Source: Candidatus Aegiribacteria sp. (GTDB taxonomy: Bacteria; Fermentibacterota; Fermentibacteria; Fermentibacterales; JCC-6). From it: a stretch of 50,824 bases of DNA. The stretch is taken from positions 1 through 50,824 of the forward strand of contig JAUVLV010000014.1 in NCBI GenBank assembly GCA_030600545.1, given 5' to 3'. Shown piece after piece: positions 1 to 50,824 of this stretch (positions are counted from its first letter, which is position 1; each line of letters begins with the position of its first letter). The notes below the pieces were generated by a model. That model did no database searches. It was not told where the DNA came from and saw only the letters and a program-made list of their open reading frames with translations. Made by a program: the position numbers and the translations under genes.

Positions 1-126
1 GTATTGACTTCAACGTCTGTTAAGATGGTGAGATAGATATTATTCAATAGTAATAATAAATCATGTTCGCTGAAATACCTGGCTCAGTGTGGAGTGATTA
101 TTTATGATGCTGATACGGGGGACGAT

Positions 127-657
127 ATGACTAAGGATGAATTGTCGGGCGAAGTAGCCGCTAAAACTGGTATCAGCAGGAAAGTCGCAAAATCTGTATT
201 GGCGGCGCTGTTGGATTCAATTTCGGAGCAGTTATGCAATGGAGAAACAATCTATTTGAGAGGCTTTGGCTGTTTTGAGACAAGGGAAGGAAGAAAACGG
301 AGAGCCCGTGACCCCCAGGGAGACGGGATAATTGAGATCCCTCCCAGGATAAGGCCTGTTTTCAGACCATACGACGAACTTAAGGATGCAGTACAGAAAA
401 GCCTTGGTAAAAGAGTCAGAGTTGATTTCCTTTGCCTCAGCGCGAAGAATGCGAAAGAAGTATCTATCGTTGGAAAATTCAATAATTGGAATGAGGAAAA
501 GAATCCGATGCAGCGTCTTCCGGATGGAAGCTGGGTTGGCGAGATTGAAGCTGTCTCGGGACAGACTTTGAAGTATCAGTACTGGATAGACGGCAGGCTT
601 GAAGGCGATCCCGCATTTCCCGCAGATAAAAAAGGAAATACGTTAAGGCAGATATAA
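127..657 (+). CDS. HU/IHF-type DNA-binding protein fused to a CBM48-like domain
   Basis: Two domains are visible in 176 residues. Residues 1-92 match HU/IHF: the N-terminal helical part begins MTKDELSGEVAAKTGIS, the arm segment RGFGCFETREGRKRRARDP is at 45-63, and Pro63 sits at the position of the DNA-intercalating proline. Residues about 108-176 look like a CBM48/AMPK glycogen-binding fold, with VSIVGKFNNWN at 112-122 and a DGSW turn at 133-136. HU proteins are normally about 90 residues, so the second half is an added domain. I chose the ATG at 127 because GGGGG lies 5 bases upstream and the protein then starts like HU; a GTG at 94 would add 11 residues. Bases 1-126 show no convincing promoter. 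The stop overlaps the ftsK start by one base, suggesting co-transcription. Carbohydrate binding is inferred from fold resemblance; the C-terminal domain may instead mediate protein contacts. Confidence 0.85.
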   Translation: MTKDELSGEVAAKTGISRKVAKSVLAALLDSISEQLCNGETIYLRGFGCFETREGRKRRARDPQGDGIIEIPPRIRPVFRPYDELKDAVQKSLGKRVRVDFLCLSAKNAKEVSIVGKFNNWNEEKNPMQRLPDGSWVGEIEAVSGQTLKYQYWIDGRLEGDPAFPADKKGNTLRQI

Positions 658-2888
658 TGGCTACAAAAAGAAGACGAACAGCATCCAGAAGAGCAAAACG
701 GAAAAATCAGAACAGGTTGCGTAATGTTGCCCTTGTAACCGTGCTATTTCTTGGTGCAGCTATGTCTATAGTGCTGACTGTACCGCCACAGGGATTTGCG
801 GGTAATATCCGCGGTTTCCTTTATGGAAAACTGGGATATCTTTCCCTTCTTTTGCCACTGTTTCTTTTTCAGACGGGCGCATGGCTCCTTGATTTCAGAT
901 TCAGAAAGACCGGATTCAGGATTTTATCGGGTATTGCTGTTACCGGTTATTTCTTTGCTGCCCTGATTGATTTCGTGATAAGCAGAAGGACGGTGGGATT
1001 TCACGATATTCCCGGTGGTAGTATAGCCGGTGGATTGGGAGATTTACTTGATCCGGTTACAGGAGCCCCAATAACCTTTCTTATACTGTTTACAGCATTT
1101 GTGGCTTCACTCATCGCGTTTACCGGTTGGGATATTGGCAGTGATTTCAAATCAATAACTGACAGGCTATCCGCGATAATCGGGAGAGGTGACGGAAGAA
1201 AGAAGAAGAAAAAGAAGAAAAAACCGGAAGAGAGTGATGTTCCCGAAGACTCGATATCCAACGTTTGGTCCCGGGATGAAAAAGATGAAAATATCCACGC
1301 GATTCCCTTCGGAAACAGGGAAGATGATCAGACTGAGAAGAAAGCCGCACGCACGGCGAAGTATATGAAACCGAAAGGCACAAGGAAGAAGGTAAGCCCT
1401 GAAGCGTTGTTGCCGGGAGGGGTAAAAACCTCTACGATAACTGATAGCAGTGATATAGATGGCTACATATCTCCACCGTTTTCCTGCCTGGACTTGCCGG
1501 ATGAAAAATTGCGGGTAAGAATGACCAGGGCTAAGCTGGATGACCTGGCAGATCTTCTTCTGGAGAAGCTTGAAGATTTCGGTATAGATTGCAATGTTTC
1601 TGGTACTTATCCCGGGCCGGTAATTACAAGGTTCGAAGTGGAACCGGGTCCTGGTATTAAAGTTAACAAATTCGTTTCTCTTTCGGATGATCTTGCCCTT
1701 GCCCTGAAAGCAAGGAGGATCCGTATCCTTGCCCCGATTCCGGGGAAGGGAGCGGTTGGAATTGAGGTGCCCAATCCGACTCCCGAGACAGTATATCTCA
1801 GGGAGATAATAGATAAAGTATCAAATGAGAAGCTTCCTATTGCTCTTGGTAAAAAGATAGAGGGGGAACCTTTCGTTGCCGATATTACTACGATGCCTCA
1901 TCTGCTTATAGCGGGTGCTACAGGTTCTGGTAAAAGTGTCTGTATGCATTCTATAATCGCGACCCTTCTTCTGACTAAGACTCCTTCTGAGGTAAGGCTT
2001 GCGATGATAGACCCCAAGATGCTTGAGCTGTCCATCTACGAGGGAATTCCACATCTGTGGGCTCCGGTGGTGATAGAAACAAGTAAGGCAGCCTTGCTGC
2101 TCGAGGCACTGGTAAGTGAGATGGAGAATCGTTACAAGAGGCTTTCCAGGATTGGAGTACGTTCAATCGAGGAATTCAACTCCAGGCTGACACCTGAAAC
2201 GGAAGATGAAAGATTACCCTTTATCGTTGTATTCATAGATGAGCTGGCAGACTTGATGATTACGGTTTCAAGGGAGGTTGAACCGGCAATAACTCGACTG
2301 GCGCACATGGCAAGGGCTGTAGGGATTCACATGGTTTTGGCCACACAGCGTCCTTCGGTTGATGTGATTACTGGAGTGATAAAGGCAAATTTCCCTTCCA
2401 GGATAGCGTTCAATGTGCAGTCAAAAACCGATTCCCGTACAATTCTGGATATGAACGGAGCCGATAAACTTCTCGGAAAGGGAGATATGCTATTCCTTCC
2501 CGCAACTTCACCCGAGCCTATTAGAGTTCATGGCTCTTTCATATCAACGGAGGAAACCCGAACAATAGTCGAACACCTTCGTGATCAGCCGGAGATCCCC
2601 TTCGAATTCGAATTTCCCGATGATGACAGTGGGAACCTATATGATCCCAGCGCGATAAAGATAGATGATCCGCTGTTCGAGAAAGCAAAACAGGTTGTGG
2701 TTCATACACAGCAGGGATCAGTATCGATAATACAGAGAAGGCTGAGAGTGGGATATTCAAGAGCTGCCAGTCTTATTGACATGCTCGAACAGGCAGGAGT
2801 CGTCGGTCCGTTTCAGGGAAGCAAGGCCAGGGATGTACTGATAACTATGGAGGAACTTGAGGGAGTAGCTGATGAGCAAACTGACTGA
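657..2888 (+). CDS. ftsK: DNA translocase FtsK
   Basis: This is a septal DNA pump that clears and segregates chromosome termini during division. The 743-residue protein starts with a very basic tail, then about four membrane segments (roughly residues 24-44, 61-81, 87-109 and 138-158). A charged linker follows with a run of eight lysines near residue 181. The motor domain has Walker A GATGSGKS near 419-426 and a Walker B strand ending FIDELAD near 525. A C-terminal winged-helix (gamma) domain at about 682-735 would read polar DNA guide sequences. All expected FtsK/SpoIIIE parts are present, with a shorter linker than E. coli FtsK. The start overlaps the preceding stop in TAATG. A lipoprotein gene and lolA follow, resembling the ftsK-lolA order known in enterobacteria. 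Confidence 0.96.
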   Translation: MATKRRRTASRRAKRKNQNRLRNVALVTVLFLGAAMSIVLTVPPQGFAGNIRGFLYGKLGYLSLLLPLFLFQTGAWLLDFRFRKTGFRILSGIAVTGYFFAALIDFVISRRTVGFHDIPGGSIAGGLGDLLDPVTGAPITFLILFTAFVASLIAFTGWDIGSDFKSITDRLSAIIGRGDGRKKKKKKKKPEESDVPEDSISNVWSRDEKDENIHAIPFGNREDDQTEKKAARTAKYMKPKGTRKKVSPEALLPGGVKTSTITDSSDIDGYISPPFSCLDLPDEKLRVRMTRAKLDDLADLLLEKLEDFGIDCNVSGTYPGPVITRFEVEPGPGIKVNKFVSLSDDLALALKARRIRILAPIPGKGAVGIEVPNPTPETVYLREIIDKVSNEKLPIALGKKIEGEPFVADITTMPHLLIAGATGSGKSVCMHSIIATLLLTKTPSEVRLAMIDPKMLELSIYEGIPHLWAPVVIETSKAALLLEALVSEMENRYKRLSRIGVRSIEEFNSRLTPETEDERLPFIVVFIDELADLMITVSREVEPAITRLAHMARAVGIHMVLATQRPSVDVITGVIKANFPSRIAFNVQSKTDSRTILDMNGADKLLGKGDMLFLPATSPEPIRVHGSFISTEETRTIVEHLRDQPEIPFEFEFPDDDSGNLYDPSAIKIDDPLFEKAKQVVVHTQQGSVSIIQRRLRVGYSRAASLIDMLEQAGVVGPFQGSKARDVLITMEELEGVADEQTD

Positions 2889-3510
2889 TTTCGTTTTGCT
2901 GGCCATGATCTTAACTCTTGCCTGCGGCGGCGTAAGCAAGGACTATGATAAGGCTGGATATGCAGTAGGGGATGATGATTCATCCGTCTTCACAAGAGCG
3001 TGTCAGCAGTACTTCAGGGGAAGCTTGTCGAATTCGAAAGAAACCTTCAATTCCCTGATTTATCGTTTTGCCGATTCACCTCTCAACAGTGATGCTCAGT
3101 TCGCGGTACGGAAGATAGAATCCGAATTAATGGGTATCACGGAAGTTCCCGTTGAGAACAATGGAAGCAACCAGGTGAAATTTCCCCTGGTGGCACTGGT
3201 GGGTACACCTTCCGTGTACTCTTCGGTCTTGCAGCTTGAAACTCTGATAACAGCTACAGGCACTCCCCCTCTTACAGTTGAAGACGCTGGAGCTCCGGAT
3301 GTAACACTTGTTCTTTACCCCGACGGTTATCAGGATCAGGCATATATAGTATCAGATTCCCTGTCAGGATGGCTGTCATCGCATTCTTCCGTACCTGTCC
3401 AACCTGGGGGTGATATAATTTCAACTGTTGCTCCGGAGCATTCAGGAGTAGTAATAGTAATTGGAACCGATGCGATAGTTGACGCGAGAAATCATTCCAT
3501 TGAACCCTGA
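2872..3510 (+). CDS. putative lipoprotein of unknown function
   Basis: The 212-residue product starts with a short hydrophobic signal ending in LTLAC-GG, a lipobox with the lipidated Cys near residue 18. The following segment (about 25-75) could form a helical repeat. The rest is a soluble alpha/beta-looking stretch without a motif I recognise. The gene overlaps the end of ftsK by 17 bases, and a GAGGGAG ribosome binding site lies inside the ftsK reading frame, so the two are probably translated together. It sits between ftsK and lolA. A role in the envelope is likely from the lipobox and context; no specific activity can be assigned. Confidence 0.75.
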   Translation: MSKLTDFVLLAMILTLACGGVSKDYDKAGYAVGDDDSSVFTRACQQYFRGSLSNSKETFNSLIYRFADSPLNSDAQFAVRKIESELMGITEVPVENNGSNQVKFPLVALVGTPSVYSSVLQLETLITATGTPPLTVEDAGAPDVTLVLYPDGYQDQAYIVSDSLSGWLSSHSSVPVQPGGDIISTVAPEHSGVVIVIGTDAIVDARNHSIEP

Positions 3511-3531
3511 CCTGTTTTATAAGGAAGAAAT

Positions 3532-4122
3532 ATGTTGCATTTATGTCTGCTGGTTTACATAACAGCTTTATCGCCACTTTCTCCTCTGCTTGAAAAAATG
3601 AGGAATGCGGCCTTCATGACAGGATCTTTTTCTCAGACTGATTCCTGGGCTCTTACACTTGATGAGGAAACATCCTCCGGAACAATGTACATAGCTCAAC
3701 CTGACCTGTTTCTTCTTTCATATTCTGAACCCGAGGGTTCGGGTACAGGGTATGACGGATCTGTCCTTTATACAGTGGAACCTGATCTCGAGCAGGTTCT
3801 TCTATATCCCTCAAGAGAACCTGGCAGTTTTCTGCATCTGATTGAGAAATGCGCCGATTCAACCGCTGCCGAAACCATTCGGTACAGCGGGGACAGTATC
3901 AGCGTAGAACTTGAAGGTGATTTCGGAGACGGTATACATCATATGGAAGTTGGTTTCACGCTTTCCGACAGCCTTCCGTTCCTTTTTTCCACAACCGACT
4001 ACAACGGCAACAGGACAGTCTACGAGATGTGGGATGTAACCACAGCTGATTCTTATCCGGAAAGTGTTTTTCAGCTTGTGATTCCGGACGGATATACAGT
4101 AGTAAACCCCGAGGAGATGTAG
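3532..4122 (+). CDS. lolA: outer-membrane lipoprotein carrier protein LolA-like
   Basis: LolA ferries lipoproteins across the periplasm from the LolCDE transporter to the outer membrane. The 196-residue sequence has a short hydrophobic N-terminus, then the LolA-type pattern: a helix with MRNAAFMTGSFSQT, beta strands with SGTMYIAQPDLFLLSY (residues about 49-64), and a C-terminal strand set ending in VFQLVIPDGYTVV. This matches the unclosed-barrel LolA/LolB fold in order and length. AAGGAAG precedes the ATG. Position right after ftsK and a lipoprotein gene supports the call. The signal peptide is unusually short, and specificity for lipoproteins rather than another lipid cargo is inferred from family. 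Confidence 0.8.
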   Translation: MLHLCLLVYITALSPLSPLLEKMRNAAFMTGSFSQTDSWALTLDEETSSGTMYIAQPDLFLLSYSEPEGSGTGYDGSVLYTVEPDLEQVLLYPSREPGSFLHLIEKCADSTAAETIRYSGDSISVELEGDFGDGIHHMEVGFTLSDSLPFLFSTTDYNGNRTVYEMWDVTTADSYPESVFQLVIPDGYTVVNPEEM

Positions 4123-4123
4123 T

Positions 4124-5383
4124 TTGCCGGAAGCCTTCCTTTTAACACTTGGATGTCCGAAGAACGAAGCAGATTCTGATTCCTTCGCCGGATGCCTGAA
4201 AAAGGCCGGGTGGCAGATAACCAGGGATATCCTCGATGCTGATCTTCTTCTCATCAATACGTGCGCCTTCATTAAACCTGCAGTGGATGAATCCCTTGAG
4301 GCAATGGACCAGGCTATTGCGTGGAAACACAAAAAGCAGAGCAGAGTACTTATCCTTGCAGGCTGCCTTCCCGGAAGGTATCCGGATGATGGTTCGGGAG
4401 GACTTGAGGATTTCGATCTTATAACCGGTCCGGGGGATACGTCCCGTCTTGAGGAATACCTTTCTATAAAGACAGCGGAAGGTCCTGAACCTGCCGAAGG
4501 CAGGATCACACGGTATCTTAAAATATCTGAAGGATGCTCTAACAACTGTGCCTTCTGTACAATTCCCATTATCAGAGGGGCAAGGAAGGACAGGAGTCCG
4601 GAGGAAATTCTCAGGGACGCAAAGGACCTCGCTGAACAGGGAGCGGCTGAGATAGGGATTGTAGGACAGGATACAGCAATCTGGAAGAGCAGCAGCGGAG
4701 GAATATCCTGGCTGCTTTCACAGCTGGCGGCTGCATATCCCGAAATCTGGTTCAGGCTGTACTATATTCATCCTTCCCATTATCCGGCTGATTTCCTTAC
4801 TCTTCTTGAAAAACATGAGAACATCATGCCCTACATTGATATGCCGATACAGCATGTTTCGGACAGAATACTGAAAAGAATGGGACGTCCCTACACCGGA
4901 GATTACATCAGAGAACTGTTCGATGAATTTGAGAATTCTAAAAGACGGATTTCAGTCAGAATAACATTGATTACAGGCTATCCGGGTGAGACCGAGGTGG
5001 ATTTCACTCGAATGGAGAAATTCGTGACTCAATACCGGTGCATAAGAACAATTGCGGCATTTCCATACTGGCCGGAGGAGGGAACAATAGAATTCGCCAG
5101 GCAGTCAACTGAAGAGATACCCGGTGAATCTGCCGTCCAGTCACGTCTTATGAGAATAGGGGAAGCAGCCGAGGAACATAACGTCTTCTGGGCCGAAATG
5201 CTTGAGGGGGAAATTATGGAAGTACTTGCGGATACACCGCTATTGGGACACTCCCGACTGGATGCGCCCTCTGTTGATGGGGCATGCTGTTTTGACCGGA
5301 TCGTTGAACCGGGAAATATCTTCAGTTGCAGGATAACCGGGGGCACGACGGGCTCAGACCTGTCAGCGGAGGTTCTCCAATGA
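4124..5383 (+). CDS. rimO: ribosomal protein S12 methylthiotransferase RimO
   Basis: RimO adds a methylthio group to an aspartate of ribosomal protein S12 using two iron-sulfur clusters and S-adenosylmethionine. The 419-residue protein has the N-terminal methylthiotransferase domain (LTLGCPKNEADS at 8-19, then INTCAFI), the radical SAM motif CSNNCAFC at residues 138-145, and a C-terminal TRAM domain from about residue 358. The phrase TCAFIKPA favours RimO over the tRNA enzyme MiaB. Translation starts at TTG, with GAGGAG 7 bases upstream inside the end of lolA; the only in-frame choice that keeps LTLGCPKNE near the N-terminus is this TTG. Confidence 0.93.
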   Translation: MPEAFLLTLGCPKNEADSDSFAGCLKKAGWQITRDILDADLLLINTCAFIKPAVDESLEAMDQAIAWKHKKQSRVLILAGCLPGRYPDDGSGGLEDFDLITGPGDTSRLEEYLSIKTAEGPEPAEGRITRYLKISEGCSNNCAFCTIPIIRGARKDRSPEEILRDAKDLAEQGAAEIGIVGQDTAIWKSSSGGISWLLSQLAAAYPEIWFRLYYIHPSHYPADFLTLLEKHENIMPYIDMPIQHVSDRILKRMGRPYTGDYIRELFDEFENSKRRISVRITLITGYPGETEVDFTRMEKFVTQYRCIRTIAAFPYWPEEGTIEFARQSTEEIPGESAVQSRLMRIGEAAEEHNVFWAEMLEGEIMEVLADTPLLGHSRLDAPSVDGACCFDRIVEPGNIFSCRITGGTTGSDLSAEVLQ

Positions 5384-5385
5384 CG

Positions 5386-5413
5386 GGAGTGGCGCATCAT
5401 GTGCTCCGGTTTT
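5386..5413 (+). terminator. possible terminator after rimO
   Basis: An imperfect hairpin follows the rimO stop: GGA pairs with TCC and an inner stem GCGCA/TGTGC closes on a TCA loop, with a three-base bulge. It is followed by GGTTTT. The T run is short, so termination may be partial. Confidence 0.35.
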
Positions 5414-5510
5414 ATCTTTGCTTCAATGACAGTTAACAATTTGTCGTATTGTCTGAAGTTCTGGAAGAATATTTCAGATTCAGTTCAATCACTAATGTGA
5501 AGGAACAGAT

Positions 5511-6101
5511 ATGTATACCATTCTGATGACCGTAATGCTTGCCATGGTACCATCGAATATGGAACTGGCCGAAGACGCGCTCCTGCTGGCCATACAGGAA
5601 CTTCCGGAAAGCCTGTCCGCCTATGGCGTAGAAGAAGTTTCGATAGTGATTTCGGGAGAACATTCTGGAAGCTGGTTCATACAGCAGACAATTGTCTCCG
5701 TTCTTAACGAAAATGGCATAACCGTATTTGTGAGGGATACAGGTACGGACAATTCCAGCATGACATTGAGAGTCAGACCTATGGAACTTGTTGTTGAGTA
5801 TGGAGATGTAAGCAGACCATGGGTTATTGGTAATAAACGGGTAGAGAGAATAGCCAAATGCGAGTTGTCATCCACTCTTCTTGATGCTGATGGAAGCATC
5901 ATGATGACTCTGCGAACAAGCGGTATTCAAGAGGATGTCGTCCCCTGGTCCGATGTGGAAGCGCTTAACGGATCAGCAGAATGGGAATGGCTTTCCGGTG
6001 AACTGTCTGAAAACACTGGTGGTGGAATACTTGAGCCCATTGTTGTATCTGGCGTTGTAGCCAGCCTTGTATACCTGTTTTATTCCAGCCGAGCTGAATA
6101 G
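5511..6101 (+). CDS. hypothetical envelope protein with C-terminal membrane segment
   Basis: I do not recognise this 196-residue protein. It has a weakly hydrophobic N-terminus that may be a signal peptide, a central mixed alpha/beta region (about 20-165), and one clear membrane segment near residues 173-192 (IVVSGVVASLVYLFY) just before the C-terminus. A single Cys lies mid-protein, with no lipobox. The gene begins 127 bases after rimO, the longest gap in this gene run, with AAGGA upstream of the ATG. It is followed closely by two TPR lipoprotein genes, which suggests an envelope assembly role; this is context only. Confidence 0.7.
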   Translation: MYTILMTVMLAMVPSNMELAEDALLLAIQELPESLSAYGVEEVSIVISGEHSGSWFIQQTIVSVLNENGITVFVRDTGTDNSSMTLRVRPMELVVEYGDVSRPWVIGNKRVERIAKCELSSTLLDADGSIMMTLRTSGIQEDVVPWSDVEALNGSAEWEWLSGELSENTGGGILEPIVVSGVVASLVYLFYSSRAE

Positions 6102-6110
6102 ACAGCTGAA

Positions 6111-7121
6111 GTGGCACGCAGCAGAATAACGATATATCTGTTTCTTCTTTTCTCTATACTCGCCGCGGGATGCGGCAGCGGAAAAACCAACATTGATACA
6201 CTTGAAGAGGCCAGGTTATTAAGGCAATCCGGAAATTATGTACAGGCGGTAATGCTGTTCGAGGAGACTGTTGCTCGTGGAAACTGTCAGCCAGAGATGC
6301 TGCTGGATTATGCGGAAACAGCTGTTCTGGCCGCTCAGTCGGAAAGAAGTACACTCTACAGACAGAAGGCACTGGAAGCGATAACCCTGCTGTCGGATAA
6401 TATCGGTGATGCTAACCCGAGAGAAATCGGCGAACTCTGGAGAAGACTGGCCTGGGAAATGGCGCGGAATTCCGATTCTCTACAGGCTTTCCAATGTTTT
6501 GAGAACGCACTGAATTACGATGTACAGGATATCTTTGAATCCGAATGGCTCTTCCGGGGTATTTATGCCGGCAGCCATATTGAGCGTCTTGCTGCGATTC
6601 CCGACAGCCTTTCGGGATCTTCCGCTGCCGATAGCATTCTTACATACACTGCGGAAGTTTTCCTTGTTGAGCTGGATAGAATTCCAAGATCCAGAACGGA
6701 TCTGAGGGAGGCTATTCTTAGAGCAAAGGCTGCTCTGTTGCCATTTACACTCCGCATGGAAGAAGAGCTTGCGGTTCTTACGGAACTTGACAGACTCGGC
6801 GGGATACAACCTGATGCGCGTCTCAGAAGAATAAATCTTCTGCTTAATGCAGCCGAAGAAGACATTGCTGAGAACCGGCAGATCATTGCAAGAGAAAGGC
6901 TCCTTGAAGTCTGGAATTCGAATTTCTCGGGGGAGAGGGTTCAGTCGGCTTACATGCTCGGACTTATGGAGGAAGATGACGGAAATATCGAGAATGCCCT
7001 TCAATGGTATAGAAGGGCTTGCAGTGTTTCGCCAGGTTCATCTTCACAGGCTGCACTGCTTGCTGCTGCAAGAAGAGATTCTTTAACTTATGATTACGAA
7101 CGGATTGAGCAGGATATCTGA
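6111..7121 (+). CDS. TPR-repeat lipoprotein
   Basis: The 336-residue product has a signal peptide with lipobox LAAGC and lipidated Cys21. The mature part is almost all helical with tetratricopeptide-like repeats, for example at residues about 33-60 (LRQSGNYVQAVMLFEETV), about 115-140, and 275-300 (LGLMEEDDGNIENALQWYRRA). TPR lipoproteins act as protein-protein scaffolds in the periplasm. GTG is the start codon; no better ATG lies upstream and the signal peptide would be lost with a later start. It lies next to the BamD-like gene with no gap, so a shared role at the outer membrane is plausible. Confidence 0.8.
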   Translation: MARSRITIYLFLLFSILAAGCGSGKTNIDTLEEARLLRQSGNYVQAVMLFEETVARGNCQPEMLLDYAETAVLAAQSERSTLYRQKALEAITLLSDNIGDANPREIGELWRRLAWEMARNSDSLQAFQCFENALNYDVQDIFESEWLFRGIYAGSHIERLAAIPDSLSGSSAADSILTYTAEVFLVELDRIPRSRTDLREAILRAKAALLPFTLRMEEELAVLTELDRLGGIQPDARLRRINLLLNAAEEDIAENRQIIARERLLEVWNSNFSGERVQSAYMLGLMEEDDGNIENALQWYRRACSVSPGSSSQAALLAAARRDSLTYDYERIEQDI

Positions 7122-7862
7122 ATGAAAAGGAACATTGCAGCTTCAGTAGCTGTTCTTATACTCGCTGCGGCATGCGGCAGATCATACAACACATCGGAGA
7201 TGAATCTGGAGCAGATAGAAGAACTTGCGAACGAAGCTTTCCAGGAGTCCGATTACAGTGATGCGTCAAGGCTGTATACGGAATTGATGTTCATGTACCC
7301 CGGATCATCCCGGATAGATTTTTATCTCTACAGACTCGGAATGGCTGAGGCCGGCAACAGGTTCTGGGCCGATGCTATCTTTTACTTTGACCGGGTCGAG
7401 AGGGAATACTCAAGAAGCGAGTGGGCCGATGATTGCTCGTATGAGTCAGCCCGGGTATGGTGGAATCAGAGGTACGATTACAGGAAGGACCTTACACCTG
7501 TTCTGAACTCCAAGGCTGTACTGGAAAACTTTTTCGATGCATACCCCGGATCGTCCATGCTTAATGACGCGGTCAGTCTTATGGGGGAAGTAAATAACCA
7601 CCTTGCACGAAGAGCTTTATTCATCGGTCAGTTCTATGCAAGAAGGGATAAATTCGATGCCTCTCTACTGTATCTGAGGGAAGCCCTGAACGATTACGGT
7701 GAAATCGACTGCATGGCTGAGGTACTGATTTCTCTCGGAGATGTCTATTCCATTAAGGGTAACGAATATACGGCCAGGGAGTTTTACCAGAGAGCGTTGA
7801 ACGAATGTAGTTTGAACGAAGACCAGACTGAAGAGCTGCAATCCAAACTGGATGAACTTTGA
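7122..7862 (+). CDS. bamD: BamD-like outer-membrane assembly lipoprotein
   Basis: BamD is the TPR lipoprotein of the machine that inserts beta-barrel proteins in the outer membrane. This 246-residue protein has a lipobox LAAAC (Cys18) followed by five or so TPR-like units: QESDYSDASRLYTELMFMYP at about 42-61 is the typical first BamD repeat, with later units ending in GNEYTAREFYQRAL at 217-230. Length and layout match BamD/YfiO. It starts right after the preceding TPR lipoprotein stop. BamA is not in the window. A general TPR lipoprotein of similar size cannot be excluded. Confidence 0.83.
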   Translation: MKRNIAASVAVLILAAACGRSYNTSEMNLEQIEELANEAFQESDYSDASRLYTELMFMYPGSSRIDFYLYRLGMAEAGNRFWADAIFYFDRVEREYSRSEWADDCSYESARVWWNQRYDYRKDLTPVLNSKAVLENFFDAYPGSSMLNDAVSLMGEVNNHLARRALFIGQFYARRDKFDASLLYLREALNDYGEIDCMAEVLISLGDVYSIKGNEYTAREFYQRALNECSLNEDQTEELQSKLDEL

Positions 7863-8445
7863 AATGACAGGACTTCTGGGCGGGACGTTTGACCCCCCCC
7901 ATTTTGGCCATCTTGTTCTGGCACTGGAGGCATGTAATAGATTCGATCTTGAGAAAGTACTGCTTGTTCCCTCAAGATTCCCCCCGCACAAACCCGGAAG
8001 ACGCATAACTCCTTTCAGACATCGTTTTCGAATGACGGAACTCGCGGTAGCTGATTCCCCTGAATTGACAGCAGCGGATCTGGAACCTTCGGATGGGCCA
8101 TCATGGACTGTGAGCCTTCTAGAGAAGCTGACGGATATGGGTATGAAAATCTGCTTCATTATGGGCATGGACAGTCTGATGGAACTTAATACCTGGAGAG
8201 ATCCCGAACGTATATCGAAAATGGCGAAAATGGTGGCGGGTACCAGGCCCGGATACAATGAGGAGCCGGTTGAATTGAAATTCACATCGATGGTAGAGAC
8301 ATTTGATATTCCCGGTTTATATATTTCATCCAGTGATCTCAGAGACAGGTTTGCCAGAGAGCTCAATACACGCTATCTTGTACCTGATAGTGTCAGGGAT
8401 TATATCAGGGAGAATGATCTGTATGCCAGAGGAAAAAGCTGTTGA
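7852..8445 (+). CDS. nadD: nicotinate-nucleotide adenylyltransferase
   Basis: NadD makes nicotinate adenine dinucleotide from nicotinate mononucleotide and ATP in NAD synthesis. The 197-residue protein has the nucleotidyltransferase signature GGTFDPPHFGH at residues 10-20 and the C-terminal ISSSDLR (SSTxxR-type) motif at about 159-165. It overlaps the bamD-like gene by 11 bases. A second ATG at 7864, two bases after that stop, would give a start only five residues before the signature and is equally plausible. The signature lies over a run of eight C bases (GACCCCCCCCAT), a possible slippage site. Confidence 0.93.
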   Translation: MNFEMTGLLGGTFDPPHFGHLVLALEACNRFDLEKVLLVPSRFPPHKPGRRITPFRHRFRMTELAVADSPELTAADLEPSDGPSWTVSLLEKLTDMGMKICFIMGMDSLMELNTWRDPERISKMAKMVAGTRPGYNEEPVELKFTSMVETFDIPGLYISSSDLRDRFARELNTRYLVPDSVRDYIRENDLYARGKSC

Positions 8446-9532
8446 TAAGCTTCTTAATGCTGTGCTTGAAGAAGATGTCAGCGATATACACTTCAAGGTG
8501 GGCAGCAATCCGATAATAAGAAAATCAGGTGAAATAGTTCACGTAGAGGGTTTCTCTACTATGAAGACTGAACATATACAGCGCATCATAAGTGAGATAG
8601 TGAATGAACACCAGGCTGAAAAATTCGCCATGGGTAATGAACTCGATCTGGGCTACGCGCTTCAGGGGAAGGCCAGGTTCAGAGTCAATATCTACCATCA
8701 GCGCGGAACGCCGGCGATGGTTATGAGAAAAATTCCATACGAGGTGCCTACACTTGATGATCTAGGTCTTCCCGAAGTAGTAAAGAAAATGTCAATGGAA
8801 ACCCGAGGGCTTGTCCTCGTTACCGGAGCTACCGGAACAGGTAAATCAACAACCATAGCCGCAATGATAAATCATATAAACCAGAACCGTTCCGCTCATG
8901 TTGTCACTATTGAGGATCCCATAGAATTCCTGCACACCGATAACAGATCGACCATCTGCCAGAGGGAAGTGGGCATCGATACCAAGGATTGGAGTACAGG
9001 TCTGAGGGCGGTATTCAGGCAGGATCCCGATGTAATCCTGATAGGTGAAATGAGGGATGCTGAATCGGTCGCCACAGCCATTACCGGGGCGGAAACCGGC
9101 CATCTTGTACTGAGTACGCTGCATACAACTGACGCGATAGAAACCATTGCAAGAATCATCGACGTATTTCCACCGACGCAGCAGCATCTTGTAAGGCTCC
9201 AGCTGGGACAGCTTTTAAGCGGGGTCATCTCACAGCGGCTTCTTCCGGGCAAGGGAGAAGATCACCGAAGAGTTCTTGCAGCCGAGATCCTGGTACAGTC
9301 CTCTACCGTATCCGAATGTATAATCAAACCCGATAAGACCTACCTTATTACCGAAACAATGGAGAAGAGCTACTCACAGTACGGAATGCAGACCTTTGAC
9401 ATGGCTCTGTACGATCTTATTGTGAATGAAAAAATAGATCTCGAAACAGCCCTTGCCGCAGCTTCAAATCCAACGAAGCTCGACCTCAGGCTCAAGGGTA
9501 TAGAAACCGCTTCGGACTGGAGGATGGACTGA
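8423..9532 (+). CDS. pilT: type IV pilus retraction ATPase PilT
   Basis: PilT is the cytoplasmic hexameric motor that pulls back type IV pili for twitching motility or DNA uptake. The 370-residue product has the N-terminal PAS-like domain (SDIHFKVGSNP), Walker A GATGTGKST near residues 135-143, the Asp-box region, Walker B with ILIGEMRDAES, and the His-box STLHTTDA. The MRD form and the 370-residue length favour PilT over the extension motor PilB. The frame is open back to 8303, but AGGGAGA at 8407-8413 with 9-base spacing points to the ATG at 8423. It overlaps nadD by 23 bases. No other pilus genes are in the window. Confidence 0.95.
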   Translation: MPEEKAVDKLLNAVLEEDVSDIHFKVGSNPIIRKSGEIVHVEGFSTMKTEHIQRIISEIVNEHQAEKFAMGNELDLGYALQGKARFRVNIYHQRGTPAMVMRKIPYEVPTLDDLGLPEVVKKMSMETRGLVLVTGATGTGKSTTIAAMINHINQNRSAHVVTIEDPIEFLHTDNRSTICQREVGIDTKDWSTGLRAVFRQDPDVILIGEMRDAESVATAITGAETGHLVLSTLHTTDAIETIARIIDVFPPTQQHLVRLQLGQLLSGVISQRLLPGKGEDHRRVLAAEILVQSSTVSECIIKPDKTYLITETMEKSYSQYGMQTFDMALYDLIVNEKIDLETALAAASNPTKLDLRLKGIETASDWRMD

Positions 9533-9861
9533 TGATAGTTAATCAGATTCAGATTACGGCAAATATTCTCCCGCTTGTCATAACAGGTGGTGTAGTATTG
9601 CTTATACTTGCGCTTGTTCAGCTCTACCTTGGGCTTAAAGCCCAGAAGATACCTAAAGAGACCGGTGAAAAAACCATGATAGGTGAAACAGGGATAATAA
9701 AAAAGGCTTCCGGATTCAGGGATAGATCTATTCTCGAGGTAAGAGGTGAGCTGTGGTGGTGTCTTCCCGCTACAGAATCCACATTCCTTGAAAAAGGAAT
9801 CACAGTTAAGATCGTGGGAATAGCAGAAGATTCGATGATACTCGAAGTTGATACTGTATAA
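9532..9861 (+). CDS. NfeD-like short membrane protein
   Basis: This 109-residue protein has one membrane segment (about residues 11-33, LPLVITGGVVLLILALVQLY) and a soluble C-terminal OB-fold-like domain with the NfeD pattern MIGETGIIKKA...RGELWWC. It is the short NfeD form without the protease domain. NfeD proteins form conserved pairs with SPFH/stomatin-type proteins, and the slipin gene follows here after 33 bases. It starts within the pilT stop (TGATG). Confidence 0.82.
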   Translation: MIVNQIQITANILPLVITGGVVLLILALVQLYLGLKAQKIPKETGEKTMIGETGIIKKASGFRDRSILEVRGELWWCLPATESTFLEKGITVKIVGIAEDSMILEVDTV

Positions 9862-9894
9862 CTGTTAAAATTCAGAAAAAAGAAGGGAGTTACA

Positions 9895-10656
9895 ATGGGC
9901 CCGATAATAGTAGTAGTACTGGTTATTTTGTTCCTTTTCCTGGTATCTGCGCTTAAGGTACTCAAGGAATATCAGAGAGGTGTTATTTTCAGGCTTGGTA
10001 AGGTGATAGGCATTAAAGGCCCCGGGCTGATAATAGTCTGGCCAATGATAGATAATATAAGACGTGTTGATCTGCGAGTTGTGGCGATGGACGTACCTCC
10101 GCAGGATGTGATAACCATGGACAACGTATCCGTAAGGGTTAACGCAGTTGTTTACTTCAGGGTTATTGACCCTAAGAAAGCCATTCTGGAAGTAGAGAAT
10201 TACGTATACGCTACAAGCCAGCTCGCGCAGACTACACTGAGAAGCGTTCTGGGCGAGGCATCACTCGATGAGCTTCTCTCAAAGAGGGATGAAATCAACG
10301 GCAAACTTCAGGATATACTCGATAGGATGACCGATCCGTGGGGAATAAAGGTCAGTACTGTAGAAGTAAAACATGTGGACCTTCCGGAGGACATGCAGAG
10401 GGTTATGGCAAAACAGGCTGAAGCGGAAAGGGACAGAAGAGCCAAGATAATCCGAGCAGATGCGGAATTCCAGGCTGCCGCGAAGCTGGCTGAAGCCGCT
10501 GATATAATAAGTGCTCATCCTGTCGCGCTGCAGCTTCGCTACATGCAGACGCTTTCGGAGATAGCCGTTGAGAATAATTCCACAACCATATTCCCGCTTC
10601 CCATAGAGCTTCTTAAACCCTTTATAAACAGGCTCGATGGCGGGAACAAGGAATAG
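9895..10656 (+). CDS. SPFH/slipin (stomatin-like) membrane protein
   Basis: Slipins are band-7 proteins that oligomerise on the inner membrane and organise lipid domains or control membrane proteases. The 253-residue product has an N-terminal membrane segment (about 2-24), then the SPFH domain from [13 protein letters not shown] (about 29-41) with VDLR and [21 protein letters not shown], and a helical Ala/Glu-rich stretch (about 165-205). The match to prokaryotic stomatin is strong. GGGAG precedes the start. The NfeD-like gene just upstream is the usual partner. Confidence 0.93.
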
Positions 10657-10659
10657 ATT

Positions 10660-11526
10660 GTGTTCAGCGGCGCGATAACAGCACTGGTTACTCCGTTCAG
10701 GAACGGTGCTGTTGATACAGATTCGCTTGCGGGTCTTGTAAACTGGCAGATAGATAAGGGAATAGACGGCCTTCTGGCCTGCGGATGCACCGGCGAGGCG
10801 GCAACTCTCACCACAAAGGAACATCTGCTGGTGATCGAGAAGGTGATGGAGACATCGGGAGGACGGGTTCCCGTGATCGCGGGGACGGGAAAGAACGATA
10901 CCGCCTCATCGATAGCACTTTCCCTCGAAGCCGAAGCCCTGGGTGTAGACGCGGTTCTTCTGATAACACCCTACTACAACAAACCTACTCCGAGAGGGCA
11001 GATCGAACATTACACCAGGGTAGCCGACGCTGTTAACTGTCCGGTGATACTTTACAATGTGCCCGGTCGAACAGGTACGAATATGCTTCCGGAGACCATT
11101 GCTGCCCTTTCACTGCATCCGCGAATAGTAGCAATCAAGGATGCTGCCGGTTCGGCTGAACGGGTCACCGCAATCCGCAACCTCTGCGATATCACGATAC
11201 TAAGCGGAGATGATCCAATAGCCATGGCTCAGGTAGCCCTGGGCGCCAGAGGAGTGATTTCGGTGGTTTCCAATATCGCCCCGACAGAAATGTCGGATCT
11301 GGTATCCTTTACTATGGCTGGAGAGCTTGACCGGGCACGCGAATTGCAGGCAAGACTATATCCTGTGATAAAGGCGATGTTCCTTGAATCAAACCCGGGT
11401 CCCGTTAAAAAAGCTCTATCCATGATGGGGATGATAAGTGATGAACTTCGTCTTCCACTGGTATCAATGACAGAGGAGCTGGTTCCGAAACTTTCGGCGG
11501 CACTGGGGAAGGCCGGAATTATCTGA
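10660..11526 (+). CDS. dapA: 4-hydroxy-tetrahydrodipicolinate synthase
   Basis: DapA condenses pyruvate with aspartate semialdehyde, the first committed step to diaminopimelate and lysine. The 288-residue TIM-barrel protein shows CGCTGEAATLT (substrate carboxylate site), ILYNVPGRTG with Tyr132, and VAIKDAAG with the Schiff-base Lys160. Translation starts at GTG with AAGGA 7 bases upstream; starting here gives the usual N-terminus FSGAITALVTPF. It overlaps dapB by one base, so both are expressed together to supply peptidoglycan precursors. Confidence 0.96.
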   Translation: MFSGAITALVTPFRNGAVDTDSLAGLVNWQIDKGIDGLLACGCTGEAATLTTKEHLLVIEKVMETSGGRVPVIAGTGKNDTASSIALSLEAEALGVDAVLLITPYYNKPTPRGQIEHYTRVADAVNCPVILYNVPGRTGTNMLPETIAALSLHPRIVAIKDAAGSAERVTAIRNLCDITILSGDDPIAMAQVALGARGVISVVSNIAPTEMSDLVSFTMAGELDRARELQARLYPVIKAMFLESNPGPVKKALSMMGMISDELRLPLVSMTEELVPKLSAALGKAGII

Positions 11527-12254
11527 TGAAACTCTGCGTTTTCGGCAGTGAGGGAAGAATGGGAAGGCTTGTAAGGGACGAAGCGGGTGATTCCGTTATA
11601 GCGTGCTATGACGTGATTCCTCCAGGAAGAAAAGCCGATATCCCCATTCCTGATGAAGTTGATGTTGTTATTGATTTTTCCCTGCCCTCCGCGTGGAAGG
11701 ATCTTGACAGGCTGCTTTTCCCCAGCTCGGCCGCGCTGGTTACCGGCACAACGGGGCTTGGTTTTATTGAGAAGGAAATGCTTGCCGGCTGGGCGAAGAA
11801 AAGGGCTGTTTTCGTCTCGTCCAATATGAGCATCGGCATTTACGTACTTGGGAAGCTTCTGGAATCCGCGGCCGAGATGCTTGCGGGAGATTTTGATCTT
11901 GAAATCGTTGAATGCCACCACTCGGGGAAGGTAGACAGCCCCAGCGGAACTGCACTGACTCTTTTTGATATCTGGGAAAAGAACGGAGGGGGCAGAAGAA
12001 AAATGCTGGGCAGATCAGGCCCGGCTGGACCCAGGTCTTCAGACGAAACAGGAATTCATTCGTTACGGGGCGGAGATGTGACCGGTGATCACCAGCTGTA
12101 TCTTCTGGGAAAAGGGGAAAGGCTTCTTCTTTCTCATTCCGCAACGGGAAGAAGAACATTCGCGGCAGGTGCCCTGAAAGCAGCCGAGTATGTAAATGGC
12201 AAAGCTCCAGGCATTTACACGATGGATGACCTTGTGGGGAGAAAAGAAGGTTAA
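11526..12254 (+). CDS. dapB: 4-hydroxy-tetrahydrodipicolinate reductase
   Basis: DapB reduces the DapA product with NAD(P)H. The 242-residue protein has the N-terminal nucleotide motif GSEGRMGRLV (residues 7-16), the TTGL loop near 79, and the catalytic block ECHHSGKVDSPSGTA starting at residue 129, with the active His and Lys135. Length fits the family. Its start overlaps the dapA stop (TGATG) and the MEMO gene begins one base after its stop. Confidence 0.96.
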   Translation: MKLCVFGSEGRMGRLVRDEAGDSVIACYDVIPPGRKADIPIPDEVDVVIDFSLPSAWKDLDRLLFPSSAALVTGTTGLGFIEKEMLAGWAKKRAVFVSSNMSIGIYVLGKLLESAAEMLAGDFDLEIVECHHSGKVDSPSGTALTLFDIWEKNGGGRRKMLGRSGPAGPRSSDETGIHSLRGGDVTGDHQLYLLGKGERLLLSHSATGRRTFAAGALKAAEYVNGKAPGIYTMDDLVGRKEG

Positions 12255-12255
12255 A

Positions 12256-13071
12256 ATGATTAGAAAACCGGTAGTTGCGGGTGCGTTCTATCCATCTGAT
12301 GCGAAAAGCCTTGAACAGCTTGTGAACTCTTTCATCTCCGGTTCGGGCAGATCGTCCGATGATCTTATCACAGGTATTGTCAGCCCTCATGCGGGATACA
12401 TCTATTCCGGAGCTGTGGCCGGAGCCGCTTTCGCGTCTGCACCGGATGACGTAAAGAACGTTATCGTAATTGCTCCACCTCACCGTTATCCTGTAAGTGG
12501 CGGTTCCGTTTACGACGGAGAGGGCTATTCAACACCGCTGGGAACCGCTGCCGTGCAAAGGGAAATTACTTCACGGCTTTTGAAGGCAGGGCTGACCTTC
12601 CAGCCGGAGGCTCATCAGAGCGAACACTCCGCAGAGGTTCAGATACCCTTCATACAGCTAAGATGGCCCGATTCCTCAATTGTCGTAATACTGCAGGGAT
12701 CATCTTCGAATGACTATTCAGGGCAGCTTGCGGAGATAATTTCAGAAGCTGTGAAAGGTTACGACAATACACTGATAGTAGCTTCAAGCGATCTCTCGCA
12801 TTACCACTCATTAGAAATCGCGGAGAAGAAGGACAGAAAGATAATTGAAGCTTTCGTCAGTGGAGATCCGCAGAACATGGAAACGGCGCTTATTCAGGGA
12901 GGCGAAGCCTGCGGTATCGGGCCGATTCTAACCCTTATGAATTATGCCAGTATCATGAAGCAGAAAAGGTTCGGAAGAATAATGTGGGAAACGTCCGCGG
13001 CAGCAAGCGGAGACAGCAGTTCTGTAGTGGGTTACTTTGCGGGTTTCTGCGGATGGGAAGTCCAGGAATGA
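12256..13071 (+). CDS. MEMO-family protein (AmmeMemoRadiSam system protein B)
   Basis: The 271-residue product is a MEMO1/class III extradiol dioxygenase-like protein. Its first residues KPVVAGAFYPSD are the MEMO hallmark, and metal-type histidines appear in HAGYIYSG, HQSEHSAEVQ and SDLSHYH. In bacteria these genes are typically found with AMMECR1 and a radical SAM gene; the AMMECR1 partner follows with a 4-base overlap. The ATG at 12256 has GAAGG 5 bases upstream and gives the family N-terminus; the frame is open further upstream inside dapB. The biochemical role of the family in bacteria is unsettled. Confidence 0.9.
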   Translation: MIRKPVVAGAFYPSDAKSLEQLVNSFISGSGRSSDDLITGIVSPHAGYIYSGAVAGAAFASAPDDVKNVIVIAPPHRYPVSGGSVYDGEGYSTPLGTAAVQREITSRLLKAGLTFQPEAHQSEHSAEVQIPFIQLRWPDSSIVVILQGSSSNDYSGQLAEIISEAVKGYDNTLIVASSDLSHYHSLEIAEKKDRKIIEAFVSGDPQNMETALIQGGEACGIGPILTLMNYASIMKQKRFGRIMWETSAAASGDSSSVVGYFAGFCGWEVQE

Positions 13072-13625
13072 TATCGGAGAACGACAGGAAGAGTATTCTT
13101 GATCTTGCAAGAAGGACCGTCGCAGCGGCAGCATCGGGCGAAGCACTTCCCACAGTGCCTGAACAAGAGGTTTTCAGGAATGAGGGAGGGGTTTTCGTAA
13201 CTTTGAAGAAAGGTGGTGCCCTGAGGGGATGCATAGGGCATTTCACTGGAACCGGTTCACTGGGAAAAACCATAGTTGAGATGGCAGCGTCGGCGGCTGT
13301 ACACGACCCCAGATTTTCTCCTGTAGAACCAGGAGAAGTTGATGATCTTGAAATTGACATTTCTCTCCTGAGCCCTATGATACCTGCCGCAGCTAAGGAC
13401 GTTGTACTCGGAATACATGGCCTTTATATAAAATACGGGTTCAGATCGGGAACACTCCTTCCGCAGGTAGCCACTGAAACCGGATGGGATCGTGAGACTT
13501 TTCTGTCCCATACATGTCTTAAAGCGGGGTTGCCCCCGGATAGCTGGAAGAGAGATGGAGTTCAGATATTTACATACACCGCGGAAGTATTCGGTGATAT
13601 AGAGAAAGGAGCCAATCCTGTATGA
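13068..13625 (+). CDS. AMMECR1 domain protein (AmmeMemoRadiSam system protein A)
   Basis: The 185-residue protein carries the AMMECR1 signature LRGCIGHF in its first third and FVTLKKGG just before it, then SLLSPM and a C-terminal segment with FLSHTCLKAGLP. Family members are 180-220 residues, so this is full length. The ATG at 13068 overlaps the MEMO stop (ATGA); a further upstream in-frame ATG at 13053 lies within the MEMO gene. The next gene again overlaps by four bases. The third usual partner, a dedicated radical SAM enzyme, is not in this window. Confidence 0.9.
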   Translation: MISENDRKSILDLARRTVAAAASGEALPTVPEQEVFRNEGGVFVTLKKGGALRGCIGHFTGTGSLGKTIVEMAASAAVHDPRFSPVEPGEVDDLEIDISLLSPMIPAAAKDVVLGIHGLYIKYGFRSGTLLPQVATETGWDRETFLSHTCLKAGLPPDSWKRDGVQIFTYTAEVFGDIEKGANPV

Positions 13626-14194
13626 AGTATTTTCTTGTTTCTTCTGTAATTCTGCTGCTTGGATGCAGCATGCCCGGGGTCGAAAAGCTTGAGGAGAGGG
13701 TGGATGATATCGAAGCCGTGGCGGTTTACGATGATTCCGACATTATTGAGCAGATCGATAAACTTGAAGATGATGTAGTCATTATTGACGAAAGGGTAAC
13801 AGCTATTGAGTATGGCGACTTTTCTAACGTTGTAGATGAGCAGGGCGGGCGTGTGCATGAAACAGCAGCAGGTGAAGTGCAGATTCAGAAGGATCTTGCC
13901 ATCTCTGACATAGTGGGACTTCAGGATTCAATGGATATTTTGAAGACAGGTCTTTCAGACAGCATTACCGTGCTTGACGAATCACTTGAGAATATTATTC
14001 TTTCAGTTGACAGCCTGACAATGGAAAACGATTCGCTGAAAATTGAACTTGAGGACCTTCAGGATCAGATTCAAAGCCTGAGCTACACCGTTGAGAACAT
14101 GCGTTATACCGGAACTACATCCACGTCAACCAGAGGATCTACTTCTGGAACCGGCGACAGAGGCGGCTCAACCAGTGGCAGTGGTACCCGCTAA
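13622..14194 (+). CDS. coiled-coil lipoprotein with Gly/Ser/Thr-rich tail
   Basis: The 190-residue protein has a very short signal ending LLLGC (Cys15), then a long acidic heptad-like coiled coil: VEKLEERVDDIEAV, IDKLEDDVVIIDERV, and later LEDLQDQIQSLSYTVENM near residues 141-158. The last 25 or so residues are Thr/Ser/Gly-rich and likely flexible. The plan recalls Lpp-like or tether lipoproteins but no family was recognised. It overlaps the AMMECR1 stop (ATGA) and is the last gene before the terminator at 14218. Confidence 0.8.
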   Translation: MKYFLVSSVILLLGCSMPGVEKLEERVDDIEAVAVYDDSDIIEQIDKLEDDVVIIDERVTAIEYGDFSNVVDEQGGRVHETAAGEVQIQKDLAISDIVGLQDSMDILKTGLSDSITVLDESLENIILSVDSLTMENDSLKIELEDLQDQIQSLSYTVENMRYTGTTSTSTRGSTSGTGDRGGSTSGSGTR

Positions 14195-14217
14195 CCACAT
14201 AAACTCTATCGTTTTAA

Positions 14218-14251
14218 AAAGCGGTGGCATTTATCGGAATGTCACCGCTTT
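14218..14251. terminator. bidirectional rho-independent terminator
   Basis: A 14-pair stem, AAAGCGGTGGCATT with AATGTCACCGCTTT, closes on the 6-base loop TATCGG; 13 pairs are Watson-Crick and one is G-T. Read on the - strand it ends in five T bases and so terminates tyrS well; on the + strand the T run is three. It lies between convergent genes, as expected for a shared terminator. Confidence 0.88.
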
Positions 14252-14278
14252 CCATGTGAAGCTGTACCGTTTTAATGC

Positions 14279-15511
14279 TTACTTTTTAAAAATCACACTG
14301 TAGTACCGTTTTTTTCCGGCTCTCAGGAGGATTCTTTCAGGTGTATCTTCTGGAACGAGATTGTCAACAGGATCGTTTATGTGTTTGTTTTCAATGTACA
14401 GACCACCCTGTTTCGCGAGCCTTCGGACTTCGCTCCTGCTGGAACACAGGCCGGTCTCAACGAAAAGATCAAGACAGGAAATGCCATCCCGGAGTCTGGT
14501 GATCGGGATTTCAAGGCTTGGAATATCCTCCTGATCACCGTTTCCCGAGAATAATGCGCGGGAAGCTTTCTCCGCTTTGAGAGCTTCCTCTCTACCGTGG
14601 GTTAAAGCTGTAGCTTCAAAGGCAAGCCTTTCCTTGACCAGCCTTATTTCCGCGCCTTTAAGGAGTGACAGCTTTTCAATTTCGTCAATTGGAATGAAGG
14701 TGTAAAGCTTCAGAAAATAGACAGCGTCCTTATCATCTACATTGATCCAGAACTGGTAGTAATCGTAGGGGCTTGTCATCGATGGATCAAGCCAGATGGC
14801 GCCGCCTCCCTGGGATTTACTCATTTTCTCGCCGCAGGCAGATGTAACAAGCGGACAGGTAAAACCCCAGGTCTCTGCGCCTTCCGAACGTCTCAAAAGA
14901 TCGATACCGGATACGATGTTTCCCCACTGATCAGAACCGCCAACCTGAAGAACACAGCCATATTCACGGTACAGGTGAAGAAAATCGTAGGACTGAAGGA
15001 GGCTGTAGCTGAATTCAAGGAAGGAAATACCCGTTTCAAGCCTGAGTTTAACGGATTCAGAGGACAGCATCCTGTTAACGCTGAAATGGCGTCCGACATC
15101 TCTGAGGAAATCAAGATAATTCAGCTTTGAAAGCCAGCTGTAATTGTCAAGAAGTAAAGCTCCATTTTCCTGTGACTTGAAATCAATGAAGTGTTCCAGC
15201 TGCGAGGAGATTGAGTCAGCCCAGCCGGAAACCGTTTCTTTGGATTCAAAGGAACGTTCTGCGCTTCTGCATGAAGGGTCACCTACAAGGGCTGTTCCTC
15301 CGCCGACAACGATGATTGGCTTATGGCCTTCATTCTGAAGGTGCCGGGCGATCATAATCGGAACCAGATGTCCCAGATGGAGGCTGTATGCTGTCGCGTC
15401 AAAGCCTATATAGAAAGTCAGTGAGGGGCCATCCAGAAGCTTCGCGAGCTTCTCTTCAGCAGTCATCTGATAAATCAGGCCTCTTTCACTGAGTTTTCTC
15501 AATAATTCCAA
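14279..15511 (-). CDS. tyrS: tyrosyl-tRNA synthetase
   Basis: TyrS charges tRNA(Tyr). The 410-residue class I synthetase has the HIGH-type motif HLGH (in FDATAYSLHLGH, about residues 38-49), the tyrosine pocket VGGSDQWGN, and the KMSKS loop near residue 230 followed by GGAIWLD. The last 60 residues form an S4 RNA-binding domain. The start codon is TTG with AAGGGAG about 6 bases upstream; no ATG lies nearby in frame. It is transcribed alone, away from upp, and ends at the hairpin at 14218-14251. The intergenic region to upp (15512-15608) contains the inverted repeat TGTTC-N8-GAACA at about 15574-15591. Confidence 0.96.
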   Translation of the reverse strand: MELLRKLSERGLIYQMTAEEKLAKLLDGPSLTFYIGFDATAYSLHLGHLVPIMIARHLQNEGHKPIIVVGGGTALVGDPSCRSAERSFESKETVSGWADSISSQLEHFIDFKSQENGALLLDNYSWLSKLNYLDFLRDVGRHFSVNRMLSSESVKLRLETGISFLEFSYSLLQSYDFLHLYREYGCVLQVGGSDQWGNIVSGIDLLRRSEGAETWGFTCPLVTSACGEKMSKSQGGGAIWLDPSMTSPYDYYQFWINVDDKDAVYFLKLYTFIPIDEIEKLSLLKGAEIRLVKERLAFEATALTHGREEALKAEKASRALFSGNGDQEDIPSLEIPITRLRDGISCLDLFVETGLCSSRSEVRRLAKQGGLYIENKHINDPVDNLVPEDTPERILLRAGKKRYYSVIFKK

Positions 15512-15608
15512 AGCTGGCTCCCTTCATCCGGTCGCAACTGGCAAAACAGTCTCCGTATGTTTATGTTTTCTTCTGTTCGTAACACAGAACATAATACTGG
15601 AGAAAATA

Positions 15609-16226
15609 ATGGAAACCATTGAATTTGAGCATCCCGTTGCAAGAAGTATACTGACAAGACTCAGGGCTCTCAACACTTCGTCTGACGAATTTAACAGACT
15701 TACTTACAGGCTTGGTTTCATGCTGGCGGTGGAAGCAACCAGAAACATGGGAACACTGCCTTTGCCGGTTGAAACCCCTATGGAAGAGACATTAGGTGAG
15801 AAGTGTATTGAATATCCTGTTCTTCTACCTGTAATGAGGGCTGGACTGGGGCTTCTGGCTCCCTTTCAGGAGCTTCTTCCCGAATCTCCTGTTGCTTTCA
15901 TCGCAATGAGAAGGGATGAAATGACCGGAGAGGCTGAATTGCTTTACGATTCTGTGCAGAATCTTCGAGGAAGAGATATAATGATCCTCGATCCCATGCT
16001 TGCAACAGCGGGAACCGCTCTGAGCGTTATTGACTATGTTCTTGAAAAAGGAGCGAAAAAAATAATTCTGATCAGCATTGTCGCGGCACCTGAGGGAATA
16101 TATAAACTCAGGAAATACAGCAATCTGACTTTTATTACAGTATCCATCGACAGGGAGCTTGATAAGAACTGGTTCATACTCCCCGGACTGGGTGATTTTG
16201 GTGACAGGCTATATCGCGGAGAATAG
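15609..16226 (+). CDS. upp: uracil phosphoribosyltransferase
   Basis: Upp salvages uracil by joining it to PRPP to give UMP. The 205-residue protein has the typical PVMRAGLGLLAPF block and the PRPP loop DPMLATAGTALS near residues 129-140, and ends in a uracil-binding GLGDFGDRLY segment. Length is standard. GGAG lies 5-6 bases before the ATG. It heads the + strand run that continues to 29919, though a 25-base gap separates it from the next gene. Confidence 0.96.
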   Translation: METIEFEHPVARSILTRLRALNTSSDEFNRLTYRLGFMLAVEATRNMGTLPLPVETPMEETLGEKCIEYPVLLPVMRAGLGLLAPFQELLPESPVAFIAMRRDEMTGEAELLYDSVQNLRGRDIMILDPMLATAGTALSVIDYVLEKGAKKIILISIVAAPEGIYKLRKYSNLTFITVSIDRELDKNWFILPGLGDFGDRLYRGE

Positions 16227-16251
16227 TTTTTGCAAATTCGAACAGGTTTAA

Positions 16252-17445
16252 ATGGATCAAAAAGGAATATACATAGCCGGCAGTGATATGAACGCTGGAA
16301 AAACCACGTTCAGTCTAGGGCTTATTTCATGGCTTGAAGAACACCTTGAATATGGTGTGTCCTTCATGAAACCTCTTGGCCAGAAAACTACACTTTTGGA
16401 CGGGGAATCCGTTAGCGAGGATACTTTTCTTGTGAACACTTCCCTTGGACTTGACATACCGCAGGAATACACCGCACCCTTCGCGATGTCATCTGGGATA
16501 TCAGAGAAATTCCTCGCGGAAGGGCATCCGGCTGACATAGAAAAGAAGATAAAAAAAGCTTACGATCATCTCAGGTCAATATCTGATATTGTAGTTGTTG
16601 AGGGTACCGGACATCCGGGTGTAGGTTCCGTATTCAACCTCTGTAATGCAAGTGTTGCCAGCATTTTGAATATTCCGGTACTCATGGTTCTCAATGCGGG
16701 GATAGGAAGAACCATAGACAGGTTCACCCTATGCCAGAGTCTTTTCCATGACAGGAATATCCCTCTGCTCGGAGTCGTGATAAATAGAGTACGCGAAAGC
16801 AAAATGGACAAGGTCCGGAAGTATCTTGATCCCTGGTTCTCGGAGAGGGGAATACCTGTTTTCGGGTACATTCCTTACGTTAATTCATTTGCAAAGCCTT
16901 CAATTGGAATGCTGGGCCGTGAACTTGGAGTGGAAACCCTTATTTCCTGCAAGAAGAACCTCGATATTCCTATTGAGGGTTTCATAGCAGGATTTGGAAG
17001 CAAACACGAAATCATTTCGGATATTTCAGACAGTCCAGAGGGCGCTCTGCTCCTCAGCTCAAAAAGACACGAGGTTATTGACGCAATAGTAGCCAGAAGG
17101 CTTTCCGGCAATCTGGAAAAGGGACCCGGGGCGATAGTGCTTTGTGGAAAATCATCTGAAAGCGAATCCTATATAGCTGATGCTTGTAATAAACTGGACA
17201 TTCCACTTTACAGGTCATTGAAAAGCGCAGGGGATTCCGTATCAGCCCTGAACAGGCGGATATTCAAGATTGAACCTGGTGAATCGGTTAAGATATCCGA
17301 GATCGTCAGAACGGTAAAAAACAATGTGGATATTGAACGGATGGTGGAAGCGATGAAATATTCGGAAGGTGAACAGAAAAAAACACGGGAAAGACCCATG
17401 ACCCGTCTGAAGTCATGGATATCAAGAATCTTTAACAGACGATAA
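16252..17445 (+). CDS. P-loop ATPase with DRTGG-type domain
   Basis: The 397-residue protein starts with a BioD/CobQ-like P-loop domain: GSDMNAGKTTFSLGL at residues 10-24 is the Walker A region, and VVVEGTGHPGVGS (about 113-125) matches the dethiobiotin-synthetase-type second motif. Residues about 245-355 resemble the DRTGG domain seen in the N-terminal half of long phosphotransacetylases. The acetyltransferase domain itself is absent; the C-terminus is basic. Such stand-alone proteins may have a regulatory or ligand-binding role, but none is established that I can apply here. It lies between upp and an M23 peptidase gene. Confidence 0.8.
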   Translation: MDQKGIYIAGSDMNAGKTTFSLGLISWLEEHLEYGVSFMKPLGQKTTLLDGESVSEDTFLVNTSLGLDIPQEYTAPFAMSSGISEKFLAEGHPADIEKKIKKAYDHLRSISDIVVVEGTGHPGVGSVFNLCNASVASILNIPVLMVLNAGIGRTIDRFTLCQSLFHDRNIPLLGVVINRVRESKMDKVRKYLDPWFSERGIPVFGYIPYVNSFAKPSIGMLGRELGVETLISCKKNLDIPIEGFIAGFGSKHEIISDISDSPEGALLLSSKRHEVIDAIVARRLSGNLEKGPGAIVLCGKSSESESYIADACNKLDIPLYRSLKSAGDSVSALNRRIFKIEPGESVKISEIVRTVKNNVDIERMVEAMKYSEGEQKKTRERPMTRLKSWISRIFNRR

Positions 17446-17458
17446 TCGGAGACAATAA

Positions 17459-18862
17459 ATGCGATCGAGAGTAGTCCTTATAGCGATATTTCTTCTTGCA
17501 CTGGGAGCCACATTTCTTTTAAAAAAACCACATTCTCTCCGAAGCGGTGATGCGTGGTCATTCCGGGATCATTTTTCCAGGCTGGAACACTTAACCGATT
17601 CACTGAATTCAGTTCTTGCGGATACACTGGAAATAAGAACCGCATACGTTGAAGAGGGTGGAACACTTGGCGCGCTTCTGTATTCAACCGGTATTGAAGG
17701 GAATACGTACCTTAACTGCTGTGGGGTTTTGATAGACAGCCTTGGATGGACATCAGTTCATGTAGGTGATACCCTTGAGGCCTTCTACTCAAGGGATTCC
17801 CTTGTAAAAGTCAGGGCAAGGCCAAGGAACAGAAGGGGATACTACAGTATTGAATTCGACGGAACTTCAGAACCTGTTGACTGGTACTGGGTTTCTGAAG
17901 ATCAGTACACAAGGTTGCGTTCAGTAATTCTTGTTGTAAACACTTCCGTCTGGGCGAGCATTGCCAGCAGCGGAGTTCCTTCAGACCTTACTCCTTCGGG
18001 GCTCATAGTTACAGAACGTGATTCAGTAAGAGAAATAGCTTATATAAAAGGTCTCGAGAACGAACTTTCCAACAGATTGTTCGTTTACGACATCGATTTC
18101 TATTACGATGTACAGCCAGGGGACAGTGTCTGGGTGCTGTTCGAGGAGACCCGGTATCCCGGGTCTTCCGAGACCGTATTCAAAAGGATAATCGCTGCCA
18201 AGTATAACTTCGCGCTGGGTGGAATGACCGAAGCCATACCTTTCTTCCACCAGCCCGATTCACTGGCTCCCGACGGTACAGCATTAATTCTCGATTATTA
18301 TCACAGGGACGGGGCTTCACTTCGAACGATGTTCCTTAAGATGCCGGTCCCGTTCGGAAGGATAAGCTCTCCCTATTCCGATTCCCGGATGCATCCAGTT
18401 CTTGGATACTCGAGGGCTCACCGTGGTATTGACTACGCGGCTCCCATGGGTACGGAGATATACGCTGTAGGAGATGGCGTGATAACTGTCAGGGGCGTGC
18501 GCGGAGGTTATGGAAATATGGTGCGTGTCCGACATGCCAACGGGTACGAAACGGGGTACGGTCACATGAGCAGTTATGCTCAAAACCAGGAAATAGGATC
18601 CTATGTAAGGCAGGGCGATGTGATCGGTTACATAGGAAGCACAGGTCTCTCAACAGGTCCTCATGTTCATTTCGAAATGAAAAGGAACGGTTCCTATGTG
18701 AATCCAGCTACCGAAATACTTCCTCCTGCGAATCCTCTTCTTGAGGAGGATCTTGATTCATTCATGCTTCAGCTTCCGATTCTGGAGAGTACATGGTCCC
18801 GAATGGCAGGAACGGATATACCGGTTTTCCGTAATGAGGGTACTGATTCGGATAGCACATAA
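17459..18862 (+). CDS. M23-family murein endopeptidase
   Basis: The 467-residue protein has an N-terminal signal anchor (about 5-21), a long periplasmic part with an opacity-associated/LysM-like segment (GTLGALLYSTGI near 64-75), and a C-terminal LytM domain. The zinc site is intact: His321 and Asp325 in HRGIDYAAP, and His402/His404 in GPHVHFEM, with GYGHMSSY between. It should cut peptide cross-links of peptidoglycan in the periplasm. A GGAG site lies upstream. Other M23 proteins work with FtsEX, which is encoded 7 kb downstream, but this one lacks an obvious EnvC-type coiled coil. Confidence 0.9.
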   Translation: MRSRVVLIAIFLLALGATFLLKKPHSLRSGDAWSFRDHFSRLEHLTDSLNSVLADTLEIRTAYVEEGGTLGALLYSTGIEGNTYLNCCGVLIDSLGWTSVHVGDTLEAFYSRDSLVKVRARPRNRRGYYSIEFDGTSEPVDWYWVSEDQYTRLRSVILVVNTSVWASIASSGVPSDLTPSGLIVTERDSVREIAYIKGLENELSNRLFVYDIDFYYDVQPGDSVWVLFEETRYPGSSETVFKRIIAAKYNFALGGMTEAIPFFHQPDSLAPDGTALILDYYHRDGASLRTMFLKMPVPFGRISSPYSDSRMHPVLGYSRAHRGIDYAAPMGTEIYAVGDGVITVRGVRGGYGNMVRVRHANGYETGYGHMSSYAQNQEIGSYVRQGDVIGYIGSTGLSTGPHVHFEMKRNGSYVNPATEILPPANPLLEEDLDSFMLQLPILESTWSRMAGTDIPVFRNEGTDSDST

Positions 18863-18867
18863 GCGGA

Positions 18868-21800
18868 ATGACGGAAGAAGACAGAAATTCTGAGGATATC
18901 AGGGATTGGGTAGTTAACGAGTTCTTCTGGGATTCTGTATTTTCGGACATGCTGTCCAGTCTGGTTTCCAAAAGACTTACTACGGTGGGAGGCCTCGGAG
19001 GAGCTGCCCGTTCGTTTGCTGCCGCAGCTGCTCATCGGCTTGCAGGCCCCACTGTTCTGGTTGTACCCTCCGTTTCTGATGCGGAGAGTATGAGGGACGA
19101 TCTTAGAGGAATCCTTTCGGATGTTCTTTACTTTCCGTCCTACGAAACTCTTCCCTTTGAAGGTGAACCTGCCCATCCCGGAGTCATATCCGATCGCGTG
19201 GAATGTATGGCGGAACTGAACGCAGGGAAAAGAAAAAGCATCGTCGTGATGCCATCATCCGCTCTTATCAAGAAGATACCCACAAAGGATAATTTTTCCT
19301 GTTTCCGTTTGTACAAAGGTATGAGACTTTCCATCAGGAAACTTGAGGACTGGCTTTTAGCCGCAGGTTTCATGAAGGAGGGCAGTGTCTGGGAACAGGC
19401 TCGCTGGGCACGGCGGGGCGGTATAGTTGATATAGGCACATACGGAATGGATAATCCTGTAAGACTGGAATTCTTTGGTGATGAGATCGAGTCAATACGT
19501 TCATTCGACCAGAGATCCCAGAGAAGTATAAGGAATCTTCCTGAATGCCTGCTTCTTCCAGCAAGGGAGGTCATTCTGTCTCCTGACCACTGGAACAGGG
19601 CCATGGAGATGGTTCCCGATGAACATACTCTGAGTGAGAAGCTCTGGACCGCTAACGATTTTCCCGGAATCGAACACTATCTGCCGATATTTCTTGAAGA
19701 CAGCTGCAGTATTCTTGATTACATACCCGATGACGGAACACTCATTCTATCAGATCCGGATTCAATAATATCGCATATCGAAGATGCCCTGGCGTACAAT
19801 ATGAATAATTGTTCGCTGGAGGACATTCCCTTCGATTTCAGCAGACAGTTTTACGGAAAGGAGGAAATCCGCGAAAAGCTTGATTCGTGCAGAAGGATGG
19901 TCAGATTCGAACCATTCCCGGTAACGGAGGTTGATGTCTATTACAGAACAGTTCCGCAGGTGAGCTTTCACGGCCATCGCAACGAAATGATAAGGCAGTT
20001 TGGAAATTGGACCCGGGATGGTTCCAGGGTAGCTGTTCTGTGTGATTCACGGGCTGAAGAGGAGACTTTCCTTGAGCTGATACCGGAGAATATCAGTCTC
20101 GATACCGGAGTACTTTCGATTTCAGAAGGTTTTCAGATGCTCGATCTGGGGCTGATTGTTCTTGCGGAGAGAAAACTGCTTTCACACAGGAGAAGACCTG
20201 AACGGGTAAGAAGGTACAGAGGCGGTGAAAGGCTGGAGGATTCGGGTGAAATTTCACCGGGGGATATGATAGTCCATAAGCGCTATGGGATAGGGCGTTT
20301 CACCGGCCTGGAACAGGTTAAGACCTCTGGGACTGTACTTGACTGCCTTGCAATTGAATACAGGGACGGTGACCGGCTTCTTGTTCCAATGAACGAGATA
20401 GGTTCTGTACAGAAATTCATGGCTCCGGATAAGGTCAGCCCGAAGCTGGATAAAATTGGCGGGGTATCCTGGGATAAGAGAGTTTCCATCGCGAGGAAAA
20501 AGGCAAAAGCCATTGCGGGCAGGCTCGCAGCGCTGTATGCAGAAAGAAAAGCCATGAGAAGAACCCCCCTGGGAACTCCAGGGCATCATGTTGCCGCGCT
20601 TGCGAACAGTTTTCCCTACGAAGAGACTCCCGACCAGCTTTCAACAATACAGAAGGTCATGAAGGATTTTGAGGGGAATTGCCCCATGGACAGGCTGGTT
20701 TGCGGTGATGTAGGGTACGGCAAGACCGAAGTAGCCATCAGGGCAGTATTTCGCGCAGTTGATTCCGGTTTTCAGACGGTTGTACTTGTTCCTACCACAG
20801 TTCTTGCTGAACAGCATTACTTCACATTCAGAGACAGGCTGGCGGAATATCCGGTAAAAATAGAGATGCTCAACAGATTCCGCACAAGGCAGGAACAGAG
20901 GAAGATAATAGAGGATCTTGCGGTAGGTGATATCGATATAGTTATAGGAACCCACCGTCTTCTGCAGAAGGATATACGTTTTAACAGGCTCGGCCTGCTT
21001 GTGATTGACGAAGAACACCGTTTCGGAGTCAGGCAGAAGGAGTACCTCAGGGAAATGAAAAAGGGTGTTGATACGCTTGCGATGACAGCTACTCCCATTC
21101 CCAGGTCTCTTCATATGGCACTATCCGGTTTTCGGAATATCTCTATAATCGCGACACCTCCAAGGGACAGGTATCCTGTTCACACGGAGCTTATAGGGTT
21201 CAATTCCAGAATTATAGCCAAAGCTGTTAAAAGGGAGCTTTCGAGGGATGGACAGGTATTTTTCGTACATAACAGGATTAAATCAATTGAAATGATCCGG
21301 GAGAAACTGCATTCCCTGTTGCCCGAGGTGAGAATAGCAGTAGGACACGGGCAAATGAATCCAAAAGAACTTGAGAGTGTAATGCATGCATTCATGGAGG
21401 GGCAGTACGATATTCTCCTGTGTACATCAATTATAGAATCCGGTCTTGATCTTCCAAGGGTCAATACCATAATAATTGATAATGCGCAGATGTTCGGACT
21501 CGCAGATCTTTATCAGCTGAGAGGAAGAGTGGGAAGAAGCCACCACCAGGCTTACTGTTACCTGGTTGTACCGGAAAATAGGAAGCTGAAACCGGAAGCC
21601 AGCAACCGTCTCGATGCCATTCGCAGGTTTACCGAACTGGGTTCAGGATGGAACATAGCCATGAGGGATCTTGAGATAAGGGGTGCCGGAGAGCTGCTTG
21701 GAGCATCTCAGCACGGTCAGATGATCTCAATAGGATATGGACTTTTCGAGGAGCTTATCAAGCAGGAGGCCAGGTGTCTGGTTGGTCTCGACGCCGCAGA

Positions 21801-22239
21801 TGAAACCGATGTCAGGGTTGAGATACCCGGTGATTCCTTCATTCCTCAATCTTATATACCTGATGTATCTGAAAGGGTGAGGGTATACCGAAGCGTATGG
21901 AGAGCTTCTCAAGAGAAGGAGATAGACGAGTGGATTGAAAACATTTCAGATAGATTTGGTGAACCCTCAGAATCGGTACTGAATTGCGCTAAACGGGCAA
22001 GAATAGGATATCTGGCAGCAAGGGCCGGTATTGAAGAGGTTGTGATAGGCAGTAGAGTCGCACGGATGGTTTTTAGACCGGGAATGGTGGTCTCCGGTGC
22101 TGCGCCTGATAACCTCAAGGTGAGAGTGACAGTGGAGAAAACGGGGAGGATAATCGTAAATGTCAGTACGAAAGACCTTACCAACCCGGAAAAGGTGATA
22201 AGGACACTGAGCCTTCTTCGATACTTCAGTCCGGAATAG
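18868..22239 (+). CDS. mfd: transcription-repair coupling factor Mfd
   Basis: Mfd removes RNA polymerase stalled at DNA lesions and recruits UvrA. The 1123-residue protein has the UvrB-like N-terminal part, the RNA-polymerase-interacting domain beginning SPGDMIVHKRYGIGRFTGLE near residue 462, and an SF2 translocase with Walker A GDVGYGKTEVA near 614 and DEEHRFG near 714. The C-terminal TRCF domain starts around 970. All domains are present at normal length. It starts 5 bases after the M23 gene and has only a weak ribosome binding site. The next gene is 295 bases away. Confidence 0.97.
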   Translation: MTEEDRNSEDIRDWVVNEFFWDSVFSDMLSSLVSKRLTTVGGLGGAARSFAAAAAHRLAGPTVLVVPSVSDAESMRDDLRGILSDVLYFPSYETLPFEGEPAHPGVISDRVECMAELNAGKRKSIVVMPSSALIKKIPTKDNFSCFRLYKGMRLSIRKLEDWLLAAGFMKEGSVWEQARWARRGGIVDIGTYGMDNPVRLEFFGDEIESIRSFDQRSQRSIRNLPECLLLPAREVILSPDHWNRAMEMVPDEHTLSEKLWTANDFPGIEHYLPIFLEDSCSILDYIPDDGTLILSDPDSIISHIEDALAYNMNNCSLEDIPFDFSRQFYGKEEIREKLDSCRRMVRFEPFPVTEVDVYYRTVPQVSFHGHRNEMIRQFGNWTRDGSRVAVLCDSRAEEETFLELIPENISLDTGVLSISEGFQMLDLGLIVLAERKLLSHRRRPERVRRYRGGERLEDSGEISPGDMIVHKRYGIGRFTGLEQVKTSGTVLDCLAIEYRDGDRLLVPMNEIGSVQKFMAPDKVSPKLDKIGGVSWDKRVSIARKKAKAIAGRLAALYAERKAMRRTPLGTPGHHVAALANSFPYEETPDQLSTIQKVMKDFEGNCPMDRLVCGDVGYGKTEVAIRAVFRAVDSGFQTVVLVPTTVLAEQHYFTFRDRLAEYPVKIEMLNRFRTRQEQRKIIEDLAVGDIDIVIGTHRLLQKDIRFNRLGLLVIDEEHRFGVRQKEYLREMKKGVDTLAMTATPIPRSLHMALSGFRNISIIATPPRDRYPVHTELIGFNSRIIAKAVKRELSRDGQVFFVHNRIKSIEMIREKLHSLLPEVRIAVGHGQMNPKELESVMHAFMEGQYDILLCTSIIESGLDLPRVNTIIIDNAQMFGLADLYQLRGRVGRSHHQAYCYLVVPENRKLKPEASNRLDAIRRFTELGSGWNIAMRDLEIRGAGELLGASQHGQMISIGYGLFEELIKQEARCLVGLDAADETDVRVEIPGDSFIPQSYIPDVSERVRVYRSVWRASQEKEIDEWIENISDRFGEPSESVLNCAKRARIGYLAARAGIEEVVIGSRVARMVFRPGMVVSGAAPDNLKVRVTVEKTGRIIVNVSTKDLTNPEKVIRTLSLLRYFSPE

Positions 22240-22436
22240 CTCCAGGTCTATAAGAAAAATACAGATGGTGGTTCAACATGCATTGCATCCCTTATATTTC
22301 TCTGTTCATGAGGTATATTTTGAGTTTCTGTTCAGTTGATGCCGCCGGATTAGACGAAAGGAAGAAGTCCGTGTCGAATATCAGGACAGCAAAGGTTATT
22401 CGGCATCTTGAAAGTTGTTTTCTGGAACTCTGGAAC

Positions 22437-22481
22437 AGCTACAGTATAGAGATTGACAGTGCAGCTGTGAATACTGTAGCT
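22437..22481. repeat. perfect 11-base inverted repeat upstream of parvulin genes
   Basis: AGCTACAGTAT at 22437-22447 is repeated in inverse as ATACTGTAGCT at 22471-22481, separated by 23 bases that include TTGACA (22453-22458). It ends 53 bases before the parvulin start in the otherwise gene-free stretch 22240-22534. There is no T run after it, so it is not a standard terminator. It may be an operator or an RNA hairpin; TTGACA could be a -35 box but no good -10 box follows at the right distance. Confidence 0.6.
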
Positions 22482-22534
22482 CCATTCCGGTTACCGATAG
22501 ATTGTTTTAACTTATTTAATTGATGGAGGATGAA

Positions 22535-23353
22535 ATGAGATTCGTTGCATGTTTGGTGATAATTCTAATAATTCCCGCATTGGTTTCTGCTGAAGTTCTT
22601 GCAAGTGTGGATGATATGACCCTCACATGGGAAGATGTCGTAGCCATGATTGGAGGAGAGCAGAATGCTCAATATCTTGGTATAACTTCAGAAGCCGCTG
22701 CGATCGAGGTTCTTCAATCCTGGGTTCGAGAGGAAATAATGGTTCAGGCAGCCGAGAACAGCGGTATTGAATCTGACCCGGAAGTCAGAAATGCCATCGA
22801 GCAGGCCAGAAGGCAGATACTCCTTGAAGCTTACATGAGTGATGCAGTCGATGGGATGCAGCCTTCAAGGCTGGAAATCGAGAATTACATGGATGAGTGG
22901 CTCAGTACGTACAAAAAGAGCGTTCATGTAAGACATATAATCGTACAGGATGAGAACCTTGCGAATTCCCTTCTTGCGAGAATTCACGCAGGTTCAGATT
23001 TTGCTTCGCTTGCTCAGGAATATTCCATCGGGCCAAGCGGCGCGGATGGTGGAGATCTGGGATGGATCACAAGAGGTCAGTCGGGATACATGACATTCGA
23101 TGAAGCAGCATTCAGGCTTGAAGACGGTGAGATAAGCGAGGTTACGGAAACCGGTGCTGGCTATCATATAATCAAGGCTGTGGAAAGTCAGCTTCTTTCT
23201 CCCGAGCCTTCAGTTGAAGAGATTCAGCAGGTGGTTACCATAGAGCTTACACAGGTAATGCAGGAGGAAATTATCATGGATAGAGTTGAAACTCTTGAAC
23301 TGAACCATGATGTAGTGCTCTATCCGGAAAGGCTGATAGAGCATTTACAATAA
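22535..23353 (+). CDS. periplasmic parvulin-type peptidyl-prolyl isomerase
   Basis: The 272-residue product has a signal peptide (about 1-19, cut after VSA), an N-terminal chaperone region and one PpiC/rotamase domain from about residue 125: VRHIIVQDENLANSLL, then FASLAQEYSIGPSGADGGDL and GAGYHIIKAVE. It resembles PrsA/SurA-type folding helpers for secreted proteins. GGAGG at 22525-22529 with 5-base spacing selects the ATG at 22535 over a TTG at 22520. Two more parvulin genes follow directly. Confidence 0.87.
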   Translation: MRFVACLVIILIIPALVSAEVLASVDDMTLTWEDVVAMIGGEQNAQYLGITSEAAAIEVLQSWVREEIMVQAAENSGIESDPEVRNAIEQARRQILLEAYMSDAVDGMQPSRLEIENYMDEWLSTYKKSVHVRHIIVQDENLANSLLARIHAGSDFASLAQEYSIGPSGADGGDLGWITRGQSGYMTFDEAAFRLEDGEISEVTETGAGYHIIKAVESQLLSPEPSVEEIQQVVTIELTQVMQEEIIMDRVETLELNHDVVLYPERLIEHLQ

Positions 23354-23486
23354 CAGAAAGCATCTTGTAATAGCGGTCTGGATATTTTCCGCTATTGCGA
23401 TTGCGGCAACGGTCTCTGTTGTTGTTGTTATTAATAAAAGAATAGCTTCAGTCACTTCTGTTGAACTGATTGAAATCGAGAACAGC

Positions 23487-24239
23487 ATGGAAAATCAGCA
23501 GATTGCGGCCAGTGTGAACAACTCGGTGATCTACATAGAGGATATGGTCATAGCCGGTATTACACCTTTACTCCTTGAAGAGTGGATAGAGGACGAACTG
23601 CTGGCTGAACTGGCTGCTGAACAGGGTTTTGAAAACGTAAGAAAAAGCAAGCTGCTGCAGGACAGAGCAAGACAGGTCTACCTCAGGGATGAACTGCTCG
23701 AATACGCATATGCGAGGGTTTCATTTCCTGATAGCGCTGAAGTTTTCCGGTATATGAGGTCTGACAGCCTTACTTACATGGTTGAAAGGCATTACTACCA
23801 TATACTTGTGGCTAACGAATCTATGGCGGATTCTATCCATGAACAGCTGTCATGGGGAGAGAATTTCCAGATAACGGCCGAGAGGCTTTCAATAGGACAG
23901 AAAGCGGGTATTGGAGGTGATCTTGGATTCCTGACAGCCGGAGAACTGATTGCCTACGGAGTGCCAGTGGAGCAGTCCGTTATCGAAGGCCTGGGAGATG
24001 TGATATCCACCAACTACGGATGGCATATATTTCTTGTGGATGAGATAAGGAAGCTTGAGGATACGTCCAGGGTTGTAAGAAGTCTTGCTGATGATATTCA
24101 CAGACAGAGGATGGAAATCGCAAGGGACAGTCTTCTGACGGTTGCCTCCGAAGGGAGGGATGTTTTCCTGGATTCGACTCTTCTGCAAAATACACAGCAA
24201 TATTCAGATCAAAGCACAGATGGAAGTGAGATAGAATGA
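23487..24239 (+). CDS. membrane-anchored parvulin-type prolyl isomerase (start uncertain)
   Basis: From the first ATG this is 250 residues with a parvulin-like domain at about 95-195 (YYHILVANESMADSI, then GIGGDLGFLTAGEL and YGWHIFLVDEI). The same frame is open upstream to 23340 and there encodes HLVIAVWIFSAIAIAAT and VSVVVVI, a clear membrane segment, before the ATG. No ATG, GTG or TTG occurs in that part. An ATT at 23343 lies about 10 bases after GGAAAGG and would start inside the end of the preceding gene. The true protein is therefore probably a signal-anchored 298-residue form starting at a rare codon, or the sequence has an error there. Its stop overlaps the surA start (ATGA). Confidence 0.8.
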   Translation: MENQQIAASVNNSVIYIEDMVIAGITPLLLEEWIEDELLAELAAEQGFENVRKSKLLQDRARQVYLRDELLEYAYARVSFPDSAEVFRYMRSDSLTYMVERHYYHILVANESMADSIHEQLSWGENFQITAERLSIGQKAGIGGDLGFLTAGELIAYGVPVEQSVIEGLGDVISTNYGWHIFLVDEIRKLEDTSRVVRSLADDIHRQRMEIARDSLLTVASEGRDVFLDSTLLQNTQQYSDQSTDGSEIE

Positions 24240-25459
24240 CTGCACTGATCGTTTTGGTCCTTCTAACATCGTTTATCCCTGTGGAGAAAATTGTCGCTGT
24301 TGTTGGCAACAGTCCAATTCTTCATTCGGATGTTGAGGAAGTAATGGTTCAGATGGATCTGAATCCCAGTGGCAGCTATCAGGTAGATTCGGAAACACCG
24401 GAATACCTTGAAGCGCTTGAGAAGCTGGTAGAGAGCCAACTCATTGTGAATGCAGCGGTTGTTGCAGGATTTTATCCCACCGATGAAGAAATTCAGCTCC
24501 TTCTTGAAGATGAGCTTGAGAACAATCCGATAGGTACTGGAACTGATACGGAATACCTGTCGAAAATGCTGGCTGATAACCAGGCGGCTCAGATATTCGT
24601 TGGAAGAAAAGTTCAGGCTTCTCTGCAGGATATGCCCCAGGATTCGGAAACGTATCTGGTTTCAAACGCTGAACTTGTTGAGGACATGATAATGCCCAGA
24701 CATATCAGCTGGATATATCTCCCTATATTGCCCTCCGGACCTGATTTCGATGTCTGTATGGACGAAATGGTTCAGTTAAGGGCCAGAATTGTCTCCGGAG
24801 AATCCTTCGAAGAGATGGCAATGGAATATTCTGATGATGGATCTGCCATGAACGGTGGATACCTGGGCACATTTGGACTTGGGGAAATGACCGTTGCCTT
24901 TGAAGATGCAGCGTTTTCCCTTGAAGAAGGAGAGATCAGCGAACAGGTGGTTACTACCTTTGGTATACATATAATCAGGCTGGACGCCAGAAACGAAAAC
25001 GGTACGATTGAAGCCAGCCACATACTCAGGATCGTTCCCATAGACGAAGATGATATCGACCGCACAATGGCTGACGCAGACACTATACTGAGTGATATCC
25101 GCTCTTCACGACTGTCATTTGAAGATGCGGCCAGACTGTACAGTCGGGACAGGTCAAGTTCCGAAAGTGGAGGTGACATGGGAATGATACCTCTGAAACT
25201 CTGGCTTCATCAGGTGGCTGAAGTGGTTGAGGAGCTTGAAATGGGAACCTGTTCCGAGCCTGTTGTTCTGGAAAGCGCGGGAGCCGTTGTTCTTATAAAA
25301 CTTCTCGAAAATACGGGAGAGGTCAACTGGAATACTTATACCGAAGCGGAACTCACCGGTCTTGTTCAGCAGGTTATCTATCAGAATACTTACAACTCGA
25401 TTGTTGATTCTCTGAGAAACGAAATTCCGGTGGTTTATTATCTCGAAAACACGATCTAA
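24236..25459 (+). CDS. surA: SurA-like periplasmic chaperone/prolyl isomerase
   Basis: SurA escorts outer-membrane proteins through the periplasm. The 407-residue protein has a short signal sequence, the SurA N-terminal pattern VEKIVAVVGNSPILHSDVEE (about 14-33), and two parvulin domains in tandem: the first around 155-255 (ISWIYLPILP ... MNGGYLGTFGLGEM ... FGIHIIRLD), the second around 260-360 (ASHILRIVPI ... SESGGDMGMIPL). This two-domain layout is characteristic of SurA. It is the third isomerase gene in a row and fits with the BamD-like and LolA genes of the first region. Confidence 0.88.
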   Translation: MTALIVLVLLTSFIPVEKIVAVVGNSPILHSDVEEVMVQMDLNPSGSYQVDSETPEYLEALEKLVESQLIVNAAVVAGFYPTDEEIQLLLEDELENNPIGTGTDTEYLSKMLADNQAAQIFVGRKVQASLQDMPQDSETYLVSNAELVEDMIMPRHISWIYLPILPSGPDFDVCMDEMVQLRARIVSGESFEEMAMEYSDDGSAMNGGYLGTFGLGEMTVAFEDAAFSLEEGEISEQVVTTFGIHIIRLDARNENGTIEASHILRIVPIDEDDIDRTMADADTILSDIRSSRLSFEDAARLYSRDRSSSESGGDMGMIPLKLWLHQVAEVVEELEMGTCSEPVVLESAGAVVLIKLLENTGEVNWNTYTEAELTGLVQQVIYQNTYNSIVDSLRNEIPVVYYLENTI

Positions 25460-25720
25460 TTGAGAATTGATACCTACCTTAAACTGATGGGCATATTCAA
25501 AACCCGGTCGGTTGCCGGCAAGGCATGCAAAGGCGGTTATATAACCATAGGTGACAGGGCAGTAAAATCATCCAATTCCGTTAACAGGGGTGATCTGCTT
25601 GATATTATTAAACCCGATGGTTCAAAGTTTTCAGTTGAAGTGCTTGAGATTCCATCCGGAAAACAGGTTTCCAGAAAGGATAGACAGAACTTTTTCAGAA
25701 TAGTCGGAATGGAGGGCTAA
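25460..25720 (+). CDS. S4-domain RNA-binding protein (Hsp15/RqcP type)
   Basis: The 86-residue protein is essentially one S4 domain: MRIDTYLKLMGIFKTRSVA, then CKGGYITIGDRAVKSS and NRGDLLDI, followed by a basic tail. Hsp15/RqcP family proteins bind the large ribosomal subunit in stalled-ribosome rescue; which branch this belongs to cannot be told from sequence alone. Translation starts at TTG directly after the surA stop, so it is probably translationally coupled. Confidence 0.8.
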   Translation: MRIDTYLKLMGIFKTRSVAGKACKGGYITIGDRAVKSSNSVNRGDLLDIIKPDGSKFSVEVLEIPSGKQVSRKDRQNFFRIVGMEG

Positions 25721-26403
25721 TGATGATCACCTTCCAGAATGTCAGCAGATTCTACAACGAATGGCCGGCCCTCGAGAGTATCAATTTTCAGGTTGATCAG
25801 GGAGAATTCCTGATAATATCAGGTCCCAGCGGTGCAGGCAAAACTACTGTTTTCAGACAAATATGGATGGGGGATCTGCCAAGCTCAGGTGTGGTTGAGG
25901 TAGTGGGATTCAGGTCCGACAGGATAAGAAGAGGTGATCTTCCTCTGCTCAGGCGGAAACTTGGCATTGTATTCCAGGATTTCCGGCTTCTTTCGGATAG
26001 AACTGTGTACGATAATGTTGCCCTGCCCCTTCAGGTTATCGGGACTTCACCGAAGGCTGTACGAAGACGAGTATTCTCTCTTTTGTCAGAGATGGAACTC
26101 AATCACAGAAGAGGTTCGTATCCCCATGAGCTTTCAGGCGGAGAGCAGCAGAGAGTAGCCATTGCAAGGGCTATGGTCGCCCATCCTGTAATACTCCTTG
26201 CTGATGAACCAACCGGAAACCTCGATCCCGAAGTTTCTCGAAGGGTAATCGATCTGCTTATTGAGATCAACAGGTCGGGTACCGCGGTTATCCTTGCCAC
26301 TCATGATCCCCGGCAGGTGCCTGCCGGAATTGCAAGGTTCCTCTACCTTGACAGGGGTCACCTGGTAAATCCCAATCTCTGGGGCGGGTACAGACAGTTA
26401 TGA
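25720..26403 (+). CDS. ftsE: cell-division ABC ATPase FtsE
   Basis: FtsE is the ATPase half of the FtsEX complex, which activates murein hydrolases at the septum. The 227-residue protein has Walker A GPSGAGKTT near residues 35-43, signature LSGGEQQRVAIARAM near 138-152, and Walker B VILLADEPTGNLDPE. Residues DFRLLSDRTVYDNVALPL match FtsE. It starts in the stop of the S4 gene (TAATG; a second ATG follows at once) and overlaps ftsX by four bases. Confidence 0.93.
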   Translation: MMITFQNVSRFYNEWPALESINFQVDQGEFLIISGPSGAGKTTVFRQIWMGDLPSSGVVEVVGFRSDRIRRGDLPLLRRKLGIVFQDFRLLSDRTVYDNVALPLQVIGTSPKAVRRRVFSLLSEMELNHRRGSYPHELSGGEQQRVAIARAMVAHPVILLADEPTGNLDPEVSRRVIDLLIEINRSGTAVILATHDPRQVPAGIARFLYLDRGHLVNPNLWGGYRQL

Positions 26404-27275
26404 TTCATCTTATTAAAAGTGTAATTCGCGAGGGGTTGATGAATATCCGGGGGAAACTGGGTTCATTTCTGATAACACTCCTTATGGTCAGCCTGTCTTT
26501 TATGGTTTTTGATATTTTTCTGGTAGTATCCTGGAATATGGGAGAAGTGCTTCGGAAAGAGCAGGAAAATGTAGGAATAGAAATTTTTCTCATGGATGAC
26601 ATCAGTGAAGTTGAAGCGGTTAATCTTGCTGATATCATATCCGGACTGGAGGGTGTAAGATCGGTTTACTACGTATCCCCCGGGGAAGCGGAAACTGTTT
26701 TCAGAGCGGATCTGCCTGAGCAGGCCGACCTTCTTACACTTTTAGGTCCGCAATTCCATCTTCCGGCCTCTATACAGATTGGCCTTTATCCTGACTACAG
26801 AACTTCGGAAAAAGTTGGGAGTCTTGCCAGAATTGTGTCCGGCATGGATGGGGTAGAAGATGTAGTTTACGGTAAGGAGTACCTGCCCGGTCTGACGAGG
26901 GCAGTGGATATCCTTGAGAAGCTGGTAATTCTCGCCGGGCTTGTTCTGGCGGTGAGCATCTCACTTGTTGTCGCTAATACAGTAAGGCTTGCAGTTGCGA
27001 AAAGGGCACTTACAGTTCAAATAATGAGTATAGTAGGGGCACCGGGATGGTTTGTCAGAATGCCATTCCTTGGTGAGGGGCTGCTTACAGGTATTGCCGG
27101 GTCTACCGGCAGCCTGTTATTGACCGGGGCAGTTTCCTGGATGCTTATGTCCAGTGTGCCCCACGAGTTTATACCCGGAAAATGGATAATGCTGGTTCTT
27201 ATTCTAGGAGCTTCCTCCGGTGTTGCCGGAAGCTGGTTAGGTATGAAGTCCGGTATTCCAAAACCTCGATCCTGA
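26400..27275 (+). CDS. ftsX: cell-division membrane protein FtsX
   Basis: FtsX is the permease-like partner of FtsE. The 291-residue protein has four membrane segments: one at about 19-44, then a periplasmic domain (about 45-165, with VEAVNLADIISGLEGVRSV), and three more near 170-193, 223-245 and 258-280. Topology and the conserved ALTVQIMSIVGAP loop fit FtsX. The start overlaps the ftsE stop (ATGA). Confidence 0.92.
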   Translation: MIHLIKSVIREGLMNIRGKLGSFLITLLMVSLSFMVFDIFLVVSWNMGEVLRKEQENVGIEIFLMDDISEVEAVNLADIISGLEGVRSVYYVSPGEAETVFRADLPEQADLLTLLGPQFHLPASIQIGLYPDYRTSEKVGSLARIVSGMDGVEDVVYGKEYLPGLTRAVDILEKLVILAGLVLAVSISLVVANTVRLAVAKRALTVQIMSIVGAPGWFVRMPFLGEGLLTGIAGSTGSLLLTGAVSWMLMSSVPHEFIPGKWIMLVLILGASSGVAGSWLGMKSGIPKPRS

Positions 27276-27287
27276 CAGGGAGATAGA

Positions 27288-27737
27288 ATGAAAAAACTGT
27301 TGATAATCATGATAATGTTGACCGGTATCGCAATCGCACAGAGCGAATCCAGAACAGATCCCGGACCGACCGGTACAGAAGTAGTTGAAACCACCACAAC
27401 CACCACAACCACTGAAGGTGGCGCCGCTGCTGAAGAAACTCAGCCCCAGGCATGCATGGGCGGCGGGGGAATCATGAGTTTCCTTCCAATGATTGCCATT
27501 ATCGCGATATTCTACTTTTTGATGATTCGTCCTCAGCAGAAACAGTCCAAGGAGCTTCGGCATATGCGTGACGCACTCACAAAAGATGACAGGGTAATAA
27601 CCGGTGGTGGCATACACGGTGTAATAACAAATCTAAAAGGTGATGTCGTTACGGTAAGAATTGCCGATGGAGTCAAAATTGACGTAGACAGAAGTTCTCT
27701 TCAGCTGGAGGGCGTAAGCGAAAATACGTCCAAATAA
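27288..27737 (+). CDS. yajC: preprotein translocase subunit YajC with extended N-terminus
   Basis: YajC associates with SecDF at the Sec translocon. The core is normal: a membrane helix at about 64-82 (FLPMIAIIAIFYFLMIRPQQ), then the RPQQKQSKE motif and a small beta domain (DRVITGGGIHGVI). Unusually, about 60 residues precede it: a signal-peptide-like start, then a Thr- and Ala-rich linker encoded by a 9-base tandem repeat (ACCACCACA, 27390-27413). If the signal is real, the linker lies in the periplasm. Most YajC proteins are about 90-110 residues and start just before the helix. GGAG precedes the ATG. Confidence 0.88.
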   Translation: MKKLLIIMIMLTGIAIAQSESRTDPGPTGTEVVETTTTTTTTEGGAAAEETQPQACMGGGGIMSFLPMIAIIAIFYFLMIRPQQKQSKELRHMRDALTKDDRVITGGGIHGVITNLKGDVVTVRIADGVKIDVDRSSLQLEGVSENTSK

Positions 27738-27774
27738 GGGTTTTGCGACTCTTTCGGGAATGTGAAGGAGAATC

Positions 27775-28305
27775 ATGTCAACAAGGCGGCTTCAATATTA
27801 CGGTTCGAAAATACTGAGAAATAGATCCAGGAAAATTGATATCTCTCTTGAGGGGGAGCTTCTTCAATCCCTGCTTTCGGACATGCTCGAGATCCTGAGA
27901 ATGGAAAGAGGTCTTGGCCTTGCGGCTCCGCAGGCGGGGGAGAATGTAAGGGTGTTCATACTCAATTCTGAGGAACTTGATCTGAAAGGCCACTCAGTGT
28001 TCATAAATCCGGAGTTAACGGTGTCAGGGCCTTTACATAAAGATGAGGAGGGATGCCTGAGTATCCCCGGCATATTTGAGTTCATCAAGAGACCTTACAA
28101 AACAACAGTTACTGCGTACAATCCTTCCGGAGTGCAGTTCTCACTTGATCTTGATGATTACGCGGCACGGGCTGTTCAGCATGAGAATGATCATCTTGAT
28201 GGTGTTCTGTTCGTTGATAAGCTCAGTCCCATAAGGAAGCGGCTGATCAGGAAAAAACTGTCTGATATCAAGCGGGAATATGGTCAGGACAGCAGGATTC
28301 TTTAA
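27775..28305 (+). CDS. def: peptide deformylase
   Basis: Def removes the formyl group from new proteins. The 176-residue metalloenzyme shows all three motifs: GLGLAAPQAG near residues 45-54, EEGCLSIPG with metal ligand Cys94, and QHENDHLDG with ligands His136 and His140. AAGGAG precedes the ATG. It overlaps fmt by one base, the classic def-fmt pair. Confidence 0.97.
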   Translation: MSTRRLQYYGSKILRNRSRKIDISLEGELLQSLLSDMLEILRMERGLGLAAPQAGENVRVFILNSEELDLKGHSVFINPELTVSGPLHKDEEGCLSIPGIFEFIKRPYKTTVTAYNPSGVQFSLDLDDYAARAVQHENDHLDGVLFVDKLSPIRKRLIRKKLSDIKREYGQDSRIL

Positions 28306-29228
28306 TGAAAATCATTTTCCTCGGTACTTCTTCATTCGGGTTACCATGCCTGAAAGCATTGATCAAATCAGAGTATGAAATTTGCTGTGTTGTTTCAAGG
28401 CCTGCAAGACCTGCGGGCAGGGGTAAAAAACTGCGTCATCCTCCCGTTGCTGAGTATGCTTATAAGAACCACCTTGTAATCCATCAGCCGGAGAAGCTGA
28501 CCGGTAATTTTATTGAAAACCTGAGATTAATGGAACCGGATCTAATGGTGTCAGCCGCATATGGTGGCTGGCTTCCGGAGAAGCTTCTGGAGTCATCTTC
28601 GCTGGGTGTGATCAACATCCATCCTTCCCTTCTGCCTGAATACAGGGGAGCCGCCCCCGTCACAAGGGCAATACTCGATGGCAGGGAGGAGACAGGAGTC
28701 TCATACATGTTGACGGACAGTGGATGGGATACTGGCCCGGTAATAGCGGTTTACCGTGAGAAGATTCTCCCGGACGACACATCAGGTTCTCTGGAGGAAA
28801 GACTTTCAGTGAAAGCCGCGGAAAATATCGTATCCGTTATAGAAGAATATTCTTGTGGAAAGCTGGTTCCCATGAACCAGGCAGGAGAAGCTGTTTACGC
28901 AAAGAAAATCACAACAGATGAAACCTGGCTGGATTGGAACAGGTCTGCTGAATATCTTGAAAGGAAAGTCAGGGCTTTTCAGCCCTTTCCCGGAGCAAGA
29001 ACTGCATACTCGGGGAAAACTATCAAGATATCCGCCGCAAATGTATCTGAATACACTGCCAACCCAGGTGAAATAGTTCTAAGGGAAGGTGCGTTTCTTG
29101 TGGGGTGTGGGGGGGAGACATCACTGGAGATTCGCAGGCTTCAGCCTGCTTCCAAAAGGGTTATGAATGCGGATGAATATCTCCGGGGAGCCAGAATGAA
29201 AACCGGTGACAGGCTTGAAAGAGCTTAA
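28305..29228 (+). CDS. fmt: methionyl-tRNA formyltransferase
   Basis: Fmt formylates initiator Met-tRNA. The 307-residue protein has the catalytic block INIHPSLLPEYRGAAPV around residues 104-120 (Asn and His catalytic), the Asp of DSGWDTGP near 146, and the C-terminal tRNA-binding domain starting around 205 (TWLDWNRSAEYLERKVRAFQP). It starts in the def stop (TAATG). Confidence 0.97.
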   Translation: MKIIFLGTSSFGLPCLKALIKSEYEICCVVSRPARPAGRGKKLRHPPVAEYAYKNHLVIHQPEKLTGNFIENLRLMEPDLMVSAAYGGWLPEKLLESSSLGVINIHPSLLPEYRGAAPVTRAILDGREETGVSYMLTDSGWDTGPVIAVYREKILPDDTSGSLEERLSVKAAENIVSVIEEYSCGKLVPMNQAGEAVYAKKITTDETWLDWNRSAEYLERKVRAFQPFPGARTAYSGKTIKISAANVSEYTANPGEIVLREGAFLVGCGGETSLEIRRLQPASKRVMNADEYLRGARMKTGDRLERA

Positions 29229-29919
29229 AAAGGCTGAACTGCTCTATCATGCTGGGCTTCTTCTTTTTTCCATCGCTCCGTCACTGATAGTATTCCTTCT
29301 GTTGTTCTCCGCAGGCGCTGGATCTGCTATTTCACTGGCATCAGGACTCGTCACAATCACCGCATTTCAAATTTACGGAATATTCTACGAAAAGGGATTA
29401 TCGGGCAATCCGCTACCCCTGAGATTGTCCTTCTGGACACTCAAGGTTCTGCAGTCGGTTCATAGACTGGAGCTGCATACTCCGGAAAAAATGGTTGTGA
29501 TCATGAACAACCGGAAAGCATTCTTTAAAATCAACCATGAATACAGTCCCGGAAAAACACTGATTCTGCTGCCTCACTGCCTTCAGAATCATGAATGTCC
29601 CATCAGGCTTACCTTCAATCCCGATTCATGCGAAAGATGCGGAAAATGTCCCATAGGAAAACTTATGGATATAAAAGACAGGTTCGGAACAAATATCGCA
29701 ATTGCATCCGGAGGGACTTCAGCAAGAAGAATAGTGGAGAAAACCAGACCTTCACTTATCATCGCGGTAGCCTGTCCCGTCGATCTTTCACTTGGAATTC
29801 TGGATGTGCATCCCATAACAACCGTTGGCGTTCTGAATGAGTGGCGGAACGGCCCATGCTTCGACACGTGGGTCGATTCTAAAGAATTGGAAGCCGCTCT
29901 GGAACTGTTCCTCAATTAG
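29206..29919 (+). CDS. DUF116 family membrane protein
   Basis: The 237-residue protein has two hydrophobic segments (about 16-36 and 42-60) and a cytosolic Cys-rich domain: LLPHCLQNHECPIRL at about 126-140, then CERCGKCPIG at about 145-154, which could hold an iron-sulfur or zinc centre. The later part ACPVDLSLGILDV is also typical of DUF116. Function is unknown; DUF116 genes are often found next to fmt, as here. The start is GTG, overlapping fmt by 23 bases, with no clear ribosome binding site. Confidence 0.85.
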   Translation: MTGLKELKKAELLYHAGLLLFSIAPSLIVFLLLFSAGAGSAISLASGLVTITAFQIYGIFYEKGLSGNPLPLRLSFWTLKVLQSVHRLELHTPEKMVVIMNNRKAFFKINHEYSPGKTLILLPHCLQNHECPIRLTFNPDSCERCGKCPIGKLMDIKDRFGTNIAIASGGTSARRIVEKTRPSLIIAVACPVDLSLGILDVHPITTVGVLNEWRNGPCFDTWVDSKELEAALELFLN

Positions 29920-29950
29920 AAGCTGACATCCCGGTTCTGTCGACTGTAAT

Positions 29951-31765
29951 TTATCGCTGCAGAACCTCTTCCAGCTCCTTAAGCGTATCCTCCATCTTAG
30001 AAAGGGCATAATTCACAGGTTCGGGAGTTGTAAGGTCCACACCTGTTCCTTTAAGGAGTTCAAGCGGCGGTTTTGAGGATCCACTCTTCAGAAATTCAAT
30101 GTAATCATCAACCGCGCCGGGTTCGCCGGAAAGAATCATTGAGGAAATGTCGACAGCTGCTGAAAGACCGGTCGCATATTTATATACGTAGAAATTGTAA
30201 TAGAGATGGGGTATTCTGGACCATTCAGCGGCAATGGGATCATCTTCATTACTCCATGTGAAGCTGTCTCCATGATATAGTTTTACAAGATCGTAGTATG
30301 TGCTGCTGAGATAATCAGGAGTGAGGGGATTGTCCGATTCTACCTGTTCGTGTATCAATTTTTCAAATTCGGCGAACATGGTTTGCCTCATAAGGGTAGA
30401 CCTGAACTTGCCAAGAAGGTAATCAAGCAGATAAGCTATATCTCTGTCATCATTCATTCTCCTGAGAAGCAGATCTATCAGCAGCATTTCATTTGTAGTT
30501 GAGGCAACCTCGGCCACGATGATCTTGTAGTCGGACATATGATAGGGTTGCGATTTTCTCGAGTTAAGGCTGTGCATGGAATGTCCGGCTTCATGAGCCA
30601 GAGTGAATACACTTTGAAGAGTACCATTGAAGTTGTGAAGTATATATGGATACGAATCGTAAGACCCTCCTGAATATGCCCCGGATCTCTTTCCTTTGTT
30701 CTCGTATCGGTCCACCCACCTGTTCTTGAAACCCTGTGTCAGGGCATCAACATATTCACTGCCAAGTGGAGCTACTGCCTCAAGAGTAAGGTCAACAGCT
30801 TCATCCCAGTTGTAATCCGCCTTGGATTCGGGGACAATGGGAACATTAACATCGTACATATGTGCTGAATCAAGACCCAGAACATCCTTCCGGAGCTGGA
30901 AATACCTGTGGAGTACCGGCAGGTTGTCATGAACTGATTTTATCAGAGAATCGTATACGGAAATATTAACTCTATCCTTGAAAAGTGAGGCCTCAAGGGC
31001 TGAATTGAACTTTCTCGTCCTTGCCCTGAAGATATTCGATTTAACCTGTCCCTCGAGAAGGGCGGCTTTTGTCGCCACATTTCCTTTAACTTCGTTGTAG
31101 AAACCAATGAAGGTGTCCTTTCTGACCCTTCTATCCTTTTTCTGAAGAAGCGCGCTGAAGTTGCCATTAGTAATCTTGACACTTTTCCCATTCTCATTCC
31201 TGATCTTCGGGTATCTTGCCGGCATGTCCACATTGCTTAGTTTACCGAAAGCTGAGCTGAAACCGCTGACGATTTCACCGGTCTTTGCGAGAAGTTTTTC
31301 TTCCTTCCTCGAAAGTGTATGGGAACGGTACCTGAGAGTATCTTGAAGCCATGTCCTGTAAGGCTTCAGTTCTGTTGTTTCCTGCCATGAATTCATTGTG
31401 TCTTCGGGGATGGCCAGGAGTTCGGGAGTGAAGAAGGAGTGAGCAGCGTTAACTTCAACGAGTCTGCTCATGATTCTGGAAGCTATTCCGCTGTACTTGG
31501 AATTTCCCAGGTCTTCATCTTTCTTCATATTGGCATAGACGAAGAGTTTTTCCAGAAGTCTATGCTGTGAAAGCATTTCTTCAACTACAGTTTTAAATGT
31601 TTCGGGTGATTCGTCGAGTCTGCCGGACCATTTTTCAATACTTTCTCTGAAGAAGGCTGTTTTGCTGAAATCCTCTTCCCAGTCGGCATCGGAATCGTAA
31701 AGAGCCTCTACATTCCATTTGGCTTCAGGTGCGATTTCTTCTCTGTTTTTCGGTTCATCAGGCAT
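29951..31765 (-). CDS. pepF: oligoendopeptidase F (M3 family)
   Basis: PepF is a cytoplasmic zinc peptidase that cuts short peptides. The 604-residue protein has the catalytic motif HEAGH at residues 391-395 with the third ligand Glu further on (IVAEVASTTNE), and the M3B C-terminal helices with YKYATGLSAA. Length is standard. The ATG has only a weak ribosome binding site; a 15-codon ORF with a strong one ends inside its first codons (see 31758-31805). A good promoter lies at 31858-31885. The gene is convergent to the DUF116 gene with a 31-base gap. Confidence 0.96.
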   Translation of the reverse strand: MPDEPKNREEIAPEAKWNVEALYDSDADWEEDFSKTAFFRESIEKWSGRLDESPETFKTVVEEMLSQHRLLEKLFVYANMKKDEDLGNSKYSGIASRIMSRLVEVNAAHSFFTPELLAIPEDTMNSWQETTELKPYRTWLQDTLRYRSHTLSRKEEKLLAKTGEIVSGFSSAFGKLSNVDMPARYPKIRNENGKSVKITNGNFSALLQKKDRRVRKDTFIGFYNEVKGNVATKAALLEGQVKSNIFRARTRKFNSALEASLFKDRVNISVYDSLIKSVHDNLPVLHRYFQLRKDVLGLDSAHMYDVNVPIVPESKADYNWDEAVDLTLEAVAPLGSEYVDALTQGFKNRWVDRYENKGKRSGAYSGGSYDSYPYILHNFNGTLQSVFTLAHEAGHSMHSLNSRKSQPYHMSDYKIIVAEVASTTNEMLLIDLLLRRMNDDRDIAYLLDYLLGKFRSTLMRQTMFAEFEKLIHEQVESDNPLTPDYLSSTYYDLVKLYHGDSFTWSNEDDPIAAEWSRIPHLYYNFYVYKYATGLSAAVDISSMILSGEPGAVDDYIEFLKSGSSKPPLELLKGTGVDLTTPEPVNYALSKMEDTLKELEEVLQR

Positions 31766-31805
31766 ATTGTTCCAATCTAATCTTAGTAAGCTGTTCCGGC
31801 TCCAT
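31758..31805 (-). CDS. possible 15-residue leader ORF before pepF
   Basis: On the - strand AGGAG is followed after 7 bases by an ATG and 15 codons (MEPEQLTKIRLEQYA) ending in TGA. The stop falls 5 bases inside pepF, in another frame. pepF itself lacks a good ribosome binding site, so ribosomes finishing the leader could restart on the pepF ATG. The peptide resembles nothing I know; the evidence is the strong site and the overlap only. Confidence 0.35.
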   Translation of the reverse strand: MEPEQLTKIRLEQYA

Positions 31806-31857
31806 CTGTTTGCTCCTAAAAGAAAAATGAGAATGGTATTTACGGTGAACAGTGACT

Positions 31858-31885
31858 AATATACATTATGTGGTAATGATTTCAA
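31858..31885 (-). promoter_or_regulatory. sigma-70-type promoter for pepF
   Basis: On the - strand TTGAAA (31880-31885) and TATATT (31858-31863) are separated by 16 bases; each matches consensus at five of six positions. Transcription would start about 85 bases before the pepF ATG, leaving room for the leader ORF. Confidence 0.7.
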
Positions 31886-31994
31886 TATTAAGATAGAAAA
31901 TGTTCTTCCAGACTAAATACCTTGAGTGATATTACTGAAGTATCGGAGAAGATCATAAGATTTTCAGGGATTGTACTCGTAGCTCTTTCGCTTG

Positions 31995-32023
31995 CTTTCA
32001 AAGGCTGCATAAAAGGTTATAAT
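31995..32023 (+). promoter_or_regulatory. possible promoter for the class V aminotransferase
   Basis: TATAAT at 32018-32023 is a perfect -10 box, 44 bases before the ATG at 32068. The -35 box is weak (CTTTCA at 31995-32000, 17-base spacing). The gene-free stretch 31766-32067 holds this site and the divergent pepF promoter. Confidence 0.5.
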
Positions 32024-32067
32024 TCGATAAATGTTTAACCGGTTCTATCATCGAAACGGGAGAAAAA

Positions 32068-33456
32068 ATGAGAGATTGTATCTATGGAATTAATAAAGAA
32101 GTACCTCTTCTGGACGGCAGGCTCGTGCGTTACGTCAACCTGGACAATGCTGCCAGTACACCGCCCCTGGTAAGGGTTGTAGACGGCATCAACAAACTTG
32201 CACCTTACTATTCCAGCGTTCACAGGGGAACAGGCTTCAAATCGAGACTGTGTACAGAAGCCTACGACAGGGCTCACAAGATAATTGCCGAGTTCGTTGG
32301 AGCGGATCTCAGCACAAATACTGTGATTTTCGTTAAGAACGCTACTGAAGCGATTAACAAACTCGCCCACCGGCTGAAAGCTTCAGGTGATCACGTTGTG
32401 ATCACAACCAGCATGGAACACCATTCCAATGACCTTCCCTGGAGATACAACTACAGAACAGTACATGTCCGGACAACGAGGGACGGACGGTTCGACGAAG
32501 GTCACTTCGATTCACTTCTTGAGGAACACAAGGGGAAGATAGCTATTGTTGCACTGACTGGTGCCTCCAACGTTACGGGATACATTCAACCTATACATCA
32601 TCTGGCTGAGAAGGTTCATAAGGTTGGAGCAAAGATCATGATCGATGCCGCACAGCTTGCTCCACACAGAAAAATAGATATCAGGCCCGATGACGATCCT
32701 GGACATCTTGATTTCATCGCAATAGCGGGGCATAAAATGTATGCTCCCTATGGAACTGGTGCACTTATCGGCCCCAGATCAGAATTTATGGACAGTGCTC
32801 CCGATTACTGCGGAGGAGGTACGGTGCGCGTTGTTACCACCGAAGAAGTATACTGGGCTGACCTGCCCGAGCGAGATGAGGCGGGAAGTCCCAATGTCAT
32901 GGGAGCAGTTGCAATGGCAATAGCCGCCGAGACACTCATGGAAAAGGGAATGGACAGTATAGCGGAGCATGAGAGGGAATTGACCGCATACGCCCTTGAA
33001 AAGCTCGGATCGATGAATGGTGTTACAGTTTACGGTGAAACAGACCCTTCGAGAGCATCGGAGAAAGTTGGAGTCATTCCATTCAATCTTGATGATACAG
33101 ATCATGCTCTTGTTGCTTCGATTGCAGGTTACGAGGGTGGAATAGGCGTAAGAAACGGATGTTTCTGTGCACATCCATACGTTGTCAGTCTGAGAAACCT
33201 GCCAGAGGAAGATATTGCTTTCAGAAGGAAACACTGCATTGCGGGAGACAGAACTTATATGCCCGGTATGGTAAGGATGAGTTTTGGATGTTATAGCAAC
33301 CGCGAAGACGTTGATCGACTGATTGAAATTCTTGAAATGATCAGGGTGAAGGGATATAAGGGAACGTACAGCCAGATACCGGAAACAGGCGAATTTCTGC
33401 CTGAGAATTATAAAGATGATTTTACCGATTACTGGAAGTATCCAGCCTCACTTTGA
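32068..33456 (+). CDS. class V aminotransferase, cysteine desulfurase-like
   Basis: A PLP enzyme of the SufS/CsdA type by fold. The 462-residue protein has NLDNAASTPP near the N-terminus, the SMEHHSNDLPW block, and the PLP lysine Lys223 in AGHKMYAPYGTG. A Cys pair in RNGCFCAHPY (Cys365, Cys367) lies where the desulfurase active-site Cys sits, and GMVRMSFGCYSN closes the core. It is about 50 residues longer than SufS, with an added C-terminal tail. No suf or isc genes are nearby, so it could be a desulfurase or another sulfur- or selenium-related lyase. Confidence 0.9.
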   Translation: MRDCIYGINKEVPLLDGRLVRYVNLDNAASTPPLVRVVDGINKLAPYYSSVHRGTGFKSRLCTEAYDRAHKIIAEFVGADLSTNTVIFVKNATEAINKLAHRLKASGDHVVITTSMEHHSNDLPWRYNYRTVHVRTTRDGRFDEGHFDSLLEEHKGKIAIVALTGASNVTGYIQPIHHLAEKVHKVGAKIMIDAAQLAPHRKIDIRPDDDPGHLDFIAIAGHKMYAPYGTGALIGPRSEFMDSAPDYCGGGTVRVVTTEEVYWADLPERDEAGSPNVMGAVAMAIAAETLMEKGMDSIAEHERELTAYALEKLGSMNGVTVYGETDPSRASEKVGVIPFNLDDTDHALVASIAGYEGGIGVRNGCFCAHPYVVSLRNLPEEDIAFRRKHCIAGDRTYMPGMVRMSFGCYSNREDVDRLIEILEMIRVKGYKGTYSQIPETGEFLPENYKDDFTDYWKYPASL

Positions 33457-33506
33457 TGCTGTTATAAGAGATGCAGAAAACGGTTTTTTTGATGAAGGGA
33501 TGTCCA

Positions 33507-34706
33507 ATGAACAAGAGAATGATAACCGTACTTTTCTTTACACTGATCGCAGTCGGGTTACTCATATCCTGCGGTGAGACAGGTGAAGAGCCGCAGGCCG
33601 CGGCAGATACAACAGAGGTTGCTGATAACTCCGCTTTTATCCTCGCGGACAGCGCTTCCGAATCCTTCAGCAGCTGCTCGTACCGTTTCAGTGTCTATAT
33701 GACAGGTTCCTATTCGGATACACCTGAGCTCACAGGTAACCTGACAGGTAGCAGGTCTGATGAAATGGGAAATCCTCTGCTCAGAATTGAAATGGGACAG
33801 GATTCAACACCTGACGATGGCATTGCGCCCGAATTAACCCTGACACTGGTATCCGGGATCGATTCGTCGTATGCCTACAGCTCCGATGAAAATATACTTG
33901 AAAAGGGTTTCCTTGAAGAGGGAGGAGCTGACCTTCTGAGACCTGCGGGATATGCCCTGATGAACGAGTATTTCCTTGATGATCCCTTCGCTGACGAGAT
34001 AGCTTCACAATCGGCAACAGCGAAAGGCTTGGATACTGTGGGCACGGTCCCGTGTGAGAACTACCTGATTACATATCCAGGGGGTCAGAAGGCCATGTGG
34101 TCCCTTGGAGCAGAGGATCATATTCCCAGGCGTGTGGAGCGCATGATGACCGACCGTGAGGGAAATGGATTATCTGTTGTCCTGGAAGTTTACGATCTTG
34201 ATATCTCGCCTGAAATATCCGACAGTACTTTTATCTTTGTCCCCCCTGATGACGCCAGAGTAGAAATCTACAGCGCCTTCCTTACCGTTGGGACAGAAGC
34301 CCCGCACTGGACACTTCAGGACATAGATGGAAATTCCGTATCTCTGGAAGAGATGCGGGGAAGTATCGTAATCCTTGATTTCTGGGCAACATGGTGCAGC
34401 CCATGCATCGTTGTCATGCCGCAGATACAGTCCATATTTGAAAACTATCCGGAGGAGCAGGTACACGTATTCGGTGTGAATATCTGGGAAAGTGGAGATC
34501 CAGGCGCTTTCATGGATGAAAACGGTTTCTCGTACGGTCTGCTTCTCGAAGGAGATGATGTAGCTACGGATTACAAGGTTTCGGGAATTCCCACACTCTA
34601 CGTTATCGATCAGGATGGCAACGTAGCTTTCGTCGAAGTAGGGGCGAATCCTGAAATAGGTGAGATGCTTTCTTCGACTGTGGACAGTCTTCTTGAAGAT
34701 GAATAA
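33507..34706 (+). CDS. lipoprotein with LolA/DUF2092-like domain and TlpA thioredoxin domain
   Basis: The 399-residue product has a signal peptide with lipobox LLISC (Cys22), a beta-rich domain at about 45-250 resembling LolA/DUF2092-type lipid-binding folds, and a TlpA/AhpC-type thioredoxin domain from about 262 with WATWCSPC (Cys297, Cys300). It would be anchored to a membrane with both domains in the periplasm and act on disulfides. The ATG at 33507 has AAGGGA 6 bases upstream and gives a clean signal peptide; an upstream in-frame ATG at 33471 does not. The first domain call is by pattern and is less sure than the second. Confidence 0.87.
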   Translation: MNKRMITVLFFTLIAVGLLISCGETGEEPQAAADTTEVADNSAFILADSASESFSSCSYRFSVYMTGSYSDTPELTGNLTGSRSDEMGNPLLRIEMGQDSTPDDGIAPELTLTLVSGIDSSYAYSSDENILEKGFLEEGGADLLRPAGYALMNEYFLDDPFADEIASQSATAKGLDTVGTVPCENYLITYPGGQKAMWSLGAEDHIPRRVERMMTDREGNGLSVVLEVYDLDISPEISDSTFIFVPPDDARVEIYSAFLTVGTEAPHWTLQDIDGNSVSLEEMRGSIVILDFWATWCSPCIVVMPQIQSIFENYPEEQVHVFGVNIWESGDPGAFMDENGFSYGLLLEGDDVATDYKVSGIPTLYVIDQDGNVAFVEVGANPEIGEMLSSTVDSLLEDE

Positions 34707-34732
34707 ATAGTAAGAAAAACGGAGGCATGAAC

Positions 34733-34840
34733 ATGATAGGGAATGCGATTGCATATTGGAATCGGAAGGTGAAGAAATTCACGATTCTGGATCTGAAGCT
34801 TGCTCAGTGTGCAGCAATGGCAGAGCATACCTGCACATAG
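34733..34840 (+). CDS. small 35-residue protein, possibly truncated
   Basis: GGAGG at 34721-34725 lies 7 bases before this ATG. The peptide reads MIGNAIAYWNRKVKKFTILD, then LKLAQCAAMAEHTCT. The amphipathic, basic N-terminal part recalls small one- or two-helix membrane proteins with a WNxKVKKLT-type start, but here the frame stops where the membrane helices would begin. It may be a genuine small protein or the remnant of a longer one. It follows the TlpA-like gene by 26 bases. The rest of the gap to 34921 is AT-rich and shows nothing further. Confidence 0.45.
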   Translation: MIGNAIAYWNRKVKKFTILDLKLAQCAAMAEHTCT

Positions 34841-34921
34841 CTACGCGATATGCTCAATTCGCCATTATGGTTGAAAGATAGCTATAACAATATTAACAAC
34901 AAATAACGATTACAGCTGATT

Positions 34922-35896
34922 TCATTTTCTGCTCATTACCTGCCTGCCTGCAAGCTGACTTCTGGCCACCCGGTATCCTTCGAGGATACTTTCTTCTGCC
35001 CGCTGGAATTCCATTAAATTGATGTGGCCCAATTTGGGTTGGATCAATACATCAGGAGGATCGGTTCTAAGATTCACAGCCGTTATCTGACTTTCCATGA
35101 TTTTGATGGATGTCATCATTACTTCGATGATATTTGGTTGTGGATTCCTGGCAATCAGCTGCCTGAGTTTCCCTGTAGCTGCCATATTGATTTCATGAAA
35201 CTTCCCGTTCAGGAGAGAAGTTGCTTTATTCCCGGCGATGGTGCGTTCCTCTTGTTCAGCCTTTTGAAGATCCTTGCTGTGATCAACCATAGGTAATACT
35301 TCGGGTTTTCTCCTCTGAACTATATCGCAATTCAGATCAACCGCTATGACGAAGTCCGCACCCATTTCCCTCACGGTGCGCACGGGAACCGGGTTGACCA
35401 GACCGCCGTCCACCAGAAGATAGTTGTCCTTCCTGACCGGCTTGAAAATTCCCGGGAGTGAAATACTGGCTCTTACGGCTTCGATAATGTTTCCTTCTTT
35501 CAGTATAACTTCCTCTCCCGTATACAGGTCGGTCGCAATAACAGCAAGTGGAACAGGAAGTTTTTCGATGGGTTCATCGAGTACATACTGCTGAATGAAA
35601 TTAGCGATTCTCACCCCGTCGATAAGGCCTGATTTTGGAAGAATCAGGTCACGAAATGAAAATACATGTTTTCTGCTGAACTGATACACTGCATCTTCCA
35701 GTGAATCGATCATGCCGGAAGCGTAAACCGCAGCAACAAGTGCGCCGATGCTCGTTCCGGCAATGTAATCTACTGTAACTCCTGCTTCTGCCAGAGCGCG
35801 GATTACACCGATATGAGACCATCCGCGAGTTGAACCACTCCCCAGTGCGAGTCCGACCTTGCCGGGTTGATTCAGCTTGTTGTTAAGAGGTTGCAT
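34922..35896 (-). CDS. patatin-like phospholipase (RssA/YchK type)
   Basis: A serine lipid hydrolase. The 324-residue protein has the oxyanion motif GSGSTRGWSHIG (19-30), the nucleophile Ser49 in GTSIG, and the catalytic Asp near 163 in VDGG. It fits the bacterial RssA group, with no signal peptide, so it should act in the cytoplasm or at the inner membrane face. Its start overlaps the end of the PlsC-type gene by 14 bases: an acyltransferase and an acyl hydrolase made together. It is the last gene of the six-gene unit. Confidence 0.92.
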   Translation of the reverse strand: MQPLNNKLNQPGKVGLALGSGSTRGWSHIGVIRALAEAGVTVDYIAGTSIGALVAAVYASGMIDSLEDAVYQFSRKHVFSFRDLILPKSGLIDGVRIANFIQQYVLDEPIEKLPVPLAVIATDLYTGEEVILKEGNIIEAVRASISLPGIFKPVRKDNYLLVDGGLVNPVPVRTVREMGADFVIAVDLNCDIVQRRKPEVLPMVDHSKDLQKAEQEERTIAGNKATSLLNGKFHEINMAATGKLRQLIARNPQPNIIEVMMTSIKIMESQITAVNLRTDPPDVLIQPKLGHINLMEFQRAEESILEGYRVARSQLAGRQVMSRK

Positions 35897-36665
35897 CGTA
35901 TTCAGCTTCTACCTCGGGATTATTGTAAAAGTCCCCGGATATTTCCGCGTCTGTCAAATGCTGTTCTATTATCGCCCTTATTTCTTTCATTGCGGTTCGC
36001 TGTTCTTCTCTTTCCATGCCTGCTACTTCAACAGGTTCCGATATTATGACTTTCGTTTGTACGCCGAAGTGAATCAAGGGGCTATCAGGTGTCTTTATAT
36101 TCCTTGTGCCTATCACGGCAATCGGTATAACGGGTACTTCGGCTTTTGCCGCAAGGAGTACGGCGCCTCTCTTAAAGGATCCGAGTTTTCCTGTTCTGCT
36201 CATCGTTCCCTCGGGAAAGACCATAAGTGACAGATGGGATTGCAGGAGCGCTGTAATTGAATCGATGTTCTTAAGATCATCACGTGGGTTTACTCTGTCC
36301 ACACGAACAAAGCGAAGACGTCGCATGATGTAGTTGTAAATGGGTACCCGAAACATCTCCTTCTTTGAGACAAAGGTAATGGGAATCGGAAGTACCGAGG
36401 CCAATATGAATGAATCGAACCAGCTTTCATGGTTGGCCACAAGAATCTGAGATCTTTCTCTGATGATGTTTTGCAGCCCCTGCACCTGTACCCTGACACC
36501 CGCTGCTTTCAGGAGCACTGATAATACAGCGCGAAGAGCAGCTCCGTTGCGCATGCGGACAGGCAGAACAGAAATCAGAAGTGCAAAGCATAGAAGATCC
36601 AGAACAAGGATCGGCCACCAGAATATAGTGGTAGCTATGCTTTTATATTTCTCAGCCAACTTCAT
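35883..36665 (-). CDS. 1-acyl-sn-glycerol-3-phosphate acyltransferase-like (PlsC family)
   Basis: The 260-residue protein has an N-terminal membrane region (about 12-35) and the PlsC motifs: NHESWFD with His79 and Asp84, and FPEGTMSRTG near 150 for phosphate binding. PlsC enzymes add an acyl chain to lysophosphatidate or other lysolipids at the inner membrane. It starts 4 bases after the outer-membrane protein gene. Given the company it keeps, the acceptor may be a special lipid rather than lysophosphatidate. Confidence 0.92.
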   Translation of the reverse strand: MKLAEKYKSIATTIFWWPILVLDLLCFALLISVLPVRMRNGAALRAVLSVLLKAAGVRVQVQGLQNIIRERSQILVANHESWFDSFILASVLPIPITFVSKKEMFRVPIYNYIMRRLRFVRVDRVNPRDDLKNIDSITALLQSHLSLMVFPEGTMSRTGKLGSFKRGAVLLAAKAEVPVIPIAVIGTRNIKTPDSPLIHFGVQTKVIISEPVEVAGMEREEQRTAMKEIRAIIEQHLTDAEISGDFYNNPEVEAEYDATS

Positions 36666-36669
36666 ATTG

Positions 36670-38010
36670 TTAGAAACTTGCCCTTGCTTTCACATAAAAT
36701 TCGTCCCGGTCATTAAGCTGCTTGAATAGATTATCGCCCTCGCCATGCAGAACAGCCCCGCCGAAGGTTATCTCGATATTATCGACAGGTCTGTATGTCA
36801 GTTCCGGAACATACGCCAGACCATAATTCTCAGCAGGATCATCCCGGTCACTTACAGAAACCGCGAATGAAACAGGTACCAGAGTCAGTTTGCTGTTCAG
36901 AAAATCTCGTTCGACTCTAAACGTAAGATAATCGTTGAGGTTCTTCCTGCCCAGCTCATGCAGGAAACCATGAAGCACCTGTGTGTTCACATATACACCG
37001 TTTCCAAATGTATAATCACAGCCTGCGATGAAGCGAACGTATGGCTCGTCTTTGAGCATTTCTTCCGCTGGTAATCCTGGTATATCGAGCAGGACTTCTT
37101 CAGGGAAGAACACTGCTCCTTCGCCCCAGATACCGACTGAACCGATAGCTCCAGCGAAATCCCCGCCGATGATCTGCACTTTCGGGTATATGAGAGTAAT
37201 CACTGAATCGGGCATAGATATGGCGCAGGGGGTCGGAAGATCGTACCGTCCGTAGTAGTAGCTGAGGGAAAGATCGAAACCCTGCATAAAAGAACTCAGC
37301 TTGATCGCATACTGCGAGGATTCATCCAGATTGCGCTGCGGAAGTTCAACCTGTTGTGTGAATCCCTCAAGTGAAACACCGGGTGGAAGGCTCATGCCCG
37401 AAGAAAACGCTGAAAGCAGCGCGCTGGAATAACCCGGCGGCGGCAGGCGGGCAGGGGTAAAGGTTGGTACGTACACACACGTAAGGTTAGCGCGTGAGCC
37501 ATAATAAGTTCCCTGGAAAGCGTCCACGGCGAGGTGCTCTCCAAAGTCCAGCAGTATCTCCAGATTGTTCGGACTGATGTTGCTTGTAGGATTCAGGGCA
37601 TCAGCAGTGCCCCAGTTAATTATCTGACGACCCAAACGAAGGTCCATGGAGTTGAAGGGAAATGAGTACAGATCCAGGTAAGCTTCACGAAGCTCCACAC
37701 CGCCGGGGTATGAGCCACTATCTTCCAGGCCCTGAAGCATCGATACTGAATCTATTTGAACGTATCCGAACCCCCTGAATTGCACTTCGCTGAACAAACC
37801 GTAATCCATGAAGTTACCGGCGGACAATTTCAGGTTCAATCTGTTCTCACTCCAGGTCAGTTCCTGATCATCGAAAGCAACATGATTCTCTGTCTGTACA
37901 TAACCGCCGATGGAAATATTTTCCTGAGCGAAAAGAACTGACGTACATATGGCGGGAAGCACAAAGAAGAGTCTCAGCGGAAATTGCAGTGTACTTCTCG
38001 TTCTCAACAT
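36670..38010 (-). CDS. outer-membrane beta-barrel protein (DUF1302/porin-like)
   Basis: The 446-residue product starts with a signal peptide ending near VLFAQ, followed by alternating beta-strand patterns throughout: GGYVQTENHVAF, RLNLKLSAGNFMDYGLFSEVQ, LRLGRQIINWGTADALNPT, and a C-terminal strand ending in aromatic Phe (FYVKARASF), the sort signal recognised by the Bam complex. The RQIINWG segment resembles DUF1302-type barrels. I chose the ATG at 38010, four bases after the previous stop; the frame extends upstream only into the neighbouring gene. Confidence 0.83.
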   Translation of the reverse strand: MLRTRSTLQFPLRLFFVLPAICTSVLFAQENISIGGYVQTENHVAFDDQELTWSENRLNLKLSAGNFMDYGLFSEVQFRGFGYVQIDSVSMLQGLEDSGSYPGGVELREAYLDLYSFPFNSMDLRLGRQIINWGTADALNPTSNISPNNLEILLDFGEHLAVDAFQGTYYGSRANLTCVYVPTFTPARLPPPGYSSALLSAFSSGMSLPPGVSLEGFTQQVELPQRNLDESSQYAIKLSSFMQGFDLSLSYYYGRYDLPTPCAISMPDSVITLIYPKVQIIGGDFAGAIGSVGIWGEGAVFFPEEVLLDIPGLPAEEMLKDEPYVRFIAGCDYTFGNGVYVNTQVLHGFLHELGRKNLNDYLTFRVERDFLNSKLTLVPVSFAVSVSDRDDPAENYGLAYVPELTYRPVDNIEITFGGAVLHGEGDNLFKQLNDRDEFYVKARASF

Positions 38011-38014
38011 CGCT

Positions 38015-38767
38015 CTATTGAATCCGTGTAAGGTATCGCTGTGAGAAGATATCATCGCTCAAACCTGTATCGACCTCAACCTCGGTCATATTCATAATTG
38101 TACTGTGACCACTTATTACATCGCTCATCTCTCTTCCCATGGAAACCCAGTAACCCTGGATCTGCTGAATATCATCCTGCTCCAGAACTTTCCACAGATC
38201 TCCGCTTCGGTTGTAGTACTCGATTTTTGCTGGATAGAAATTATCCAGCCGAACCCACATTATCAATTTGCTGTACTCGCTGCTGATTCCGGATTTCGGG
38301 GTCAATTCCAGAATGTAGTGGGTTTCGGTACTTTCGTTCAAAGAAGGGTCATATTCATCACCGAAGCGAAACGAACTCAGATCATCGTAACTGAAATCCG
38401 TACCTGCGAAATTCTGGTTCTCTACATGTGAGGCAATCCTTCGCACGCGACCGAACGCAGGCAGATAGAGGTAATTCACATCATCGGGCAGGCTTAGAAA
38501 ACCGATTCCTCTCTGGCCTGCGGGAGAAAGGAAGCGCATCATCCGTGAATCAGCACCTTTCTGATAAATTTCCATTTCTCGCACACTCTGGTCACCATCA
38601 GCTTCGATCAGGACCATTTCTACCATTGCCTTCAGATCCGGCGCTTCGTTACTGACATCATCGGAATTGCTGAGAATCTGCTCAGCCGAAAGACTCTGTG
38701 CAGACGCTCCGGTAGCGAATACGCATGAGAGAACGATAGTCAGTATGGAGTAAAGTAATCGACTCAT
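38015..38767 (-). CDS. outer-membrane lipoprotein-sorting-like (LolA-fold) protein
   Basis: The 250-residue protein has a signal peptide cleaved near SAQ (about residue 24), then a LolA-like fold of the kind encoded beside RND/MMPL exporters: EMEIYQKGADSRMMRFLSPA, GIGFLSLPDDVNYLYLPAFGRVRRI and AKIEYYNRSGDLWK. It should carry a lipid through the periplasm between the RND transporter and the outer membrane. Its AGGA ribosome binding site overlaps the end of the transporter gene, two bases upstream. Confidence 0.88.
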   Translation of the reverse strand: MSRLLYSILTIVLSCVFATGASAQSLSAEQILSNSDDVSNEAPDLKAMVEMVLIEADGDQSVREMEIYQKGADSRMMRFLSPAGQRGIGFLSLPDDVNYLYLPAFGRVRRIASHVENQNFAGTDFSYDDLSSFRFGDEYDPSLNESTETHYILELTPKSGISSEYSKLIMWVRLDNFYPAKIEYYNRSGDLWKVLEQDDIQQIQGYWVSMGREMSDVISGHSTIMNMTEVEVDTGLSDDIFSQRYLTRIQ

Positions 38768-38769
38768 AA

Positions 38770-41736
38770 TTAAATTCCTTTCATTTGTTTGTTTACGTTC
38801 TGATTTTCAGAAACCGGGTTATCATTTTTGGATGTCTTATCTTCTGGAATTCGAGGTGAAGTATGTCTGTTGTTATTCAGTCTCAGGTATTTTCGACTGA
38901 CCAGGACCAGTGAAGGAAGCAGAGTTAATGATGCAACCATGCTAACCAGCATGGTTAAAGCGATTAGCCATCCGAATCTTTGAATGGGCAGGATGTTCGA
39001 CCACATCAGGACGAGAAAGCCGAGTCCCACAGTCATGGCGTTCACGAAAATAGACTTGCCAGTGGTACTTATCATGGTTTTCATGGCAGCTTCTTCATCG
39101 CCCTGCTTCCTGAACTCCTCCTGAAAGCGTGAAGATGCATGAATAGCGTAGTCGATACCGATTCCAATAGAAATACTCCCGATCATTATCGTGGCGATGT
39201 CCAGCGATACTCCCGCAAAACTCATTACACCGAAATTGATGATAACTGTGAACACAAGAGGTAAAGCAATGATCAGACCCATGAGAGGGGAACGAAAACG
39301 ATACATCATCAATAGGAAAATGAGCATGAACGCAACGCCGAGGCTTATTATCTGACTGTGAATCAATGTTCCGTTAAGCGTTGTGAATACGGGAAGGAAG
39401 CCGGACAGGTCAGCCTGGAAGTTAACAGAATCCCCCTGTACACTCTCGAAGAGATCGCCAGGAATTCCTATCTGATTCTCACTCATGGCACAAAGGTCAC
39501 CTCGAACGTCTTTCCGGAACCTTTCATTTTGAGCAAGGTCAGTGGGAAGGGTCCCAAGCAACTCCGTCAGCCAGTGATTGATCTGAGAGCGCGATTCCGC
39601 TTCCGAAACAAACCCGCTGAAACGTTCGGCAACGATATCGAGATTCTCAGGATTATCTTCGTAATAGATTTCGGGTATCGCAGCGGAAACCGCTGCCCTG
39701 AAGTCCCGAGGCCCCGAATCGACATGTTCGACTGCTAAAGTCAGGGAGACCACAATAATGTCGATTAACGAATCCGAATCTATTATGATCGGCGCTTCCC
39801 ACATAAGGTACTCGCGAAACCGGTCCTGCAGCATGCTCATGTCTTCCTCAGACATGGCCTGTGCGGGCATTGACGTAATTTCACGAAGTTGTTCAACAAG
39901 ATCTGAATATGCTATTTCTGTCAACAGTTCACGGTTAGCTGCGTCATTATAGATATTTTCCGCAACTTCCTGAAGCTGGTAATCTCGGACGATCTCCATT
40001 TCATCGGCCGATAACCGGTCGAATTCGATCCTGGAAAGAGTGGTGTTCAGTTCGGAATCAAGATACGAATCAATTTGTTCCGAAGCGCTCACTATGGCTC
40101 CGGTATTCAGCGAATTGAATTGTGCGTGAATAAGGGCTTCGTTGTAGTCATCGTTGACAAGACGACTCAGAATTTCCTCTCCTTCAAGCAGGAACAGCAG
40201 GTTGGTTATCTGGTCCCTGGTTTCGGGGATCGCCCACCGGCCGGTCATGATGTAATTCAGCTCCACGATAAGGTCGGCAAGAGATTGTGTACTTTCCACA
40301 TCAGGATGTGATTGTAAGTACTTCTCTACTTTCAGCATCTGTTTCAATACGAGCGGATCCTTGATATCCCCGTTCATAATCACCTGGAAGGGCACCGCAC
40401 TGTTGAACCTGTCCTTAAGAAGATCAGCTGTGGTTCTGATCTCAGAATCTTCCGGAAAGTACTCCAGAATATTAACTTCGGTATCCAGCTGTGGAATCCG
40501 GACAAGACAGATAATTGTCAGGATGCCTGCAATCAGAAGAATCGGAAGCCTGCCGCGAAGTACCAGTTTAGCCTCGAACTTTCCAATCCATGACCTTGGA
40601 ACAATTCGATTCACCTTGCTTGATGCAGAAACGTGCACAGGCAGTAATGAGCAGACAGCGGGTATCAGGGTCATCGAAAGAAGGGTGGCTGCGCCTACGC
40701 CTATTGCTGTGAATAGTCCGAAGTCTGCAATGGCAGTAAGCAATGAACCTCCGATTGAAAGAGAAAGGAACCCGATAAGGGTTGTAACGCCGGTCAGGAA
40801 AATAGGGATACCCACATCTTTCAGTGAGATTTTTGTTAACTCAATGCTGCTGATATCTTTATTGGCATCCTCACGATACCTTGCCAGAAAGTGAATTCCG
40901 TAAGCCGAACCCACCGCAACCAGTACGATCGGAGTAATATTGGAAACCATAGACAGTTCGACTCCGAACCAGCCCATGGCGCCGATTGTCCATACAGTGG
41001 AAATCAACACAACGCTCAGAGGTAAAGTAACCGCACGCAAGTTTCGAAAACCAAGAAAGAGTACCATTATTACAACGAGTATTACGATCGGAATCAATCG
41101 AAAAATATCCTGTGTCAGCAAATTGCCTGATTCCTGGATCTGTACAGGGATGCCTCCGTAATAGACCGAATAACCATCTCTCAATCGCTCCACGTTGGCT
41201 CTGATCTCTGTTATAAGTTCAGCGTCATCGGCATCCGGATGTGAACGAATAGTGATTAAAGTAATTCGGCCGTCCTGAGAGATAATCTTACCCGCGTACA
41301 TTTCTTTTCCAAGCGTATACTCGCGGAGGGCTTCCAGCTCCATACTGTCTGTTGGAATATCATTCTTGTTGATCAACCGTTTGATCTCTAATCCGAATTC
41401 GGTGTCCCTCATATCAAGAATATCGGTAATACTGGTGACGCTCATTACTCCCGAAACGGTATGGCATGATTCGGTTATATCCCGTATCACTGTGAGAGCT
41501 TCATTCGTGAAGATATCTTCACTTTCCACCGCCACCATGATGATGTTGTTCCCGCCGTACTGTTCACTTATATGGTTAAATAGCTGGATTGTAGGATTCT
41601 CAGGATCAAGATAGCTGACCATATCGCTGTTGATGACAACCTTGCTGAGTCCGATAGCCATAAAGACAGTAATAAGAACGACCGATACGATGATCGCTAT
41701 CCGAAACCTGATTACAGATTCTGTAAACCACTTCAT
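38770..41736 (-). CDS. RND-superfamily transporter (MMPL/HpnN-type)
   Basis: The 988-residue protein has the two-fold RND plan: a first membrane helix at about 12-33, a large periplasmic loop, six helices around 215-370, another helix near 400, a second large loop and six helices around 800-945. The second half keeps the proton-relay motif GIGIDYAIH; the first half has GSAYGIH, without the Asp. This lipid- and sterol-type branch works without MFP adaptors. The charged tail is cytosolic. ATG at 41736 follows AAGGAAAA and a 10-base gap after the TetR gene. The natural cargo is probably a lipid, judging by neighbours. Confidence 0.93.
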   Translation of the reverse strand: MKWFTESVIRFRIAIIVSVVLITVFMAIGLSKVVINSDMVSYLDPENPTIQLFNHISEQYGGNNIIMVAVESEDIFTNEALTVIRDITESCHTVSGVMSVTSITDILDMRDTEFGLEIKRLINKNDIPTDSMELEALREYTLGKEMYAGKIISQDGRITLITIRSHPDADDAELITEIRANVERLRDGYSVYYGGIPVQIQESGNLLTQDIFRLIPIVILVVIMVLFLGFRNLRAVTLPLSVVLISTVWTIGAMGWFGVELSMVSNITPIVLVAVGSAYGIHFLARYREDANKDISSIELTKISLKDVGIPIFLTGVTTLIGFLSLSIGGSLLTAIADFGLFTAIGVGAATLLSMTLIPAVCSLLPVHVSASSKVNRIVPRSWIGKFEAKLVLRGRLPILLIAGILTIICLVRIPQLDTEVNILEYFPEDSEIRTTADLLKDRFNSAVPFQVIMNGDIKDPLVLKQMLKVEKYLQSHPDVESTQSLADLIVELNYIMTGRWAIPETRDQITNLLFLLEGEEILSRLVNDDYNEALIHAQFNSLNTGAIVSASEQIDSYLDSELNTTLSRIEFDRLSADEMEIVRDYQLQEVAENIYNDAANRELLTEIAYSDLVEQLREITSMPAQAMSEEDMSMLQDRFREYLMWEAPIIIDSDSLIDIIVVSLTLAVEHVDSGPRDFRAAVSAAIPEIYYEDNPENLDIVAERFSGFVSEAESRSQINHWLTELLGTLPTDLAQNERFRKDVRGDLCAMSENQIGIPGDLFESVQGDSVNFQADLSGFLPVFTTLNGTLIHSQIISLGVAFMLIFLLMMYRFRSPLMGLIIALPLVFTVIINFGVMSFAGVSLDIATIMIGSISIGIGIDYAIHASSRFQEEFRKQGDEEAAMKTMISTTGKSIFVNAMTVGLGFLVLMWSNILPIQRFGWLIALTMLVSMVASLTLLPSLVLVSRKYLRLNNNRHTSPRIPEDKTSKNDNPVSENQNVNKQMKGI

Positions 41737-41746
41737 GCGTTTTCCT

Positions 41747-42337
41747 TTATTGTGTTTCGAGACCTTGAAGCAGGATGTCCAGCATCGCGTTGACAGTATC
41801 ATCAAGATCATCCATCGATTTTCCGATGATAAGGCGCAATTCCATCCCCTTCATGATAATGATCAGCATTCTGGCGGTAGTAAGGATGTCACTGATCCTG
41901 AAGACACCGGTATTGATGCCTTCTGAAAGGATTTCCTGAATTGTGCTGTTCTCGAAGTTAGTAAATGTTTCACGTTCCTGTTCAATAAAAGCGTATTGCT
42001 CCAGGTATGTCTCGGTCAGAGAAGCGTAGTAGATGCTCAACTCGAATAGTGAACTCATTCGCGTAATAACGTATGCCCGCAGCTTTTCCTGAGGTGAAGC
42101 AGCTTGCTGGACCGCCGTGTGCAGCTTCTCTATCAGAGTCTCAGCCTCCTGTCGAATCACAGATGAGAGAATCTTCTTTTTATCCCGGAAATAATAGTAG
42201 AGAGAGGATTTGGACATACCCGCTGACTCTGCAATGTCTCTCATGGTTGTTTTGCGTAATCCATATTTGTTAAAAACTCTGATCGCTGCCTGAAGGATTC
42301 TCTGCGCTACATCCTTGCTTTGTACAACCACTTGCAT
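41747..42337 (-). CDS. TetR/AcrR-family transcriptional regulator
   Basis: The 196-residue repressor has the TetR N-terminal domain: QRILQAAIRVFNKYGLRKTT, then the helix-turn-helix MRDIAESAGMSKSSLYYYF (about 32-50). The C-terminal ligand domain is not classifiable by eye. As first gene of the unit, with a palindrome over its own transcription start, it most likely represses itself and the five genes after it until a lipid-like ligand binds. Confidence 0.93.
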   Translation of the reverse strand: MQVVVQSKDVAQRILQAAIRVFNKYGLRKTTMRDIAESAGMSKSSLYYYFRDKKKILSSVIRQEAETLIEKLHTAVQQAASPQEKLRAYVITRMSSLFELSIYYASLTETYLEQYAFIEQERETFTNFENSTIQEILSEGINTGVFRISDILTTARMLIIIMKGMELRLIIGKSMDDLDDTVNAMLDILLQGLETQ

Positions 42338-42351
42338 TCCCTTTCCAATCT

Positions 42352-42368
42352 TCGACCAATTTGGTCAA
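42352..42368. promoter_or_regulatory. palindromic operator for the TetR regulator
   Basis: GACCAA-T-TTGGTC (42354-42366) is a perfect 6-1-6 palindrome; flanking bases extend it toward TTGACCAA/TTGGTCAA with one mismatch. It covers the expected transcription start of the promoter next to it and lies 17 bases from the TetR ATG, an arrangement typical of autoregulated TetR genes. Confidence 0.75.
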
Positions 42369-42397
42369 CATATACAAACATTTATAGAATTCGTCAA
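42369..42397 (-). promoter_or_regulatory. promoter of the TetR-RND-lipid operon
   Basis: On the - strand TTGACG (42392-42397) and TATATG (42369-42374) are spaced by exactly 17 bases. Five of six and four of six positions match consensus. The start of transcription would fall inside the operator, about 25 bases before the TetR ATG. Confidence 0.75.
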
Positions 42398-42621
42398 GAT
42401 TCTCGTGACTTTGAACTGCTCAAATATAAAGTATTAACTGCGTTAGGGGAACCTTGCGGTAGGGTAGTTAAAAGACAATTCTGGAAGATATATCGAGACT
42501 TGACTTTGTATGGGAATGGTATTCTTGTAAAAAAAAGCTTAAGCGGATGCTTGAGGCTCTCACCAGGAGCCAGGGTGAAGTAAGAAAATTGCGGATCACC
42601 TTAAAAAGTACTGGAGAAAAC

Positions 42622-44841
42622 ATGAAAATATTCAGTATCTATATTGTCTTCCTTTTACTATCAAATGCAGCAGCATTTGAATGGATTTCATCAGGACCCG
42701 AGGGCGGATTTTTGAAGGATTTTGGATTTCATCCCGATCAGACAGAAATACTGTTTGCAGGCAGTGATGATTCCGGTGGCATCTGGCGAACAATAAATGG
42801 AGGTGTCAGCTGGGAACTGGTTACAGCAGATTTTCCTGATATGACAGGATGGAGTATTGTTATTTGTAAGTCCGATCCTTCTATCATTTTCGCCTGTGAT
42901 TCCTACGCAAGATACGGTCTTCTCAAGTCCACTGATGGCGGATCAAGTTGGATCCAATCGACTTCGGGATTGACATCCACCAGAGAGCTAACCGTTATGC
43001 AGCTTGTTCTAGCATCGGAAAACGCCGAATCCCTTTATATCTGCACCGGAATGGCTGATGTTGGTGATCCTCCAAGACCCGGCAACGGGATTTTCAGAAG
43101 TACGGATGGAGGTTCGAACTGGATACCTTCAGGATTGCAGGGAACCACTGTTGATTGCATAGCCAGAGATGGAAACGGCACTCTTTTTGCGGGAACCGAC
43201 GGAAATGGTGTCTGGAAATCATCTGACGGGAATTCCTGGATACATATAGATGGAATACCGGATGGTTTTCAAGTTTGGCAGATAGAAGCGGAAGAATCGT
43301 ATGTGGCTGTCGCCACATTTGGAGCAGGTGTATTCATCAGCACTAATTCTGGTATCGATTTTACACAGTATTTCGATACAAGTTACTGCATGGATCTTTC
43401 CATAGCAGAATATGATCCGGTACTCGTTCTTTTTGCCGCAGTAGACACAGGTATTTTCCGTTATTCATCCAGTTCCGGATCATGGACCAGTGTTATATCT
43501 CCGCCATTGTCCGATTCACTGATAGTGATGGGTATTTCCTCTGAATTCCAGAGAGTGTTCTGCAACGAGTTCGCGAACAGTCCTGTTATCCGCTCGTCCG
43601 ACTCAGGCCAGTCATGGAGTTATGCACAAAGTTCGCCGATGGCGGTGTTTCTCAGCGGAATTGCCGTTGATCCCACCGATTCGGGACACTTCTTTTCTTC
43701 AAGTCTTGGCAGTTACGCGAACGCCTGGAATATCTCCGCTCTTTATGAAACCTGCGATTCAGGGCAGTCCTGGGCTTCCGTAGGACCTGCAGCACATGGA
43801 ACAGTTGTTCTGTTTTCGTCATCAGGAGAACTGTTTCTTGGAACCTTTCGCAATGGTCTTTACAGAAGCGATGATTACTTTCAGACATGGGAAAATGTAA
43901 GACCGGGAGACAAGGTCATCTTCGATATTACCATCGACCCGGATAACTCCGACCTGATGCTTCTTTCGGAATATGATCTGTCCGCACCATCGGTAGGTAT
44001 TTACAGAAGTACAGATGGGGGCGGAACATTCGATCCGGTTCTTTCAGACCTCTGCAATGCATGCCTTTTCGGTGCGAATTCCGGTTACGCCTGGGCCGGA
44101 ATGACGGATGGATTGTACAGAAGTCAGGATGATGGCTTAACATGGAATCCATGGATGTTGTCGGGTCATGTTATAGTGACGCTCTGTGAATATGGTACCT
44201 GTCTGCTTGCGGGAACGGAACAGGGGAGAATCTTTCTGCTCACCGAAGACAGCCAGCAGCAGGAGATTACAGGTTCATGGAGTCAGCCTGTCAGACAGAC
44301 GGGATTTCTAGTGACCGGAGATACGCTTTACGCAACGTTTAATGGTGCTGAAATGGACTCAACGTACGTGCGGCATGGCGGCGTATGGATGACAGCGGAT
44401 ATGGGACAGAACTGGACCGATCTGACAAATGGAATGACCGTTACCCATGTTTACGGGAAACACCCGATTGCGGTTACTGAAGCGGGAATAACGGTATCTA
44501 CCTACGGTGGAGGTTGCCAGATCCTTACAGGATGCTCCGGTATAAACGAATCGGAGATTTTAACTGCAAACAGTATTCATATAATTCCTAATCCTGTATC
44601 ATGTAACGCTGAGATAAACTTCCGGCTTCCCGCTCTTTCCGACTCGGTGAAACTTCTCATTTTTGATTGTTCCGGAAGGCTTATCTTCAGCAGTGAAATA
44701 ACTGATCTTGATGATGTATACGGGTCGGTGATATGGGATTGCCGAGATGAATCAGGACATGGAGTTTCGCGAGGTATCTACCACTGCATTGTGAAACCGG
44801 TAACCGGACCTTTACTTGCTGGTAGAATGGTTGTAATCTGA
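42622..44841 (+). CDS. secreted BNR/sortilin-type beta-propeller protein with FlgD-like C-terminal domain
   Basis: The 739-residue product has a signal peptide (about 1-17) and at least ten 'S-x-D-G-G-x-x-W' Asp-box repeats, for example KSTDGGSSWIQ, RSTDGGSNWIP, RSSDSGQSWSY, YRSTDGGGTFDP and YRSQDDGLTWNP. These are typical of BNR/Vps10 propellers. The last 80 or so residues start IIPNPVSCNAEINFRLP and contain a FlgD-like Ig fold, seen at the end of secreted proteins in FCB-group and candidate phyla. ATG at 42622 has GGAG 5 bases upstream. It diverges from the TetR operon; bases 42398-42621 show no clear promoter for it. Activity is unknown; a surface-binding role is a guess. Confidence 0.86.
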   Translation: MKIFSIYIVFLLLSNAAAFEWISSGPEGGFLKDFGFHPDQTEILFAGSDDSGGIWRTINGGVSWELVTADFPDMTGWSIVICKSDPSIIFACDSYARYGLLKSTDGGSSWIQSTSGLTSTRELTVMQLVLASENAESLYICTGMADVGDPPRPGNGIFRSTDGGSNWIPSGLQGTTVDCIARDGNGTLFAGTDGNGVWKSSDGNSWIHIDGIPDGFQVWQIEAEESYVAVATFGAGVFISTNSGIDFTQYFDTSYCMDLSIAEYDPVLVLFAAVDTGIFRYSSSSGSWTSVISPPLSDSLIVMGISSEFQRVFCNEFANSPVIRSSDSGQSWSYAQSSPMAVFLSGIAVDPTDSGHFFSSSLGSYANAWNISALYETCDSGQSWASVGPAAHGTVVLFSSSGELFLGTFRNGLYRSDDYFQTWENVRPGDKVIFDITIDPDNSDLMLLSEYDLSAPSVGIYRSTDGGGTFDPVLSDLCNACLFGANSGYAWAGMTDGLYRSQDDGLTWNPWMLSGHVIVTLCEYGTCLLAGTEQGRIFLLTEDSQQQEITGSWSQPVRQTGFLVTGDTLYATFNGAEMDSTYVRHGGVWMTADMGQNWTDLTNGMTVTHVYGKHPIAVTEAGITVSTYGGGCQILTGCSGINESEILTANSIHIIPNPVSCNAEINFRLPALSDSVKLLIFDCSGRLIFSSEITDLDDVYGSVIWDCRDESGHGVSRGIYHCIVKPVTGPLLAGRMVVI

Positions 44842-44945
44842 CCGGAATCTTTATCAAATCAAAATCAGTTTAATCACTTCACTGAGCCCAGGACCGGTTG
44901 CTGTGAACATCACAGAGAGGCATAAACCTCAATACCATAGATCCA

Positions 44946-46655
44946 TCACATTTTTCCATGCCTGAGGATCGTGATGATAAGAAAGAATGCCATTACTGCT
45001 GCAACTATAAATCCTGCAAGTCCAATAATCGGTATATTATTCCATTTAGGAGGTACACCTGACAGCACGATTACCGAAGAGCCTATCACAAGAGATGCGA
45101 CAAGGATTGCGAATGAGAGTCTGTTGCTGATTTTATCGAATGTGGACAGCATAGTCTCAAATCCTCTGTGTTCCAGCTGTATCTGCGCTTTTCCCCTGGC
45201 AATCTGTTTGAGGATGGTACTGGTTTCCTGCGGGATTTCCTTAAGAAGCTCTGCCGATTCACGCGTCACATCAAAAAGATCTTTGAAAATACGTTGAGGA
45301 AGCAGTTTCTCCAGTTTGATCCGGGTGAGAAACGGTGTCATAGCTTCCTCGTATTTGAATCCCGGGTCAAGCTTCCGTCCCAGCGCCTGTGATGCAGCAA
45401 TAGCTTTCATCATTATATAAAAATCGGGAGGAATTCGTAGACGATATCTTGTTATAACTTTCATGACATTTGTCAGAATCTGGCTCAGATCCAGATCTTC
45501 CAGATCGCTGAACAGGTAGCGATCAAGTAACTCGGATATGTTGTTCTCAAGGTTTTTCCGGTCGGGCTCCCGGTCGCAGTCAACGATTCTGAGCAAAGTG
45601 TCCGTCAACCTTATTTCATCGTTCTTTACAGCATAAGTGGCAGCATCCACAAGAGACTCCATCTGTTTTCTGCTAACGCGGCTCATCATGCCGAAGTCAA
45701 GATAGCAGATAACATTGTTTTCGAGGAAGAGAACGTTTCCGGGATGAGGGTCCGCATGAATGAATCCGTGAACGAATACCTGCTTCATCATGAGGTCTGC
45801 TCCACGGGCTGCAAGAAGAGCTGTATCAAGACCGGACTGTTCCAGCAGACTGATCTCAGATGCTTTGATTCCTTCAACGTATTCCATTGTCAGAACACGC
45901 TGGGAAGACAATTTATGGAAAACCTCAGGCACATGTATCGTTTCCTCGTCAGCGAACTGACTTGCGAATCTTTCCATGTGGGCGGCTTCCAGGGAGTAGT
46001 CCAGTTCCTTATCTATCATCCTCGAGAATTCGTCGACTATTCTGGTTGGCTGCTGCAATTCCCATTCTTCCATGTGCTTCTCGGTAAGTGTTGCGAGGTG
46101 ACGAAGTATTTTAAGATCGACCTGGATTATTTTAAGGATCCCGGGTCTTTGGATCTTGACCACAACATTATGTCCATCTGGCAGCTGCGCACGGTGGACC
46201 TGTCCAATAGAAGCTGCCGCCAGAGGGATTTCATCAAAATTCTTGAATATCTGCTCAAGCGGAGAACCCAGCTCTGTTTCTATGGTATTTCGCACAAGAT
46301 CAAAGGAAAAGGGAGGAACATTATCCTGCAGCTTCTCAAACTCCCTGATCAATTCCGGTCCGATCAGATCAGGTCTTGTGGACAGGATCTGACCTGCTTT
46401 TACAAAAGTCGGGCCGAGTTCCTCAAGGGCTTTCCTCAAACGGGCTTCCCGGGACAGCTTCGATATCTTCTCTCGCTCAGGTTTACGTGAGACTGCCCTG
46501 AGCAAATTCTCGATAATACGTTCTCCGCGAATCCTGCTGAAGATATCCCCGAAACCGTACTTCATCAGCACTGTCAATATTTGACGGTATCGCGACAGGT
46601 ATTTGTGTGATCGGCTCAGGTTGCTCGCAGGTCGAAAACCGAATGTCATGTACAC
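44946..46655 (-). CDS. UbiB/ABC1/AarF-family atypical kinase
   Basis: The 569-residue protein has the ABC1 kinase core: KAGQILSTRPDLIG (KxGQ motif), the Ala-rich loop AAASIGQVHRAQL, VVVKIQRPG with the ATP-site Lys, HADPHPGNVLF and CYLDFGMM (metal Asp). Two membrane helices end the protein (about 510-560). Family members support isoprenoid quinone or lipid metabolism through an ATPase-like activity. The start may be GTG at 46655 or ATG at 46649, preceded by AGGTG. A phasin-like gene lies just upstream, a pairing I know from other bacteria. No ubiquinone or menaquinone genes are visible here. Confidence 0.92.
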   Translation of the reverse strand: MYMTFGFRPASNLSRSHKYLSRYRQILTVLMKYGFGDIFSRIRGERIIENLLRAVSRKPEREKISKLSREARLRKALEELGPTFVKAGQILSTRPDLIGPELIREFEKLQDNVPPFSFDLVRNTIETELGSPLEQIFKNFDEIPLAAASIGQVHRAQLPDGHNVVVKIQRPGILKIIQVDLKILRHLATLTEKHMEEWELQQPTRIVDEFSRMIDKELDYSLEAAHMERFASQFADEETIHVPEVFHKLSSQRVLTMEYVEGIKASEISLLEQSGLDTALLAARGADLMMKQVFVHGFIHADPHPGNVLFLENNVICYLDFGMMSRVSRKQMESLVDAATYAVKNDEIRLTDTLLRIVDCDREPDRKNLENNISELLDRYLFSDLEDLDLSQILTNVMKVITRYRLRIPPDFYIMMKAIAASQALGRKLDPGFKYEEAMTPFLTRIKLEKLLPQRIFKDLFDVTRESAELLKEIPQETSTILKQIARGKAQIQLEHRGFETMLSTFDKISNRLSFAILVASLVIGSSVIVLSGVPPKWNNIPIIGLAGFIVAAVMAFFLIITILRHGKM

Positions 46656-46714
46656 CTATTCAGGTTGCAAGTATAGATCAATATCAAACAGGTTCTGCGG
46701 CTAAGGAAATATCG

Positions 46715-47002
46715 TTACTTTTTCTTCAACTCGTCGATTTTCGCTGAAAGATCCGCGATGTCATCCTTTGTAGCTATATTCATTGACGATATAACCTTAT
46801 GAACCTGTTTCTTTATTTTTTCCTCATACTCCTTTGATGATTCCTCGGCTTTGGAAATGAGCTCTTTTGCCAGCTTCTTGCCTTCCTCCTGTGTGAGCTG
46901 TCCTTTTTGAACAAGCTCTTTTGCGAATTCCTCCGCTTTTTCCGCTGTAAGTACAGCAAGTCCCATTCCGGTGAGCATGGTTTTTCTTATAAGGTCAAAC
47001 AT
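46715..47002 (-). CDS. phasin-like small helical protein
   Basis: The 95-residue protein is nearly all helix: a hydrophobic start (MFDLIRKTMLTGMGLAVL), a charged heptad-like middle (EEFAKELVQKG, then EEGKKLAKELISKAEESSKE) and a C-terminal coiled coil ending DLSAKIDELKKK. This is the short phasin/PhaI-like pattern. Such proteins coat storage granules or act as membrane-linked partners of ABC1 kinases; no PHA synthase gene is in the window. AAGGAGG stands before the ATG. Confidence 0.78.
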   Translation of the reverse strand: MFDLIRKTMLTGMGLAVLTAEKAEEFAKELVQKGQLTQEEGKKLAKELISKAEESSKEYEEKIKKQVHKVISSMNIATKDDIADLSAKIDELKKK

Positions 47003-47014
47003 GAGTTTCCTCCT

Positions 47015-47869
47015 TTAGTTATTCGAATCCAGTTCGATTTCCGGATTGAGATCGGTCAGATTCCACAATCCACCATAGTACGATGTTATATCTGATCGCG
47101 TGTGCCCAAGAAGTTTCTGAGCGATCTTGAGGTCGGCACCTGATTCAAGGAGATGTGCCGTGAACGAATGTCTGAGTGTTCTGGGGGTTGCCTTTTTATT
47201 AATACCTGATGCCACAAGGGCAGCTTTGAAGAACTTGGTTACTGCTCTGGTCGTCAGAGGGTTGCCCTCAGACCCGGTGAATACATAACAGGAGGGTTTT
47301 CTGCTTTCGATGAGGAATTGTATCGGGGATCTAAGAATTTCAGCTAAAATCGTTTTACGGTTCCGTCTCTTCCCGGTGCCTCTGACATTGATAGTGAGAT
47401 TTTCAAGGTTCAAATCACCCACAAGGAGGTTCACAACCTCCGATGTTCTAAGCCCGGCTGTATATGTAAGAAGTATCATCAGCTTGTGTTTCATGTCTCT
47501 GGTTGCGCTTGCGATTCTGCTTATTTCATTACCTGAAAGGATGACCGGGGGTGCTTTTCTGATGGCTGGTCTGTTGATGTCTCTGATGAGAACAGAGCGG
47601 TGAATCACTTCGGTGTACAGGAAATTCAGCGCATTGACAGCCTGATCAACAGTTGACCTGGAGCGTCCGGATTTATTCAGATACGCGATGTATGTTTTTA
47701 TTTCCTTTACACTGAGTTCCGAAGGAAGCTTCGGCGAAACCGTTTCAAGAAAAGCTTTGAGCTGACCAAGATAAGCCCTGATTGTATGAGGACTGTAATG
47801 AGTCGAATGAAGAATCCGCTCGACATCTTTGTAGATGTTATCTAATTTACTAAGAATACCGGGTTTCAA
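47015..47869 (-). CDS. tyrosine recombinase (XerC/XerD-like) with altered HxxR box
   Basis: The 284-residue protein has the N-terminal SAM-like core-binding domain (about 1-95, TIRAYLGQLKAFLET) and the catalytic domain: box I Arg in TAGLRTSEVVNL, the catalytic Lys region GTGKRRNRK, LLGHTRSDI with the second His, and the nucleophile Tyr in SYYGG. In the usual PHxLRHS box the first His is Arg (PRTLRHSF), so HxxR reads RxxR. Length is slightly below XerC/XerD. It could be the housekeeping Xer enzyme or an accessory integrase; the neighbouring decayed region fits either. Confidence 0.9.
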   Translation of the reverse strand: MKPGILSKLDNIYKDVERILHSTHYSPHTIRAYLGQLKAFLETVSPKLPSELSVKEIKTYIAYLNKSGRSRSTVDQAVNALNFLYTEVIHRSVLIRDINRPAIRKAPPVILSGNEISRIASATRDMKHKLMILLTYTAGLRTSEVVNLLVGDLNLENLTINVRGTGKRRNRKTILAEILRSPIQFLIESRKPSCYVFTGSEGNPLTTRAVTKFFKAALVASGINKKATPRTLRHSFTAHLLESGADLKIAQKLLGHTRSDITSYYGGLWNLTDLNPEIELDSNN

Positions 47870-47905
47870 AACTCAAAGCCTCCAGGATTTCCATTTACTA
47901 TTTTG

Positions 47906-49348
47906 TCAGGCATCACGATAGTGTTCCTCCCAGATAGGGTCAAGCTGAGATGAAATTTCAAGATCGTATTTCTTCATTGCCTGAATATAGTCATTATCCC
48001 ATAGTGATTCAGCAGCTGAGGTTCCGGCAGGTACAGCAGATGTTTTCAGTATCAGTTCACGCGCCTTTTCGTGGTGATCGCGAATGAAGCAGGGGCGGAT
48101 CTCGTTGCCTCGTTCATGAGGGGGTTTCATATAGTTGTAGGAGAGCTGCCAATCCCGAACTCCTGTAAACAAATCCGAGAAAAGTGCATCGCTGAGAGGT
48201 CTCTTTGCTGATATGAGATCATGTATATTGTCTTTCCAGTACGGCACAAATACGCATGGGTATATATTGCCGTTCCAGTCAATATAGAGATATCCTCCCT
48301 CGCGACCACCGGCGATACACCCTGAAGAGAACGGTCCACCGTTCCAGAAATCGGCCAGGAACAGATGTCTCTCGTAAATAAGTTCCTGTTCACGAATCCA
48401 CATCCTGCGTCTTACCTCGGGAGATACCTGTTTTTCGGTATCAATTCCCCTGCCGATCGGCATGTACTGGAACAGCCATTGATACAATGCGCCCTGTTCA
48501 TCGAAGAAGAAATCGATCATCTCATCAGATATCAGCATTTCCGCGTTTTCAGGCACCGCTGTTGTGGATATACCGAAGGGCACACCGTTATTTCTCAGGT
48601 TTTCAAAGGCTTTCAGGATTCTCTCGAATGTACCTTTTCCGCGGCGATAATCCGTTTCTTTCTCAAAACCTTCAACTGAAATAGCCAGTGTAATATTGCC
48701 GGCTTCAGCAAGGCGCTCCGCCGTTCTGTTGTCAATCAATGTTCCGTTTGTGTATACGAGGAAGTACTGATCGGGGTTCCGGGATGCGATCTCAATAAGA
48801 TCTACTTCCTTGTCGCGCCATAGAAAAGGTTCACCTCCCGACACAACTGTGAACCAGCTTCCCCAGCGGTCCCTCTTCTGGTCAATAACCCACTGGAAAG
48901 TTTCAGCGGAAAGCGAGGGAAGATCACATGGGGCGCTTGAGGCATAGCAGCCTCTGCATTTTAGATTGCATCCGCCGAACGGTGATATTGTGAGGAACCC
49001 TGGTGGGCAAATACCATGTTCTTCTTTGAATGAAACAACTTCAGGTCTGCTGCTATAAGGTGCAGCAAGGTTAGAGAGCAGAACATCCATCAAACGTTTC
49101 CTGACATTGGGAGAACCCTGTTCGTACGCCTTGAATGCGGATCTGACAAGATTTGATACGATACATACCTTGTCTTTTCGCTCACGAAATGGACCATATT
49201 TAATAGAGTCAGCGCTCTTCACAAAGAGCGTTTGAGCCACCTTTTCAGCGAGTGGGACAGTAAGTTTCCATGCACCGGACTTGCTCGAAAGGTTAATAGC
49301 ATGTTCCGTTGCTAACAAGGATAATTTTTCAACTATTCCATTCTTCAT
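47906..49348 (-). CDS. radical SAM protein with SPASM-like C-terminus
   Basis: The 480-residue protein has a roughly 115-residue N-terminal helical extension, the radical SAM cluster motif CNLKCRGC (Cys127, Cys131, Cys134), VVSGGEPF (GGEP motif) and LAISVEGFE. A C-terminal part with several Cys (SSGCIAGGREGGYLYID, YPCVF, RPCF) likely holds an extra iron-sulfur cluster as in SPASM enzymes. SPASM proteins often modify peptides or proteins; no precursor peptide gene was seen nearby. A near-consensus promoter and an inverted repeat lie upstream, so expression is probably strong and controlled. Confidence 0.88.
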   Translation of the reverse strand: MKNGIVEKLSLLATEHAINLSSKSGAWKLTVPLAEKVAQTLFVKSADSIKYGPFRERKDKVCIVSNLVRSAFKAYEQGSPNVRKRLMDVLLSNLAAPYSSRPEVVSFKEEHGICPPGFLTISPFGGCNLKCRGCYASSAPCDLPSLSAETFQWVIDQKRDRWGSWFTVVSGGEPFLWRDKEVDLIEIASRNPDQYFLVYTNGTLIDNRTAERLAEAGNITLAISVEGFEKETDYRRGKGTFERILKAFENLRNNGVPFGISTTAVPENAEMLISDEMIDFFFDEQGALYQWLFQYMPIGRGIDTEKQVSPEVRRRMWIREQELIYERHLFLADFWNGGPFSSGCIAGGREGGYLYIDWNGNIYPCVFVPYWKDNIHDLISAKRPLSDALFSDLFTGVRDWQLSYNYMKPPHERGNEIRPCFIRDHHEKARELILKTSAVPAGTSAAESLWDNDYIQAMKKYDLEISSQLDPIWEEHYRDA

Positions 49349-49383
49349 TTTTCCACCTTTTTATGTTAAACACAATTTTCACG

Positions 49384-49402
49384 TTATCAAAAGTTCTGAT
49401 AA
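49384..49402. promoter_or_regulatory. inverted repeat downstream of the radical SAM promoter
   Basis: TTATCA and TGATAA are separated by 7 bases, forming a perfect 6-7-6 inverted repeat just past the -10 box of the - strand promoter, over or right after the expected transcription start. This is a typical repressor position. No regulator gene is adjacent, so the binder is unknown. Confidence 0.5.
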
Positions 49403-49409
49403 TATGGAT

Positions 49410-49437
49410 ATTATAGCATATTCATTTGACTTGTCAA
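49410..49437 (-). promoter_or_regulatory. near-consensus promoter of the radical SAM gene
   Basis: On the - strand perfect TTGACA (49432-49437) and perfect TATAAT (49410-49415) are spaced by 16 bases, with TGC directly before the -10 box (extended -10). It is the strongest promoter match in the window. The transcript would have a leader of about 55 bases. Confidence 0.87.
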
Positions 49438-49440
49438 TAA

Positions 49441-49741
49441 GCGGAAAAACCATGGAATGCAGGAAGGTGATATACATTTGTAAATCATTCTTGAATTCCC
49501 AAGGGCATACCGGAACACGATTCGCACAGTAACCAGCAGGGGAGATGGGAAGGTGTAGTTAAAACAGGTTGAGTTAACCCGGAAGCACGGATTATCACGA
49601 ACTCGCGTCAACCAGTGAATTTCATCCCTGTAAATTCCCAGGAAGGAAATTATGCGAATCCTAGCGATGGGGGATCACTGGGACCGGAGGCTACTGACTG
49701 AACGGAGTCTCAGAAAGTTGCTTGGGCGATAGGTGGAAGCC
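49441..49741. other. gene-free stretch, origin unclear
   Basis: No credible ORF, tRNA or rRNA was found. The sequence is richer in GC and has several short self-complementary pieces (for example GAATTT/AAATTC at about 49619-49639), so a structured RNA or a degraded mobile element is possible. I could not match it to any class, including the group II intron parts I could recall. It lies directly beyond the stop of the truncated repeat protein at 49742. Confidence 0.4.
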
Positions 49742-49990
49742 CTACTCGATTTCAACTCCAGTATTACCTTGAGCATCAGTCTTGATGAGATAGACATCAC
49801 GCCCCCCGGCACCGAAAGATTCAGTGAATCCTACAATTATGTAGCCTCCATCCCGAGTCTCTTGAACAGAATAGCCATAATCCCAATCTGAGTTGTCGTA
49901 AGTCCTTTCAAAAGTGATCACTGCTTCGGCAGGAGATGTAAGGATAAGGGCTTTTATAATCACAACCACACCCAGGATACTCTTGTACAT
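49742..49990 (-). pseudogene. truncated secreted repeat protein (5' fragment)
   Basis: The 82-residue frame has a signal peptide (about 1-23, cut near AEA) and one copy of a repeat known from long secreted proteins of FCB-type and candidate-phylum bacteria: SVQETRDGGYIIVGFTESFG, then GGRDVYLIKTDAQGNT. Such proteins normally carry many copies and a C-terminal sorting domain. Here the frame stops after 'NTGVEIE' and no further repeats occur downstream in any frame I checked. AAGG lies before the ATG. It looks like the first part of a gene cut by a deletion or insertion. Confidence 0.6.
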
Positions 49991-50289
49991 TAAGATGCCT
50001 TATCTTTCTTTTTATTATTACACATTGATCACTCTATGTTAATATAGGTAAGACATTATTTTTCTACCGGTAATCAGTGTAGTGGGCGAGGAGTTTATAT
50101 ATATGAAAGTACTTCAGTTAGTTAAAGATATAGCAGGTTGAAGCAGAGGGAACCAGTATGGTAATCGATATTAAATGGATTATGGTCAAGACAGATACGG
50201 GCAAATCTATGTGATTAGATCGGACAAGTGATCCCGTTAATTCTGTAGAGCCGGTAAGTGACCAGAAGTGGGTTCGAGTGGATAGATAA
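49991..50289. other. AT-rich gene-free stretch
   Basis: No supported gene was seen. The only frames are short and interrupted, for example a 17-codon frame from ATG at 50158 ending in TGA. TATATATATG near 50096-50104 is low-complexity. It probably forms part of the decayed region. Confidence 0.4.
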
Positions 50290-50406
50290 TGGCGCCTCGA
50301 CAGTGTCTCCCAGCGAACCATACTATGGTTTGATACAACTAGTTCTAATCAAATAAAACGCAAACCGAAGAAGACTTTCCGGAATCCCATCATTCTGGCT
50401 CGTGAG

Positions 50407-50595
50407 ATGTCCCTGATAATGGAGATGGAAGAATTGAGTCGGGCTGATCTTGCCCGAAAACTTGGTTTATCCAGAGCAAGAGTAACACAGATGCTCAATC
50501 TGTTGAAACTGCCTGACAGCCTTATCTCTGAAATAGAGGAGATGGGTGATCACTGGATCAGACAATTAGTTACTGAAAGACAATTGCGGAGGTGA
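50407..50595 (+). CDS. HTH fragment of a recombinase-associated protein
   Basis: From the ATG this gives 62 residues; the same frame is open back to 50290 without a standard start and reads RKPKKTFRNPIILAREM just before it. The core RADLARKLGLSRARVTQMLN is a helix-turn-helix of the ParB/KorB type, followed by LLKLPDSLISEI and a 'TERQLR' end. This order (basic Pro-rich lead, HTH, LLxLP, ITERxLR) matches small proteins encoded beside large serine recombinases. No recombinase is present, and the N-terminus seems lost, so it is likely a remnant. Confidence 0.5.
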   Translation: MSLIMEMEELSRADLARKLGLSRARVTQMLNLLKLPDSLISEIEEMGDHWIRQLVTERQLRR

Positions 50596-50748
50596 TTGTC
50601 CACGTCTGATTACTATCCTTGACTCATCTTCAAGCGAAGATGTATACAAATTAAGGTATTGAAATACAAGGAAATGGAGAATTTAGAACCTACATTCCGC
50701 ACTTGGCGAAGAGTGAATTTATGAATTTAATCCCCAGATCTATTTTCA

Positions 50749-50824
50749 TCAGGCGTATCCTGACGGGTCCATTCCAAGGAGTTTGAGAATCTGTCTCTGA
50801 AGAGTGGAGAGTTCAATCGGAAAC
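50749..50824 (-). CDS. C-terminal end of a gene leaving the window
   Basis: Read on the - strand from the window edge, 24 codons end at TGA (50749-50751): PIELSTLQRQILKLLGM, then DPSGYA. The helical, Leu-rich end looks like real coding sequence, and tails of this kind occur in some transposases, but the piece is too short to assign. Confidence 0.4.
   Translation of the reverse strand, partial: FPIELSTLQRQILKLLGMDPSGYA

What the first reader, a model, noticed from the sequence alone, without database searches (positions are those of the whole stretch)
34922..42397. Six-gene TetR-controlled lipid transport and remodelling operon
TetR, RND/MMPL transporter, LolA-fold protein, outer-membrane barrel, PlsC acyltransferase and patatin lipase are spaced by 10, 2, 4 and 4 bases and a 14-base overlap behind one promoter/operator. 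Seen directly: order, spacing, motifs. Known: RND/MMPL exporters next to LolA-like proteins move lipids such as hopanoids, sterols or aryl polyenes. Inferred: an acyl lipid is built or trimmed by PlsC and patatin, exported by the RND protein and passed by the LolA-like protein to the outer membrane. No ketosynthase or hopanoid genes are present, so the cargo may be new.
Basis: partly seen in the sequence, partly recalled or inferred. Interest (0 to 1): 0.72.

Follow-up and report, generated by a model that had tools for sequence, protein, structure and literature searches.

The report
Lipid-trafficking gene module in Aegiribacteria
A tightly packed set of bacterial genes that looks built to move a fatty lipid through the cell envelope sits beside lipid-editing enzymes, and similar sets recur in distant bacteria, which makes a shared lipid-handling job likely, although the lipid itself is still unknown.

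Summary
The six genes, their order and spacing are as described. The genome groups with Candidatus Aegiribacteria. tetR–RND–lolA-like–DUF1302 barrel–plsC–patatin is syntenic in relatives: 3 of 3 genomes whose contigs reach that far keep plsC and patatin (G016, G024, G036); G022 and G037 end inside the barrel gene. Outside the phylum, plsC and patatin lie together near the transporter core in 3 of 15 core loci (G122, G189, G409, three different phyla); at least one of PlsC, patatin, ABC1 kinase, phasin or one radical-SAM family lies near in 8 of 15, against 0 of 14 other RND loci (grouping made after seeing the data). The finding's borders are too narrow: the window continues with an ABC1/UbiB kinase, a phasin-like protein, a Xer recombinase and that radical-SAM protein (44946–49348). 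An operator before tetR is conserved in relatives and unique in this assembly. Best reading: a TetR-controlled trans-envelope acyl-lipid route tied to inner-membrane acyl remodelling. Cargo and direction are unproven. RND–LolA–DUF1302 cassettes are known (AmeABCD), so this is a new variant of a known kind. No structure prediction ran.

The parts
34922..35896 (-). patatin-like phospholipase, RssA-like, no N-terminal hydrophobic segment
   Evidence: Patatin 116.3 bits; RssA model 236 bits, below its cut-off of 272; GXSXG and DGG present; nearest solved chain PlpD 5fqu; hydropathy
35883..36665 (-). PlsC-type acyltransferase with N-terminal hydrophobic segment
   Evidence: Acyltransferase 109.2 bits; TIGR00530 105 bits over cut-off 102.95; NHX4D and FPEG; hydropathy
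36670..38010 (-). DUF1302 protein, predicted outer-membrane beta-barrel; N-terminal hydrophobic segment read as signal peptide; C-terminal Phe
   Evidence: DUF1302 44.7-44.9 bits; 11 of 12 aligned homologues, window included, match DUF1302; no structure was predicted
38015..38767 (-). LolA-like protein (PF17131), N-terminal segment read as signal peptide, so probably periplasmic
   Evidence: 185.8 bits; PDB 9tp6, 3bk5, 4z48, 3buu by sequence; hydropathy
38770..41736 (-). RND/MMPL transporter nearest to HAE3 type, 988 aa
   Evidence: tree; C-half GIGIDY Asp present in 22 of 22 aligned rows, N-half (GSAYGIH here) without Asp in 20 of 22
41747..42331 (-). TetR regulator (start probably GTG 42331; ATG 42337 also possible)
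42351..42368 (.). operator TTGACCAAATTGGTCGAA (inverted repeat GACCAA-A-TTGGTC)
   Evidence: conserved in relatives; only copy in window and in own assembly at up to 3 mismatches
42369..42397 (-). promoter-like TTGACG-N17-TATATG
   Evidence: read by eye; not listed by the consensus scan
44946..46655 (-). ABC1/UbiB-type atypical kinase; next gene upstream of tetR in G016 and G022
   Evidence: ABC1 269 bits; UbiB equivalog 424.3 bits, below cut-off 487.55; synteny; KxGQ, ADPHPGN, DFG
46715..47002 (-). phasin-like small protein
   Evidence: Phasin PF05597 35.7 bits over 28.8; homologues beside ABC1 genes in other phyla
47015..47869 (-). XerC/D-like tyrosine recombinase, between rSAM and phasin also in G030
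   Evidence: Phage_integrase 111.5 bits
47906..49348 (-). radical-SAM protein with SPASM-like C-terminal cysteines
   Evidence: Radical_SAM 95 bits; SPASM 17.8 bits, below cut-off 21.5; CX3CX2C and GCI...NGNIYPC conserved; same family inside the RND clusters of G042 and G409

Best explanation
The locus encodes a TetR-controlled route for an acyl (probably glycero)lipid through the envelope. PlsC at the inner membrane and a cytosolic patatin reacylate and deacylate the lipid. [quoted passage not shown] The ABC1 kinase, phasin-like protein and radical-SAM protein just upstream belong to the same module and prepare, hold or modify the lipid. Shown: gene order, families, motifs, conservation of the set and of the operator. 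Inferred: cargo, direction, physical complex, an acyl ligand for TetR, and the part played by the three upstream genes.
For: Six-gene synteny in relatives, with plsC and patatin in 3 of 3 loci that reach them. Fifteen distant core loci: PlsC near in 5, patatin 5, phasin 5, ABC1 4, this radical SAM 2, PlsC with patatin 3; 0 of 14 other RND loci have any (Fisher p 0.0015, grouping made after seeing the data). Further glycerolipid enzymes sit inside such loci: PAP2 phosphatase in G397 and G390, DAG kinase in G042, LPG_synthase_C in G189, FabH in G122. rSAM, phasin and ABC1 lie upstream in the window and the same families beside the core in G042 and G409. In the phylum the RND is in 6 of 42 genomes, rSAM in 4 of 42, both in 3 (p 0.0066). 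MlaE/MlaF-type genes follow patatin in G016 and lie about 0.7 kb from rSAM in G022. The window's catalytic motifs are intact. Known parallels: AmeABCD (PMC6394551, section 11) and P. putida PP_0765/0766/2018/2019, needed on Tween 20 (PMC10866462, section 12).
Against: 7 of 15 distant core loci have none of the five accessory families; 2 of these (G115, G431) end at the core. In G380 the accessory genes are divergent, beyond tetR; in G146 there is only a weak PlsC. Accessory genes differ from locus to locus, which also suits a general lipid-stress island. rSAM is not found in G024, G036 and G037, which have the RND operon (79-89% complete), and G030 has rSAM without the RND. rSAM-phasin-ABC1 also occurs without an RND in the fetched stretch (G331, G312, G195, G369). 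The MCE operon is on another contig in this genome. AmeABCD cargo is a monoterpene, not a lipid. No structure, transcript or lipid data.
Confidence: 0.5

Rival explanations
1. Efflux system for toxic hydrophobes (free fatty acids, terpenes, solvents): the RND-LolA-DUF1302 core expels them, TetR senses them, and PlsC/patatin repair the membrane.
For: AmeABCD with DUF1302, DUF1329 and a HAE3 RND gives monoterpene tolerance (PMC6394551, abstract passages and section 11). TetR next to an RND gene is the usual efflux layout (recalled). TetR scores best with ScbR and Bacillus FadR models, both far below cut-off.
Against: PlsC, PAP2, DAG kinase, LPG-synthase-like and patatin genes near the core fit lipid building rather than plain efflux. 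No COG4447-type AmeC partner is seen among the six genes, and the Sortilin/BNR gene next door is missing between ubiB and tetR in G016 and G022.
Confidence: 0.25
2. Uptake or turnover route: the barrel and LolA-like protein bring exogenous fatty acids or outer-membrane lipid inward; PlsC reuses the acyl chains.
For: P. putida DUF1302/DUF1329/RND genes are needed for growth on Tween 20 (PMC10866462, section 12). An MCE operon, a class often proposed for retrograde transport (recalled), adjoins the module in G016. NPC1, among the weaker solved matches, carries cholesterol out of an organelle lumen (recalled).
Against: The best solved matches of the RND (MmpL3; also HpnN, MmpL4/5, CusA, MexB) are exporters.
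Confidence: 0.15
3. PlsC and patatin are ordinary housekeeping genes that happen to follow the transporter; there is no functional coupling.
For: 12 of 15 distant core loci lack one or both within the stretch fetched.
Against: Kept in 3 of 3 testable relatives in the same order, and found together again in G122, G189 and G409 in three other phyla.
Confidence: 0.1

Closest known systems
AmeABCD of Castellaniella defragrans (PMC6394551)
   Same: HAE3 RND, LolA-superfamily periplasmic protein and DUF1302 outer-membrane protein in one cassette
   Different: Ame has a COG4447 protein AmeC and lies in a monoterpene island; AmeB is DUF1329 (451 aa), whereas here PF17131 (250 aa) with a partial DUF1329 match; here TetR, PlsC, patatin and, upstream, ABC1, phasin and rSAM; the RND here is 988 aa against 787
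P. putida PP_0765/PP_0766/PP_2018/PP_2019 (PMC10866462)
   Same: DUF1302 + DUF1329 + periplasmic + multidrug-efflux-type proteins with a linked growth phenotype on Tween 20
   Different: encoded at two places by their locus numbers; no PlsC or patatin mentioned in the section read
HpnN hopanoid transporter
   Same: RND lipid exporter; distant sequence match
   Different: 136.9 bits against a cut-off of 751.85; described in PMC6394551 as working without periplasmic or outer-membrane partners
Aryl polyene cluster ApeL/ApeM/ApeD (PMC8253772, passages read)
   Same: RND + LolA-like + lysophospholipid acyltransferase in one cluster, proposed lipid-anchored export
   Different: no ketosynthase, ACP, dehydratase or LolB-like family among the genes scanned here; DUF1302 barrel and patatin instead
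BstABC sterol transporters
   Same: RND with periplasmic partner (recalled)
   Different: BstA model 42 bits against a cut-off of 1400

Membership tests
AmeABCD-type HAE3 cassette | HAE3 RND permease | tested here: inconclusive
   TIGR00921 HAE3 300.8 bits, best model but below its cut-off of 351.9
AmeABCD-type HAE3 cassette | DUF1302 outer-membrane protein | tested here: met
   44.7 bits over 23.2; 11 of 12 aligned members
AmeABCD-type HAE3 cassette | DUF1329 periplasmic protein | tested here: inconclusive
   DUF1329 38.1 bits over 23.1 but only residues 151-231; PF17131 is the main match
AmeABCD-type HAE3 cassette | COG4447 AmeC-like protein in the cassette | tested here: not met
   no such family among the six genes by Pfam (COG4447 itself was not searched); the Sortilin/BNR gene at 42547-44841 is divergent and absent between ubiB and tetR in G016 and G022
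HpnN hopanoid transporter | HpnN model cut-off | tested here: not met
   136.9 of 751.85 and 68.7 of 1100 bits
BstA sterol transporter | BstA model cut-off | tested here: not met
   42 of 1400 bits
Aryl polyene cluster | ketosynthase, ACP and dehydratase genes in the cluster | tested here: not met
   none among the 12 genes scanned between 33471 and 49348; the rest of the genome was not searched for them
RssA patatin | NCBIfam RssA cut-off | tested here: not met
   236 of 272 bits; it is a patatin with intact motifs
Lipoprotein carrier LolA (PF03548) | LolA model match | tested here: not met
   the operon protein matches LolA_like PF17131, and PF03548 is not listed at E <= 0.01; a PF03548 LolA is elsewhere at 3532-4122
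Membrane-spanning lipid synthase Mss / Tes | homology of the radical-SAM protein to Mss or Tes | not testable with these tools
   no Mss or Tes sequence at hand; nearest solved chain is SkfB, E 3.2e-11
Quinone-linked UbiB | UbiB equivalog cut-off | tested here: not met
   TIGR01982 424.3 of 487.55 bits
Quinone-linked UbiB | quinone biosynthesis genes in the genome | not tested
   no search made

The most novel reading that the evidence does not exclude
A dedicated, lipid-droplet-like module for making and exporting a modified membrane lipid, shared by several phyla: a radical-SAM enzyme alters the acyl chain or head group, the phasin-like protein and ABC1 kinase hold and release the lipid at the inner membrane, PlsC and patatin (in some lineages PAP2 and DAG kinase) edit it, and the RND-LolA-DUF1302 core delivers it to the outer membrane.
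Probability: 0.15. Interest if true: 0.82.

Novelty: new variant of a known kind. Interest (0 to 1): 0.55.

Why it matters
RND–LolA–DUF1302 cassettes occur in many of the families sampled here, and the papers read name a cargo or phenotype for only two of the kind (monoterpenes, Tween 20). A version that repeatedly lies beside phosphatidate- and acyl-handling enzymes narrows the likely cargo to acyl glycerolipids, and cultured homologues exist in which that can be tested. It also offers a setting for ABC1/UbiB kinases, phasin-like proteins and an unnamed radical-SAM family that need not be quinone or PHA metabolism.

Tried and rejected
Hopanoid (HpnN), sterol (BstA) and aryl polyene membership: rejected on model cut-offs or missing genes.

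The Sortilin/BNR gene at 42547-44841 as an AmeC counterpart: rejected, since in G016 and G022 tetR follows ubiB with no gene between, and its C-terminus matches FlgD_ig below cut-off and, weakly, T9SS PorZ.

A wider operator regulon: none, the operator occurs once at up to 3 mismatches in the own assembly (the reversed control pattern gave 3). Operators upstream of tetR in other phyla: no shared palindrome found; that simple test also misses the window's own operator, so it says little.

Phylum searches around G042, G189, G055 and G156 added no new carrier, because these phyla hold 1 to 3 genomes. Plasmid records: 6 distant matches at 22-27% identity, none covering 80% of the query.

Identity of the radical-SAM protein with Mss: not testable here. 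The barrel profile matched no solved chain. Structure prediction of the barrel and the RND was asked for and never ran.

Literature: ten searches of the open-licence library. Of these, some bore on the gene set; the rows listed (15 of 81 papers, the whole list in the others) showed no paper that by title or abstract start describes RND-LolA-DUF1302 together with PlsC, patatin, ABC1, phasin or this radical SAM. Searches were on membrane-spanning lipids and on the organism.
Full report
Observation. The six ORFs lie on the minus strand with spacings of 10, 2, 4 and 4 bases and a 14-base overlap. Pfam names them TetR_N, MMPL, LolA_like (PF17131), DUF1302, Acyltransferase and Patatin, all over the curated cut-offs. 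The LolA-like protein and the barrel begin with a single hydrophobic segment that reads as a signal peptide, the barrel ends in Phe, PlsC has an N-terminal hydrophobic segment, and the patatin has none at its N-terminus (interpretation mine). The window's PlsC and patatin motifs are intact. Among homologues the Ser and the DGG of patatin are kept in 13 of 13 rows, but G122 and G390 read TCSGG where the window has GTSIG; PlsC keeps NHX4D in 9 of 9 rows and reads APEG for FPEG in G146.

Organism. The named genome records with the nearest LolA-like genes are Candidatus Aegiribacteria, and they match relatives of the same genus in contig length and identity. The phylum set holds 42 genomes. Close LolA-like genes are in 6 of 42, this genome included (G000, G016, G022, G024 at 85-100%; G036, G037 at 70-72%), and the RND is in the same 6, so the distribution is patchy. 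Distant LolA-like genes (22-34%) are in 23 of the other 36. Of these I looked at neighbours in a few: G011 has lolA, barrel and RND without the enzymes, G041 has ABC-transporter genes beside it (permeases named by eye).

Synteny in the phylum. tetR-RND-lolA-barrel-plsC-patatin is complete in G016 and G036 and split over two contigs in G024; G022 and G037 end inside the barrel gene. plsC and patatin are thus present in 3 of 3 loci that can show them. An ABC1/UbiB gene is the next gene upstream of tetR in G016 and G022 (about 170-base gap), with a phasin-like gene next in G016. The window has the same genes, with a divergent Sortilin/BNR gene between ubiB and tetR, and continues with a Xer recombinase and a radical-SAM protein. 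In G016 Xer and rSAM stand at the end of another contig; G030 has rSAM-xer-phasin-ABC1 without the RND operon. In G016 an MlaE-MlaF-MlaD-PqiC operon follows patatin (Pfam for MlaE, MlaD and ABC_trans_aux; MlaF by eye); in G022 MlaE- and MlaF-like genes lie about 0.7 kb from rSAM, divergent; in this genome the operon is on contig C13.

Regulation. The inverted repeat before tetR is exact in G024 and G016, differs at one base in G022 and two in G036, while surrounding bases diverge. It is the only copy within 3 mismatches in the window and in the 2.29-Mb assembly, which is 73% complete. This points to a local, probably self-regulating repressor; the ligand is unknown. TetR scores best with ScbR and Bacillus FadR models, far below their cut-offs.

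Beyond the phylum. The RND matched in 129 of 385 genomes at E <= 1e-20, the six above included. Of the others I fetched only part: mostly the best matches, a few picked by hand, and loci from two further phylum searches, 29 RND loci in all outside the phylum. They were annotated with phmmer against window proteins and against proteins taken from some of these same loci, so for G122 and G042 several labels are self-matches; there PlsC, patatin (G122) and ABC1 (G042) also match the window proteins, and phasin and FabH (G122), rSAM and DAG kinase (G042) have Pfam matches. After seeing the annotation I grouped the loci into 15 'core' loci (RND phmmer E <= 1e-140 with a LolA-like gene) and 14 others. 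At least one of PlsC, patatin, ABC1, phasin or this radical SAM is near in 8 of 15 core loci: G380 (divergent, beyond tetR), G156, G122, G042, G189, G409, G390 and G146 (only a weak PlsC). It is near in 0 of 14 others: G106, G111, G055, G113, two of G132, second copies of G115 and G256, G344, G428, G085, G293, G224, G408. Fisher p is 0.0015, and 0.0026 without the two core loci that end at the core and four controls under 9 kb; being post hoc, these are guides only. By gene: PlsC 5, patatin 5, phasin 5, ABC1 4, rSAM 2 of 15; PlsC and patatin together 3 (G122, G189, G409), in three phyla other than the window's and each other's. G397, counted as without, has a PAP2 phosphatase between RND and lolA, and G390 one between barrel and patatin (only these two unknown ORFs were scanned for it). 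A second, weaker RND-lolA-barrel set in the G380 stretch was not counted. On the RND tree the carriers fall in several clades (6 changes of label over 31 rows), so the enzymes were probably gained or lost several times; G022 and G037, cut by contig ends, were labelled non-carriers there.

The radical-SAM family. It matches in 60 of 385 genomes at E <= 1e-50 and in 4 of 42 of the phylum (G000, G016, G022, G030); overlap with the RND is 3 (p 0.0066). G024, G036 and G037 have the RND but no rSAM match. Of 11 fetched rSAM regions outside the phylum, phasin and ABC1 lie within about 4 kb in 4 (G331, G312, G369, G195), a patatin is adjacent or one gene away in 4 (G095 first region, G369, G380, G280), and 4 have neither (G095 second region, G192, G122, G165). 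In G042 it sits between RND and lolA, in G409 at the end of the cluster. Cysteine motifs CX3CX2C and a SPASM-like motif are conserved in 11 of 11 rows. The nearest NCBIfam models are far below cut-off and the nearest solved chain is SkfB. Its substrate is unknown; a lipid is a guess from the neighbourhood. Mss and Tes, which couple lipid tails (PMC11868695, passages), could not be compared.

Mechanism. The best solved matches of the RND are MmpL3 (E about 2e-11); the list also holds MmpL4/5 siderophore exporters, HpnN, NPC1, Patched, Dispatched, CusA and MexB, so it fixes the superfamily, not the cargo. The C-terminal half keeps the GIGIDY aspartate in 22 of 22 aligned rows, while the N-terminal half, GSAYGIH here, has no Asp there in 20 of 22 (the proton-relay role is recalled). 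With a LolA-fold carrier and a predicted outer-membrane barrel this gives a plausible path between the membranes. PlsC and a patatin without signal peptide would act on the cytoplasmic side as a reacylation/deacylation pair. Direction and cargo stay open: related P. putida genes are needed to grow on Tween 20 (PMC10866462) and AmeABCD handles monoterpenes (PMC6394551).

Verdict. The transporter core is of a known kind; its repeated company of acyl-lipid enzymes, ABC1 kinase, phasin-like and radical-SAM proteins in several phyla was not seen described in the listings of the open-licence searches made.

Noticed in passing
window 3532-4122: A separate LolA (PF03548, 41.5 bits) downstream of a large ORF at 657-2888 that looks like an FtsK/SpoIIIE protein (by eye), so the operon's LolA-like protein is not the only LolA-fold protein in the genome.
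   Followed up: partly
window 42547-44841: Sortilin/BNR repeat protein with FlgD_ig-like C-terminus on the opposite strand between ubiB and tetR; absent from that place in G016 and G022, so it looks like an insertion into the module.
   Followed up: partly
window 47015-47869: XerC/D-like recombinase gene between rSAM and phasin genes, also in G030, and next to rSAM at a contig end in G016; why it travels there is unexplained.
   Followed up: partly
L104 (G000:C13) and L043 (G016): MlaE-MlaF-MlaD-PqiC operon next to an HtpG-like and a sulfatase-like gene (both by eye) in both genomes, but joined to the six-gene operon only in G016.
   Followed up: partly
L090 (G189) 5605-6714, L089 (G042) 1-439: A family without Pfam match (looks like a GNAT acyltransferase by eye) occurs in both RND clusters, between RND and lolA in G189.
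   Followed up: no
L116 (G409) 7086-7862, L090 (G189) 8903-9682: DUF3108 protein next to lolA or barrel in both clusters; no DUF1302-type barrel was detected in the G409 stretch.
   Followed up: no
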